From assembly GCA_963555705.1 (NCBI GenBank), contig OY743180.1:43060129-43124128 (forward strand): 64,000 bases of DNA. The letters run 5' to 3'. Under the pieces are notes generated by a model. The model was given only the letters and a program-made list of their open reading frames with translations, searched no databases and was not told where the DNA came from. This document shows positions 1 to 64,000 of this stretch, piece after piece. Every line of letters starts with the position of its first letter. Positions within the stretch are counted from its first letter, which is position 1. This DNA is from Ligustrum vulgare (lineage: Eukaryota; Streptophyta; Magnoliopsida; Lamiales; Oleaceae). The translations under genes and the position numbers were made by a program.

Positions 1-702
1 ATGTTTTTATGAAAGGTAAATACACCTTATGTTTTTATGAAAAGTAAGTATGTTTTTATGACAAGTAAGTATATCTTATGTTTTTATGAAAAGTAAGTAT
101 GTTTTTATGAAAGGTAAATACACCTTATGTTTTTATGAAAAGTAAGTATGTTTTTATGACAAGTAAGTATATCTTATGTTTTTATGAAAATGTTTGGATC
201 ATTGTTATGAAATCAATCTCACAAGATTGTTATGGGTTCCATATGATATGTTTATGATTATGCTAAGGGGACCGGAGTTTAGTAGCGCTACACATAAGAA
301 TTCTTGCCATTTAAGTTCGGTAAAATTCTTGTGTCTCCCTATGTTTATGAGTATTTCGATCCTATCCTATGTTATGATGAAAATGATCCATATGCTTTCA
401 AAAGAAAATTTATGCTTGGTATACTTACTGGGATTTTATAAATCTCACTCCACGATATTTACCATTTTCAGATAATTGAAGGTTCGAGGCGGTCAACATG
501 GAAGTGGCAAAAGTGGTTAAGATTGATGAGATAATTATGTTGAACTTTATGTAAGAAAATTATGTTCTATTTTTATTCACAAATAAAATTATGGGATTCT
601 AATTATTCTTTTGAATAATTTTACATTACTATTTAAGTCTCGATAATATGATATGAGTCACTTTTAGTGGCACTCGAATGGTCGAGAATTCGGGTCGTCA
701 CA
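1..702 (+). repeat. 5' LTR of element A (3' part only)
   Basis: It matches 6674-7375 closely and ends in GTCGTCACA just before the primer-binding site. The first 190 bases belong to the TATGTTTTTATGAAAAGTAAG tandem array. The short ORF at 194-475 also occurs at 6867-7148 and is simply LTR sequence. Confidence 0.9.
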
Positions 703-704
703 GT

Positions 705-717
705 TGGTATCAGAGCC
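705..717 (+). promoter_or_regulatory. Primer-binding site of element A (initiator tRNA-Met type)
   Basis: TGGTATCAGAGCC starts two bases after the LTR end. It is the standard plant site complementary to the 3' end of initiator tRNA-Met and it fixes the orientation of element A. Confidence 0.9.
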
Positions 718-720
718 AAG

Positions 721-759
721 AGTTTTAAAAACGATTCTGTAGATTTTTGAAATTTTATT

Positions 760-794
<35 letters not shown>

Positions 795-2334
795 ACTATT
801 CACGTGAACAGTAAAACGACGTGCTATTCATGATGAACAGTGAACGAAATCACTATTCATTTAAAAAAAAAAAATTTGAATTTTCACATGTCAAGTATGG
901 TTATGATTTTGAAAAGTATGATGAAATTTGATGTGCGAATTTCAAGGACAAAATTCATTTTAAGCAAGGGAGTTTGTAATGTCCTGAAAATTTTATGGAA
1001 TATAATTAGTTAGTGATATGATGTTTATATTGATGTCTTTGATAAATTTCTAGAAGTTCGGGGACTAAAGGAAAATAATATTTGACGATAAATTTTTATT
1101 TGGGTTAATTAGACCCAATCTTATGTAAAGATGCGAAATGATTAATAATAATTTTTTTTAAAAATATTTTAACTCATCACTCTACTATGTCACTCTCCAC
1201 GTATTGACTCCTCGAACCAGGTATGTTATATGCTTTGCAAGTCATTTACGATTTTATTAAGACATGTTAAGTATGAAATATTCATATGTTATGAATCTTT
1301 AAGTGAAATATACATGTTGAGTATGATATGAATTGATAGAAGCCTAAATTTTAATTTATTCATTTTAATGTAGAATCATGAGACATAGAGGATATTGATA
1401 TGAATTTTGGTTCATATTAAGCTTAGTAAGATTGACTCAATTAGAAATTAAGTTGGGTTGTAACTTTGGCCCAAAATATATGGAATAATATATTAAACAA
1501 ACAAAATTGATAATGAATTGTACAATAATTTATCCCTTTATCACTACCTTTGTGTAAAAACAAGGGAAAAACTGTGGATGGTTATTAGTACTTCCTCTTC
1601 AAGTTTCAATTTTCGGTTCAATAATTTATCCCTTTATCACTACCTTTGCTTAAAAGCAAGGAAAAACTGTGGATGATTATTGGTACCGCTCTTCAAGTTT
1701 CAATTTTGAAAAAAAAAAAAAAAAAATATGATTTACGAATGATTTTCAAAATAATCTTTGTCGTCAAGTTTAGAAATGATGAGCCCTAAATGGACTTTGC
1801 ATAATTGATTTTAGACATGGCACTAAGTATGAGAAGTCAACGGAAAGGACTAGATAATATTTTCGAATTATTCATCGTTTAGATTAAACGAGAAATAGAA
1901 AGTCAGTTTTATGAAGTTATGATGAGATGTTGAGATTATAAGTGATATGATTTTATTGAGATTTTTATGAGAAGAATTATGAAGTTGGAGATTTAAAGTT
2001 TAGGCTCTTAATTATTGAGAAATAAGGACTTGATATGGTGATATTAGAAATTATGATTTGAAATTTCTATGTTGAGGAATTATGAATTGATTTTCTGGAA
2101 TATTTATGATGATATTGAAGTTTGATGAAATTGTGATCAAATGTACAATTAGTTATTATTGTGAGTTATGAAGTATGCTTACGATTTGGATAAGTCCAAA
2201 TTTCAAAGGAAAACTCTGCCTAGAATTTTATCGTTTGGAGTTAAGAGCATAGTATGGTATGCAATCACTAAGAGAATTGAAGTTAGACATACAAGTTCAT
2301 TTACATCACAAACGAGATTTAGTAGATGATAACA
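721..2334. other. Non-coding left interior of element A
   Basis: No supported coding sequence. It contains an A-run (764-792), a second LTR-like junction near 977, and a tandem duplication of about 95 bp (about 1522-1712, key phrase TTTATCCCTTTATCACTACC). The remainder is AT-rich sequence with no recognisable protein. Confidence 0.6.
948..1230 (+). repeat. Embedded 3'-end remnant of another Gypsy element (PPT plus LTR start)
   Basis: TTTCAAGGACAAAATTC, then AAGCAAGGGAGTT and TGTAATGTCCTGAAAATT, looks like a degenerate polypurine tract followed by the start of a Gypsy LTR. This start (TGTAATGTCC) differs from element A's own LTR start (TGTAGCAACC). The right limit is not visible; 1230 is arbitrary. 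Confidence 0.45.
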
Positions 2335-2447
2335 GAGATATTATTATTTTCTCATAAGGAGAACACACAAGAGTCACCCTAGAAAGGAAATACATGAAAA
2401 CACGCAAAAGCAAAAGAAAGCAACATGGGAAATTCCTCAAATTGAGA

Positions 2448-2657
2448 GATGTGTTTCCGGAGTAGCCATATCCTACCACCTCTGACCTTTTGAGGAAATA
2501 AAGAAACCTTCAAAAAGGTGTGTTTCGAGAGTAAGAATACTCCGTAATCTACTACCTGGAACCTTTGAGGTACACACAAGATTTAAACATTAAGGAAAAT
2601 CCTAGGAAATTAGAGGGGTGTCTCGAGAGTAAGAATACTCCGTACTCTACCCCCACC
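2448..2657 (-). repeat. Three imperfect hairpin repeats downstream of LOG, copy A
   Basis: Units lie near 2616-2657, 2517-2557 and 2448-2480. On the LOG-sense strand the unit reads roughly GGTGGTAGAGTACGGAGTA then TTCTTACTCTCGAGACACACC. GGAGTA or AGAGTA can pair with TACTCT, and GGTG with CACC, giving a stem-loop. The unit nearest the distal end is the most diverged. The same units follow LOG in element C, and two remain in B. Confidence 0.7.
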
Positions 2658-2668
2658 TATTCTAAGAT

Positions 2669-3322
2669 TCATAAAGTTAAGTTTACATTAACCGGACTCC
2701 ATTTTCGCTTGATTCCCCTTCCTTGCGACCAATCTATCTTAACCCCTGCTGGATCTTGTATTGAGATATATGACTGCAGCTTATCCAGTAGTTCATCAAT
2801 AGTAGGAGCAGAAATAAGGAGCCTTCTGGAAAATGGAGAGATGAATCCCTGTTCCACAGCATAATCAAGAAAGGTTAACAAGCCATCAAAGAAATTGTTA
2901 ACATTCAGAAGCCCAATAGGCTTAGTATGGAGATCTAGTTGAGCCCACGAGGTAATGTTAAAGATTTCTTCTAAGGTACCAAAACCTCCGGGCAGGGCTA
3001 TAAAGGCATCAGAACCATATAGCATACAAGTTATGCGTTCATGGATGGATAAGGTTTGAACTTCATGCCCTCGTGTTTTTCCTGCAACATCTACCAAAGG
3101 GACAGGTATGACACCGATTACTTTTGATTTCTCTGCAAGAGCAGATTGGGAAACACAACCCATTAGACCACTGCTACCACCCCCATACACAAGAGTGATA
3201 CCTTTTTCCCCCAGTTTCTTTCCAAGATCTACGGCCGCTTCTAGATAACTGAAGCCTTTCCCCACTTTTGATCCACAAAATACACAAATAGTTTTGATCT
3301 GTCGAAGTTTTGGTGCTTCCAT
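2669..3322 (-). CDS. LOG-type cytokinin riboside 5'-monophosphate phosphoribohydrolase homologue (intronless, TE-borne)
   Basis: The 217-residue ORF matches the plant LOG family, which releases active cytokinin bases from their riboside monophosphates in the cytosol. Visible are the Rossmann-like start (ICVFCGS, 12-18), the GGGSSGLMG loop (47-55), SDAFIALPGGFGTLEE with the PGGxGTxxE signature (104-119), and the expected C-terminal SAPT segment. Length is normal for LOG. Plant LOG genes usually have several introns; this one has none, which suggests capture through spliced RNA. The usual basic pair in HxRK reads HERI here (94-97), so the residue after the conserved Arg is changed and activity is uncertain. 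The C-terminus (about 195-217) does not look like a usual LOG tail. A TATA-like box lies about 75 bp upstream. It is antisense to the host element. Confidence 0.88.
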   Translation of the reverse strand: MEAPKLRQIKTICVFCGSKVGKGFSYLEAAVDLGKKLGEKGITLVYGGGSSGLMGCVSQSALAEKSKVIGVIPVPLVDVAGKTRGHEVQTLSIHERITCMLYGSDAFIALPGGFGTLEEIFNITSWAQLDLHTKPIGLLNVNNFFDGLLTFLDYAVEQGFISPFSRRLLISAPTIDELLDKLQSYISIQDPAGVKIDWSQGRGIKRKWSPVNVNLTL

Positions 3323-3394
3323 CTTTGATAGTATAGAAGAGAAAACTTACGAAGAAGATGTGATTTTGGGATGCCTGAACTATGAAATATGTTT

Positions 3395-3406
3395 GGCTAT
3401 TTAAAG
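3395..3406 (-). promoter_or_regulatory. TATA-like box upstream of LOG, copy A
   Basis: The minus strand reads CTTTAAATAGCC about 75 bp before the LOG start codon. The same motif, TTTTAAATAGCC, is at 27583-27592 in element C, and a copy sits ahead of the LOG remnant in B. Conservation in all three copies supports a core promoter; transcription itself is not shown. Confidence 0.5.
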
Positions 3407-3620
3407 CCGGAAAAACTTACTGTTTTTTATTGATTCTGAAAAAGTAAAGATTTACTTTTGACAAAATCGATGAAAAAGTAAAGCTTTCATCTTTCGGTGA
3501 TTTATTTTCCAGCTTTATCAAACCTCGAGAAAGGAAAATATATTTTTACCAACCTTTATCAAAAAGCGTGAAAGGAAACAGAAGAATATTTTAAATATGT
3601 ATCAAGAGATTTACCTTATA

Positions 3621-4166
3621 TCAATGCTGATTTGCCACAACCTCATTGTGTAAAACAGACTGGCAGATAGGATCTTTTGCAGTTATATTTTTGAGACTAT
3701 AACGATTTTTGTCTTCGTTAAACTGAGCGTATAAGGAGAGAAGTTCACGTTGCACATAACCACTTGGGTGCGTCTCAAGAGTCAGTCGAATATCATCCAA
3801 AGACTCCTTACTCAGTCCACCCTTTATGAATTTGATTTTATCATCCCGATTAGTAGAAGAATATCCTACTGTTTTGCAACGAGTATCACAGTTCCAACGA
3901 GCACATTTGTAGCAACCATTCAGCCTTTTTGCTCTTCGTTTCTTTGCGAAGGTGCTTTTGCCTAAACCAGGCATGTGCTTTGGAAATGTCATAGGTAATT
4001 CACCAGATAATCGAACTTTTGCTTCGATCAACCAGCGAACATCTTCTGGAATACCATGAGCCATCAGCAACCTCAACCTTTCGAGCCTAATTCGATAAAT
4101 TTTTCTCAGATCATTCATAGGAAGATTGGAATAATACTTGCGAATGTTTGAAAGGATGATATCCAT
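3621..4166 (-). CDS. Basic cysteine-rich protein resembling betaflexivirid nucleic-acid-binding / silencing-suppressor proteins
   Basis: An intact ORF of 181 residues. It has a charged helical N-terminus (about 15-55), a strongly basic patch GKSTFAKKRRAKR (69-81), and a compact cysteine cluster C85-x2-C88-x4-C93-x3-C97 that could bind zinc. Next come a KIKFIKGG segment (110-117) and a C-terminal region of about 60 residues. The basic patch followed at once by a Cys cluster and then an FI/FV-K-x-G segment is the arrangement of the small cysteine-rich proteins of carlaviruses and vitiviruses, which bind nucleic acid and can suppress RNA silencing. That link is pattern recognition, not a search result. 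I know no plant gene family with this layout. It lies upstream of LOG on the same strand, about 300 bp away, and is antisense to element A. About 85% of residues match the copy in element C. Confidence 0.7.
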   Translation of the reverse strand: MDIILSNIRKYYSNLPMNDLRKIYRIRLERLRLLMAHGIPEDVRWLIEAKVRLSGELPMTFPKHMPGLGKSTFAKKRRAKRLNGCYKCARWNCDTRCKTVGYSSTNRDDKIKFIKGGLSKESLDDIRLTLETHPSGYVQRELLSLYAQFNEDKNRYSLKNITAKDPICQSVLHNEVVANQH

Positions 4167-4198
4167 TTTTGATGGATCTAACCTCTTCCCAACATGAT

Positions 4199-4209
4199 CT
4201 ATTTAAAGG
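4199..4209 (-). promoter_or_regulatory. TATA-like box upstream of the cysteine-rich ORF, copy A
   Basis: The minus strand reads CCTTTAAATAG about 35-45 bp before the ATG. Elements B and C have TTTAAATAGATGATTTGGG at the matching place. Confidence 0.45.
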
Positions 4210-4510
4210 TATAAAGGAACTAAGTGGATCCATCTGATATTGATTCCAGCAAGAAAGCGCGGAATAGAATAATGAAAAGAAGAGACAAGAATTAATGCGC
4301 TGTTTAATTTTATCGATAAAGGAAGATTTGATGATAAGATTTTGAGATACAGAATATTTTCTTGGATTTGGTACTGATATTTTAGGTATAATAATAAGTA
4401 ATTAAGGTATGGTGTGATGATACGGGAATACGTGAAAGTGAAATAAGGACCGTATCGAATCAGAATTCATAAGTATGTACAAGTGAAAGAAATACCTTGC
4501 GGGAAATGTT

Positions 4511-5078
4511 GTGACAATTAAGTGAAGAATTTTAGTTATTTGGGAGCTAATTATTTATTTGAATTTTGCAGAACGTTTTGGTTACAAATATGGGAAAAGA
4601 TAAGCTGATGATATTATGTTGATTGATGAATAATATGTTTGGATATATTACATAGGGGATATTCAGGTAACCATTTTATTTACTTTGGGATATTTGGTGA
4701 TAAGAAGAAATGACTAATTATTATGGTATGATATGTTAGTAAAGATTTATTGAAATTTTAGAGATATTAATACGAATATTTGAGGTCACATGATACGATG
4801 ATAAGTGACAGGTTACATGAGTACTACAAGACATGATGAAATATCACATACGATTGGGAATTTTCCTTTTGAGTCAGAATTTATGAGTAGACACATATGT
4901 CTATTATTGATAGAAAAGTCCATGTTTTTAAGAAAAACAAAGATATGCATTTAGTCAAAGTCCAGTGGGTTAAATATAGTAGCAATGATACTACCTAAGA
5001 GAAGAAGAGAAGAGATTCTGATTAAGTGTTCAGAAATCATAAGATCAAGTAAGTTTAATTTCGAGGACGAAATTATTT
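4511..5078. other. Non-coding right interior of element A
   Basis: AT-rich sequence between the cassette and the polypurine tract. No ORF or recognisable domain is seen, and there is no visible similarity to element C. Confidence 0.5.
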
Positions 5079-5092
5079 TAAGGGGGTAAGTT
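5079..5092 (+). promoter_or_regulatory. Polypurine tract of element A
   Basis: TAAGGGGGTAAGTT directly precedes the TGTAGC start of the 3' LTR and follows TTCGAGGACGAAAT, the usual Gypsy context for plus-strand priming. Confidence 0.75.
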
Positions 5093-5389
5093 TGTAGCAA
5101 CCAAGAATTTTTACGCGATTAATAATTATTTTAATAGAAAATCGTGTCGCTACTATTTCACCCATTTTTATTAAGTTAACGCAGCGACGTATTCGTATAG
5201 CCAAGTCAAGAAATAATCGAGATCGTTCGATTTTAAATTAAATTCCGAATTTCTAAAAATATCTCCATTTTCTTGATTTAAAGTAAATTAAGTCCAAATA
5301 CTTAATTCAATGTTATCCCAATATTTATTTATACAAAAATTACTTTTATTATTTAAATTAAGAAAATATATGCAAGCATGAGAGGTTCC

Positions 5390-5880
5390 ATTATATGTAA
5401 TCATGAAGAGCATAATATTTGTATAAAAAATGGAAAAGTATATGAATGATTTATATACTCCATTATATATAATCATGAAGAGCATAATATTTGTATAAAT
5501 ATGGAAAAGTATATGAATGATTTATATACTCCATTATATATAATCATGAAGAGCATAATATTTGTATAAATATGAAAAAGTATATGAATGATTTATATAC
5601 TCCATTATATATAATCATGAAGAGCATAATATTTGTATAAATATGGAAAAGTATATGAATGATTGATAAGACTCCATTATATGTAATCATGAAGAGCATA
5701 ATATTTGTATAAAAAATGGAAAAGTATATGAATGATTTATATACTCCATTATATATAATCATGAAGAGCATAATATTTGTATAAATATGGAAAAATATAT
5801 GAATGATTTATAGACTCCATTATATATAATCATGAAGAGCATATTATTTGTATAAATATGGAAAAGTATATGAATGGTGC
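5390..5880. repeat. Tandem array of about 71 bp units in the LTR
   Basis: About seven copies containing AATCATGAAGAGCATAATAT and GAAAAGTATATGAATGA. Short minus-strand ORFs here are by-products of the repeat. Confidence 0.85.
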
Positions 5881-6099
5881 TTTACTTTAAGAAAATGATG
5901 TGTTAAAATTAATAGAATTGAATGATTATGTTTACAATATGCCAACTTTATACATCTATTTAAACCCATCTCTTTTACACACAACTCTACACATATACAC
6001 TTATTTCCAACCTCTTGACAAAATCCACAAGTAAGAGAAATTCAAGGTGGTCAAGAAAGTTTTGGTCCATTTACTACTACACTTCATTTTAATCTTTTA

Positions 6100-6860
6100 A
6101 AAGGTAAGTATATCTTATGTTTTTATGAAAATTAAGTATGTTGTTATGAAATGTAAGTATATCTTATGTTTTTATGAAAATTAAGTATGTTGTTATGAAA
6201 TGTAAGTATATCTTATGTTTTTATGAAAATTAAGTATGTTGTTATGAAATGTAAGTATATCTTATGTTTTTATGAAAATTAAGTATGTTGTTATGAAATG
6301 TAAGTATATCTTATGTTTTTATGAAAATTAAGTATGTTGTTATGAAATGTAAGTATATCTTATGTTTTTATGAAAATTAAGTATGTTGTTATGAAATGTA
6401 AGTATATCTTATGTTTTTATGAAAATTAAGTATGTTGTTATGAAATGTAAGTATATCTTATATTTTTATGAAAATTAAGTATGTTGTTATGAAATGTAAG
6501 TATATCTTATGTTTTTATGAAAAGTAAGTATGTTTTTATGAAAGGTAAGTATATCTTATGTTTTTATGAAAAGTAAGTATGTTTTTATGAAAGGTAAGTA
6601 TATCTTATGTTTTTATGAAAAGTAAGTATGTTTTTATGAAAGGTATTACCTTATGTTTTTATGAAAAGTAAGTATGTTTTTATGAAAGGTAAATACACCT
6701 TATGTTTTTATGAAAAGTAAGTATGTTTTTATGACAAGTAAGTATATCTTATATTTTTATGAAAAGTAAGTATGTTTTTATGAAATGTAAATACACCTTA
6801 TGTTTTTATGAAAAGTAAGTATGTTTTTATGACAAGTAAGTATATCTTATGTTTTTATGA
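6100..6860. repeat. Tandem array of about 49 bp units in the LTR
   Basis: About eight near-identical units with TATCTTATGTTTTTATGAAA and GTATGTTGTTATGAAAT, followed by variant units with AAAAGTAAGTATGTTTTTATG. The array continues the one seen at 1-190. Confidence 0.88.
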
Positions 6861-7375
6861 AAATGTTTGGATCATTGCTATGAAATCAATCTCACAAGAT
6901 TGTTATGGGTTCCATATGATATGTTTATGATTATGCTAAGGGGACCGGAGTTTAGTAGCGCTACACATAAGAATTCTTGCCATTTAAGTTCGGTAAAATT
7001 CTTGTGTCTCCCTATGTTTATGAGTATTTCGATCCTATCCTATGTTATGATGAAAATGATCCATATGCTTTCAAAAGAAAATTTATGCTTGGTATACTTA
7101 CTGGGATTTTATAAATCTCACTCCACGATATTTACCATTTTCAGATAATTGAAGGTTCGAGGCGGTCAACATGGAAGTGGCAAAAGTGGTTAAGATTGAT
7201 GAGATAATTATGTTGAACTTTATGTAAGAAAATTATGTTCTATTTTTATTCACAAATAAAATTATGGGATTCTAATTATTCTTTTGAATAATTTTACATT
7301 ACTATTTAAGTCTCGATAATATGATATGAGTCACTTTTAGTGGCACTCGAATGGTCGAGAATTCGGGTCGTCACA

Positions 7376-9001
7376 CCCGCAACGGAGATTCCACATAAAT
7401 AACTATCTGAGTGTCAGTGGTTAATCTCCAACGTTCGTTAGTGGAATTGATCCTTTGACTTGAGGTCGTCATAGTACCTTATATGAGGGCAATCATACTT
7501 TGGTAATGTCGGATGTTGCTCTGAAAGAAGTCTCTAATACGATATCGTTCGGATATGTCAAGAATCACATGAAGGTTTTGAATGATCAATATAGAATTCG
7601 TCACTTTTAGATAGTAAGAGATTATGATCTACGTTTTATTTGGTTAAGTAGATATCGAAATCCTTGGCCAAGGTGAATTAATAAAGTCGAAAATAGTTTC
7701 AACGTTTATTGACTTAAGAGCAAAATAAAAGATATGATCAATAAGCGAGATGACACATTTCCATATCTCATAATTGATCAGATCATATTGGCGAAGGGAT
7801 TAAAGTTTCATCATAAACGAACTAGTATGGTTTTGTCACACCACGTGACATTTCTCATCACATGTATTACCCTGACACATTGTTAGATGTCAATCTGGGA
7901 CAACTATTGTGAATTAATTAAGCTAGGGGAATTAATGATTAATTTAAAAAAGTTTTAATTAATCTTATTTTGATTGGATCAAAATAATAATTCACGTAGT
8001 TCGACATCGTGGTTGAGAACCTAAAGGGTCACACACAAATGGAGAATTAGAAGAATGTGATTGGAATTAATTAATTAACAAATGTTCGACATTTGTAGAA
8101 TTAATTAATTATATATTGTTTATTAATATACTCGAGTTAATTAATTTGATTAATTAACTAATGTCCCATGTTTCTCTGACTTATATTAATAAACAACTAG
8201 GGTTTGGAAAATCTAACCCTAATTCATAATTCATCATTCTCTTGCTAGCACAAAAAGAGAGAAACTCTAGCCTCTCATTCTTGTTCTCTCGTGTGGATCA
8301 CCTTTGGAGGCTGAACAATTGGACAGTTGTGGTGTGCAAGTAGATTGAAGGAAATAAGATTTTCAGATCCATCTGCAAAATAATAAAGAGGTATTATTCT
8401 TGTCACGATTTCTATCTAAATACAAAGCAGATCCTCGTTTGGAAATTGAAAATATTTTAAATTCCGCTGTATATGATTAAGTAAATTCCCAATAAGAAAT
8501 ACTATATCTCACCTATATCATAAGGGAAATCTAGTGGCTGACTTACTCGCATTCATGGGTTGGGATCAGCGACACTACCAGGAATAACATTGAGAATGCA
8601 TGCTGATATGAGCGCTATTAATAATTTTGCTGAAATCTGAATGCCCCATGTTGGTTTATAGATTTTCATACCTTTTTTTTTTATTGGAAAATCATCTCGA
8701 GTTGAAAGGCCATATTACAATCTTGTGATGAAGTCCAATTAATAACTAAAGAAAAGTTGCATTTTTTTTTTCTAAATTGATTTATCTAACTCTAGAAGGG
8801 TCAAGTATTCGTACATACAAAAGATGTATATAATCTTGATACACTCAATTCGAATTGCGAATCATAATCTCGACTAATTAGTTATAACTTTCAATAAACC
8901 TAATGAATTTTGAAACAATTAATTGCTAAAATGGTTCCTTATAGTTGCACTCCCTAATGACCGAAAAAGTCCAAATATTATGTGTGAACAAATGACTTAA
9001 A
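7376..9001. other. Decayed intergenic sequence with a possible Copia-type LTR remnant
   Basis: No gene is supported. The stretch at about 7835-8490 starts TGTCACACCACGTGAC, contains CCTAAAGGGTCACACACAAA and ends near AAATTCCGCTG. That style is familiar from plant Copia LTRs, but I see no partner LTR or target duplication. Confidence 0.35.
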
Positions 9002-9219
9002 TGTTGTAAAACAATCGAAATCATAACAACGAGAAATAGATAGAGAGAGATCTTAGATGGAGAGAATTAGAGAATAGAGAGAATTTCTCTTCAAGAGGTG
9101 TGTTTATTCTTATGAAAATGGCTCCTATTTATAGGAGTAAATAATGGCACAATTGTAATATGTAAACATTACAGGGATATAATGGTAATGTCATTCACAT
9201 ATATATATAATTTATAACA
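9002..9219 (-). repeat. 3' LTR of element B
   Basis: 218 bp with TG...CA ends, flanked by TTAAA on the left. CCTATTTATAGG (about 9136) is an inverted TATA-like box. Confidence 0.9.
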
Positions 9220-9235
9220 CTCCCCCTTGAATGAC
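9220..9235 (-). promoter_or_regulatory. Polypurine tract of element B
   Basis: The minus strand reads GTCATTCAAGGGGGAG against the LTR. Element C has the same sequence (TCATTCAAGGGGGAG) before its 3' LTR. Confidence 0.8.
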
Positions 9236-9249
9236 ATATTAAGCAATTG

Positions 9250-9980
9250 TCTGCCTCGTCAAAACCTTGCTAAGAAAACCCAATGGGATAAAACTTGAGC
9301 GAAGGAAAAAGAGTACAGTTGCTCCCCCTAATGTTGGCCATCATTAATCATTGAGTCTAATGTCCAAAATGACATCAATGATAAGTAGTACAAATCATGT
9401 ACTGGAAACTTCGAATAATGAAGTGCTGAAGTGCTTCATTGCTTCATTGCTTTAGTGCTTTTAGTGCTGCCTCGTTAAAACCTTGTCAGTAAAACCCAAT
9501 GGGACAAAATCTGAACGAAGGAAAAAGAGTACAGCTGCTGCCTCGTTAAAACCTTGTCAGGAAAACCCCGTGGGACAAAACCTGGACGAAGGAAAAAGAG
9601 TACAGCATGACAGCATGATTCTCCCCCTGAAGTGTGCATTCAAGTATTTATGAACCTTTTGAATAATGATATCATCTTTCTTCTGGAATATGAAAATCTC
9701 CTTGCATAGCATTCTTCATAAGATGTCTATGATTTTCTTCATTTATTGATATCATTCCAATATAACAATGTGTTGCTGAATTATAGCTTGTCAATAGCTA
9801 TGATAATGCCTCAAAAACTTTGCTAGGAAAACCCTGTGGGACAAAACCTCAGCGAAGGGAAAAAGAGTGCAGTATTCTCATTAATTTTCATCAATACGCC
9901 TCAACTGTTGCCTCATTAAAAACCTTGTTAGGAAAAACCCTGTGGGACAAAACCTCAGCTAAGGGAAAAAGAGTGCAACG
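9250..9980 (-). repeat. Dispersed units of about 65-75 bp with GTTAAAACCTTG...GGGAAAAAGAG
   Basis: Five imperfect units begin near 9252, 9467, 9537, 9806 and 9907. Each contains ACCTTG, AACCC, TGGGACAAAA and GAAGG(G)AAAAAGAG. Element C has about four units between 30240 and 30895. They lie near the 3' end of both elements. Short ORFs here (such as 9820-10047) are repeat by-products. Confidence 0.8.
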
Positions 9981-10135
9981 CGTATTTATTCCTTTCATGG
10001 AATATCACAAGTATATTGGTGCAATCACGAATCTTTTCATCATATAATTTATGATGAGCTTTATAGAAATCGTTCATAACTCATGATGTCATAACATGCT
10101 ATATTAAGCAATGTTGTACTAATTTATTGATTGCA

Positions 10136-10610
10136 TCTTTCGCTTATGGTGAATAATCAAATATTCATTTTCAAATTCACTTCTAGTGAATAATTTAAAT
10201 ATTCATTTTCAAATTCACTTCTATAATTCACTTTCATGGATTGCATTTTTCACTTCTGGTGAATAATTAAATATTCATTTTCAAATTCACTTCTAGTGAA
10301 TAATTTAAATATTCATTTTCAAATTCACTTCTAGTGAATAATCAATTTCAAATTCACTTATGGTGAATATTCATTTTCGTATTCACTTCTAGTGAATAAT
10401 CAATTTCAAATTCACTTCTGGTGAATATTTATTTTTGTATTCACTTCTGGTGAATATTCATTTTCGTATTCACTTCTAGTGAATAATCAATTTCAAATTC
10501 ACTTCTGGTGAATATTTATTTTCGTATTCACTTCTGGTGAATAATCAATTTCAAATTCACTTCTGGTGAATATTCATTTTTGTATTCACTTCTGGTGAAT
10601 AATCAATTTC
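10136..10610. repeat. Array of palindromic TTCACTTCTGGTGAA units
   Basis: Many copies of ATTCACTTCTGGTGAAT or ATTCACTTCTAGTGAAT, each an inverted repeat with a short loop, separated by AT-rich spacers. The matching part of element C (29858-30090) has only about six copies. Confidence 0.85.
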
Positions 10611-12119
10611 CCAGATGTCATAAATAGTATACTCCAATTTCACTTTATATTATATCATGGAGTCATTTGTATCATCCCATAGTGATACTAATCTGGGTAT
10701 ATTGAATCTTTCAATGATTTATACATGTATGTTCTTGCACTTTATAAACTGCAATTTTTAATTTGTAGGAGTATAATCAATCATTGAAATAGATATCAAT
10801 TTCGACATATAATCTACAATCATTTTACTTGAAATCCCAACGTACCGCGATCAACTGGTACATCAAAGAATACTCTCAAAGTACCGAGATAAGAATCATA
10901 CATTTTGATCTCACTCATTGGTATATCAAAGAGCTTCAAGCTAGTGATTTAGACTATAGTCTATCCACCATATGCCATGCCAGTTCTATGAAAAATTTCG
11001 CGCGCAACTAGTCGTCTTTTACGACTGTGAAATATTTTTCATTTGTACATATAATTACTGGCTTTACACATTTAAGCATTTGGACTTCAGGTCCTTGAAC
11101 AATAATCCATACATTAGGGTTTCATACTTGGTCAAAGTATTATAATTTCATCAACCTCATTTTCATAAGAGGGTATGCAGTCGTCTTATTTATCGATTCC
11201 ATCTCAATATAACATAGAGAGATCTCTTTATATGTTTTATCATCAGGTACCTGAGTCTCTCATCATTTAACTATGTCCCTTTTACTCACTATGAGTATTT
11301 AGCCTCAAAGGGATCATTTTAATCATTCAAGAGATATTTATTTTTGGAATCGATAGTCATTATACTTCAGGCATAATTACGCTTCAGGCGTGTTTTCCAC
11401 ATAATGTTCATAAACATTATATTATATTAATCGGCTAAAAATGCCATAACACATGTCATTCTTTTAGAGATATAATCTCAATCATATATCTAAGTGCGCT
11501 TTGGTGGATTGTATACATATCGCACTTTTACAAATCATAAAGCTTCATAAGCAAATTTTCATAGTATTGACATGTTTGTAAAATATTGCTGCATGAGAAA
11601 TATTCAAATTATTCTCATAGCAAATAACTTGAGGCTTTTAATCTGCTAAATCATTTAGCTATATAATATTCTATTATCTCAACTAATTCGTAAAATCAGT
11701 AATGACTTTAAGATATATTCATGCTAGCATTTATCACTTTGCTCGTAATATCATTACTTGAGCAAATAATCAGTCATTCATTTTCTTAGTGAGATAATTA
11801 ATTTGCTTTTGAGAACAAGCAGCAATGATAACTTGTTAACATGAATCTTCTGGTTCTTTAATGAATACCATTTTGAATTCTCAATAAATCTCATTTATTG
11901 AATTGGAATCTAACCAATCATTATAGAACTTCTGGTTCAACAATATATTTTACTTGTACGTATGTATGAACTTCTGGTTCAATACAGTATACATATTTCA
12001 CTTATACGTATGAACTTCTGGTTCAGCAAGATATTTCACTTGTACATATGTATGAACTTCTGGTTCAATACAGTATTCATTTTAGTATACCGAAAAATCA
12101 TGTACAATATCCAAGGAAA

Positions 12120-12790
12120 TATCTCATGATCTCAATCTTGTCGCCAAATCTTCCCTTATTTCGAAAAAGGTAATGACGCATTATCTTTGTTCCCACCTTT
12201 TCAATAATTTATTCCATTATTTCTTAATGGAATCACTGACACGCGGAGCCACCGCTCTTTTACGCGTTGAATAATACTTTTAAATAGATGATTTGGGAAG
12301 AAGGCTAGATCCATAAAAATGGATATCATATTTTCAAATATTTTTCTGTTTCCTTTCACGAGTTTTGATAAAGGCTGGTTAAAAATATTAAATCACCGAA
12401 AGGTGAGTAGGATGATTTTGTCAAAAGTAAATTTTCACTTTTTCAAAAGATGAGTGAAAATAGTGAAGTTCTTCGTTTTTTAAATAGCCAAACCTTTTCA
12501 TAATTCATGCTTCCCAAAATATCATTTTCTCGTAAGTTCTTCTTTATTTTCAAAAATGGAAGGACCAAAACTTCGACAGATCAAAACTATCTGTGTATTT
12601 CAAAGATTTAAGGTGGTAGAGTACGTAGTATTCTTACTCTTGAAATACACATTTTTCTTTATTTCCTCAAAATATCAGAGGTGGTAGGATACGGCTACTC
12701 CCGAAACACATCTCTTACTTTGGGAATCATAAATGTTTCCCCTTTTTTTTTTTTTTTTTTGCATGTATGACTCGTTTATACTTCTTCAGG
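12120..12790 (+). pseudogene. Deleted LOG / cysteine-rich cassette, copy B
   Basis: The cassette promoter is recognisable (GACACGCGGAGCCACCGCTC, then TTTAAATAGATG near 12289). The cysteine-rich ORF starts at 12319 but runs only about 22 bp before it joins sequence that lies beyond its stop in element C. The LOG start is at 12556; about 15 codons remain before the sequence jumps at 12600 to the hairpin repeats. Two hairpin units survive (12611-12650, 12676-12712). The first junction lies in an ATTTTCAAATATTTTT context, which suggests a short-homology deletion. Confidence 0.82.
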
Positions 12791-13704
12791 AGCAATAATA
12801 ATAATAATATCATTTCAGCATATTTAGATGATAATTTTTATTTCTTCTGGAGTAAATATGTATTTCTTCTGGAATACATAAGTGCTCGTGCAAGAACTTT
12901 TCCAGACACTTATCATCTAATATTCATCTCATAATACTGATGAGATTATTTTCACATTAGCCATATCCGAGCTATCATGTGATATTATCTTATCATACAT
13001 CAACATTCTCTTGTTGAATAATTTTCATCCATCCATTCAAATTCAGATATTGGTAACTTCTGGTACCATTTGATGAAATATTTTTATCAACATTTACCAA
13101 CATATTGGTAATAATAACTTCAGGTATCATTTGATAAACTAATTTTATCAATATCTAACAATAATAATAATATCAAGTTTATATAGATTGGACGGACTAT
13201 CCGAGTATGGATGCATGAATTAATAAATAGTAGAATATTTATAAGCCCACCTCTACACATGCAAGTCTATAATAACGTAATATATTACTGTACGACAATA
13301 AATATATTACTTGTACCTTGATTAATATATATTTAATAAGTCTCATTTTACTGATTTTTATATTGTGTAAATTATCTAATTTATTCAATTGATCAGTATT
13401 AGTGTTGAGAATATACCAATCATGGCAAAAGTAAAACTTACCTTTTTCATCAAATATGATTGGTTAGCTTCAGTTGGGAAAAATCATCTTGTCGGCTAGC
13501 ATTCCAACTTCACCAATTTCCCATTACCGGATATAATAGTATTTATTTCAATTCCACTTCCAATTCCACTAACTTTCCCACCAACTTTGTGGAAGTTGAA
13601 AATATTATAAAATATGGTTTAAAAATATACTAACCTTTTGCACGTTCATTTTGAACAGCAATTATCCACTTTACTTTCATCATCACCATTATCTCCATTA
13701 ACTT

Positions 13705-14205
13705 TTGCCCGGCAGCCAAGAATCCCTCTTGGCGTCAATAATGGCAATTGTTGCTTTTATGCTTTCCACCAGTTTCATATTCCATCAATTTCTTCCACTC
13801 ACATGTATCATCATCATCATCCACTACACTTTAAAATCATTTCATCCACTTTTTATTATGGCCCACCATTATCTCCTCACATTGCGTTCAGACCGGGGCA
13901 CCATTCACCAGAGAGGTCAAGATTCCGGCGGATTCCTCGCACTTGATTTCGGTCAGTGGGAGGCAAACGACCGTTTCCTGGTTTCTTCAACAATAGCAAG
14001 AGCTTTACACTCCTCAGCAGCTGGTTTCTCTTCTGGCGGAGGAAGTGGTGGTAGTGGAATTACAGATTTCTCCTCCGTCACATCTTTAGGAGCAGCTTCA
14101 TCATTTTACAGCTTCTCTACACTCGATCCACTGGATTTTCTCCTATTTCAGACACCATATTTCTTGATAATTCTCAGATTTCACCGCCCCCAGTTGTTCC
14201 TCTGA
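13705..14205 (+). other. Open frame of unknown origin in element B
   Basis: A 166-codon open frame absent from element C. It has a hydrophobic start, then a Ser/Gly-rich stretch (SSGGGSGGSG). I do not recognise a family. Its base composition is richer in G+C than the surrounding element, which fits captured gene sequence, but coding function is not shown. Confidence 0.3.
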
Positions 14206-14539
14206 AGAGGACCATTGGGATCCGGTTCTCTGCAGTTAATTGACCGGCCATGAAGTGTCGGTGCACCTAGATCAAATAATCCTAGTTCCTGTACTCTGCG
14301 GTGGCCGAGATTGCTGTCCGGTGGTGGTGGCACCCTTCAACCGAACCTTGACCTTTTGACTGTCCACTAATACTGAAGCATGCAGATGCGGGCAACACAA
14401 GGATGTCAAGAACTTGGAGACGGCCGAATGAAGGGGAGGATTCTGCGCACACCCAGGCTCCAACAATCATCCTGCTTATGGGAACCCCAGGTGGTGGAGA
14501 CGGCTGTGCTGTCATTTGCCAAAGATGAAATCCAGTCTC

Positions 14540-14697
14540 GTCCTTGACAGCAAGGTTAAGAAGAGCAGGGAGGGCTGCCTCCTTGGCTTCAAAAGAGTCG
14601 CAACGAAGCATGTCGACGAGTGGCTTCACAGAGCCTGAGAAATGACGGCGGTAGCGTTGCGAGGTCTTAGTAAGCTGTCGGATCTCCGCCTAAAAGA
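14540..14697 (-). pseudogene. Captured ARM-repeat gene fragment
   Basis: The minus-strand frame from about 14697 reads AEIRQLTKTSQRYRRHFSGS and continues into PLVDMLRCDSFEAKEAALPA and LLNLAVKDE. This is a good match to an armadillo repeat of plant ARM/U-box-type proteins. It begins right after CTTTTAG, which could be a splice acceptor, and similarity stops after KDE. So it looks like a single exon piece carried by element B, in the same sense as the element. Confidence 0.65.
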
Positions 14698-14935
14698 GTT
14701 TGATTGAACGATTGACGATGGATGATGGGCTCGTAGTATCGGAAGAGATGGTGATAATGGTTGGAACGGTAGTGAGGTGGCACCGTCCACTCTCTTTGAA
14801 GCCCATTTTTTTTTTTTTTTTTTTTGAATAAGCCAGATCTGAAGCATCCACAACCCGATCGTTCTTCTGAACCCCAGAAAATATGAATTAATCTTGATGA
14901 ATCATCTGAACATCAGTATAGATTTTTCTTTTTAC

Positions 14936-14963
14936 TCAAATGGCTAGAGTCGTGCTGATAACG
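14936..14963 (-). promoter_or_regulatory. Primer-binding region of element B
   Basis: The minus strand reads CGTTATCAGCACGACTCTAG directly after the LTR. Element C has CGTTATCAGCACGAGTCTCT at the same place, so both use the same non-standard primer site. Confidence 0.7.
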
Positions 14964-15187
14964 TGTTGTAAAACAATCGAAATCATAACAACGAGAAATA
15001 GATAGAGAGAGATCTTAGATGGAGAGAATGAGAGAATAGGGAGAATTTCTCTTCAAGAGGTGTGTTTATTCTTATGAAAATGGCTCCTATTTATAGGAGT
15101 AAATAATGGCACAATTGTAATATGTAAACATTACAGGGATATAATGGTAATGTCATTCACATATGTATATATATATAATTTATAACA
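14964..15187 (-). repeat. 5' LTR of element B
   Basis: 224 bp, nearly identical to 9002-9219 apart from about two substitutions and a 6-bp insertion in the AT run. It is followed by TTAAA. Confidence 0.9.
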
Positions 15188-15192
15188 TTAAA

Positions 15193-15653
15193 CGTGAAGT
15201 CAATATTCATCTAGTTCCCCCTTTTTAAGTGAAAAGTCTAACTTGCAATTTTTGTATTCGAGAACATTATTTTTATGCTCTAACTCGACTACTCTATAAA
15301 ACTTTCAATCTATTAGATTTTGTACATAGAAAATATCATGCTACGCTTAGTCTCGACTTTCCATATTTGAGCTTATACATCTTGGCCCATCTTTAGTTTT
15401 GATATAAATTACATTTTTAGTAGAATTTTACAAAAGTTGATGAAAATATGGTTGAAAAGTTGATGAAAATTGTGAGTCACATTAATGTGTGGATTTCTTT
15501 CTTCTTCTTTTTCGTTATTATTTTTTTTATTTCTACTACTAAACCAAACATGACCTTAATCTGTATTTTGAAGATAATAAACATGACTCAAGTGTTTGAT
15601 ATCATGCACTCGATATTTGAGATATGACTTTTCGTAGTTTAGATATGTATGTA
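15193..15653. other. Intergenic sequence between element B and the TRIM
   Basis: AT-rich; no gene or repeat recognised. Confidence 0.5.
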
Positions 15654-15658
15654 TGTAT

Positions 15659-15999
15659 TGTTAAGAGATAGAATTCCAAATTAGATAAAGATGAAAATAT
15701 AGACATATTTATAAGGATTTGAGTTACTCTTTTTAATAAGGTTGACCTTTTAAGATGGACTCGCAAATCTTAAAATGGTATCGAAGTCCATTAAGTCCCC
15801 CCGAGCAATTCGAACTGATTAATATAAATAAAATGAGCATACGAATTTCAAGATTAATCTGCTCAAATGATCCACTATCTTGAGGAGGCATGTTAAGTCT
15901 CACATCAAATAAATATGAAAACATAGACATATTCATAAGGGCTTAAGTTACTTCTTTTAATAAGGTTCATCATTTAAGATGGATATCTAAATCTTAACA
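15659..15999 (+). mobile_element. TRIM-type miniature LTR retrotransposon (341 bp)
   Basis: Two related terminal repeats of about 110-117 bp (15659-15775 and 15891-15999), each starting TGTTAAG and sharing ATAGACATAT, TTAATAAGGTT and TTTAAGATGGA. They surround about 115 bp. TGGTATCGAAGTCC follows the first repeat as a degenerate initiator-Met primer site, and TTGAGGAGGCA precedes the second as a short purine tract. TGTAT occurs on both sides (15654-15658, 16000-16004). There is no coding capacity. The repeats have clearly diverged, so it is old. Confidence 0.78.
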
Positions 16000-17725
16000 T
16001 GTATGTGTTGCGTGTTTTCCTTATCGAAAGTGTATAGATCAAACAACTAATATAATGAATTTTTGAGTCCATGTACCGTTCCCACACAGATTGAGATAAA
16101 TTATTTTCTAAATTAGTAAGCTTAACGAAAAAACTAAAATAAATAAATAAATAAATAATCAATTTTATGGTTATAAATTAAAATCTAAATTGGCAATTTT
16201 AAATACTACTATAAAAGAAAATTTCAATTAACGAACAACAAACAAATCTAAGAGAATATTTTTTATTTATAAATGAGAAAAGCATGCTAAGATCTTGAAT
16301 CCACTTTTATTTCCATCTTGCATATCTTGATTTAAATGTTTAGCAACAAGTTTTAGGCTATGAAAATCAATGTTCCTAAATTGTTTAAAATCCTCTTTCG
16401 AATGGGAAATAAAATATATCCCTATATTTGGCCCTTCCAGAGTTTTAGAACAAATGCAAATAAATAGGAAAATATTAACGATTTATGAACAATTAAATAA
16501 TAAATAAAATATAGAGATATATTTCTATCTTTTATCGGACTTTATGACAATTAAAACAAGTCTTACGAATTTTGAATCTTTTGAATTTAAGAACATGTCA
16601 TTAAATTTATACAATCATTGCAAATATAATTGTAGAAACGTGAAATATAGAATTAATTACTCAAACTCATGAATTGTTATGTGTTGTACTTTTATGAGTC
16701 CTAGACATTATATCAAAATTTCATAATTTTTTGACAACATTTGCCATGTTAAAAAATTTTTACGAACAGACTGTGTCACCCGAGAAAGTTGCACAAGTTG
16801 CCGAATTTTAAAGAAACCCAAATTTCAAATTGTCTTATTCCATAATTGCTAAGTCCACTTGAAATAAATTGTTAACATTTTGAAATATTAGTTAAGTGTA
16901 TATTTGTTAAGTGTTTCAATTTAAAGTGTTTTTCCTAAATTTATTATTTTTAAACATATAATGCCAACGAGAACATGTTTGATAATGCATCAGGTTAAAA
17001 TGAAATTTGGGGCACTATACAATGTGATGTATAAATATTGGGGAATGATTGTAGACACATTTAAAGGTGATTTGAGGGAGAGAAAACGAGTCGAAGTTGT
17101 AAAATAATGAAGAACCCTATACCTATATAATCTGGGAAAACTGCCCAGATTATAGGTGCGCGATCGTGCCCTGGCATGCCTTCGCGGTCGCGCAGGCTTA
17201 ATCTAGGCAGAATGCCCAGATTTTGCTTGTTTTGTTTCCTTCTTTGTTTTCGACCCCTAAATTCTTTGTTATGCGTGCACTCAACTTCTAAACACTATGT
17301 TCATATCCTAAATTAGCGTGTCATGTTGATGATTGTGATGATGACCTATGAAAACAAGCAAGAATGCAATAAAAACTAAAAATACTAAAAATGTGAAAAC
17401 ATGCAACTAAGAGAACAAGTAATACTTAAGACACACAATATGTCTATGCATGCACCCTAAGCATACTAGCACTCAAATAAATGCAATGTCAGGAAATGGA
17501 TAACTCAAAATCAAGAAATATAACAAAATAAATAAAAAGGTTTGAGGAATTGGGTTACCTCCCAACAAGCGCTCCGTTTACAGTATAAAGCTCAACTTCA
17601 TGGCAAGAATCATCAAGGAATCTTGAGATCTAATGTTGAGCCCTTAGCATCATCTCTGGCCCTTTACTCAAAGTGCTCCCAATAGCTAATTTCTGATCAT
17701 CATCAATTTTGGAATAATTTTCAAG

Positions 17726-19700
17726 TTATGGATCATGGGCATTAAATTGCATCATCGTGAAAGTTACCTCCTGATTTTCAGCCTGAAGCACTACTTGTCC
17801 TTTTTCCACGTCGATCGGCCCTCGTGTAATGGCAAGAATTTGTCGACTAAGGATTAATGAAATATTTTCATCTTCCTCCGTGTCCAAAATTATGAAGTCA
17901 ACAGGAAAGATGAACTTGTCGGTCTTAACTAATACATCCTCCATGACTAGCAAATCGAACAATTAGCTAACTGCAACCTGATATTGCTTTGTTTTGGCGC
18001 ACCCAGTCTTAGCTTCCTGTACACAGATAGAGGCATCGAATCTATACTTGCACCAAGATCACACAAGACCTTATTAATTTGTAAATCCCCAATGGTGCAA
18101 GGTATAGAAAAGCTCCTTGGATCTTTAAGCTTAGGAGGTAGCTTCTTTCACAAGATTGCTCTGCACTCTTCGTTCAAGAATACCTCTTCAAAATCCTCAA
18201 GCTTCTTCTTAATTAACATCATTTTTTTCAACAACTAGTCATAACTTGGGATCTGTGTGATCGCCTCTATGAATGGGATATTAATGTGTAGTTTTCTGAA
18301 CATTTTGAGGAATTTGTTGAACTGCTTATCCTCATTATTCTTCTGCAACCTTTGTAGGAATGGGACTGGTGGATTATGAGGCTTAATTGATGATTTCACC
18401 TCATATCCCTTGTCCTTTACTTCAGATGATCTCTCAAATACTTCAATCTGCTTTTTACCTCTTTCATCATGAAGTTCTGCTGGTCTTTTAACATGTACAT
18501 CAGGTAATTGAAGACCGCTACGCATAGTAAGCTCATTCACTTCTTCCTTCTTAGTGTGTTTTTGAACCCTTTGAGGATAAGGAATAGGAGGTATATAGAC
18601 CCAGTCACATGAAGCAAAACTTATCCTTCCAGGCACATAATCCCTTCCTTCTTCTACAAAATCAATTGCCATAACCTATTCTTTTGGGTTAGTCTCTGTA
18701 TTATCAGATAGTTTTCCAAGTGTTCTATTTGTCAAGACTTGTGCTATATGTCCCATCCGAGTCTCTAAATTTTTTATTAATGCCTCATGAATTTGCAACA
18801 CTATCTCAGTCTTCCGCATGAATTTTTTTGCTTTGGCTATAGACATGTACTGATTTGTCTTCCCCATGAACTAGTCCATCTTGTTCATGAGCTTCAAAAT
18901 TATCTCTTCTAGCTTAGGCTTTTTCTTCTCATTTTGATATTGAGGCGCCAATGGTCCAATACTATGATCCTTCCACACAAAATTGGGGTGATTTTTCCAA
19001 CCTGGGTTGTATGTATTGGAATATGGATTGTTTAGGCGATGACCCCCTACACAAAGTCTACCTACTCCACTAGACATGCCAGAATGGGATAATAACTGGG
19101 GTAGCCTGATTTACAGCACATTCCTCGCAACTCACTTTACAGTTTTCATTGAATTGTTTACTAGTGCTATGCTTTCTACCTTTGCAGCAAAAGAGTCAAT
19201 TTTTGCTAATATTGTAGTGTAGGCATCTACTTCATATACCCCTATTGATTTCTTTTGGACCAACCCTTTAGAACGCTACATTGCATTTGTATTTGCAATC
19301 CTCTCAAACAGCTCCAACGCTTAACCAATTGTTTTGATAGTCAAAGCTCCATTTGATGAAGAGTCAACCATTCTCCTAAAATGGGGAAGTAGCCCATAGA
19401 ATAATTTTACTTGATCACCTCTACTGATCCCATGATTTGGGCACTTCCTTAGCATGCTTTTGAATATGTTCCATGCATCATCAAAAGATTCAGTATCCTA
19501 TTGTTGGAACATTGTAATTTCATGTCTGAGCTTGGCGACTTTCGTTGGAGGCATGAATTTAATGCAAAACTTCTGGACCAAGTCATTTCAGGTAGTGATA
19601 CTTGGAGCGAGATGAGAATCCAGCCAATCAACTACCCTATCATCTGAGTCTAATTGCGTCATCTGACATACCCTAGTAATTGAAGTGTTGCACATGTCCA
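17726..19700 (-). pseudogene. gag-protease remnants of element G
   Basis: Broken minus-strand frames read in order: gag pieces (19631-19449), a gag tail with NNPYSNTYNPGWKNHPNF (about 19040), a linker (18867-18235), and a retropepsin C-terminal part (17962-17726) with FPVDFIILDTEEDEN and IDVEKGQVVLQAENQEVTF. These match Athila/Tat gag and protease of the type in element E. Stops and frameshifts separate each piece, and the protease active-site region is not preserved. Confidence 0.75.
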
Positions 19701-19872
19701 AAAATTTTAAAACATGTATATGTGGGTTTTCATCAGATCTTCCATTCCATTCTGGAACATGTTAATAATGTCGATTTTCAATTGGAAGTTAGCCAACCCA
19801 AAAGGTGGATATACAATGCTAGATTGACTTTGAACCAATTGAGGTGCCATAAAGTCATAACCAACATGTGAT

Positions 19873-20286
19873 TAGAGATGACAATTTTTCACCCGAGACC
19901 CGCCCCGAATGGGCCTGGGATGGTAGTGATTTTATCCCCGTTACGGGGATGGGGACGGGGATGGGATTGAGATCCCCGCCCCATCCCCGCCCCGTTTATA
20001 ATTTAAGAAATTAAAAACTAGTAAAATTTTAAAAATTCAATACATTTTTAAAAATTATATATTCTTTTAAACCAAGTTGGATGATTCCAACCTAGATTAC
20101 TTACTTAAAGGTATGAGATAATAAGTTTTAGTTTTTTTTTTTAACAAAAAAGGTTGATAAAAAAAAATAATAATAATAATAATAATGGGGATTTAAATGG
20201 GGAATTTTTAATCCCCGATCCCGCCCCGCATGTAACGGGGATGGGGATGAGGTCCCCGATCCATACCCATACCACTGCCATCACTA
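19873..20286. mobile_element. hAT-type MITE with G/C-rich ends (414 bp)
   Basis: It is bounded by CATGTGAT on both sides (19865-19872 and 20287-20294), an 8-bp duplication as expected for hAT. The ends are near-inverted (TAGAGATGACA / TAGTGATGGCA on the opposite strand). Subterminal CCCCGCCCC and GGGGATGGGGACGGGGATGG blocks flank an AT-rich centre with a TAA microsatellite. No ORF. It sits between the gag remnant and the primer site of element G. Confidence 0.85.
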
Positions 20287-20598
20287 CATGTGATCCTCAT
20301 CGATAGGCTCAGTAACACATAAACCCTGATTATTGTTTGCCATGACTTTTTGGATTTGATTTTCTACTTCTCTCGATTTACAATGTAACGTGCTAGTTCA
20401 ATTTCCGGATCGGCTTCAACAAGATCATTGTATCTCGAACTTCGCATACACGAATTTGAAAAGAACAAAAGAATGCTAAACTAACTAAAACTAAAAATTA
20501 CTAAACTAAACTGAAAAGTGGTAAATAATCTGAATTAGTGAACGTGGTCTAAAAATAAATTTAAACTACACTCCACGTCAACGGTGCCAAAAATTTGT

Positions 20599-21745
20599 TG
20601 ATGGCCGCAAGTATACAATCGCACAAGTATTAAAGTGGACTTTTGAATCCGAATATCGTACCCACAAGGATTTTATAAATTATATTCTAGATTAAATCCC
20701 TTAACCGGAACAAGAAAATTGCTTGAAAATGGTTTGAATAAACTAAACTAAGAAAGCGGTAAAGATATGATTTTTATCAACTAAATGAACACAAGCGTGT
20801 TAAAATTGAGAATCCACTTTAACTCCATCATTTATATTTTGACTTAATTGTTTAACTACAATTCATAGAGTTTTGAAAATTCTTGTTTCTAATGTTATTT
20901 AAGTCCTCTCTCGAGGATGCATAAAAGTTTTTTTCTAAATGCGACCCAACCATATCTCTATGACGAATACAAACATTAGAAAAGCATTTTGTTTTGTGAA
21001 AGCTTTTAAGGATAATACAAAGCATAGGTGATATATCTCTATTGCCTATCGGATCTTGTAGCAATTAAAAACTCGTATAACATTTTCCTACAATCTTGCT
21101 TTTGGATTCACGTAGATCCCTTGACAATTGAAAAACAATTTGGCATGAAATATCACAAGTTGGGAATCCCAAAAACGTGCAAGACATCATATATTTATAG
21201 GTTTAGCCAAAACCTAGGTTAAAAGATGATAAATCTATTGAATTTCGCGTAAAAATCCCAATTGCTGACCCACTCGAAAAGGTGCACGGCCGTACAGTTA
21301 CAATTCTTGTGACCGCGCAGCTTTGCAATTTCAATTCTGTCTAATTCAAGAGTTGTTGTGCGACCGCATGATAGAATCTCATGCAAGTGCATGGTTTACT
21401 GATTAGAGTGCAATTACATATTTCATTTTTATTTATGTTGGTCATCGTCTTTTATTTCAGCCCAGGTCCTCCAACTTTTAATTTTAACAATTTGGTCCCT
21501 ACACTTCTGATTTCCTCTCTTTACTTCCTCGCTCTCTTCAATGGGATCCTTGTACTTTTTCATGTCTACAATTATGCTCTGTTTATCATCCAATTGGCCT
21601 TTATTTGCTTATATTCCTTTGTTCACTTGATTTTGGGATATTTTTTGGTAAACAAATAACAAGCAATTAGGTAGCTTTTATTCTAAAACGACGATATATT
21701 ATTCTAAGTTAGATATATAAATAAGTGTATAAAATACATTTATCA
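20599..21745 (-). repeat. 5' LTR of element G
   Basis: It ends on the plus strand in ATACATTTATCA (minus TGATAAATG) and starts near TGATGGCCGC, next to the AAATTTTTGG primer context. It contains CACGGCCGTACAG, a relative of the palindrome repeated in element E's LTR. Bases 20800-21420 resemble 16290-17230. Confidence 0.6.
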
Positions 21746-22287
21746 CAATGTTAAAGGTTGAAACAAGTCCAAGAATGAGGGAAAAAATGAATGGAAATGA
21801 AACAACATATTTTATTTATAAGTGTGAAGCGTCATTTGCAATTTCATATAGGGTTTCAAAACCATTTTAACATCACTCACTCTAAATTTAACCTCCCAAA
21901 CTTAGTTTTATGTTAAAAAGAAAAAAAATTGGTTGCTAACTATACTATAGTTAATATAATACATAGAAAGCCCAAATATTCTGAGATCATGCTTCACTAA
22001 GTCAAAAGGGTTATGCTAAGTTATATATCATTGCTACTCTGTACAATAGTTGAGGTTATTAAAATAAATACCGCATTCATTGTCAGTGTGTGCGCCTTGA
22101 GATCAACTGTCTTCATCAGTATCAGCAACTTCCTAACTATCTTTTGCTACACTACTACTTCCACCCTTATTGGAATCATCTTGTATATCACTGACATTGT
22201 TGACTCTTCTGTTCATGGAATTTCATGATGTTTCAAGTAGTTCTCGTTTTACGTGCACTGGAGCTTTTAATGGGTCATCTAGAGCGG
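21746..22287. other. Intergenic sequence right of element G
   Basis: AT-rich with no recognised gene. The small open frames here show no family features. Confidence 0.5.
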
Positions 22288-24110
22288 CTACATTAGGTTT
22301 ATCTGTGAAAAACAAAGAGAGGTTTTTGTTTTCATTTGTTGTGTTTGGGAGAGAACTATGTTAGCATCTTCAATAATGAAATGATCATTAACTTCTATCG
22401 TGAGCATAACTTCATAAGAGTATCTGTTTGGTTCATGGATTTTTGGAACAAATTTCACATAAAATATATATTCTTCATCAATAGACATTCGGATTTCTTG
22501 CAGATGTTCTATATCAGAGAACTGAAAGTAAAGAAAAAAGTTGTTAAGAGATTTGTTTACATTTAAGAAAAATGGAATGGAAAAAATTGTTTTGAGATAT
22601 TTAACGCAACGTTCTTTTACGCAATAATTACAATTTATAAACAACATATTTTTTTCAAACCACTTTTTAACCACACAAATTTTCTCTCTCGAGTTTCCAA
22701 TCACACATCTTAACTAAAAAAAAAAAAATCAAACAGCAAAGCCGCTGAACTGTCTGTAAAATAGAGGGAAAATTCTAAAGATTTAATTGTGTACCTGCAT
22801 TAGTTGGCTTGCGAAATCCTAAAGGAAAGATTCATCCGCTTCACCAATTATGCTAACATTTCATGTCCCGGTTGCATCTCTGAGGCGAACTGAAGCTTGA
22901 GCCCTAAATCAAGTAAGGTTGACAAAATGGTTAATATTTAATTAAAAACGTAAAATATAATAGGTTTTATAGGTTAGATATTAAAGGCAGGCATACATAA
23001 AAATAAGAGCTGGTTTATTTTTAAAATTAGTTTGCTTTTTTTAGCATAATACCTTTGAAATGGTCTTGCTTGTGGAGATTTGCAAAATAAACAAAAGTAC
23101 AGTTTTGGCATGCCATATACCATAAATCCTCCCTTGTCATTGTAATAGTTGTTGTTATTTTTACCCAGTAGAAGCTTTGGATGTGCCATAGTTGGAAAAT
23201 ATATATACACACATATATCATAACTCATTTAATAAAATATATGGAAATGGAAGCAAGATTAATTTAGTCCTTGTATATTTTTTTATCAAAGTTGTCTTAT
23301 CAGTGTGTAGTATAGATATTTTGAGGGTGTAAGAGTGACATAAGACTGGTCAACAACCATTTGATTTAATTTTTCAAAGTACTCTGTAACCCTTCATGAG
23401 ATGTAAAATAAAAGAAATACTTATCAGTTTTTGTAATTTTGTAATGTAAATGAAAATTCAGTTGCTAGTATTAAATTAAACTAATCATGATCTAAGTAAA
23501 ATATAATCCTCAAAGGGACCATGAAAGATGAAGCAACAGTTTGCTTTGCTGGATACAGAAAGACCTATAACATTTAATTAGTTTAGATGCACAAAAAATG
23601 GAGTTTGTAAGTGTAGAACTATGAACAATAATTGATAGGTACTTACCACAGAAAGATGATACTCGAATATGTTTACAAAATGATGATGGGTTTCCTTGTG
23701 ATTTTACTATGCATGTAAACACATTTTTTTTATCACCAATTGCATCCCGCATAGTCATTAAGATGGTTTCAAATCTATGAAACATTAGAATAATTAAGAT
23801 GGGAAAAGGTTCTAAAAATTCAGCTTTTAATTAATAATATCGCATGGTAAGAAAGTAAAGAAGAAGGGGAAAAAAAGAACCTTTAGCTAAAAAAAAAAAA
23901 GAAAAAGAATATATATATATATATATATATAATGAAGCTTAGGTATAAAAAAATGTTTAGTAACCTATAGATCTGCAAGCAGTAGATTTTGGAATCATGT
24001 TTTGTTCTCGATTGTTCTTAGTGTTGATTTTTCGATCACGACTACCTTTGTTATCCATCTTTGGTCGGATGGTAGTATATCTATGATGGGCTTCTAGTTT
24101 GGATTCATAT
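22288..24110 (-). pseudogene. RPA1-like (replication protein A large subunit) pseudogene
   Basis: Several minus-strand blocks appear in RPA1 order. Block one (about 24090-23950) has RWITKVVVIEKSTLRTIENK followed, after a stop, by FQNLLLADL, like the first OB-fold. Block two (about 23785-23630) has DAIGDKKNVFTCIVKSQG and resembles the next OB-fold less clearly. Block three (about 23110-23040) has CLFCKSPQARPFQRYY, like the C-terminal zinc-ribbon. Block four (about 22900-22800) has VRLRDATGT, a stop, then NVSIIGEADESFL. Block five (22560-22430) has FSDIEHLQEIRMSIDEE. AT-rich gaps between blocks may be introns. Stops and poor motifs make it a pseudogene. RPA1-like genes are often carried by plant Helitrons, but no Helitron ends are seen here. 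Confidence 0.55.
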
Positions 24111-24409
24111 TTTCTTGTACCCTCTGTAGTTACAAATAATTTTGTACATTAATTGATGAAAATAGAAGAGAATAAAGCAATAATAAAATTGTATTAAGCA
24201 TTTGAAGGCATGTTTATTTACAAGAAATCTGTGATACCAAGATGTAATGTATTCTTTTTTTCCTGATATATTTTGCAGAGTATCTGGCCAAAATTCAAGA
24301 GAGTAGAACCGTTAAAATTGAGTTGCTTTTCTTTCTCTTCAAATATATATAACACTTTGTTTGGTAGCGCATTATAAGCCAATTTAAACCAAGAATTTAA
24401 GTTACACAA

Positions 24410-25133
24410 TTTTTCAAACTACTTTTTAATCATACAATTTTTTTCTCTTCATTTTTTAACCACGCATTTTACCTAGAAAATACAAATAAAATTTCTCTCA
24501 CCTATTTAAATAGCCGCTGAATGCAGGCTAATATTTAGCCACTGTTCGGCTCAGCCATGATTTTTTTTTTTTTTTGAATTTCAAGGTAAATTTTGTGGTT
24601 GAAAATTGGAGAAAGAAAATATGTGTGGTTAAAAAGTGATTTATAAAATTGTATAAATTATAAATTGTAATAATTGTCTCTTATTCGGTATCGATAAAAA
24701 TTAAATTTTTAGTAGATTTTGATAAAAGTTGATGAGATATGTGATTGAAATGTGCTGAACCTCATAAAAAGTGTGATCAAGATGAAATGTTGACTTTGAA
24801 TTAGATTAAAATCTAAAAAAGTAGTGAAAATAAACAAGGGCTTGGTATTTATAATTGATAATGTTAGTACAGATGTACAATTGATTATTGGGATGTGCAG
24901 AGATTTGGTGAATTGTCCAAGTAATTTGACTTGTAATAGAACAAGTACGGTGAACCTAGTCACAAGATAATGCTAAGTCATCATTGTTGTCACATCATTT
25001 TATAATAAATCACGTTATTTATTTGAGAAAAAGTAAATTAAAAAAAATCATATAGGCCACCTAGGCCACCTATGAAGTGATCTTAACTTGAAAAGATATG
25101 CATATCATAATTTAGAAAAATATATACAATTTT
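24410..25133. other. Intergenic sequence left of element C
   Basis: AT-rich; nothing recognised beyond short homopolymer runs. Confidence 0.5.
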
Positions 25134-25138
25134 GGATC

Positions 25139-25372
25139 TGTTATAAATTATTAGAAATTATTAAGAAATTCCTTTGTAGATCTCTACCTAATTTCTTACC
25201 TAACTCCCACCTAATTAATATTGTAAAGAATTATTGTGAATGACTTTATCTTCCTATAAATAGAGGCATTCATTGTTGTATTTCACACACCTAATGGAAT
25301 GAGAATTCTCCTCTTTATTCTCTCCATCTCTTCATCTCTAATTCTTGTTTAGATTTTGATAGTTTTATAACA
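25139..25372 (+). repeat. 5' LTR of element C
   Basis: 234 bp with TG...CA ends. TATAAATAG at 25255-25263 is a likely TATA box for the genomic transcript. Confidence 0.93.
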
Positions 25373-25392
25373 CGTTATCAGCACGAGTCTCT
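25373..25392 (+). promoter_or_regulatory. Primer-binding region of element C
   Basis: CGTTATCAGCACGAGTCTCT directly follows the LTR and is conserved in element B. It is not the usual TGGTATCAGAGC form; the tRNA used is not determined here. Confidence 0.6.
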
Positions 25393-25679
25393 AGCCAATT
25401 GAGTAATACGACGGGAGTATGCTCTACAGTTGCATCTAAATGATGAACTTCTGTATCAGAAACCAGATTATTATTAATCAACGTTTCATATTTCAAATCT
25501 AGTGTTTTTGGTATTAGAAAATCATTTATACATCATAGATTAGAAAATCAATTCCAAGTCCATAGAAAAAAATTGGAGAAATTGTGTAACCCGAAACTTT
25601 CAAAGCAAATTCACGCACCGTAACGGATTGGACTATTATGAATACCTTGACTGAAAGATATGATTCACTCACTCATGAA

Positions 25680-25930
25680 AGGTAATTATTTCATTACGTT
25701 GATACCGCCTATATGGTCGGTTTAATTATTTCATTATGTTGATACCGCCTATATGGTCGGTTTAATTATTTCATTATGTTGACATCGCCTATATGGTCGG
25801 TTTAATTATTTCATTATGTTGATACCGCCTATATGGTCGGTTTAATTATTTCATTATGTTGACATCGCCTATATGGTCGGTTTAATTATTTTATTATGTT
25901 GACACCGCCTATATGGTCGGTTTATCAATT
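25680..25930. repeat. 40-bp tandem array, about six copies
   Basis: The unit contains TTTAATTATTTCATTATGTT and GATACCGCCTATATGGTCGG; copies alternate between GATACC and GACATC variants. It lies shortly after the primer site. I see no counterpart in element B. Confidence 0.9.
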
Positions 25931-26854
25931 GAATACATATAAACACCTCAATTGTTGGTTAATTCTAACATATTAGAGGATTGTTGTCAACATATATACG
26001 TGGTGGTATAACCCCAGTATCATTATTGTTAATATATATATACAATATTATTTTTAATATATACTTGGTGGTATAACCCCAGTATTATTATTGTTAATAT
26101 ATATACAATATTATTGTTAATATATACTTGGTGGTATAACCCTAGTATTATTATTGTTAATAAAATATTGTTATTTAATACTTCATTAAATGATACCAGA
26201 AGTTATCACTACTAAAGATAGATAATATTTCATCAAATGATACCAGAAGTTATCACTACCAAAAAGTTGGTAAATGTTGATAAAAATATTTTATCCAATG
26301 GTACCAGAAGTTACCAATATCTGAATTTGAATGGGTGGATGAAAATTATTCAACAAGAGAATGTTGATGTATGATAAAATAATATCACATGATAGCACGG
26401 ACATAGCTAATGTGAAAATAATCTCATCAGTATTATGAGATGAATATTAGATGATAAGTGTCTGGAAAAGTTCTTGCACGAGCACTTATGTATTCCAGAA
26501 GAAGTACATATTTACTCCAGAAGAAGTAAAAATTATCATCTAAATATACTGAAATGATATTATTATTGCTCCTGAATAAGCATAAAACGAGTCATACATG
26601 CAAAACGAAAAAGGGGAAAAACATTTATAATCCTCAAAATAAGAGATGTGTTTCGGGAGTAGCCGTATCCTACCACCTCTGACATTTTGAGGAAATAAAG
26701 AAAAAGGTGTGTCTCAAGAGTAAGAAATACTCCATACTCTACCACCTTAAATCTTTGAGGTACACAAGATTAAAACACTGATAAAATCCTAGAAATTTAT
26801 GGTGTGTCTCAAGAGTGAGAATACTCCGTACTCTACCACCACCTATTCTAGAGT

Positions 26855-27509
26855 TCACAAAGATAAATTTACATTAACCGGACTCCATTTTCGCTTGATT
26901 CCCCTTCCTTGCGACCAATCTATCTTTACTCCTGCTGGATCTTGTATTGGAATATATGATTGTAACTTATCCAGCAGTTCCTCAATAGTAGGAGCAGAAA
27001 TAAGGATTCTCCTAGAAAATGGAGAGATGAATCCCTGTTCCACAGCATAATCAAGAAATGTTAGTAAAACCATCAAAGAAATTGTTAACATTTAAAAGTC
27101 CAATAGGCTTAGTATGGAGATCTAGTTGAGCCCATGAGGTAATATTAAAGATTTCTTCTAAAGTACCAAAACCTCCAGGCAGGGCTATGAAGGCGTCAGA
27201 ACCATATAACATGCAAGTTATGCGTTCATGGATAGATAAGGTTTGTACTTCATGCCCTTGTGTTTTGCCTGCAATATCAGCTAAAGGAGTAGGTATAACA
27301 CCTATCACTCTTGCTTTCTCTGCTTGAGCGGATTGTGAAACACAACCCATCAATCCACTGCTACCTCCTCCATACACGAGAGTGATACCTTTCTCTCCCA
27401 ATTTCTTTCCAAGATCCACAGCAGCTTCTAGATACCCAAAACCTTTCCCTACTTTTGATCCACAAAATACACAGATAGTTTTGATCTGTCGAAGTTTTGG
27501 TCCTTCCAT
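26855..27509 (-). pseudogene. LOG-type cytokinin phosphoribohydrolase homologue, frameshifted
   Basis: The first 146 or so codons match copy A, including GGGSSGLMG, HERI and PGGFGTLEE. A single extra base near 27061-27075 (after FFDG) shifts the frame and leads to an early stop at 27051. The remaining C-terminal part is open in another frame (27091-26855) and matches copy A to the end. The break removes the last third, so this copy should not make a full enzyme. It is intronless. It shares the HERI change with copy A, which points to one common cassette ancestor. TATA-like TTTTAAATAGCC lies at 27583-27592. Confidence 0.88.
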
Positions 27510-27769
27510 TTTTGAAAGTAAAGAAGGAAAAACTTACGAGAAAATATTATTTTGGGATGCATGAACTATGAAAAATGTTTGGCTATTTAAAACCGAAAAA
27601 CTTCACTATTTACTGCTCGTTTTTCGAAAAAGTGAAGATTTACTTTTGACAAAATCACCCTACTCACCTTTCGGTGATTTAATATTTTTAACTAGCCTTT
27701 ATCAAAACCCGTGAAAGGAAACAGAAAAATATTTTATATGTGCATATATATCAAATGATTTACCTTGTA

Positions 27770-28315
27770 TTAATGCTGCATAGCCAAAACATCATTGTTT
27801 ATAACAGCCTGGCAAACAGGATCTTTTGCTATTATATTTTTGAGACTATAACGCTCTTTATCGCTGATGAATTTAGCCCATAAAGATAGTAGCTCACGCT
27901 GCACATACCCACTAGGGTGCGTCTCAAGAGTCAATCGGATATCATTCAATGACTCCTTACTCAGTCCACCCTTAATGAAGTCTATCTTATCGTCTCGATT
28001 TATGGATGAATATCCTATTGATTTACAACGGGTATCACATGTCCATCGAGCACATTTGTAGCAACTATTTAATCTTTTTGCTCTTCGCTTCTTTGCAAAA
28101 GTACTCTTACCTAAGCCAGGCTTGTGCTTAGAAAATGAATCTGGTAATTCGCCAGCTAATCGAACTTTTGCTTCGATCAACCAGCGAACATCTTCTGGGA
28201 TGCCATGATCCATCAGCAACCTCAATCTTTCAAGCCTAATTCGATAAATTTTTCTCAAATCATTTAATGGAAGATTGGAATAATATTTGTGAATATTTGA
28301 AAGTATGATATCCAT
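27770..28315 (-). CDS. Basic cysteine-rich protein, copy C
   Basis: An intact 181-codon ORF, the same length as copy A with about 28 substitutions and no indels. The basic patch (69-81), all four cysteines (85, 88, 93, 97) and the FIKGG segment are identical; changes cluster near 54-66 and in the last 40 residues. In the first 57 codons I count about ten silent and four replacement codon changes against copy A, as expected under protein-level constraint. A TTTAAAT box sits at about 28349-28355. AAGGTAAAT just after the stop is conserved in both copies and could be a splice donor. Confidence 0.7.
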   Translation of the reverse strand: MDIILSNIHKYYSNLPLNDLRKIYRIRLERLRLLMDHGIPEDVRWLIEAKVRLAGELPDSFSKHKPGLGKSTFAKKRRAKRLNSCYKCARWTCDTRCKSIGYSSINRDDKIDFIKGGLSKESLNDIRLTLETHPSGYVQRELLSLWAKFISDKERYSLKNIIAKDPVCQAVINNDVLAMQH

Positions 28316-28599
28316 TTTTGATGGATCTAGCCTTCTCCCAAATCATCTATTTAAATGCATTATTCAACGCGTAAAAGAGCGGTGGCTCCGCGTGTCAGTG
28401 ATATCGATTCCATCAAGAAATAATGGAATAAATTATTAAAAAGGTGAGAACAATGAGATAATGCGTCATTACCTTTTTCGATATAAGGGAAGATTTGGCG
28501 ACAAGATTGAGATCATGAGATATTTCCTTGGATATTGTACCTGATTTTTCGGTATAAAAGTAATAAAGGTATACTGATTTGAAATGTACAGAAATACAT

Positions 28600-28830
28600 A
28601 CTGATGAAATGAATACTGTATTGAACCAGAAGTTCATACATATGTACAAGTGAAATATCTTGCTGAACCAGAATTTTATACGTACAAGTGAAATATGTAT
28701 ATAGTATGAACCAGAAGCTCATAAATGAAATATACATTGTATTGAACCAGAAGTTTAACAATATTGTATTGAATCAAATATTCATACATAGAAATGAAAT
28801 AAAACCGTATTGAACCAGAAGTTCTATAAT
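28600..28830. repeat. GAACCAGAAGTTC micro-hairpin repeats
   Basis: About five copies of TGAACCAGAAGTTCATA or near variants, each an inverted repeat around CCAGAAG. Element B has the complement near 11928-12070. Confidence 0.75.
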
Positions 28831-29857
28831 AAACGGTTAGATTATCAAAAGTTTCAAATTATTTTCTATGAGAATAACTTATTCAGAAATTGTTTATCAT
28901 ACAACAATATTCTATGTCAAACAGGGATTAGCTCAAGAAGCTTTATGATTTGTAAAAGTGCGATATGTATACAATCCACCAAAAGCGCACTTAGATATAT
29001 GATTGAGATTATATCTCTAAAAGAATGACATGTGTTATGGCATTTTAGCCGATTGATAACATTATGGGGAAAACACGCCTGAAACGTAATTATGCCTGAA
29101 ACATAATGATTATCGATTCCAAAAACAAATATCTCTCTAATGATTGAGATGATCACTTTGAGGCTAAATACTCATAGTGAGTAAAAGGGACATAGTTAAA
29201 TGATGAGATATTCAGGTAGCTGATGATAGAACATATAAAGAGATCTCTCTATGTTATATTGAGATGGAATCGATAAATAAGTCGACTGCATACCCTCTTA
29301 TGAAAATGAGGTTGATGAAATTATAATACTTTGGCCAAGTATATAACCCCAATGTAGGGATTATTGTTCAAGGACCTGAAGTCCAAATGCTTAAATGTGT
29401 AAAGCCAGTAATTATATGTACAAATGAAAAATATTTCACAGTCGTAAAAGACGACTCGTTGCGCGCAAGATTTTTCATAGAACTGGCATGACATATGGTG
29501 GATAGACTATAGTCTAAATCACTAGCTTGAGCTCTTTGATATACCAATGAGTGAGATCAAAATGTATGATTCTCATCTCGGTACTTTGAGAGTATTCTTT
29601 GATGTACCAGTTGATCGGGGTACGTTGGGATTTCAAGTAAAATGATTGTAGATTATATGTCAAAATTGATATCTATTTCAATGATTGATTATGCTCCTGC
29701 AAATTAGAAATTGCAGTTTATAAAGTGCAAGAACATACATGTATAAATCATTGAAATATTCAATATGCCCAGATTAGTATCACTATAGAATGATACAAAT
29801 GACTCCATGATATAATATGTTGAAAGTAAAATTGGAGTGTAACATTTATGACATCTG

Positions 29858-30090
29858 GGAAATTGATTATTCACTAGAAGTGAATATGAAAATGAATATA
29901 TTTAATTATTCACCAGAAGTGAATTCTAGATTTTATTATTCACCAGAAGTGAATTCTAGATTTGATTATTCATCAAAAGTGAATTCTAAATTTGATTATT
30001 CACCAGAAGTGAAAAATGCAATATTTGATTATTCACCGAAGTGAAAGATGCAATATTTGATTATTCACCAGAAGTGAAAGATGCAATCAA
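29858..30090. repeat. Palindromic TTCACCAGAAGTGAA array
   Basis: About six units of ATTATTCACCAGAAGTGAA with short spacers; this is the counterpart of the expanded array in element B. Confidence 0.85.
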
Positions 30091-30239
30091 TAAATTAGTA
30101 CAACATTGCTTAATATAGCATGTTATGACATCATGAGCTATGAACGATTTATATAAAGCTCATCATAAATTATAAGATGAAAAGATTCGTGATTGCATCA
30201 ATATACTTGTGATATTCCATGAAAAGGAATAAATACGCG

Positions 30240-30895
30240 TTGCACTCTTTTTCCCTTAGCTGAGGTTTTGTCCCACAGGGTTTTCCTAGCAAGGTTTTTA
30301 ATGAGGCAACAGTTGAGGCGTATTGATGAAAATTAATGAGAATACTGCACTCTTTTTCCCTTCGCTGAGGTTTTGTCCCACAGGGTTTTCCTAGCAAGGT
30401 TTTTGAGGCATCATCATAGCTATCAACAAGCTATAATTCAGCAACACATTGTTATACTGGAATGATATCAACAAATGAAGAAAATCATACACATCTTATG
30501 AAGAATGTTATGATATCGGCTACACACAGGAAGATTTTCATATATATTCCAGAAGAAAGATGATATCATTATTCAAAAGGTTCATGAATACTTGATTGCA
30601 CACTTCAGGGGGAGAATCATGCTGTCATGCTGTACTCTTTTTCCTTCGTCCAGGTTTTGTCCCACAGGGTTTTCCTGACAAGGTTTTAACGAGGCAGCAC
30701 TAAAGCACTAAAACACTGAAGCAGCGAAGCACTTCAGATTTCAGTACATGATTTGTACTACTTATCATTGATGTCATTTTGGATATTAGACTCAATGATT
30801 AATGATGGCCAACATCAGGGGGAGCAGCTGTACTCTTTTTTCCTTTGCTCAAGTTTTATCCCACTGGATTTTCTTAGCAAGGTTTTAACGAGGAA
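30240..30895 (+). repeat. Dispersed CTCTTTTTCCCTT...CAAGGTTTT units
   Basis: About four units near 30241, 30345, 30630 and 30825, the same family as 9250-9980 in element B. They lie just upstream of the polypurine tract. Confidence 0.8.
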
Positions 30896-30911
30896 GACAA
30901 TTGAGCAATAA

Positions 30912-30927
30912 GTCATTCAAGGGGGAG
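30912..30927 (+). promoter_or_regulatory. Polypurine tract of element C
   Basis: TCATTCAAGGGGGAG precedes the TGTTATAAAT start of the 3' LTR; the same sequence is used in B. Confidence 0.82.
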
Positions 30928-31161
30928 TGTTATAAATTATTAGAAATTATTAAGAAATTCCTTTGTAGATCTCTACCTAATTTCTTACCTAACTCCCACC
31001 TAATTAATATTGTAAAGAATTATTGTGAATGACTTTATCTTCCTATAAATAGAGGCATTCATTGTTGTATTTCACACACCTAATGGAATGAGAATTCTCC
31101 TCTTTATTCTCTCCATTTCTTCATCTCTAATTCTTGTTTAGATTTTGATAGTTTTATAACA
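30928..31161 (+). repeat. 3' LTR of element C
   Basis: 234 bp, one difference from the 5' LTR (CCATCTC versus CCATTTC). It is followed by the GGATC duplication. Confidence 0.93.
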
Positions 31162-31372
31162 GGATCCATTTTATATGAATTACTTTTTATTTAGATTGTA
31201 CATGTGCATAGTTACAGAGGCATATTATTATATGAAAAAATTGTAACTGTAAACATAAGAACTATAACTAGCTAGAATGTAACTCGTAAATAATTTAAAT
31301 GTATTTACCTTTTGGTTTATACTACTTAAAATTAGTAAAACTCTATATTTTAAAGATGTACAAGCAATATAA

Positions 31373-32050
31373 TTTTTTTTTTTTTTTTTTTAAAAAACAT
31401 TCTCATTCAACTGAATATCACATCAACCGGTGAGCATACAAACCGGGGATTACAATCTATCCAATCACGACTAAGAGAATGTAAATGAGCAAAGGAGGCT
31501 ACGGAGTGGGAAATTTTATTTCTCTCACGAGAGATAAAGTTACAAGTACAACATTCCGTTTTATACAAAAGCATGACAATATCACGTAAAACATGTGCGT
31601 TTGGTGCGAACTCGAGGTCCATTTTTAGACTTTCCACCAACCGCAGGCAATCGACACCACAACATCAATGGGGAAGGAGTTTTCAAACGTAGATTTGAGT
31701 CCGGAAAGGAGTGCATGAGCTTCAGCCTTCTCGACCCCAGCACAACCCCTAACAAACCGAGGAGAGACAGCACAGACCACACCCAAATCATCCATCATCA
31801 GTACACCCGAAGCAAAGAAAGGCAGATCAACTTTGACAGTGGCGTCCACTTGAAGTAAGAACTTACCTGGCTGAGGCAACAGGAATCGATCATTCAATGG
31901 ATTCATTGGGATATCAGGGCCCTTACATGAATCAAATGTTTCCAAACAATCGGCTGCAATAATTCCAATAACTTTGATATATCCCATATTCGAACTATGA
32001 GATGACAGTGTTACCTTTAGAAATAGATGTAGAAGATCTTTAGAGGTCAA
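31373..32050 (-). pseudogene. RNase H-like (RVT_3) relic, probably from a LINE
   Basis: The minus-strand frame at 32050-31625 reads LLPQPGKFLLQVDATVKVDL, then GVLMMDDLGVVCAV and KAEAHALLSGLKS. This follows plant RNase H-like domains of non-LTR retrotransposons (nucleic strand with Asp, then a helix with AEA). A frameshift near 31635 moves the end to 31640-31407, with FISRERNKISHSVASFAHLH as the final helix. A T run (31373-31391) on the plus strand is a poly(A) tail on the sense strand, as expected for a LINE 3' end. Upstream RT is not seen, so it is 5'-truncated or a domesticated fragment. Confidence 0.65.
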
Positions 32051-32567
32051 GTAATCTGATTAACAACCCAACTTCAAGATCTATCCAAACGATTTCACCA
32101 AGGGAGAAAAAAAAATCAACAATTATTTTTTATTTTTAAATTCCTCTGCATATAAAAGAATCAAAATGCAATTACCCAAGAATCCCTTCAATCGGGGGCA
32201 CTGTACATCGAATTGAACTCTATTTGGGCAAAAATTTTTTACTGTTGGACAGGTTTGGGCAGCCCGTGGACTTCATGTGCAAGAATTAATCTCTTTTGTA
32301 TTTCCCTTCTCTGTCGACATTTCTTTTAACTCTGCTTTCTCTTCTGCCACTTCTTCTCCAATCCTACTTTAACTTCTTCAAATTTTGCCTTGCTTTTTTA
32401 TCGAATTTTATCCATAAATCTTCAATTACTCTTTGAGTCTTCACTTTCTTACAAGGTTTTAGACAAAATTTGAACCAAGATTTAAATAATTTGACCGGAT
32501 TCCATCTCTGAACATGGGCCTTCGTACCTGTGTCTTCTGTTCGCTTCTTGGTCGTTGTTAGCTGTTG
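32051..32567. other. Intergenic sequence left of element E
   Basis: No gene recognised; pyrimidine-rich patches only. Confidence 0.5.
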
Positions 32568-32572
32568 TTCGA

Positions 32573-34004
32573 TGATAAGTGTTATATTAACGTTTATTTT
32601 ATATACTTATATTCTTGAATATGCCATAATGTGATTCTATCTAAATATTATTAATACATTTTATGTTTTATATTGTATAGGATCATAAAAGAAGAAAAAA
32701 AGACCAAAATGCACTCAAAACTGAAGTTTGGGGACTTAGGTGCAAATAAAAGTCACGGCCGTAAGGTAACATGTGTTACAGCCGTAAGAGTGTTAATCAT
32801 GTTAAGAAATATGCAGAGACACAATTACGGCCGTGAATGGGTATGTCACGACCGTAACCCTCAAAAGGTGAAAAATGTGCAGAAACATAATTACGGCTGT
32901 AAAGCAAAAGTCACGGCCGTAACTTCAATTTGCGAGAAATATGCAGAAACTCAATTACGGCCGTAAAAGAAATGTTACGGACGTAACTATTCAAGTCAAA
33001 AATTTCCATATTTAATTATTTCCATAATTTTGGGATTTCTTGATCCCAAAGCTAGGACACGAAATTGAGGCTATAAAAAGGGAATTTCATGACAAGAAAA
33101 TGAGACATTATTATTTTGAAAGAGGCGCTGCTTGTTTGAAGAATTAGAAGGAAATTAGGCAACTCGAGAAGGTGAATCAAGAAAGAAAATTCTAGAATTC
33201 TTCATGACTATGCTCGGCTAAGCTTCCATACCTAGTTCGAAGGGGAAGTTGTATTTCATATCAATTTGTTATTGCTTTTCCAAACTAGTAACGTAGTTCC
33301 AAATTCTTTACTTTGATTTGTTGGATCCTTATGCGTTTTCGATTTAATCAATGCAATTCTTTATTTGATTAAGGCCTTATCATTTAATTTGTTGTATTGA
33401 GATTTGCTATTTTGAATGATTGGATCCGTAAACGTCTTTTTATTCAAATCATAGTAGCAATTGGAAATTTAATATTTTCATAAAGAATTCTAACTTAGGT
33501 TAACTGTCACGAGCGTGTGTGATTGATAATCTAATTCACCCTAATTCTTCTCAACCAATATATAGTTGTTGTCTTAAATCTAAAGAGCTTGTTTTAGGTT
33601 ATTCAATGACTAATGTTTGATTAGAGAGCTTATTCTAATTAAATGCAATTAAGGGAGAATAGGAATAATTAGAGCTTATTAACTATTTACGGGTGATAAA
33701 TCAAAAAGGGAAATTGAACACGCGTTACTTGGAAAATGATAACATTGCGATAGAATACAACTGAACCTGAGAACTAGGGTTTGCAAATAATTGACTTCTA
33801 TTTTATCTAATTTACATTTTTATTTTATTTTCACGTTATTTCCAATACTTGAACTCGAAAACCCCCCATCTATTCTTATTGACAAAGCATTACTTTAGTT
33901 CCCGTTCCTCGTGGGATCGACTCTTACTTTCGCTATTACAATCAAATCTGATAATTTGAGAGTAGATATTTATTTATTATTTTGGTGCATTGCGACACGC
34001 ATCA
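32573..34004 (+). repeat. 5' LTR of element E
   Basis: TG...CA ends and TATAAAAAG near 33072 as a TATA box. It contains the ACGGCCGTAA palindrome array (32750-32990). The open frame at 32673-32966 is an LTR by-product, repeated in the 3' LTR at 43791-44048. Confidence 0.95.
32750..32990. repeat. TTACGGCCGTAA palindrome array in the LTR
   Basis: About eight exact or one-off copies near 32755, 32781, 32825, 32847, 32892, 32911, 32955 and 32977. They are mirrored in the 3' LTR (43838-44068), and six more lie at 39585-39745. Confidence 0.88.
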
Positions 34005-34010
34005 AATTTT

Positions 34011-34027
34011 TGGCGCCGTTGCCGGGG
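34011..34027 (+). promoter_or_regulatory. Primer-binding site of element E (tRNA-Asp type)
   Basis: TGGCGCCGTTGCCGGGG lies six bases after the LTR end, the typical Athila/Tat position and sequence. Confidence 0.9.
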
Positions 34028-34176
34028 AACGGTCAACCAATTTAGGTTATTTAGTTAATTAGAATTATATTTTTTTTTCTGCATTTTATTTTATTAATTT
34101 TATTTTCACTTTATTTGTATAACTTTTCAAAAAAAAAAAAATTTCATTTAACAATTATTTGTACTTCTTTGCTTAT

Positions 34177-35628
34177 ATGCTTAAAACTCGGTCAACTAAT
34201 TGTGAAATTTTTGATCTTGACCCAGAAATTGAGAGGACTTTTCGACAGCAAAGAAGAGCAATGCGACAAATGGCAGCTAACAACATGACTCTTAAACAAC
34301 TAGCTACCCCCGATGTGGCTCAGTAGCCATTATGCATAACGTTCCCAACAGTGGAAGAAGGAAAAACTTTCGAGCTTAAATCTGGGCTCATCCACTTATT
34401 ACCAACTTTTCGAGGGAACCCTGGCGAAGATCCATATAGGCACCTAAAGGAGTTCCATGTGGTTTGCGACAGTATGAGGCCCACAGGCATTACCGAGGAA
34501 CAAATAAAAATGAGAGCCTTCACATTCTCATTGAAGGATGCCGCCACCGACTAGCTCTATTGTCTACCATCGGGAACAGTTACTACTTGGAGCGACATGA
34601 AAAGGCTCTTCTTGGAAAAATACTTCCCTGCATCGAGGGCTGGTACCATCCGAAAGGAAATATGTGGGGTGCGCCAGAACAACAACGAAACATTATATGA
34701 GTATTGGGAGCGTTTCAAAAAGCTCATCTCCAGCTGCCCCCATCATCAGATTAGCGAGCAACTTTTGGTGCAATACTTCTACGAAGGTCTAGCACCAATG
34801 GACAGAAGTATGATAGACGCCGCAAGCGGAGGTGCGCTAATGGACAAGACACCAGAGCAAGCACGGGCTTTAATATCCAACATGGCGGAAAACACTCAGC
34901 AATTCAACTCGAGTAGGGATTCCCAAGTCCGCCGAGTAAACGAGGTAAGTAGTTCCAATATTGAAGGTCAATTATATGAACTAACGAATCTTGTTAAGCA
35001 ACTTGCTGTAGGGAATTCGAAACAAGCCAAAGCCTGTGGAATCTGTTCGAACTTTGGACATCCAACGGATACCTGTCCGGTATTGCAAGAAGAAAACAAT
35101 GAACAGGAAAATGCTGCTGGATGTTTTCCTTTCCAAAGGCAGCAATACAACCCATACTCAAACACGTACAACCCCAGGTGGAGAGATCACCCCAACCTGA
35201 GCTACGGAAATAACAAACTCATGGGTTTTACTTCAAACAAGCCACAAGGACAATTCCAGCAGCAAGGGACTTTCCAACCACAGGGACAATATCAACAAAA
35301 ACCTCAAAATTCAGGTATGTCTCTTGAAGATATGGTTAAGACGTTGGCAACTAACATGATGCAATTCCAACAGGATACCAAGTCAAGCATTCAAAACCTG
35401 GAAAATCAAATGAGCCAAATGGCCACTGCCATAAATAGGTTAGAATCACAATCCAGAGGTAAATTGCCATCTCAACCCGAGATAAATACTAAAAACGTGA
35501 GTGCCATAACTCTCCGAAGTGGAAAAGAAATTGAGAGTCCGAAATTGGAACCGGCTGCACCTGAAATGGAGGGAGATGAAAAGGAAGGAGTCGGGATGAG
35601 AAACAACGCTTCGCAAACCCTGAGGTAA
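34177..35628 (+). pseudogene. gag of element E, interrupted by two TAG codons
   Basis: One continuous frame from ATG 34177 to the stop at 35628 encodes an Athila/Tat-type gag, the capsid/nucleocapsid precursor. It includes the capsid stretch with TFRGNPGEDPYRHLKEFHVV, a CCHC-like knuckle CGICSNFGHPTDTC, and an NPYSNTYNPRWRDHPNLSY tail. In-frame TAGs are at 34324-34326 and 34552-34554; both fit single C-to-T type changes (CAG to TAG, and TGG to TAG in a DWLY-like context). A Gln-rich, then coiled-coil-like region (about 380-450) ends the protein. Frame and spacing are otherwise intact. Confidence 0.9.
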
Positions 35629-35659
35629 AAACTGACTCCCATTTAAATGTCAAACTAAC

Positions 35660-38600
35660 ACCTCCACCTTTTCCTAGCAGGTTAGCAAAGACGAACAAAG
35701 AGAGCAAGGAAAGGGAGATGTTTAGAAAGGTTGAAATCAATATTCCGCTATTGGAGGCCATCAAGCAAGTCCCCCGGTATGCAAAATTTTTAAAGGATTT
35801 ATGCACTAGCAAACGGAAACTGGTGGGAAACGAGAAGGTAAGAATGGGGGAAAGCGTTTCAGCCTTATTCCAAAGGAAATTGCCTCATAAGGGTAAGGAT
35901 CCCGGTATGTTCACTGTGCCATGTCAAATAGGTAACACCAAAGTAAATCATGCACTAATAGATTTAGGAGCATCCATTAACGTAATGCCTAGATCCACTT
36001 ACATTGCATTAAATCTTACTAAAATGACTAAAACAGATGTTATCATCCAACTAGCTGACCGTTCCAATGCATATCCAGACGGGGTAGTTGAGGACGTTTT
36101 AGTGCAAGTAGGGGGGTTGGTGTTTCCGGCAGAGTTTTACATATTAGATATAAATGATGATCACTCCCCTAATTCTACCCCTATACTGTTAGGAAGACCA
36201 TTTTTGTGGACCTCCCAAACCATTATTGATGTAAGAAAAGGGGTGTTAACCATGGAATTCAATGGGGGAGGTAGTGTAATTTAACATCTACGATGCAATG
36301 AAACACCCAAATGATGTATGTGCTGCTTATTCTATTAATGACATTACCCCTGCTGTGCAGAAAATTTTTAAGTTAAATTGCAGGGACGAGCTAGAAACAG
36401 CTATCGTGGAGTCGCTAAGGCAAGATGATGACAACGACGTGGGTATAAGCAAGGAGTTACGGGATGGAATTACTGCACTTAATTCACTGGGACCCGCACC
36501 ACGCAGGTATGCCGTAAAAACAATTCAACTGACAGATTATCCTAACAAATTGCTACCTGCTATCTTGCAGGCCCCAGTGGTGGAAATGAAATCTCTACCC
36601 GCCCATCTGAAATATGTGTTTCTGGGTGATGAAGAATCGCTTCCCGTAATTGTTTCATCCAACCTCACCAAATTAGAAGAAGAAAAACTGGTTCGGGTCC
36701 TTCGGGAGCACAAGGAAGCGATTGGTTGGACCATCGCGGATATCAAGGGAATTAGCCCGTAAATTTGCATGCATCGAATATTGCTTGAGGAAGAAGCTCA
36801 ACCATCGAGACAAGCCCAGTGAAGGTTAAACCTGGCAATGATGGACGTGGTGAAGAAAGAAATTTTGAAACTGCTAGGAGCAGGGATGATTTACCCAATC
36901 TCAGAAAGCAAGTGGATCAGTCCAGTCCAAGTGGTGCCAACGAAATCCGAGGTAACGGTGGTAGAAAACAAAGATGGAGAACTTGTACCAACTAGGGTCC
37001 AAACTGGTTATCGGGTATGCATCGACTACATGAAGGTAAACGCTGACACTCGAAAAGATCATTTTCCCCTTAACTCCAGAAGATCAGGAGAAAACCACTT
37101 TTACTTGTCCATTTGGCACGTTTGCATATAGACGCATGCCTTTCGGTTTGTGTAATGCTCCTGCAACATTCCAACGTTGTATGATGAGCATTTTTTCTGA
37201 ATACATAGGGCAAATTATAGAGGTGTTTATGGATGATTTTAGTGTATGGGGTGATTCATTTGATGCATGCTTGGATAATTTATCATTGATTTTGAAACGT
37301 TGCATTGAGACTAACTTAGTCCTAAATTGGGAAAAATGTCATTTTATGGTAGATAAGGGTATTGTGTTAGGTCATGTAGTGTCGGAAAAAGGAATAGAAG
37401 TTGATAAGGCTAAGGTGGACATCATATCTGCATTACCTTACCCCGCCAATGTGCGGGATATACGATCTTTTCTTGGGCATGCAGGTTTCTATCGCAGGTT
37501 CATCAAGGACTTTTCCAAAATTGCATCACCACTTTGCAATTTGTTGCAAAATGATGTCCCATTAAAATTCACCGAGCTGTGCAAAAAGGCCTTTGACCAC
37601 CTAAGGGAGCGGCTAACTACACCCCCGATCATTCAACCGTCGAACTGGGATCTTCCATTCGAAATAATGTGTGATGCCAGCGACTATGCAGTGGGAGCAG
37701 TCCTAGGACAACGGGTTGGGAGAGCGGCCCATGTGATTTACTATGCCTCCCGAACCCTGAATCAGGCCCAAGCCAACTATACCACCACCGAAAAGGAACT
37801 TCTATCTGTGGTATTTGCTTTAGAAAAATTTCGTCCTTATTTATTGGGTTCTAAAGTGATTATTTTTACAGATCATGCAGCTTTACGGCACTTGTATGTA
37901 AAAAAGGATGCGAAGCCTAGAATCATCCGCTGGATACTTTTATTACAAGAATTTGACTTGGAAATCAAAGATAAGGCGGGGTCCGAAAATGTAGTTGCCG
38001 ACCATCTTAGCCGGGTAGTGAAACCCGAGAACGACCTACCTCTGCGTGAAACCTTCCCAGATTAGGGTTTATTTGCCATCGAAGCAAATCCCCCATGGTA
38101 TGCTGATTTGGTAAATTTCATGACTGCTAAACTAATTCCTACTGGGTTTTCGCAGGAACAAAAGCATAAGATGAGAAGCGATGCTAAATATTACATTTGG
38201 GATGACCCGTACCTGTGGAAGAGATGCCCCGACCAAATCATTAGAAGGTGCGTGCCGGAATCAGAACATCAATCAATCCTCACCTTTTGCCATTCATACG
38301 CATGTGGTGGCCATTTTGGACCTAGAAGGACGGCACAAAAAGTATTGGAAAGCGGGTTCTTTTGGACGACCCTTTTCAAGGATGCATACAGTTTTTGTAA
38401 GTCTTGCGATAATTGCCAAAGAACAGGTAACTTATCCCAACGAGATCAAATGCCTCAAAACCCCATTATTTTATGTGAGATTTTTGACGTTTGGGGCATT
38501 GATTTCATGGGACCCTTTCCCCCGTCGTTTGGTTGTAATTACATTCTTTTAGCTGTCGATTATGTTTCAAAATGGGTGGAGGCAAGGGCCACCCGTACTA

Positions 38601-39391
38601 ATGACGCTAAAGTTGTTGCAGATTTTGTAAAAGCTGTCATTTTTAGCAGGTTTGGAATACCCCGAACTATGATCAGTGATAGAGGGACGCACTTTTGCAA
38701 CCGAACCATTGAAGCCTTGTTACGGAAATATGGAGTGATGCACCGGGTATCAACCGCGTATCACCCCCAAACTAGCGGACAGGCAGAAATCTCCAATAGG
38801 GAAGTGAAGTCCATTCTAGAGAAAACAATTCGACCGGACCGGAAGGATTGGAGCATTCGACTCGATGATGCTTTATGGGCCTACAGAACCGCTTACAAAA
38901 CACCAATTGGTATGTCTCCATACCGATTGGTATTTGGGAAACCATGCCACCTACCGGTGAAACTCGAGCATAAAGCTTATTGGGCCATCAAGCAATGTAA
39001 TATGGATTGGAGTACGGTAGGGGATCACAGGAAGCTTCAATTGCGGGAATTGGATGAAATATGGAATGAGGCTTATGAGAATGCAATGATCTATAAAGAT
39101 CGAACTAAAGCATTTCACGATCAATGCATTTCTCGAAAGAGCTTTTGTGAGGGCCAGAAAGTGCTACTGTTTCAATCCCGGCTCAAATTACACCCAGGTA
39201 AGCTTCGTTCTCATTGGGTAGGTCCATTTGTTGTTACTAATGTATCTCCCCATGGTGCAGTCGATATTAGGAGCTTGCGTACGGATAAACAGTTCAAGGT
39301 CAATGGGCACCGTCTCAAGCCGTATTATGAGGGGTTCCAAACTGAGAACTTGGAGGTGATTGCACTGGAAAACACCAACAAAGGGCACTAG
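35660..39391 (+). pseudogene. pol of element E: protease, RT, RNase H, integrase
   Basis: The protease (about 35718-36284) has ALIDLGASINVMP and ILLGRPF. A 1-bp shift near 36285 leads into the linker and RT N-terminus (36298-37080), with stops near 36760-36830. RT then jumps from [15 protein letters not shown] to [16 protein letters not shown]; the expected intervening block with the first catalytic Asp is missing, and the frame shifts. RT resumes at 37136 with [14 protein letters not shown] and the VFMDDFSV active site. RNase H follows ([26 protein letters not shown]). A TAG at 38063-38065 separates it from integrase in the same frame. Integrase (38108-39391) keeps the HHCC finger ([18 protein letters not shown]) and the DDE residues in [16 protein letters not shown] and [11 protein letters not shown]. 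Confidence 0.93.
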
Positions 39392-40656
39392 TCCCGCGCG
39401 GACTCAGTCGAGCCAATGACTGTAAACAGCGGCGCTGCTCGGGAGGCAACCCGAGAGGGAAGTTTCTTCATCCCTTCAACTCTTTATTTTCGTATTTTCA
39501 TTTTGGTTAATTTTAATTTTTTTTTAGTCATTTCTTTCACTTAAAAAAAAAAAAGAAAACATGAATTTTCCAGTGGCCTTGTTACGGCCGTAAGATAACC
39601 TTTACGGCCGTAACTCAATTCCATTTTTTTTATACAGAGGCCTTATTACGGCCGTAATTACACTTTTACGGCCGTAATTGTTTCTTTAGAATGTGACTTA
39701 CGGCCGTGAAGGTGCCGTAAGTCATACCTTTACGGCCGTAAGTCTGCCCTTTTTCAAAATTTTAAACGGTCCCCTCGCGCATAACTCTCACTCTCCCCCT
39801 CTTCTTAGCCATTCTCCCTATTTCCTCTCACGCATATTCTTCCCATTTCACACCATATTTTCGTTCTTAAGAGAGCCTAATTGCAATCATCCATCACAAC
39901 CTTCATTCTTCACAAGTTCTTCAAGGTATGAAATTTTTTTTTTCTTTCTCTTTTTCTCTTTGTGGCGTGGGTAGTGTGTCATTATACATTGGGTTCTCGA
40001 CTTTTTCCTTTCTAATGAAATAATATGCATTGCTGAGATTGTGTTTTGTGATTTGGGGTATTTGGATTTTGTTTGTTTTACAACAATGGCACCATTACTT
40101 AAACCGCACGCCAAGTGTTCAATAAAATGTCTAGGTGAGTCTGGGTTGTTTGTTTCCTTCATGCTTCAATTCCATTCTCCCTACTATGCTAGTTTGGGTG
40201 TTTTGATGTCATGTTGAGAGTTACATAGAAGGGAAAGGTTGGTGTTTGCTCATGATGATTGCATGACATGGTTGGGTACATTATATTGCCCTCATTGCTT
40301 TGCATATATATATTATTTTTCATGTTATGGTTCCAATCTTTGACTCCGATTTCGCCTAAATTACATGACATGGATATCACGGAAATCGCTTGACCTTTGT
40401 GTTTGAAGTGTGCGGTATAAAGAACACTTGTTAGGACCCTTGTGCTTGTGCCATTTTCTGTTGCCTGACATAGGGACTTATACGATTACTTGTACACTTC
40501 CTTCCCCTTGACTTGCTTATGTGTAATTTATACCTTTCATGTCAGCCTTGATTTTCAAGTTGGGCCTTTACCGTCACGCATTGCATGCTTGCGCACATTT
40601 TCTATTGCTTTACTATCCAGCTCAACTAATCTACTCATTTTTCTACAGGATTTACT
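39392..40656 (+). other. Spacer between pol and ORF3 of element E
   Basis: It begins with a GGCGCTGCTCGGGAGGCAAC motif common just after pol in Athila/Tat elements. Six ACGGCCGTAA palindromes lie at 39585-39745. No coding sequence is supported. Confidence 0.65.
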
Positions 40657-41740
40657 ATGGCCCCACCAACTAAGAAAGGGAAGCAAGTGGCGGGGGAGCC
40701 CTCGTCTGAGCCCCGCCAGGAGAAGAGTCAATCTAAATTGTGCATTAAGGAACGGCTCTTCCTCCCGGAGGACTTTCAGGAATTGAGGAGCGCTGACACC
40801 ATCATTGCCCCCGCGACAGTTTTGGGCCCGCTTCGTCGAATTTGGTTTGGTAAAATTCGCGAGCGGTCTGCCTTTTGGGAATCCCCCGCTGGTATACAAA
40901 TTCTATACCCAGTTCAACAAAGAAATTGGTGACGAGGGATCACTTGACTTCCACCACACCAGAGTGGCTGGGAAACGAATCAAGTTTGATAAGGAAGTGG
41001 TGGATAACTATTTGGGGTTAAATAGCGCTGGCGCTGTCCCCATGTCATCCAATTCCGGTGTTTTCTTTCCGGACCAGGAGGTGTTCCGTTGGGCTTTGAA
41101 GCCTGAACTCCATGACTCCCTGAATGTCATTCTTCCGCACTACAAGAATCGGGATCTACAGCGGGACGCCTGGTACCTGCATCAGTGGGGGTCGGGGAGT
41201 CTCTTCCCACCCACTAGCCTCACTACGGTATCTATTCGCTACCTCCGGGCCTACTATGCCATCACCATGGGAATCAAATTTGACTTGGGACAGCACATCT
41301 ATGATACGATATCCACATACACCAGCTTGATACTGCAGAAACGAGGCATGCCGTTCCCATGTTTACTTACCGCCTTATGTCGGGCTCAAAGAGTTCCCGC
41401 TGCAGTAAGTGACGACACTTTGGGGCATGGGAATCGCCTCACAAAGGTGAGTTTGGAAAATGCTCGCAGGCAGATCATCGCAAAGCGGGGTCGCGGGGAT
41501 AATGGGTCAGGGGAATCCGATGATGATCAAGGCGCCGAGGAGCCCGCAGCACGGGAAGCGCCACATCAGCCCACCGCTCCTACCCCTTTTGAGCTGCAGA
41601 TGCTGGAAATGATGCAAGCCTTCCAAACCTAGATGAATGCTATGCAAGAAGATCAGCAGCTTCTACTGGAGGAGCAGAGAGACATTCGGGAGGAGATTCG
41701 GCAATTGCAGAGAGCTCGAGACAATCAACCTCCACAATAG
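40657..41740 (+). pseudogene. ORF3 of element E (plant retrotransposon extra ORF, env position)
   Basis: ATG 40657 opens MAPPTKKGKQVAGEPSSEPR. A frameshift near 40800 moves the frame to RQFWARFVEFGLVKFASGLP, continuing with DKEVVDNYLGL, WYLHQWGSG and LRAYYAITMGIKFDLGQHIY. This resembles the putative plant transposon protein often found downstream of pol in Athila/Calypso-type elements, sometimes called env-like. The end is acidic and Pro-rich. A TAG at 41630-41632 interrupts a short coiled-coil-like tail (QEDQQLLLEEQRDIREEIRQ) that closes at 41738-41740 in the same frame. I see no clear signal peptide or membrane helix. Function is unknown. Confidence 0.7.
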
Positions 41741-43632
41741 ACCGAGGGAGTTTCCTCTCTTTTTCCCTTTTATTGTTTTACTTTTCAATGAGGACATTGT
41801 ATTGTCTAAGTGTGGGGGGATTAACTTGATTGTAAGCTTATCTACTTTATTTTCTCTTTGTAATCGAATCTTTCAAATTCATTTTGATCTTGTTATCTAC
41901 TTTTGCTACCTATCTATGCTACTTAGGTCCTAAACCATACTTTGATAGGAAGCAACCCCACTTTTGGTTCAATTTTTTTTTGAAAAAAAAAATCATTGCA
42001 TAATTGGATATAAATTGAGCACATAGAGATCGTCTCGGCCAAAGCCTCACAAATAGGTTGAAAATGAAAATAAAAATTGTCAAATATCTACAACCTAGTC
42101 AACCCAACCCACAATAGACGGATTATTCCTTCATATATAACCCTGAACGTCCCAATTATTATACTTTTGTGAGTAGTGATGGTTTGAATACTTTTAACCG
42201 TTATCCTCGACCAATGGACTTAGATTTGGAATGAAGATCAAGCAATGACCTATAACTCATAATTGGATGGGAGAAACACATGAAAACCATAATTTGTGAT
42301 CTTTTGAGCCAAAGAGCTGTTTTTAATACTTATGAGTTCGTAATTCTTTGATGTGTGTCCTGCATGGTTGGGTTATGCTTGGATGTGCTTTCTTGTGCAT
42401 ACCGTTGTAGCTTCTTGATTCAAGTGCAAATTATAGCAAAGGCAATAGGTTAAACCAAATTTGACTTGCTAAAAGAGCCTACCTTGCTACATGGACCATT
42501 AGAAGCCCGTTTGAGCCTTAGCTTTTCTTTGAAATCTTATGCCACGCTACAAGCCACGAATACCCTTTCTTTCGCATTGTCTCTGTTTTGAACCCATAGA
42601 GAAGGGATTCGCAAGCTTTTGTTGATTGAGGATTGTGTTATGGTCTAAGTCTAAGAAGTTGAAATAGTTATCTTGTGTTGGGCGATGGTTGTGTAATGGA
42701 ATGGATTCAGGGGATTGTAATTCTAACTTGTGCAAATTGATGACTACGTAATGATTTGAAAAAAAAAAAAAAGTTGCAGTCTATAATCGAAAAAAAAAAT
42801 CAAAAGAGAAAAAGCAATGAAAATGAAGTTAGTCATGAAAATTAGTAGTTGAGGATGTCAAACACTCAACTTGTGAAAAAAAAAAGAGAGAGAAAAGAAA
42901 AGAAGAGATTCAAGTGTGAATAAAGTTGGGTAGCGAGAAACAATAAAGATCATGTTAAGGGAGAAGGAAGTAATGTTATTTTGAATTGACTTAGTTTGCG
43001 AAATTCCTTCTCGACTCAGCCTAAATATATCCTTTTTCCCCACCTGACCTGAAACCCCGTTGCAACCAAATAAAGACCTTCGCTTTGCACTTGTGTTATT
43101 GTTGGCTCCGATTATGACATTTAGGCAATCTGTGGTACTGACTTATCCATGCAGAGAGCTGAGCAAAAATTCTAACCATTATACACTTTGTGCGAAGAGA
43201 GAAATATCTTGTGAGGGTGTTAAGACCCATTACATTTACTTATGAGTTGTTTGAATTGCTTGGTCTAGGGTTGGTGCTATGAATGTGGTCGGGGATACTG
43301 TGTTGACTGAATTCACATCATAATTAACTCGATATACGCGACTGATTTCCTCTAGAGTCGGGCGAAACTATTTTCCTTATGGTCACTCAATAATGGTTAG
43401 GAGGTGAGTGAACACGAGAGGTGCAAGGAAATGAACCATATCGAGCCATGATTGGGATGGGAAATAAAGGGTGTTGCATCTCTAGCACACACTAACACAA
43501 TCCGATCATGCAATGGAACATTTTTGTTAAAGATAAGTGGGTTGCAACCTCAAGTCTCTAAATTGTAATCTATTGTTTGAATCCTATTCTTTTCTTTGCA
43601 AATCTTTGTTCGAGGACGAACAATGGTTCAAG
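41741..43632 (+). other. 3' non-coding region of element E
   Basis: About 1.9 kb without a supported gene. TAAGTGTGGGGGGATTAAC at 41807-41825 repeats the sequence of the true polypurine tract. A-rich runs lie near 42000 and 42760-42900. Confidence 0.65.
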
Positions 43633-43644
43633 TGTGGGGGGATT
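43630..43644 (+). promoter_or_regulatory. Polypurine tract of element E
   Basis: AAGTGTGGGGGGATT directly precedes the 3' LTR. Confidence 0.85.
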
Positions 43645-45087
43645 TGATAAGTGTTATATTAACGTTTATTTTATATACTTATATCCTTGAATATGTCATA
43701 ATGTGATTCTATCTAAGTATTATTAATGCATTTTATGTTTTATATTGTATAGGATCATAAAAGAAGAGAAAAGAAGAAAAAAGGACCAAAATGCACTCAA
43801 AACTGAAGTTTGGGGACTTAGGTGTAAATAAAAGTCACGGCCGTAAGGTAACATGTGTTACGGCCATAAGAGTGTTAATCATGTTAAGAAATATGCAGAG
43901 ACACAATTACGGCCGTGAATGGGTATGTCACGGCCGTAACCCTCAAAAGGTGAAAAATGTGCAGAAACATAATTACGGCTGTAAAGCAGAAGTCACGGCC
44001 GTAACTTCAATTTGCGAGAAATATGCAGAAACTCAATTACGGCCGTAAAAGAAATGTTACGGACGTAACTATTCAAGTCAAAAATTTCCATATTTAATTC
44101 TTTCCATAATTTTGGGATTTCTTGATCCCAAAGCTAGGGCACGAAATTGAGGCTATAAAAAGGGAATTTCATGACAAGAAAAAGAGACATTATTATTTTG
44201 AAAGAGGCGCTGCTTGTTTGAAGAATTAGAAGGAAATTAGGCAACTCGAGAAGGTGAATCAAGAAAGAAAATTCTAGAATTCTTCATGACTATGCTCGGC
44301 TAAGCTTCCATACCTAGTTCGAAGGGGAAGTTGTATTTCATATCAATTTGTTATTGCTTTTCCAAACTAGTAACGTAGTTCCAAATTCTTTACTTTGATT
44401 TGTTGGATCCTTATGCGTTTTCGATTTAATCAATGCAATTCTTTATTTGATTAAGGTCTTATCATTTAATTTGTTGTATTGAGATTTGCTATTTTGATTG
44501 ATTGGATCCGTAAACATCTTTTTATTCAAATCATAGTAGCAATTGGAAATTTAATATTTTCATAAAGAATTCCAACTTAGGTTAACTGTCACGAGCTTGT
44601 GTGATTGATAATCTAATTCACCCTAATTCTTCTCAACCAATATATAGTTGTTGTCTTAAATCTAAAGAGCTTGTTTTAGGTTATTCAATGACTAATGTTT
44701 GATTAGAGAGCTTATTCTAATTAAATGCAATTAAGAGAGAATATGAATAGTTAGAGTTTATTAACTATTTACGGGTGATAAATCAAAAAGGGAAATTGAA
44801 CACGCGTTACTTGGAAAGTGATAACATTGCGATAGAATACAACTGAACCTGAGAACTAGGGTTTGCAAATAATTGACTTCTATTTTATCTAATTTACGTT
44901 TTTATTTTATTTTCACGTTATTTCCAATACTTGAACTCGAAACCCCCCCATCTATTCTTATTGACAAAGCACTACTTTAGTTCCCGTTCCTCGTGGGATC
45001 GACTCTTACTTCCGCTATTACAATCAAATCTGATAATTTTCGAGTAAGATATTTATTTATTATTTTGGTGCATTGCGACACGCATCA
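43645..45087 (+). repeat. 3' LTR of element E
   Basis: It matches 32573-34004 closely, carries the same palindrome array and is followed by TTCGA. Confidence 0.95.
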
Positions 45088-45092
45088 TTCGA

Positions 45093-46540
45093 CCTTAAAT
45101 TTGAGGCAATTTTTCTCTTTTTCATTCTTTAAATTTTGGTATTTATAACGTTTTGTAAAAAAAGGTCTTGATATTCTTGAATGTCTTTTTCTTTGAGTAA
45201 AATATTTTCCTTTTTAATGGTGTGAAGGAAGAATTCAAATTAGCTTTGTTTTGCTGACCATATGTAGACCTCATTCTTATGTAATGATGCTTTATGTTAT
45301 CAGTTCTATTCTATGTTCTCCAATTCAAGCAACCAATGAGATGAAAAGGGTAACTGTGAAATTTTTTTGTTGCTTATCAGTTTTATTTACCATCTTTCAG
45401 ATCTACAAACGGTAGATTGTAGATTATTTGTTTGGTCATGAACTAAGAATCCTTCTTTATGCTTATGAATTTATAAAAGTTGAACTCGTCATATGTTGTG
45501 CAAAGTTTGTGTGAAATTATTCATTTGTTTTATTTACAATGTTTTATTCTAGAAGGCAACAAATGGGAAAAAGACTGTGAAAGGAATCTGATTTCAACAT
45601 AGGTATGTTTTGCAAGTAATGTGGGTATGAAATAAATGCTTATTGAAGATTGGATCTTTTGGACATAGAGGGTTTATTATTTAATATGGTGATAGTGTAT
45701 GGTTAGACTTATTTGGAAATTAGAAATATGTTGTTTATTAGACTTAGGAATTTGTTCGTGCTTTACTATTTATAATACATGTTTGCATTAAGATTTTTAT
45801 TTGTTTGTTCTTATGTACACATAGGAGAACATGGGATTTTATATAGAGGGATTAACGTAATTCTTTTTATTTATTGATGTAATGGTTATTAATTAGATTT
45901 GTTTTCTATTTATTGCTGTATTTTTTATTAATTATATTTTGTTTAATTTGTATTTTGGATTGAGAGGCAACATAACTTACGTTTCTACAACGTTCTTAAT
46001 ATGGCTAAATATGTTGGTAATCGAGAAGGTAATTTTTTTGTATTACTTTTTCGTTTTTGGGTGTTGTGGCTGAATGTGGTGCTGATCGATAATTTATCAT
46101 TTGTAATGCAATCTGAAAGTACATTTCGAGTACCCGTGCCGTGGACGAAAGTTCTAATTTGGATAGCAACATTTCTGATATGCTGAATAGACATTACTAA
46201 GGGTTCAATGATGAATGAATCAGGTTAACTAAACTATCTATTTATTGAACACTTTTCATCTAGGCATCAATAATTTGTTGTCTAATATTAGTCCATAACA
46301 TTTTGTTTTATTAGAAGATACAAATTTTCTCATGTGTTATTTGCTTAATTGATATTCCTCTAGTTTAATATGTGCTATTTTTTTTTTAGGCAGATAATGG
46401 ATATTTTTAATTTGTAGGTTTGTATGAGATATTTATTATAGTGGTAATGAAAAAGGTGATTGTAAAATTGTAATTTTTTTCCTTTTGTTTTATCTCTTTT
46501 TTTGGTGCTTCATAGTTTTGGTGGCATAATGTGTTTATTA
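45093..46540. other. Intergenic or Helitron 5' flank
   Basis: AT-rich without recognised coding sequence. It may include the untranslated start of the Helitron, but no defined 5' TC end can be fixed. Confidence 0.4.
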
Positions 46541-49500
46541 TAGGATCCAGAAATTTATATGAAATAACGGTGAAAAAAACTGTAACTTAGGAGAAAATAT
46601 TGGTGGAGTATCAAATAATGGAGATGATAATAAATTTTCAAACAGAGAAATTATATCTCCAATAATTCCTATTGTACCTTACAAATTACCTTCACCTAAT
46701 AATTGTCAATATTGTGGAGCCATTGAAGATTTTTTCCTGAAAGCAAAAACTTTTCTTTCTCGGATGGAACAGTTACATTAAAAACTAATGATGTGCCCAA
46801 TGAAATGTTCTATCTTTTTACATCTTCAAGTCTAGAGAGTAAGCACTTTAGGAAATATATTCGAGGTTATAACAGAAAATTTTCTTTTACATCATTTGGT
46901 GTCAAATATGGTAAAGCTGATTCAATGTTTAGCAAGGGAATTCACACATTTCGAGTTCAAGGACAAATATATCATTGCATCAATGAAATTTTTCCTATGG
47001 GTCACAGACCATCGTATTTACAATTGTATTTCTATGATACTGAAAATGAAGTTGCAAGTCGTTTAAACATCTGTGAAAATCTTGAACCAGTTGTTTTGAG
47101 AAAATTAATTGCCATATTGAATGTAAATCGTTACACACTATTTTTTTAGAAAATTAAGTGATTCTTGATAATTTGAAATCATGTAATAAACATTAAATGT
47201 GATGTAGGATTGGATCAAAGGTAATATAATACTCCTACTATATCCCAAGTTGCTGCTATATTGGTTGATGCTGATCTATCGACAAATATTGTAATGTGTG
47301 ATATTACAATTAATTCTCATTATGGTACTAAATATAATATACATTACTATTTTGACTATAATGGTCCCCCCCCCCAATATCCACCATTATTACCACGTGG
47401 TGAAAACGGTGGCATCAAGGTATTGAAAGAACTAATCCAATGGATTTTGTTCAAATGAGGCGTTCCTTAATGTAAACAATGTAGGTTCAGCTGGAGAATT
47501 ACTGAATCGTGAAAAAAAAGGTGTGTATTTTTTATTTTTATTTTAATATTCTAATTACATTATTGAAAGTAAAATATGGATGAATGTTTGGCTTCTGTTT
47601 TTTTTTTTTTTTAGTTTTGCATGCGAAACCGAAAGCAAGACAAGTATCATGCCATGAATATTATTGTTATATGTTACAGGTAAGTCTATTGTGTTTCATT
47701 ATGGTCATCTGTTGTACCAATTTGTGATTGACATGTATGTTAAGGTTGAAAGTTCAAGATTCGATTATTTTAGAAATGGCCAAAAACAAGCATTCAACTA
47801 GGCCAAATTGTAGGATTTAAAATTAGTCATCATATTGTATTACCGCCTTCTTTTACTGATTGTCCTAGAGATATGACAAAAAGATATAAAGATGCAATGG
47901 TATTAGTTAAGAAATACAGAAAACCTTTTTTTTTTTTTTTTTACAATGAATTGTAACACTAATTGGCCTGAAATTATAGAACAATTAAAATACTTTGACG
48001 AAGTTCAAAATAGAAGTGATTTGGTTGCACTAATATTTAAAGCAAAAGTAGAGGAGTTAAAAAATGATATACAAGAATTTATTTGGTCCAGTTATTGCTT
48101 ATGTATTTGTTATTGAATTTCAGAAAAGAGGTCTTCCACACATTCATCTCTTACTAATATTAAGAGCATATTCCAAAATTTTCCAGAACATGTTGACAAT
48201 ATAGTATCATCTGAATTATCGGATGAATAAGAAAATCCTTATTTATATTCTACTATTGTAAAGCATATGATGCACGGTCCTTGTGGTTTTCTAAATCCAA
48301 ATAACGTATGTATGAAAAAGACAAGAAATGTCACAACCAATATCCTAAGAGTTATTGTTCAGAAACATCTTTGGATGAGAACTCATACCCTCAATATATA
48401 AAAAAAAAAAAGAGTAAAAGTTAGAAATCATTTTCTAGATAATAGATTGGTAGTACCATATAATCCATATTTCTTAGCTAAATATAATTGTCATATTAAT
48501 GTTGAGATTTGTTTCTCTATTAAAGTTGTAAATATTTATATAAATACGTTTATAAAGGGCATGATAAAGTACATGTTTCTATTAACATTAAATAGCCAAC
48601 AGGAAATATCGATGAAATTAAGAATTTTCAGTCTGCTAGATGGATTTCACCACATGAAGCTATTTGGAGACTATATGCTTTTCCAATGTTCGATATGAGC
48701 CCATCTGTTGTTTCAATGACGCTACATCTTGAAAATAGACAAACAATAAATTACAAGGAAAAACAATGATTTAAATGCAGTGGTAAAAAAATAATTTTTG
48801 CAAAAAACAATGCTCACAGAATTTTTCTTTTTAAATACTATAGATACAAATGCTAGAAAATTGTTATACAGACAAATCCTCAAGCAATATGTTCGAAATC
48901 AAAATGGAAGATTGAAGCCAAAGAAAAAAGGGTACTGTCATTGGAAGAATTGTTGTCGCAAATCCTTTTGAAAGTGAGAGTTATTATTTATGGTTGCTTT
49001 TAAATCATGTAAAAGGTCCAACATCTTTTCATGATCTAAAAACAGTGAATGGTAATATTGTTACATCTTTTCGTGAAGTAGCATTATTAAGAGGTCTATT
49101 ATTTGGGAATAAAAATAAGAACTTTGTTTAGCAGAAGCATGTACTTATGCTATGCCAAATTGTTTGCGAATATTATTTGATATTGTTTTAGCTTTATGTT
49201 GTCCGAATGATCCAAAAGATTTATGGAACAAATTTCAGTCGTTCATGATAGAAGATTACTTACACAACAATGCAAGTTTACAACAGGCTCACATTAAAGC
49301 ATTACAATCTATAGATAGATTTTTAGATTCAATGGGAAAATAAGTTAAAGATTATAATTTAGTTACATATGATGTGAATGTTGGACAAGAAGAGATATTA
49401 GAATGTTTACTTAATGATGAACTTCAAATACACATTTCAGAAGATGATATTGCTTGCGTAGAAAAACTAAATGCTGAACAAAGAATTGCTTATAATTCTA

Positions 49501-50824
49501 TTTTAGAGAAAAATTTTCTGATGTTGGAGATTTGTTTTTCATTGATAGACCTAGCGGTACATGTAAGACATTTCATTATCGAGCATTAATTTCAAGGGTT
49601 AGATCTAAAAAACTTATAGCTCTGGAAACAGCATAATCTAGAGTCCCTGGTGTGTGATTACCCGATGAATAAACAACTCTTTCGGTTAGTAAACAATCTG
49701 CATTAGCCGAATTATATAGAAGTGCTCAATTGATTATTTGGGAGGAGACTCCAATGATGGATGCCACAGCAATTGAAGCTTTAGATAAAATGTTATGAGA
49801 TGTTCACAATAATGATGTGCCATTTGGTGGAAAATAGTTGTTTTAGGTGGAGATTTCCGTCAAATACTTCCTGTTGTTCCACGTGGGACTGAAGAGGACA
49901 TTATTGCTGTAAGTTTTGTGAATTCATATATTTGGCCATTTGTTCGAAAATTCAAATTGTGTCAAAACATGAAAGCAAATTTAAGTCCAAATTTCTCAAA
50001 TTATTTATTACGAATTGGTAATGGAACAAATCCTGCTCATACATTCAACATGATTATACTTTCACCAAAAATTACTATAAATTATGAAAATGATATAGTA
50101 TCAATTGAGCAACTAATAAACATAGTTTTTCCACATTTACATGATTATTTTACAAACTTGCATTACATAATTAATCGTGTTATGTTAACTCCCAAAAATG
50201 AAGAAGTTGATTAAATAAATAGTACTCTTATTGAACGCTTCCCAGGTGATAGTCCAATATATTACAGTTATGATGAACCTCTAGATAAAACCAATGGACA
50301 TATACATGAAGACTTCTTTAATACTCCAAGTCCTAATGGAATTCCACCTCATCAGTTAAGCTTAAAAATAAATTGCCCTATTATATACTACGTAACATTA
50401 ATCCCGCAGAAGACCTATGTAATGGAACAAGATTAATATGCAAAAATTTTGAAAACAAATATTATCGGTGCAGAAGCAGCAAAAGGTGAATACAAAGGAA
50501 AAAAGAGTATTTCTACCTAGAATTCCTTTTTTCCCTCTAGAAAGTGATAAAAATATATTCTTATTCAAAATAACTCAATTTCCTGTTAGATCATATTTTT
50601 CCATGACAATAAATAAAGAACATGGACAAACTTTAGAATTTGCTGGGTTATATCTTCCTGAACCTATATTTTCGCATGGACAATTGTATGTAGCTTTATC
50701 TAGAGCAAGAACTGCAAAATGTATTAAAATTCTTGTAAAACCAATTAACAATAAAAAATCACATGTTAAATGTACTAAAAATGTTGTCTATCATGAGATC
50801 TTTGATGCAATACAAAAATTATAA
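46540..50824 (+). pseudogene. Degenerate autonomous Helitron Rep-helicase
   Basis: Blocks in Helitron order on the plus strand. First is an N-terminal domain (46690-47149) with CQYCGAI, then FSFTSFGVKYGKADSMFSKG, TFRVQGQIYHCINE and YLQLYFYDTENEVASRLN. A linker (47215-47458) reads TISQVAAILVDADLSTNIVM. The Rep region (47860-48560) has PRDMTKRYKDAM, then EFQKRGLPHIHLLL with the HxH metal site; the tyrosine region is degenerate. The helicase (48940-50824) has YYLWLLLNHVKGPTSFHDLK, LNAEQRIAYNSI, a Walker A reduced to RPSGTCKT, LIIWEETPM as Walker B, and MTINKEHGQTLEF with SHGQLYVALSRA near the end. Many stops and frameshifts are present, so it is inactive. No hairpin/CTRR terminus was located. 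Confidence 0.88.
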
Positions 50825-51343
50825 ACTCTAATTTCACTTCAACAGGTACATTTAGTTTTTCTAATGTACTTTTCGACATAATTTTTACATGACGGTCTCT
50901 TCACTACTTGTTATACATTATGGTTGCATATTTTCACAGGTTGAACTGCTAGAATTTTTGGCTGACTTTTTCGGCTTCTTCAAAAGGTATCACAAAAATT
51001 ATTTCATTTTCTAATCATAAAGGCTTCAATAAATTAGTTATTTTGTTTACAAAAAATCTACAGTTTTACACTTGCTATTTACAACACCTTATTGTAGAAA
51101 CACAACAATTGTTAAACTCTGAATTTTACTACGATATTCATACTTTAATTGTAGACCAGTTAGATGTCCAATCCAAACAAATTTATCATGTCTTTTAGCC
51201 AAAAAAATGATTCTATTAATGATTAATAGTTTCTTTTTTAAAAATTCTCTACATTTAGGATCAAACTGAATTATATAAAAATGTTACAAATCAATCTTTT
51301 CTATGTTTGCAACATTCTTTATTTTAAAAATATCATATCCTTG
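50825..51343. other. Non-coding stretch between the Helitron and the solo LTR
   Basis: AT-rich; probably Helitron 3' sequence. No terminal hairpin with CTRR could be assigned with confidence. Confidence 0.4.
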
Positions 51344-51348
51344 TGTGG

Positions 51349-52484
51349 TGTAACCACCCGATTTCTAAGTACCTGGTTCGTCATGTCATCGTCTCGCCTA
51401 ACTTTTAAAATAACGATTTTAGCGGAAAAATAATAAAAAAATTTGTGCTTTGCAACATTTAAATAAAACCAAATGGTGAATAAAATTTAATAATTTTTGA
51501 ATTTCTTGAAACAACAATTGAAATAGCTCATTATTATTCTAAATAAGAAATCATTTAATATAGATATAAAATTTGTTAGCATTTAAAAATTGAACATGAA
51601 TAAAATAAATTTTCTAATATTTAATTATTATTGCCACCACGTCCATCCCTCGACTCCATCTCTGATATCTACAAATGTTTTTAAAAAAGGAATGAGCATT
51701 TCGAAAGAAATACTCAGTAAACTCATCGCCAATAATTAATTTACAAAATAATTGAACACAAAATTATGCAACTGATACAGTGATCACATCATCATAATTC
51801 ATAGGCTCTTTAAAAAAATCATAGGGTGTGAGTAGTCTCGTCTCATGCATTAAAGCATTTAAATTATACATAACCACATTCTGATTTTTATCTCATAAGA
51901 GATATTCTTGTCTCATGCATCAAAGCATTTAGATCACGTAAAGTACACATAAAACATGTAATTATAATTTAAACTAATTAGTGAGTGCGAGTCTACCTTA
52001 AATTCGCGAGTTTGTTGAGCGGGAAAAACGTCAATCTTCTAAACGTCCAAACGCCTCGTCTAGCCAATAGATAAAATAAATCTTAAACTAATATTTTTGG
52101 GATTTTAAGATTTTTAAAACGAAAGAGTTTTTAAAAGAAAAGATTAGGGTTTAAATTGAAAATCTAACATAGTTGGGACCAAAATAGATGATTTTGAAAA
52201 CTATTGGACCAAATCATACGTTTTAAATATCTTGGGGACTAATTAATTTATTTTAAAAGTTCAGGGATATATCAAAATATTTTAAAATAAAGAGACTGAA
52301 ATAAATACTTTTTAAAAATAAAGGGCTGACATAAAATATTTGCAAAGCTTTGGACTAAAATACCAAACTTTAGAAAGTTAGGGGCTGAACTTTAACACTT
52401 TTAAAAGATAATAGGACCAAAATAAAAATATTTTAAAATGTGGGGAATAAAGGGAAAGTTTAATAATCAAAACATTTAAAATCT

Positions 52485-52543
<59 letters not shown>

Positions 52544-53616
52544 ACTTCGACACCAAGAGAGGAGAAGAGAGGGACGATCGGCGAGGGCTTCGCCTTCTCC
52601 ATTCCGAGACCACGGCCGGCTTTGTGCAGGCAGCGTGTCGCCGTTGACTGGCAGCAAGGAGTGTGGGTGTACAAGGGGGAATTTTGGGTGAATTTGGTTC
52701 AAGAACAAAGGGCCGGGATTGGATTGGAGCTGCGATTTCCGGTGGAACTCCGGTCGAAACTTCAAGGTAAGGATCGGGTTACTATGTTTCTTGGTTTTGG
52801 GTTTTAAATCTGGCTTGGGCAGTGGGCAATTTTGACAGATTAGTTGGTTCGGCTATGGTGTCATTGTGAAATCCGATTCTTGTGGGTTGAGGATGCAAGT
52901 GTTAAAATAGAGTTTGGTATTACAGTGGTTGTGACTTGATTTCTTGAAGATGGTGGTATGAGAGGCTTGAATCTCGATGGATTTTTTGATGGGCAGATTT
53001 TTGGGAACGAGGTTGATGGTGGTAAATTCTTTGGCTTCCATTACATGGTTTTGGTCTTACTTGAGGAAGGCAATGGTATTCATCGTGAAACTTGGTTTGA
53101 TTGTGATTTTTGTGCATGAATTGAAATTGGGGAATATAGGTGTATATATGGATTGGTATGAGAGGTGTTATAGTTGAAATAGAATTTTGAATATGGAAAC
53201 ATTTGATTTAGAATATGATTGTGCAAACTTGGGATACAAGAAATCGAGTGCAAATAAAATACCTTTAAAAATAATTATTTAAAAGATAAGACTTGGATTA
53301 AAAATAAATTTGGATAATATTAAAATTGAACTTTGAAACTTTAGACTTAAAATAATTCGAATTTAAAATAAATAATAATTTTGGAGCTTAAATAAATTTG
53401 GACTTGAACAATATTTTAAAATTATGAAATTTGGCTAGGAAATCGAATTGGATTCAAATAATATTTTATTTGATCGAAATAATCAACATGGCTAGACGAA
53501 CATGGCTAGACGAACACGTTTTTAGTTTTTTTAAAAATAAGTGAAATTATAGCGACACGTTTTTAATAAATTAAATAATTATTTTATAATCAATTACAAA
53601 ATTCTCGGTCGCTACA
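51349..53616 (-). mobile_element. Solo LTR related to element A (inverted, 2268 bp)
   Basis: The minus strand starts TGTAGCGACCGAGAATTTT and ends AAATCGGGTGGTTACA, like element A (TGTAGCAACCAAGAATTTTT to ATTCGGGTCGTCACA), and its length is nearly equal. TGTGG occurs on both sides (51344-51348, 53617-53621). No internal region remains, so it likely arose by LTR-LTR recombination. It contains a CT microsatellite. I compared only the end regions in detail. Confidence 0.82.
52493..52539. repeat. CT dinucleotide microsatellite
   Basis: About 23 CT repeats inside the solo LTR; neighbouring ORFs with Arg-Glu runs derive from it. Confidence 0.95.
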
Positions 53617-53621
53617 TGTGG

Positions 53622-54055
53622 GGTTAATAAGTTTCATTATTTATGTTAATCTAAAACTTAAGCTTATTTTCTTGGTAGATTCCAAGTGTGGAGCTAACAT
53701 TTTAGTGTCTCGCGTTGGATTGAGAAATTACAGAGCAGGTAGGTTCTTTTCTTTGCGTTTGCAAAAATACCCAATTTTTTGTATCAGAACTGAAACTTAC
53801 TTCATTTTCAAAAATCACTAAAAAATACTTCAATTTTCTTTTTACTGAAAAATATTGTTTTCACACAACTTTTAAAGTATCACAACATGATATTTATGAT
53901 ACTTTCAAATTTTTGACATCATAACCTGAAACTTCATCAAATGTTTATGATACTTTTGGTGGAATTTTAGTATCACAATTTGATACTTTACAAAAATTTT
54001 ATGATACTTTATTTTAGTCATAAGATCAAACACTTCTCATGCACTATTCTCTACA
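53622..54055. other. Non-coding stretch right of the solo LTR
   Basis: AT-rich; repeated TATCACAA/GATACTTT phrases near 53870-54010. No gene recognised. Confidence 0.45.
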
Positions 54056-54059
54056 TTTT

Positions 54060-54480
54060 CAGGTATCGTCCACAACCATCATCATCATTGCCAAACACAA
54101 GCATCAGAAGCATCCCTATTTGGCTCGAGAAGTGGATCTATTATCTCATCAACTCGACCTTTCAGAAATCTAGTCAATTGCAAGTGCAGCCTAATTAATC
54201 TCACTGTAAGCTCGAGAAAAATCATGTACTTTCATTATTGTGGTGATTTCTATAAGTACCACCCGAAACTGTAAACATCATTTTTATCAGAAAGATGGAA
54301 ATTTTGATGGTATTGAGGATCTACATAGCCATGAGTCACTTGAGGTGCTGTGGAAATATAGGAATCATCTGTCATGCCAAATCTTGAAAGATCAAAGTCT
54401 GTGACTTTTGAAATTGTAATATGATAATATATTACTCGATTTGATGTCTCTGTGGTAAATCAGAGGATTCATATCTGAGG
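54060..54480 (-). pseudogene. Receptor-like protein kinase fragment
   Basis: The minus strand reads SSDMNPLIYHRDIKSSNIL (catalytic loop HRDIKSSN), then, after a small frame change, DFDLSRFGMTDDSYISTAPQ and VTHGYVDPQYHQNFHLSDKN followed by DVYSFG. Here the DFG motif is DFD. Further downstream GRVDEIIDPLLEPNRDASDAC matches a later C-lobe segment. This is the layout of plant WAK/LRK10-like receptor kinases. The ATP-binding lobe and transmembrane part are absent, and the pieces are separated by frameshifts and about 70 bp of unmatched sequence. It may be a captured exon set or a decayed gene. Confidence 0.75.
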
Positions 54481-54720
54481 ATTGGAATTGGTGGTTTGGG
54501 GAGTGGATGATAGGGATGGAATAATGTGGAGGCGACAGAAGGCGGGCGGGAAGATTGCATGGAGGTGATGGAAGGTGGGCGGGAAGAAGATAAGCAACAT
54601 TGTCGGGCAAAGAAGATGACAGTACACATTTTTCAGAAAAAAATTTAAGACGGTAATTTTACAATTAACCCTAAAAAGGTAGTATGAAGTGTAATTATCC
54701 CTTCCTTTAATGTTTATCAA

Positions 54721-55265
54721 ACTGAATATTATCTAAAGGGAAGTTCCACTAACTTTGCCATGATAAAAATATGACATATTGCAACACCAACACAACAACA
54801 AAACTTGTTATATTATTTCAAATTCAATTTGGTCAATGCAACCTCTCACAAAACCAAAAATAAATTTAAAATCTGTAGCAATAATTTAAAGACTAGCTCG
54901 TAAGGTTTCATGTCGAGCTTCAAAGAGAACATTGCACTCAAATAGTCGCGAACATCTTCAATTGCTTATTTTCTTATAATTTGTGGTTGTTTGCATTAGT
55001 TTTCTTGTTCTCATTATTAACACATTATATTGTTGGTTTGGTTTCAAAATCTTATTCTTTTAACATGTTTATTTTATTTTCGCTTTCAATGTATTCGGCA
55101 AATATATGAGGTGCCCCAAAATTCTAAAGGCTTATGGATGAAGTAGTTGCCCCTTTTGGATTATCAGCACTGAAGACTATTAATGTCAAAAAAGTAAAGC
55201 TCAAGATTGGAGGTAATTCTTTTTTATTTCTTTTTGGAATTTTAGGCTGATGAAAGTCAAACATA
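54721..55265. other. Intergenic sequence left of element D
   Basis: No firm gene. Between 55100 and 55265 short open stretches are separated by GGTAATTC...TTTTAGG, which could be an intron, so element D may have landed in a decayed gene. I do not recognise the family. Confidence 0.35.
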
Positions 55266-55270
55266 GACGT

Positions 55271-56051
55271 TGTTGTTTATCGTGCTGACGTGGATTCAAT
55301 ATGTTGACCTCAACTTAAAATGGCAGCGGGTTTATTAAGACCAAGGTGATTCGATGCCGAGGTGATTTTATGCCGAGGTGAGTTTGTGACCGACCTCAAC
55401 TTGGAGGGAGAGGTGATTTCCCAAAATCGAGGTGATAAGTTGCCGAGGTGATTTTGGAACCGACCTCCACTTAAAGAGAGAGGTGATTTGCCATGAAATA
55501 GGTGACTTGATGCCGATGTGATGTTGACCGAGGTGAATTCCGAGCGTGGTGAGACTGGTGGCGCTGCTAAAACATCAAATCAGCCGTATTTATGTGTCAG
55601 TAATTATGATTGTTTGTGAAATATCAGTATAATCATCTGTGACATGTTGCCAGCAATTTCAGTAGTCATTGTCAGTCACATACTGCAGACGTGATATGTT
55701 GTAATGATTATGTTTAAATTCCTCAACTACTATAAATAGAAGGAGTAAATGCTCATTAAAGGGCGGGTGATATAAAAAAAAATCTCTCCAAACTCTTGCT
55801 ATTTGATTTCGTTAATTCGACATGGCTATCAGATCGGTATCGAACTGGACGTGAATTTGTGTAACTTTGATCTCAGTTCGCTTTCGATCTGTTACCTTTC
55901 CTATTTCTTATAATATCTTGAACTTTATTACAACAACGATCATTTAATTAAAGAGCTGCATACTTAGACAAATTAATCAAAGACATACAATCCATCTATC
56001 AATTCAAAAGTTTATACTACTTTTATTTGTTGACAAAAAGAGACGTCAACA
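55271..56051 (+). repeat. 5' LTR of element D
   Basis: TG...CA ends. TATAAATA at 55731-55738 is a likely TATA box. The U3 part contains many CGAGGTGA / GACCGACCTC phrases, also used in the internal array at 58976-59145. The 3' copy has one extra unit. Confidence 0.93.
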
Positions 56052-56072
56052 AATTGGCGCTAGAAGGAGGGT
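56052..56072 (+). promoter_or_regulatory. Primer-binding region of element D
   Basis: AATTGGCGCTAGAAGGAGGG directly follows the LTR end; TGGCGC fits the CCA-end pairing of a tRNA primer. Confidence 0.7.
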
Positions 56073-56117
56073 CCGTATCCTTGTATTCAGCAATCACATA
56101 CTTGCTCCTGCATCATA

Positions 56118-57663
56118 ATGAGTAACAGGCAAAATTCAGGGAGTCACCGGCCACATCGTGGTGAAGATTCGCAAGGGAATTCCCATATGTTCGGGAGGTC
56201 TGCCATTTCGCGACCCCCAATGGAGGACAACATGAGAATGGTCCTAGATCGACTTGATAGGATGCAAGGAGAAATGGAAGAGATGAGGAGAAATCAAGAT
56301 CGAGGTCGTTACCAAGAGGAGCATGAGGTGCAATCACAACTACAAAGATTCGATGGACGCTCACATTTCGAAGAACAACAAACTGGACGCTCTAACAACA
56401 CAAGGAGTGCTGTAGGAGAAAGCACACCTTATGTACGGAGTCAAAAATCCCTGAGTTGGATGGGACCGAATCAAGAAAGAAGGGGTGAAAAAGGAGAGGA
56501 GAGTAAGGCTAGACGGACTAAGGGACATGGGGACAAATCTCCGATGAAGAAAGTGAACCCAGAAAACCAGCCGGCTGGCAGCTCGACTCTTCACTTTGGT
56601 CAGCCACCGACTCTTTCGTCAAGCAAACCAGATCAAACTGAAGTTGAGCAATTGAAGAAAAGACTGTCTGACCTGGAGGCGAAACAAGAAGGGTTGGGAT
56701 CAACAGAACCATCTACCAAGAGGGCATCACCTTTCACGGAGATTATATTGTCACAACCTCTGCCTGGAAAAATGAAGATGCCTCATCTCGCCGGGTACAA
56801 TGGAGAGACTGATCCGGTTTCGCATCTGGATCAATACATGTCATGGATGGAGCTTCAAGGGGCAAGCGATGCAATAATATGCAGGGCTTTTCCTTTAACT
56901 CTTGGGGACCGGGCCCAAGGTGGTTCCGCAATATATCTCAGCACTCCATATCAAGTTGGTCTCAGCTAAGTGGCCAATTCTTAAAGCAATTCATGGGGTC
57001 AAAAATTCCGACCACACCGAAGGAGAGATTGGTAACCATCAGACAGGAGAAGGATGAATCGCTAAAGAATTACTTGAGCCGCTTTAATAGACAGATCATG
57101 GGAATGGAAAGAATATCGGATGACGCGCTTCTCATGGCTGTTCTGTCAGGCCTACAAACGCAGACTCGTTTCTGGTGGTCAGTACATGAGGATGGACCTC
57201 GCACGTACCAGGAGTTTCTTAACAGGGCAGAGAAGTTTATTAACGCCGAGGAGGCGTCAGGTCCCAAAGAAAGTCATCACAATACAGCTGCGATGTCAGA
57301 CAAGAAGGAAAGCAAGGATGATAAGAAAGAATTCAAAAGAAATACTTTTGGGAAAAAGAGAGATTACAAACCAACGGATAGGTTCCGTCCGTACAATCCT
57401 GAACAGATAGGTGAGCTCACCCCATTAAATGCGTCAACTGAGGTCATTTTCATGAATGAGAAAGACAAGGGGATTATTCCGCCGGCCAGGCCGATAAAGC
57501 AGAGCCCGAGTAACTTGGACTCATCCCGATATTGCAAATACCACAGGTCAGTGGGACACACCACGGACGAATGCCGAAATTTGAGATTCGAAATTGACAG
57601 GTTAATAAAGAGGGGGAGCTTACAAGAATATGCTGCTGACCCACGGGATTTAGGAAGGTAATT
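56118..57663 (+). pseudogene. gag of element D, frameshifted
   Basis: ATG 56118 opens a charged N-terminal region, then a capsid segment with PLPGKMKMPHLAGYNGETDP and VSHLDQYMSWMELQGASDAI. A one-base change near 56915 shifts the frame; it continues as RWFRNISQHSISSWSQLSGQ and FLKQFMGSKI, ending with a basic region and the knuckle CKYHRSVGHTTDEC (about 57532-57573). This matches Tat/Retand-type gag. Stop at 57661. Confidence 0.88.
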
Positions 57664-57697
57664 CAAACAGCAGGAGAAGTACGCAATCCACCATGGA

Positions 57698-58245
57698 ATG
57701 GAGCCCCGTGGCAAAGACCGGCCTGATGAAATCCGTACAATTGTGAGCGGAAATCAAGTCCAGATCGGGTCAAAGAGGAAGAGACGAGAATTCGCCCGAG
57801 AGGCTCGAAATAGCTATCAGATATGTAGTCATGCAATCACGCCAGACGATTCGGAGTCCTTCAGTTTCTCTGAGGAAGACGTCAGGGGGTGCTCCAACCA
57901 CATTCAGATGCTTTGATGATCACAATGCCGGTGAGCGGAATAAAGATCCATAGGACACTGGTGGATGACGGCAGCGCTGTGAATGTGTTTTACTGGAAGA
58001 CCTTTGAAAAAATGGGAATTGACCCGTGTAGCTTACGGCCTAGGAGGACAAGGATTCAAGGTTTCACGGGTGACTACATCTGCCCAAAAGGAGAAATATC
58101 GTTACTCGTGGAACTGGGGACAGGGTCTTGTCAGAGACGCGTAATTGCCGATTTTGTGGTCGTGGACGTTATGACGAACTACAATGCCATACTGGGAAGG
58201 CCAATCCTCCACGAGCTCAAGACAGTAGCTTCAATTTTTGTCTAA
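57698..58245 (+). pseudogene. Retropepsin (protease) of element D
   Basis: After a frame change near 57890 the sequence reads TLVDDGSAVNVFYWKTFEKM, the aspartic protease active site in its plant Gypsy form (DDGS), then a flap-like GFTGDYICPKGEISL and YNAILGRPILHELK. Translation stops at 58245, and about 200 bp of weak continuation follows. No RT follows, so the pol gene ends here. Confidence 0.85.
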
Positions 58246-58464
58246 AATTCCCTACACCACACGGAGTGGCTACCGTAAGGGGGGATCAAAGAGCTGCGCG
58301 GGAGTGCAATTTAGGCTTTGCTTCCAACAACGTCCAAATGGCGAAAGAAGGGAGCCCCATTGTGAAATCGAATGTGAATACTTTTTGATGCCAACCGAGA
58401 TATGTAATCAAATGAATGAAAAGTTTAATGTTTCAAAGTGTGCAAATCTGAATGGATAATTTCG

Positions 58465-58955
58465 AAATAAAGACCTTCGTTGATGATCCGTAAGTACCTA
58501 TAAGGCAGGATATCATCGACATTACAAGGCAATCCATCTCAAAGGCGAGAAAGACCTCCTAGAGAGGCGAAACAAAGACCTTCGTTGATGATCTGTAAGT
58601 ACCTATAAGGCAGGATATCATCAACATTACAAGGCAATCTGTCTCAAAGGCAAGAAAGACCTCCTAGAGAGGCGAAACAAAGACCTTCGTTGATGATCCG
58701 TAAGTACCTATAAGGCAGGATATCATCAACATTACAAGGCAATCCGTCTCAAAGGCGAGAAACACCTCCTAGAGAGGCAAAACAAAGACCTTCGTTGATG
58801 ATCCATAAGTACCTATAAGGCAGGATATCATCAACATGACAAGGCAATCCGTCTAAAAGGCGAGAAAGACTTCCTTGAGAGGCGAAACGAAGACCTTCGT
58901 CGATGATCCGTAAGTACCTATAAGGCAGGACATCATCGACATCACAAGGCAATCT
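58465..58955. repeat. 105-bp tandem array, about 4.7 copies
   Basis: AGACCTTCGTTGATGATCC recurs at 58471, 58576, 58681, 58786 and 58891, exactly 105 bp apart. It lies where RT would be expected. Confidence 0.95.
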
Positions 58956-58975
58956 ATGAAGACGAAGTAGGTCCC

Positions 58976-59145
58976 CACGAGAAACCGAGGTGAAAAATGA
59001 CCTCCATTCTACAAACGAGGTGTTTTGGTGAAAAATACCGAGGTGACAAATGACCGACCTCCATTCTACAAACGAGGTGTTTTGGTGAAAAATACCGAGG
59101 TGACAAATGACCGACCTCCATTCTACAGACGAAGTGTTTTGGTGA
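58976..59145. repeat. Array of about 60 bp units with CGAGGTG motif
   Basis: About three units with GACCGACCTCCATTCTACA and CGAGGTGTTTTGGTGA. The phrases resemble those in the LTR U3 of the same element. Confidence 0.85.
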
Positions 59146-59149
59146 GAAT

Positions 59150-60150
59150 GTGTCGAGCTTAAGTATTCACTTCGTTTTTAAGTCACATCTGCATTTTATT
59201 TGGAGTGAATTGACGTTTGAAAATTGTTTAAGTGTTCACTTCGTTTTTAAGTCACATCTGCATTTTATTTGGAGTGAATTAACGTTTTAAAATTGCTTAA
59301 GTGTTCACTTCGTTTCAAATTCACCTCTGTATTTTATTTGGAGTGAATTGACGTTTGAAAATTGCTTAAGTGTTCACTTCGTTTTTAAGTCACCTCTGCA
59401 TTTTATTTGGAGTAAATTAACGTTTGAAAATTGCTTAAGTGTTCACTTCGTTTCAAATTCACCTCCGCATTTCATATTGAGGGAATTGACGTTTGAAAAT
59501 TGCTTAAGTGTTCACTTCGTTTTTAAATCACCTCTGCATTTTATTTGGAGTGAATTGACGTTTGAAAATTGTTTAAGTGTTCACTTCGTTTTTAAGTCAC
59601 CTCTGCATTTTATTTGGAGTGAATTAACGTTTGAAAATTGCTTAAGTGTTCACTTCGTTTCAAATTCACCTCTGCATTTTATTTGGAGTGAATTGACGTT
59701 TGAAAATTGATTAAGTGTTCACTTCGTTTTTAAGTCACCTCTGCATTTTATTTGGAGTGAATTGACGTTTGAAAATTGTTTAAGTGTTCACTTTGTTTCA
59801 AATTCACCTCTGCATTTTATTTGGAGTGAATTGACGTTTGAAAATTGCTTAAGTGTTCACTTCGTTTTTAAGTCACCTCTGCATTTTATTTGGAGTGAAT
59901 TAACGTTTGAAAATTGCTTAAGTGTTCACTTCGTTTCAAATTCACCTCCGCATTTCATATTGAGGGAATTGACGTTTGAAAATTGCTTAAGTGTTCACTT
60001 CGTTTTTAAGTCACCTCTGCGTTTTATTTGGAGTGAATTGACGTTTGAAAATTGTTTGAGTGTTCACTTCGTTTCAAATTCACCTCTGCATTTCATAATT
60101 GAGTGAATTAACGTTTGGAAAGTGCTTAAGTATTCACTTCGTTTATAATT
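59150..60150. repeat. Array of about 69-70 bp units, about 14 copies
   Basis: The unit contains GAATTGACGTTTGAAAATTG, GTGTTCACTTCGTTT and GCATTTTATTTGGAGT, with two alternating variants (TTTTAAGTCACC / TTCAAATTCACC). The open frames at 59348-59710 and 59762-60106 are repeat by-products. Confidence 0.95.
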
Positions 60151-60206
60151 CATTTTGTTTGACTTCGAAATACTCAGTGCTAAAATGAAATTTTTCTTTG
60201 TACTAT

Positions 60207-62515
60207 TCAAAAGGAACAAGATTGAAAGTTACAAGACAACATGGATCTGAAAATGTGTAACGATTCTTCGATATTGACAAATTTTTCTAGCAGGTTGGTT
60301 TGAGACTCAGTGAGTGGAGAGAGTAAGGATTCTTCGTCGACCTCGTCAGGCATCAGCTCTAAATACTTTTTGTAGACCAGTTCGAGTTTCTCTTTTAAGA
60401 AACTTATGTCCACCTCAGGTCGTTTTTCTTCCAACTCCTCTACTATCTCTTTGAATGTGAGATAGTAGGTCTTGTCCACATCGTGTTCATATTCCAATGA
60501 ATCTTTGAACTTTTTCATGGCCTCCTTGTAGGAACCTTGGACAGCAGCCTCAAGCTCATCTTTTTCCTTCTTCAAGTTGGCCTCAATATTATTGGCCTCG
60601 TCCAATTCCTTTAAAAGTCTTTCTTTTGCGACCTGCATTTGGGAGGCCACCTCCTCCCTTAGGGGGAGCACTTCATCCTTAAACTTGGATAGCTCAAGGT
60701 TGGTCTCTTTAAGCTTAGCCATCTCTTCTATAGCCTCTTTCAATCTGGCCTCTGCCTCATGTCTGGCCTTCACCTCTGCCTCAAACATGTTCCTGGCGTC
60801 GTCGGCAAGCTTCTTGAACTTTCTAGTGTCAGAGGCCGCCTCGCTTAATCTGGACTGAGCTCGGAAAAAATAAATAAGAGCTTGACCGACGTGTGCAGTA
60901 CCGGTCGCCAGAAGGTCGTCCAAAGGAATATCTTCGCTGAATTTCTCTTGACGAAGTGTCCAGGTCTTGGCCGGAACATCCATGGCCACCTTAGTTTGCA
61001 GGGGGACCTTCATTAAGCCCATAGGTGTTAGGTTGGCCGCAGACACAAACTCCCTATAAATTTTCGGGCGAGACCCTTTTAGAGAGTTAGCTAGCTCAGC
61101 TCTGACAGGATGCACTCCCAGATACGACCCCCCCTGCAGAGCTGATTGGGAAGACCCAGCTTGGTCCTCAGAAGTTTGAGGCGGTGGGATTGGAACGTCA
61201 GACTTCTCCTTCACAACCTCAGCTCGTTTGGATTTCTTTTGGAGAGGTGGGTCAATCGGATACTCTTTGGGAGGTGGTGAGTTTCTTGTGGACTGTTTTT
61301 GGGCTGCTCTCTTACGAGCCTCAGCCTTGGCGTTTGCAAGTTTCTTCGCCTTCATTGATTCCATCCTCTTTTTACTTTTACGGGCTGATATGAAAAGAAA
61401 TACAGAAATGAGTGTTCTTGGTATACACCTCAAAAAATACAAGGCGCTGAAAAGTTGTAGTGCAACGATTTGACACTTACACTTTGGAAGTGGAGGGTAG
61501 TAATCAGACGGATCGATAAAGGTAAGGGTTGATTCAAACAAGAGTTCTTCAGTCAGAAGCTTTTTCACCGATCTGCAATGGTCAGGTTGGTCGGTCAGAT
61601 GGATAATCCTCTCGATGACTTTTGGGTCCAAATCTGCCTCTCTCACCTCTGCAAAAAACGAGATGATTAATATTAGAACAACTCAGCTCGAAAATATCCC
61701 AGATATAAAGACTTACTGAATTTATCCCTATAGAGAACGGGAATGGTTGAACTGATTCCATCACTTCGATAGGGGCTCATCCAATTTCCCCCAACGAAGA
61801 ACCATTTCTCTTTCCAAGAGCAAACTGATTCAGGCAAATCAATCAGCAATCTTCGTCCCTCGAAAACTGACCTCTGCATCGCATAGAACCACCCCGTTTT
61901 TTTGCCATCAGCTCGAAACTGATATGCATAATTAAATTCATCCACTGAGGGATCGTTGTATCCCAAACGGTTGTAAAGGGATATGAACCCAAGGATGTAC
62001 CTCCAACCATTAGGGTGAGTTTGGGTGGGGGCTACACCCCAAGATCGGAGAAAATCAGTTATGATGAATGGAAGCGGAAATCTGAGGCCTGCCTCCAGGA
62101 TTTGGTAATTAGTAGCTACATAACGTTTGGGTGGTTGGTCAGCTCGTTCGTAACTTTTGGGAAGGAAAAAGTGTACGTATCCTGGGATTCTATATTTGTT
62201 TTTCCAAATTTGTAGTTCGTTTTCAGTGGCTTCAGATCGGAAATGCTTGCAAGCAAAATCCGAACTGTAACTAGTACAAGGGTCAGGTTGCTGGAATGTG
62301 GCGGTAGAAGGGTATCGAAATGAACTGGCCAAGAGAGAACGGGATTCCGGTACTATTGCTAAAGGTATGGGCTGCGGGATTTCATCATCACCCTCCTCGC
62401 CTTGAAAAAGGCACTGGGTTTCCTTACTCTCCTCCCAGGACACAGACAATTCGGCCTCCTTGCCCCTATTTTCCGACCTCACCCCACTTTCCTCAAAACT
62501 AATACTATCGCTCAT
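60207..62515 (-). CDS. Antisense gene of element D: gypsy-type transposon N-domain plus coiled coil, two predicted introns
   Basis: Predicted exons on the minus strand are 62515-61717, 61648-61481 and 61384-60207. The introns have GTAAGT donors and TTTTTTGCAG / CATATCAG acceptors. Reading frame is kept across both joins (phases 1 and 1), giving about 714 residues. The N-terminal part has IPGYVHFFLPKSYER, then GLRFPLPFIITDFLRSWGVA and PNGWRYILGFISLYNRLG. This resembles the 'putative gypsy type transposon' domain of antisense ORFs in Tat-lineage elements. A basic stretch follows (KKRMESMKAKKLANAKAEAR), then a long Glu/Lys-rich coiled coil near the C-terminus (about 60800-60400). A TATA box TATAAATAGGGG sits near 62745-62756, about 230 bp upstream. 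Molecular role unknown. No stop codons interrupt the spliced frame, although gag is broken. Confidence 0.82.
61385..61480 (-). other. Predicted intron 2 of the antisense gene
   Basis: 96 bp on the minus strand, from GTAAGTGTCAAATC to CTTTTCATATCAG. It is open in frame, so it could be retained, but its translation is hydrophobic and unlike the charged flanks. Confidence 0.65.
61649..61716 (-). other. Predicted intron 1 of the antisense gene
   Basis: 68 bp on the minus strand, from GTAAGTCTTTATATC to TTTTTTGCAG. It splits a codon and joins the two open frames exactly in phase. Confidence 0.7.
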
Positions 62516-62744
62516 CCTTATAGAGTGATTACAACGAGCTGGACAGTTAGAAAAAAAAAGAGGGGGGGGGAAGAAATTTCAAAACAAGAGAAAACAGAGA
62601 AGAAACGTCAAAAGCGTCCTCACCTAACGAAAGAAATAGCAGATCTGATATGATAACGAGGTGAAATCAAGGTCGTGTAAATAGACGATCTGATATTGAC
62701 AGAGAGAATTTCGAAGGTTCAATAGGTTTCTTACGAGGAGAATG

Positions 62745-62757
62745 CCCCTATTTATAA
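62745..62757 (-). promoter_or_regulatory. TATA box of the antisense gene
   Basis: The minus strand reads TATAAATAGGGGC. It lies inside element D, just outside the 3' LTR, and faces the antisense gene. Confidence 0.6.
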
Positions 62758-62982
62758 GGAAAGAAGAGAGAGAGATCATTAATTAGTCATAATGACAAGA
62801 CGCGTTAAAATTATGGAGGCAGCGACACTTGATCCTAGGACTGACACACCAATCACATCACGACACCTGGCAATTGGGAATGGATAAAAATTAAAGGCAA
62901 CGTCAATTAGAAGGCTGTAAGACAACTGGGATTTCGAGATCCGCCCACAAGATCTTTTTCGAACCGATCTCGAGGGTACATT

Positions 62983-63778
62983 TGTTGTTTATCGTGCTGA
63001 CGTGGATTCAATATGTTGACCTCAACTTAAAATGGCAGCTGGTTTATTAAGACCAAGGTGATTCGATGCCAAGGTGATTTTATGCCGAGGTGATTTGATG
63101 CCGAGGTGAGTTTGTGACCGACCTCAACTTGGAGGGAGAGGTGATTTCCCAAAACCGAGGTGACAAGTTGCCGAGGTGATTTTGGAACCGACCTCCACTT
63201 AAAGAGAGAGGTGATTTGCCATGAACGAGGTGACTTGATACTGATGTGATGTTGACCGAGGTGAATTCCGAGCGTGGTGAGACTGGCGGCGCTACTAAAA
63301 CATCAAAGCAGCCGTATTTATGTGTCAGTAATTATGATTGTTTGTGAAATGTCAGTATAATCATCTGTGACATGTTGTCAGCAATTTCAGTAGTCATTGT
63401 CAGTCACATACTGCAGACGTGATATGTTGTAATGATTATGTTTAAATTCCTCAACTACTATAAATAGAAGGAGTAAATGCTCATTAAAGGGCAGGTGATA
63501 TAAAAAAAACATTTCCAAACTCTTGCTATTTGATTTCGTTAATTCGACATGGCTATCAGATCGGTATCGAACTGGACGTGAATTTGTGTAACTTTGATCT
63601 CAGTTCGCTTTCGATCTGTTACCTTTCCTATTTCTTATAATATCTCGAACTTTATTACAACGACGATCATTTAATTAAAGAGCTGCATACTTAGACAAAT
63701 TAATCAAAGACATACAATCCATCTATCAATTCAAAAGTTCATACCACTTTTATTTGTTGACAAAAAGAGACGTCAACA
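62983..63778 (+). repeat. 3' LTR of element D
   Basis: It matches 55271-56051 with scattered substitutions and one additional short unit with GCCGAGGTGATTTGAT. It is followed by GACGT. Confidence 0.93.
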
Positions 63779-63783
63779 GACGT

Positions 63784-64000
63784 GAAAAGTTTGAATCTTG
63801 AATTAAATGAGTTGGTAACTTCTTAAATTTTGATGACAAGGTTTAAACATTGAAGCTATTAGATGCCCCAAGTTTGCACCATATGGTAGAAGATGTAAAG
63901 GATGACATGTGTTTTGATTGTAAGGACACTTGCTAGCCTGGAGCTAGAATAAATAAAAGGAATAAAAGAGGCATTTAACCACCTGAAGCTTAAAGCCTTT
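63784..64000. other. Right flank of element D
   Basis: Continues the insertion target sequence. Short open stretches only; no family recognised. Confidence 0.4.

Follow-up and report, generated by a model that had tools for sequence, protein, structure and literature searches.

Two families of LTR retrotransposons in a 64-kb stretch of Ligustrum vulgare DNA (the window), represented by elements A and C, carry the same antisense gene pair between different LTRs (2283 bp versus 234 bp) and different primer sites, as a sequence-only reading of this DNA had proposed. On balance, we lean towards regarding this cassette as a module of accessory genes in plant LTR retrotransposons, encoding a protein pair that aids the copies carrying it. 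The module would pair an NABP gene of the flexivirus zinc-finger type with a gene for a LOG-type nucleotide phosphoribohydrolase that stands apart from the LOGs sampled from hosts; the two genes run antisense to the carrier, and a putative TATA-like box precedes each of them. The two ORFs of A, LOG-like and cysteine-rich, lie on the minus strand where the earlier reading had placed them (Table 1).

Table 1. Positions of the cassette and its carrier elements in the window.
Feature	Position	Strand	Remarks
A, 5' LTR, 3' part	1..702	+	remainder upstream of window
A, primer site TTGGTATCAGAGCC (tRNA-iMet type)	703..716	+	directly after 5' LTR end
A, two-gene antisense cassette	2337..4500	-	edges are the limits of A-C homology (local alignment; blastn)
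A, three hairpin-like repeats, 3' of LOG	2438..2668	-	conserved in C (alignment)
A, LOG-like (TIGR00730/SLOG) ORF, 217 aa	2669..3322	-	PGGxGTxxE, Arg and Glu kept
A, TTTAAATAG (TATA-like)	3397..3405	-	83 bp ahead of LOG start codon
A, flexivirus-type NABP ORF, 181 aa	3621..4166	-	basic KKRRAKR stretch and CxxCx4Cx3C
A, TTTAAATAG (TATA-like)	4199..4207	-	41 bp ahead of NABP start codon
A, 3' LTR, 2283 bp, TGTAGCAACC..GTCGTCACA (TG..CA)	5093..7375	+	
B, element of C family	9002..15178	-	cassette down to remnants, about 12082-12727
C, 5' LTR, 234 bp	25139..25372	+	TSD GGATC outside
C, primer site CGTTATCAGCACGA (half-tRNA-Ile type)	25373..25386	+	follows LTR
C, LOG, frameshifted	26855..27509	-	break near 27051, after codon ~148; 152-aa ORF 27051-27509
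C, TTTAAATAG	27583..27591	-	82 bp ahead of LOG start
C, NABP ORF, 181 aa	27770..28315	-	intact
C, TTTAAATAG	28347..28355	-	40 bp ahead of NABP start
C, 3' LTR	30928..31161	+	

In the ORF list of the window, no RT/INT ORF was found in A and no gag-pol ORF was seen in C. A may be a Ty3/gypsy chromovirus of the Tekay type, going by a FEDEI-type 3' end before the PPT and by the iMet primer site seen in the element. When the 5' edges of five other A-family copies were inspected, a perfect 5-bp TSD was present in 4; the LTR start of the fifth lies outside the stretch inspected. The two LTRs of C are 99.6% identical, and its primer site is of the half-tRNA-Ile type. Such a site is described as a trait of the Ty1/copia Bianca lineage (PMC6317226), and element C has it. 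The copia subfamilies with TGTT/AACA termini (PMC5659011) were also considered and were rejected because the LTR ends reported for them differ. Element B is, judged by its sequence, a decayed copy of the C family, so the three elements represent two families. The earlier reading had the cassette deleted in B, where only remnants of it are left; as a correction to that reading, the LOG of C is frameshifted, its NABP ORF being open.

Many copies of the cassette were found. In a genome search for NABP with 8858 unscored first-look candidates and the best 150 scored, 149 of these 150 best-scoring matches were free of stops. At 25 distinct A-type places LOG was open in 25/25 and NABP in 23/25, and in the C-family copies (C, L029 and L030) NABP was open in 3/3 and LOG in 1/3 (L029). 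Since the inspected loci are the best matches, this sample favours open frames. The earlier expectation of many copies with open ORFs in several LTR families was borne out for two families, and a single-copy host locus is ruled out by the copy number and the LTR/TSD context. Database models do name similar proteins LOGL10 or LOG3-like, as would befit an ordinary host LOG gene or, failing that, an endogenous virus fragment with no retroelement module; against this stand the copy number, the LTR/TSD context and a tree (unrooted, with long branches) in which a branch supported at 100/100 separates 25 cassette-type LOGs from 15 host LOGs, AtLOG8 lying on the host side. A host gene or virus fragment of this kind is refuted for the window and is, overall, extremely improbable.

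The sequence-only reading had claimed that A-C similarity stops at the cassette ends, and had set against its own proposal an interior shared end to end by both elements. Homology was indeed confined to the cassette, a sensitive search of the A flanks and the A LTR finding no C homology, which rules out A and C as one family with a common interior. Comparison of A with C gave dS 0.65, dN 0.091 and an omega of 0.14 for NABP, and omegas of 0.065 (codons 1-146) and 0.083 (last 60 codons) for LOG; within the C family, one comparison each gave 0.076 for NABP and 0.14 for LOG. The substitution pattern between A and C suggests that the proteins have been kept by natural selection. A passive passenger, captured by chance and spread in a recent burst, would have ORFs open only through the youth of its copies. 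The A copies are young, with their longest direct repeat 99.8-100% identical at 12/20 loci (these being partial LTRs, with a single tandem copy among the 12), and LOG is broken in 2/3 C-family copies, C and L030, and NABP in 2/25 A-type places, but dS far exceeds dN for NABP between A and C, and likewise in the two comparisons within the C family, so that we consider a passenger of this kind unlikely.

Over aligned bases, identity between A and C is 90% for LOG and 85% for NABP, and it is about as high in the non-coding cassette sequence (tail 87%, spacer 87%, upstream 83%), so constraint is not confined to the proteins. This conservation led us to raise slightly the probability given to an antisense RNA regulator, in which the transcript would matter rather than the proteins, for example by pairing with the genomic RNA of the element, and to lower slightly that of the favoured module. 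The antisense orientation in both families also agrees with such a regulator, as does the discussion of antisense regulation for plant elements (PMC7264820). The idea nevertheless predicts that silent and replacement sites behave alike, and a difference between them was observed in the A-C comparison; we regard it as improbable. Within the 64 kb, TTTAAATAG occurs six times on the minus strand and three times on the plus strand, and four of the six minus-strand occurrences precede the start codons of the four cassette genes, at -41/-40 and -83/-82. Recombination of C sequence into a divergent A subfamily (L022-L025) was considered and rejected, as the divergent upstream part of this subfamily is no closer to C (82-84%, the same as for other A copies).

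The NABP ORF of A matches Viral_NABP (PF05515; 1e-8, 35.9 bits against a Pfam cut-off of 23) and Carla_C4 (PF01623; 2.6e-5, 24.5 bits against 20.9), and at E 0.001 these two models matched 28/31 and 27/31 relatives, respectively. As in the flexivirus CRP/NABP proteins (carlavirus p12, SPCFV NaBp), both matches are combined with a basic stretch followed by a Cys cluster; unlike them, the cassette NABP is encoded by an LTR element, is 181 aa long and has about 60 C-terminal residues beyond the viral models. Its Cys (zinc-finger) spacing is shorter than that of the viral proteins. The predicted model of the protein was poor (pLDDT 63.5, pTM 0.35), and in a Foldseek search of this model against viral structures the best match had an E of 0.089 and a TM of about 0.2, with none at E 0.001. 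Among the first 26 of the 44 listed matches, 23 were proteins of named flexiviruses; 21 of these 23 are annotated as nucleic-acid/RNA-binding or as silencing suppressors, and the other 3 of the 26 were nameless. Solved structures yielded nothing credible for NABP (one match, E 0.39), none of 56 pattern matches in viral contigs encoded a relative, and a plasmid collection gave no match. A role for the protein as a silencing suppressor would rest on homology to viral proteins; for viral CRPs, silencing suppression or transcription-factor activity has been described, with carlavirus p12 acting, by that account, as a hyperplasia-inducing transcription factor (PMC12172455).

The LOG of A matches Lysine_decarbox (PF03641; 1.3e-33) and TIGR00730 (2.4e-48), and, scored by itself, reached 109.7 bits against the NCBIfam equivalog NF058542, below its cut-off of 300. 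The LOGs of both A and C have the PGGxGTxxE motif with the catalytic Arg and Glu, and Arg102, Thr122 and Glu125 occur jointly in 112/122 LOGs of the cassette type. Lys103 is kept in 8/122 and Glu128 in 7/122 of these, versus 120/120 in host LOGs, and the LOGs of the window have Ile and Asn at these LOG3 positions. The corresponding residues of CgLOG make up its adenine/prenyl site (PMC4979012). Since most cassette-type LOGs lack these two pocket residues, cytokinin activation by them is doubtful, and so is the earlier label of a cytokinin-activating enzyme. The same substitutions weigh against manipulation of the meristem, in which the LOG as cytokinin activator and a p12-like NABP would enlarge the pool of dividing, germline-forming cells open to transposition. 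The hyperplasia induced by p12 is in keeping with this idea, as are the retained catalytic Arg and Glu in an enzyme family that activates cytokinins, but we consider it rather unlikely.

By similarity, cassette-type LOGs occur in several eudicot orders, and we assumed that those of other species are also carried by retroelements. A contig from another plant, L031, is a third kind of carrier, with NABP in sense behind a gypsy integrase (rve and H2C2) that is 61% identical to the gypsy-type ORF of the window at 38108-39391. This integrase may be of the Athila lineage. The L031 NABP is homologous to that of the cassette, being 66% identical to the window NABP over residues 1-171, and passes Viral_NABP, falling just short for Carla_C4 (20.4 versus 20.9); L031 differs in its sense orientation and in the presence of pol, and LOG is absent from the 983 bp behind its NABP. 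A gene model of Orobanche gracilis has NABP followed by a partial LOG, and among six putative pairs NABP identity correlates with LOG identity (r 0.85).

LOG/YgdH domains have already been reported for Citrus and Populus, where consensus Ty3/gypsy elements carry them (PMC9289625, citing Steinbauerova 2011), so the LOG half of the cassette, contrary to the earlier supposition, is not new cargo. Like the cassette, these elements join a LOG-type domain to an LTR retrotransposon; the section on them mentions neither a partner of virus type nor an antisense gene pair, a carrier of copia type or an altered pocket. An extra enzymatic domain is also present on Ty3/gypsy elements of orchids, there a 2-oxoglutarate dioxygenase (m6A demethylase) domain; enzyme and carrier are different (PMC9289625). 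Retand, Grande and RIRE2 resemble the cassette in an antisense accessory ORF between LTRs (TRP28 and others), many copies and tandem repeats (PMC11963269, PMC7264820), but their ORFs belong to other protein families, and the TRP28 domain (PF04195) was absent from both cassette ORFs at E 1. An unknown virus is named as one possible source of the Retand-type antisense region (PMC11963269). In the titles and abstracts listed from the open-licence literature, we found no plant LTR element described as carrying an NABP of virus type, and searches of that literature for PF05515, PF01623, Carla_C4 and Viral_NABP returned unrelated papers only. Nor did we find an account there of the gene pair or the changed pocket.

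We infer that the module arose in autonomous Ty3/gypsy elements and would have reached the A and C families, in which no gag-pol ORF was seen, by recombination of element RNAs during reverse transcription or by nested insertion. The NABP most likely would dampen RNA silencing or alter host transcription, like carlavirus p12, the LOG-like enzyme most likely would hydrolyse a nucleotide other than, or besides, cytokinin ribotides, and copies expressing the pair would gain in amplification. As a counter-point to the module, trans-acting proteins give elements without gag-pol no obvious gain. There is also a slim chance that the module serves counter-defence and is handed on between gypsy and copia elements as a transmissible unit. 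In it, a zinc-finger silencing suppressor would work with an enzyme derived from LOG, the pocket of which would have been remodelled for the destruction of a nucleotide that signals immunity or silencing, and not for cytokinin production. In that case the flexivirus suppressor could even descend from this family of retroelements, or the family's protein from the flexivirus one.

A review of plant LTR elements describes their antisense ORFs as being without similarity to viruses (PMC7264820), against which the cassette NABP resembles a virus protein, and codon-level constraint was found on carriers that showed no transposition gene. Together, virus likeness and codon-level constraint make the role of antisense retrotransposon genes testable through two named activities. 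If the cassette-type LOGs elsewhere are also borne by retroelements, many plant gene models named LOG3-like or LOGL10 would not be cytokinin genes, and the LOG family would be inflated.

The antisense cassette of element A holds two intact ORFs, LOG-like and NABP (table). The LOG-like ORF matched the Lysine_decarbox (1.3e-33) and TIGR00730 (2.4e-48) profiles, and its top solved-structure match was At2g37210 (AtLOG3), with which residues 8–202 aligned with a single two-residue gap and therefore without an intron. The NABP ORF exceeded the curated cut-offs of Viral_NABP (35.9 versus 23 bits) and Carla_C4 (24.5 versus 20.9), and these families were also matched by 28 and 27, respectively, of the 31 relatives scanned. 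Across the window, TTTAAATAG has six minus-strand and three plus-strand copies. Four of the six minus-strand copies lie upstream of the cassette start codons of elements A and C, at 41 and 40 bp, respectively, before that of NABP and at 83 and 82 bp before that of LOG, in conserved surroundings, and we read them as putative core promoters that would serve the two antisense genes separately.

Features of the cassette, its carrier element A and two further elements in the window
Feature	Position	Strand	Remarks
5' LTR of element A	end at 702		primer site directly after
Primer site of element A	directly 3' of 5' LTR		TTGGTATCAGAGCC
LOG-like ORF	2669-3322	minus	intact
NABP ORF	3621-4166	minus	intact
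3' LTR of element A	5093-7375		
Gypsy element	32573-45087		gag, RT, integrase ORFs
PF20167 (Transposase_32) ORF of this gypsy element	40805-41632		sense, behind pol
Retand-like gypsy element	55270-63778		
Antisense TRP28 ORF of Retand-like element	61673-62515	minus	PF04195 at cut-off

The LTRs and primer of element A are unlike those of element C, which has 234-bp LTRs, the target-site duplication (TSD) GGATC and the primer site CGTTATCAGCACGA. This site matches the anticodon arm of tRNA-Ile(AAU). A half-tRNA-Ile primer is described for the Ty1/copia Bianca lineage in PMC6317226. Since the LTRs and primer sites differ, and that of C fits half-tRNA-Ile, A and C probably belong to different superfamilies. 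As the window's ORF list (at least 90 aa) contains no gag-pol ORF for A or C, both look non-autonomous. The sequence-only reading had the likeness of A to C ending near the cassette edges, and this was borne out: in a sensitive comparison, homology of A to C, B and two further C-family loci, L029 and L030, was confined to A 2337–4500, with none in the flanks or LTR of A. It had also described the cassette as deleted in element B; it is decayed there, but remnants persist, and B is itself a decayed C-family copy. The window copy of A belongs to a tandem array (LTR-interior-LTR-interior-LTR), and a tandem repeat of A itself was also read on host contig C12. A-family cassettes are spaced 6.4–6.7 kb apart at four places (host contigs C12, C15, C5 and C13), as tandem arrays would give. 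Perfect 5-bp TSDs flank four of the five other A copies read at the 5' edge; in the fifth, the LTR start lies outside the piece read. The LTRs of two A-family loci, L013 and L016, run on for another 187 bp, end behind a second GTCGTCACA and include the beginning of the primer-site sequence (GTTGGTAT), perhaps through primer-site duplication.

A DNA search with the cassette block gave 4733 candidates; of the 40 that were scored, 39 contained the block in full and one the greater part. Matches were spread over contigs C1–C23 of the 51 in the host assembly (1.385 Gb). With the NABP of C as protein query, 8858 first-look candidates, unconfirmed as such, were returned; the 150 scored, which are the best and not a random sample, had at least 97% identity, and 149 lacked a stop. 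At 25 distinct A-type places (28 loci less three double sightings, counting the window's own copy), LOG was open in 25/25 and NABP in 23/25, while the C-family copies read (C, L029, L030) had NABP open in 3/3 and LOG in 1/3 (L029). The cassette is thus present in many copies in two LTR families, with both ORFs mostly open among best-match A-type places, as the proposed check had anticipated.

Between A and C, omega was 0.14 for NABP (dS 0.65, dN 0.091), 0.065 for LOG upstream of the frameshift (dS 0.52, dN 0.034) and 0.083 for its last 60 codons. Within the C family, gap-free comparisons gave 0.076 for NABP (C versus L030; 13 changes) and 0.14 for LOG (C versus L029; 18 changes); although based on few changes, these values weigh most because the genes were already on the C element when the copies diverged. 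The signal was weaker among A copies: of the codon changes in NABP, 11 were synonymous and 13 were not (19 copies, a frameshifted one dropped), and in LOG 8 were synonymous and 5 were not (20 copies). Over aligned bases, A and C were 83–87% identical in the non-coding cassette, 85% in NABP and 90% in LOG, and the non-coding parts were less diverged than silent sites. This argues against a purely protein-level reading, and constraint may extend to regulatory sequence or to the antisense RNA. Conserved non-coding parts and broken C-family LOGs both favor the alternative that the antisense RNA, rather than its proteins, is what matters; for these reasons we raised our estimate for it slightly, to a level we still consider improbable, and slightly lowered that for a protein-coding module.

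The unrooted tree had 41 rows, in which 25 window-type LOGs (Diospyros, Orobanche, Primulina, Populus, Xanthoceras, Reevesia, Diplodiscus, Parasponia, unnamed sources and the window), three of them on long branches, were divided from 15 LOG1/LOG3-type host LOGs and AtLOG8 by a branch with 100/100 support; a retroelement origin of the other species' window-type LOGs is assumed from similarity. Arg102, Thr122 and Glu125 (LOG3 numbering) are all retained in 112/122 window-type LOGs, whereas Lys103 is retained in 8/122 and Glu128 in 7/122, versus 120/120 host LOGs. Seven keep both, and the three of these placed in the tree (P0122, P0161, P0212) all adjoin host LOGs. For CgLOG, PMC4979012 proposes Arg99 and Glu122, which match Arg102 and Glu125 of LOG3, as catalytic residues and assigns Lys100 and Glu125, which match Lys103 and Glu128, to the adenine/prenyl site. 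Retention of the former and frequent loss of the latter suggest that window-type LOG probably still hydrolyzes its substrate with an altered base preference, and we therefore do not call it a cytokinin activator, the role previously claimed for it.

The AlphaFold model of NABP was poor (pLDDT 63.5), and with it as query no viral structure reached E 0.001 in Foldseek. Among the first 26 of 44 Foldseek matches, 3 were nameless and 23 were proteins of named flexiviruses; 21 of the 23 are labelled nucleic-acid/RNA-binding protein or silencing suppressor. Viral members of this type are silencing suppressors, and CVB p12 is also a hyperplasia-inducing transcription factor, according to PMC12172455. 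Species-named NABP matches (best 120 of 345) came from Orobanche, Populus, Xanthoceras and Acer, Orobanche being nearest, and an Orobanche gracilis gene model fuses NABP with a partial LOG in cassette order. Four NABP/LOG pairs share source and contig size (4511, 8723, 2128 and 1558 bp), which suggests, but does not prove, physical linkage; across these and the A and C pairs, NABP and LOG identities correlated (r 0.85; 15 non-independent comparisons). A third carrier, L031 (DAIEQH010000041.1; 3330 bp), filed in a prokaryote collection under a Candidatus Nomurabacteria MAG, is evidently a plant retrotransposon contig contaminating the public record. Its gypsy-type integrase ORF, 61% identical to window ORF 38108–39391, is followed in the same (sense) orientation by an NABP ORF that passed Viral_NABP (34.1 versus 23) and just missed Carla_C4 (20.4 versus 20.9); no LOG was found on the 983 bp 3' of it. 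We take the gypsy element with the PF20167 ORF to be Athila-like. Judging by the order in L031, NABP-family genes also lie 3' of pol in at least one element, putatively Athila-like.

Accessory ORFs in antisense form an established class (PMC7264820, PMC11963269), and the Retand-like element, with its 69-bp and 105-bp tandem arrays, follows the plan described in PMC11963269, which suggests that such a region may have come from an unknown virus by recombination. According to PMC7264820, such ORFs lack similarity to viruses, whereas the NABP is virus-type. Contrary to the earlier claim, the cargo is not wholly new, since PMC9289625 reports LOG-type (YgdH) domains in Citrus and Populus gypsy consensus elements; for the NABP, its pairing with LOG, their presence in two LTR families and the pocket change, no description was found in the literature searched. 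We conclude that the cassette is a genuine module of two genes, found on several carriers and constrained at the codon level, and a variant within the known class, with functions predicted from homology; the full explanation, predicted functions included, we regard as somewhat probable. Reevesia pubescens gene models make up 38 of the best 120 LOG matches. If these models sit on retroelements, annotations of this kind overstate the size of the LOG family.
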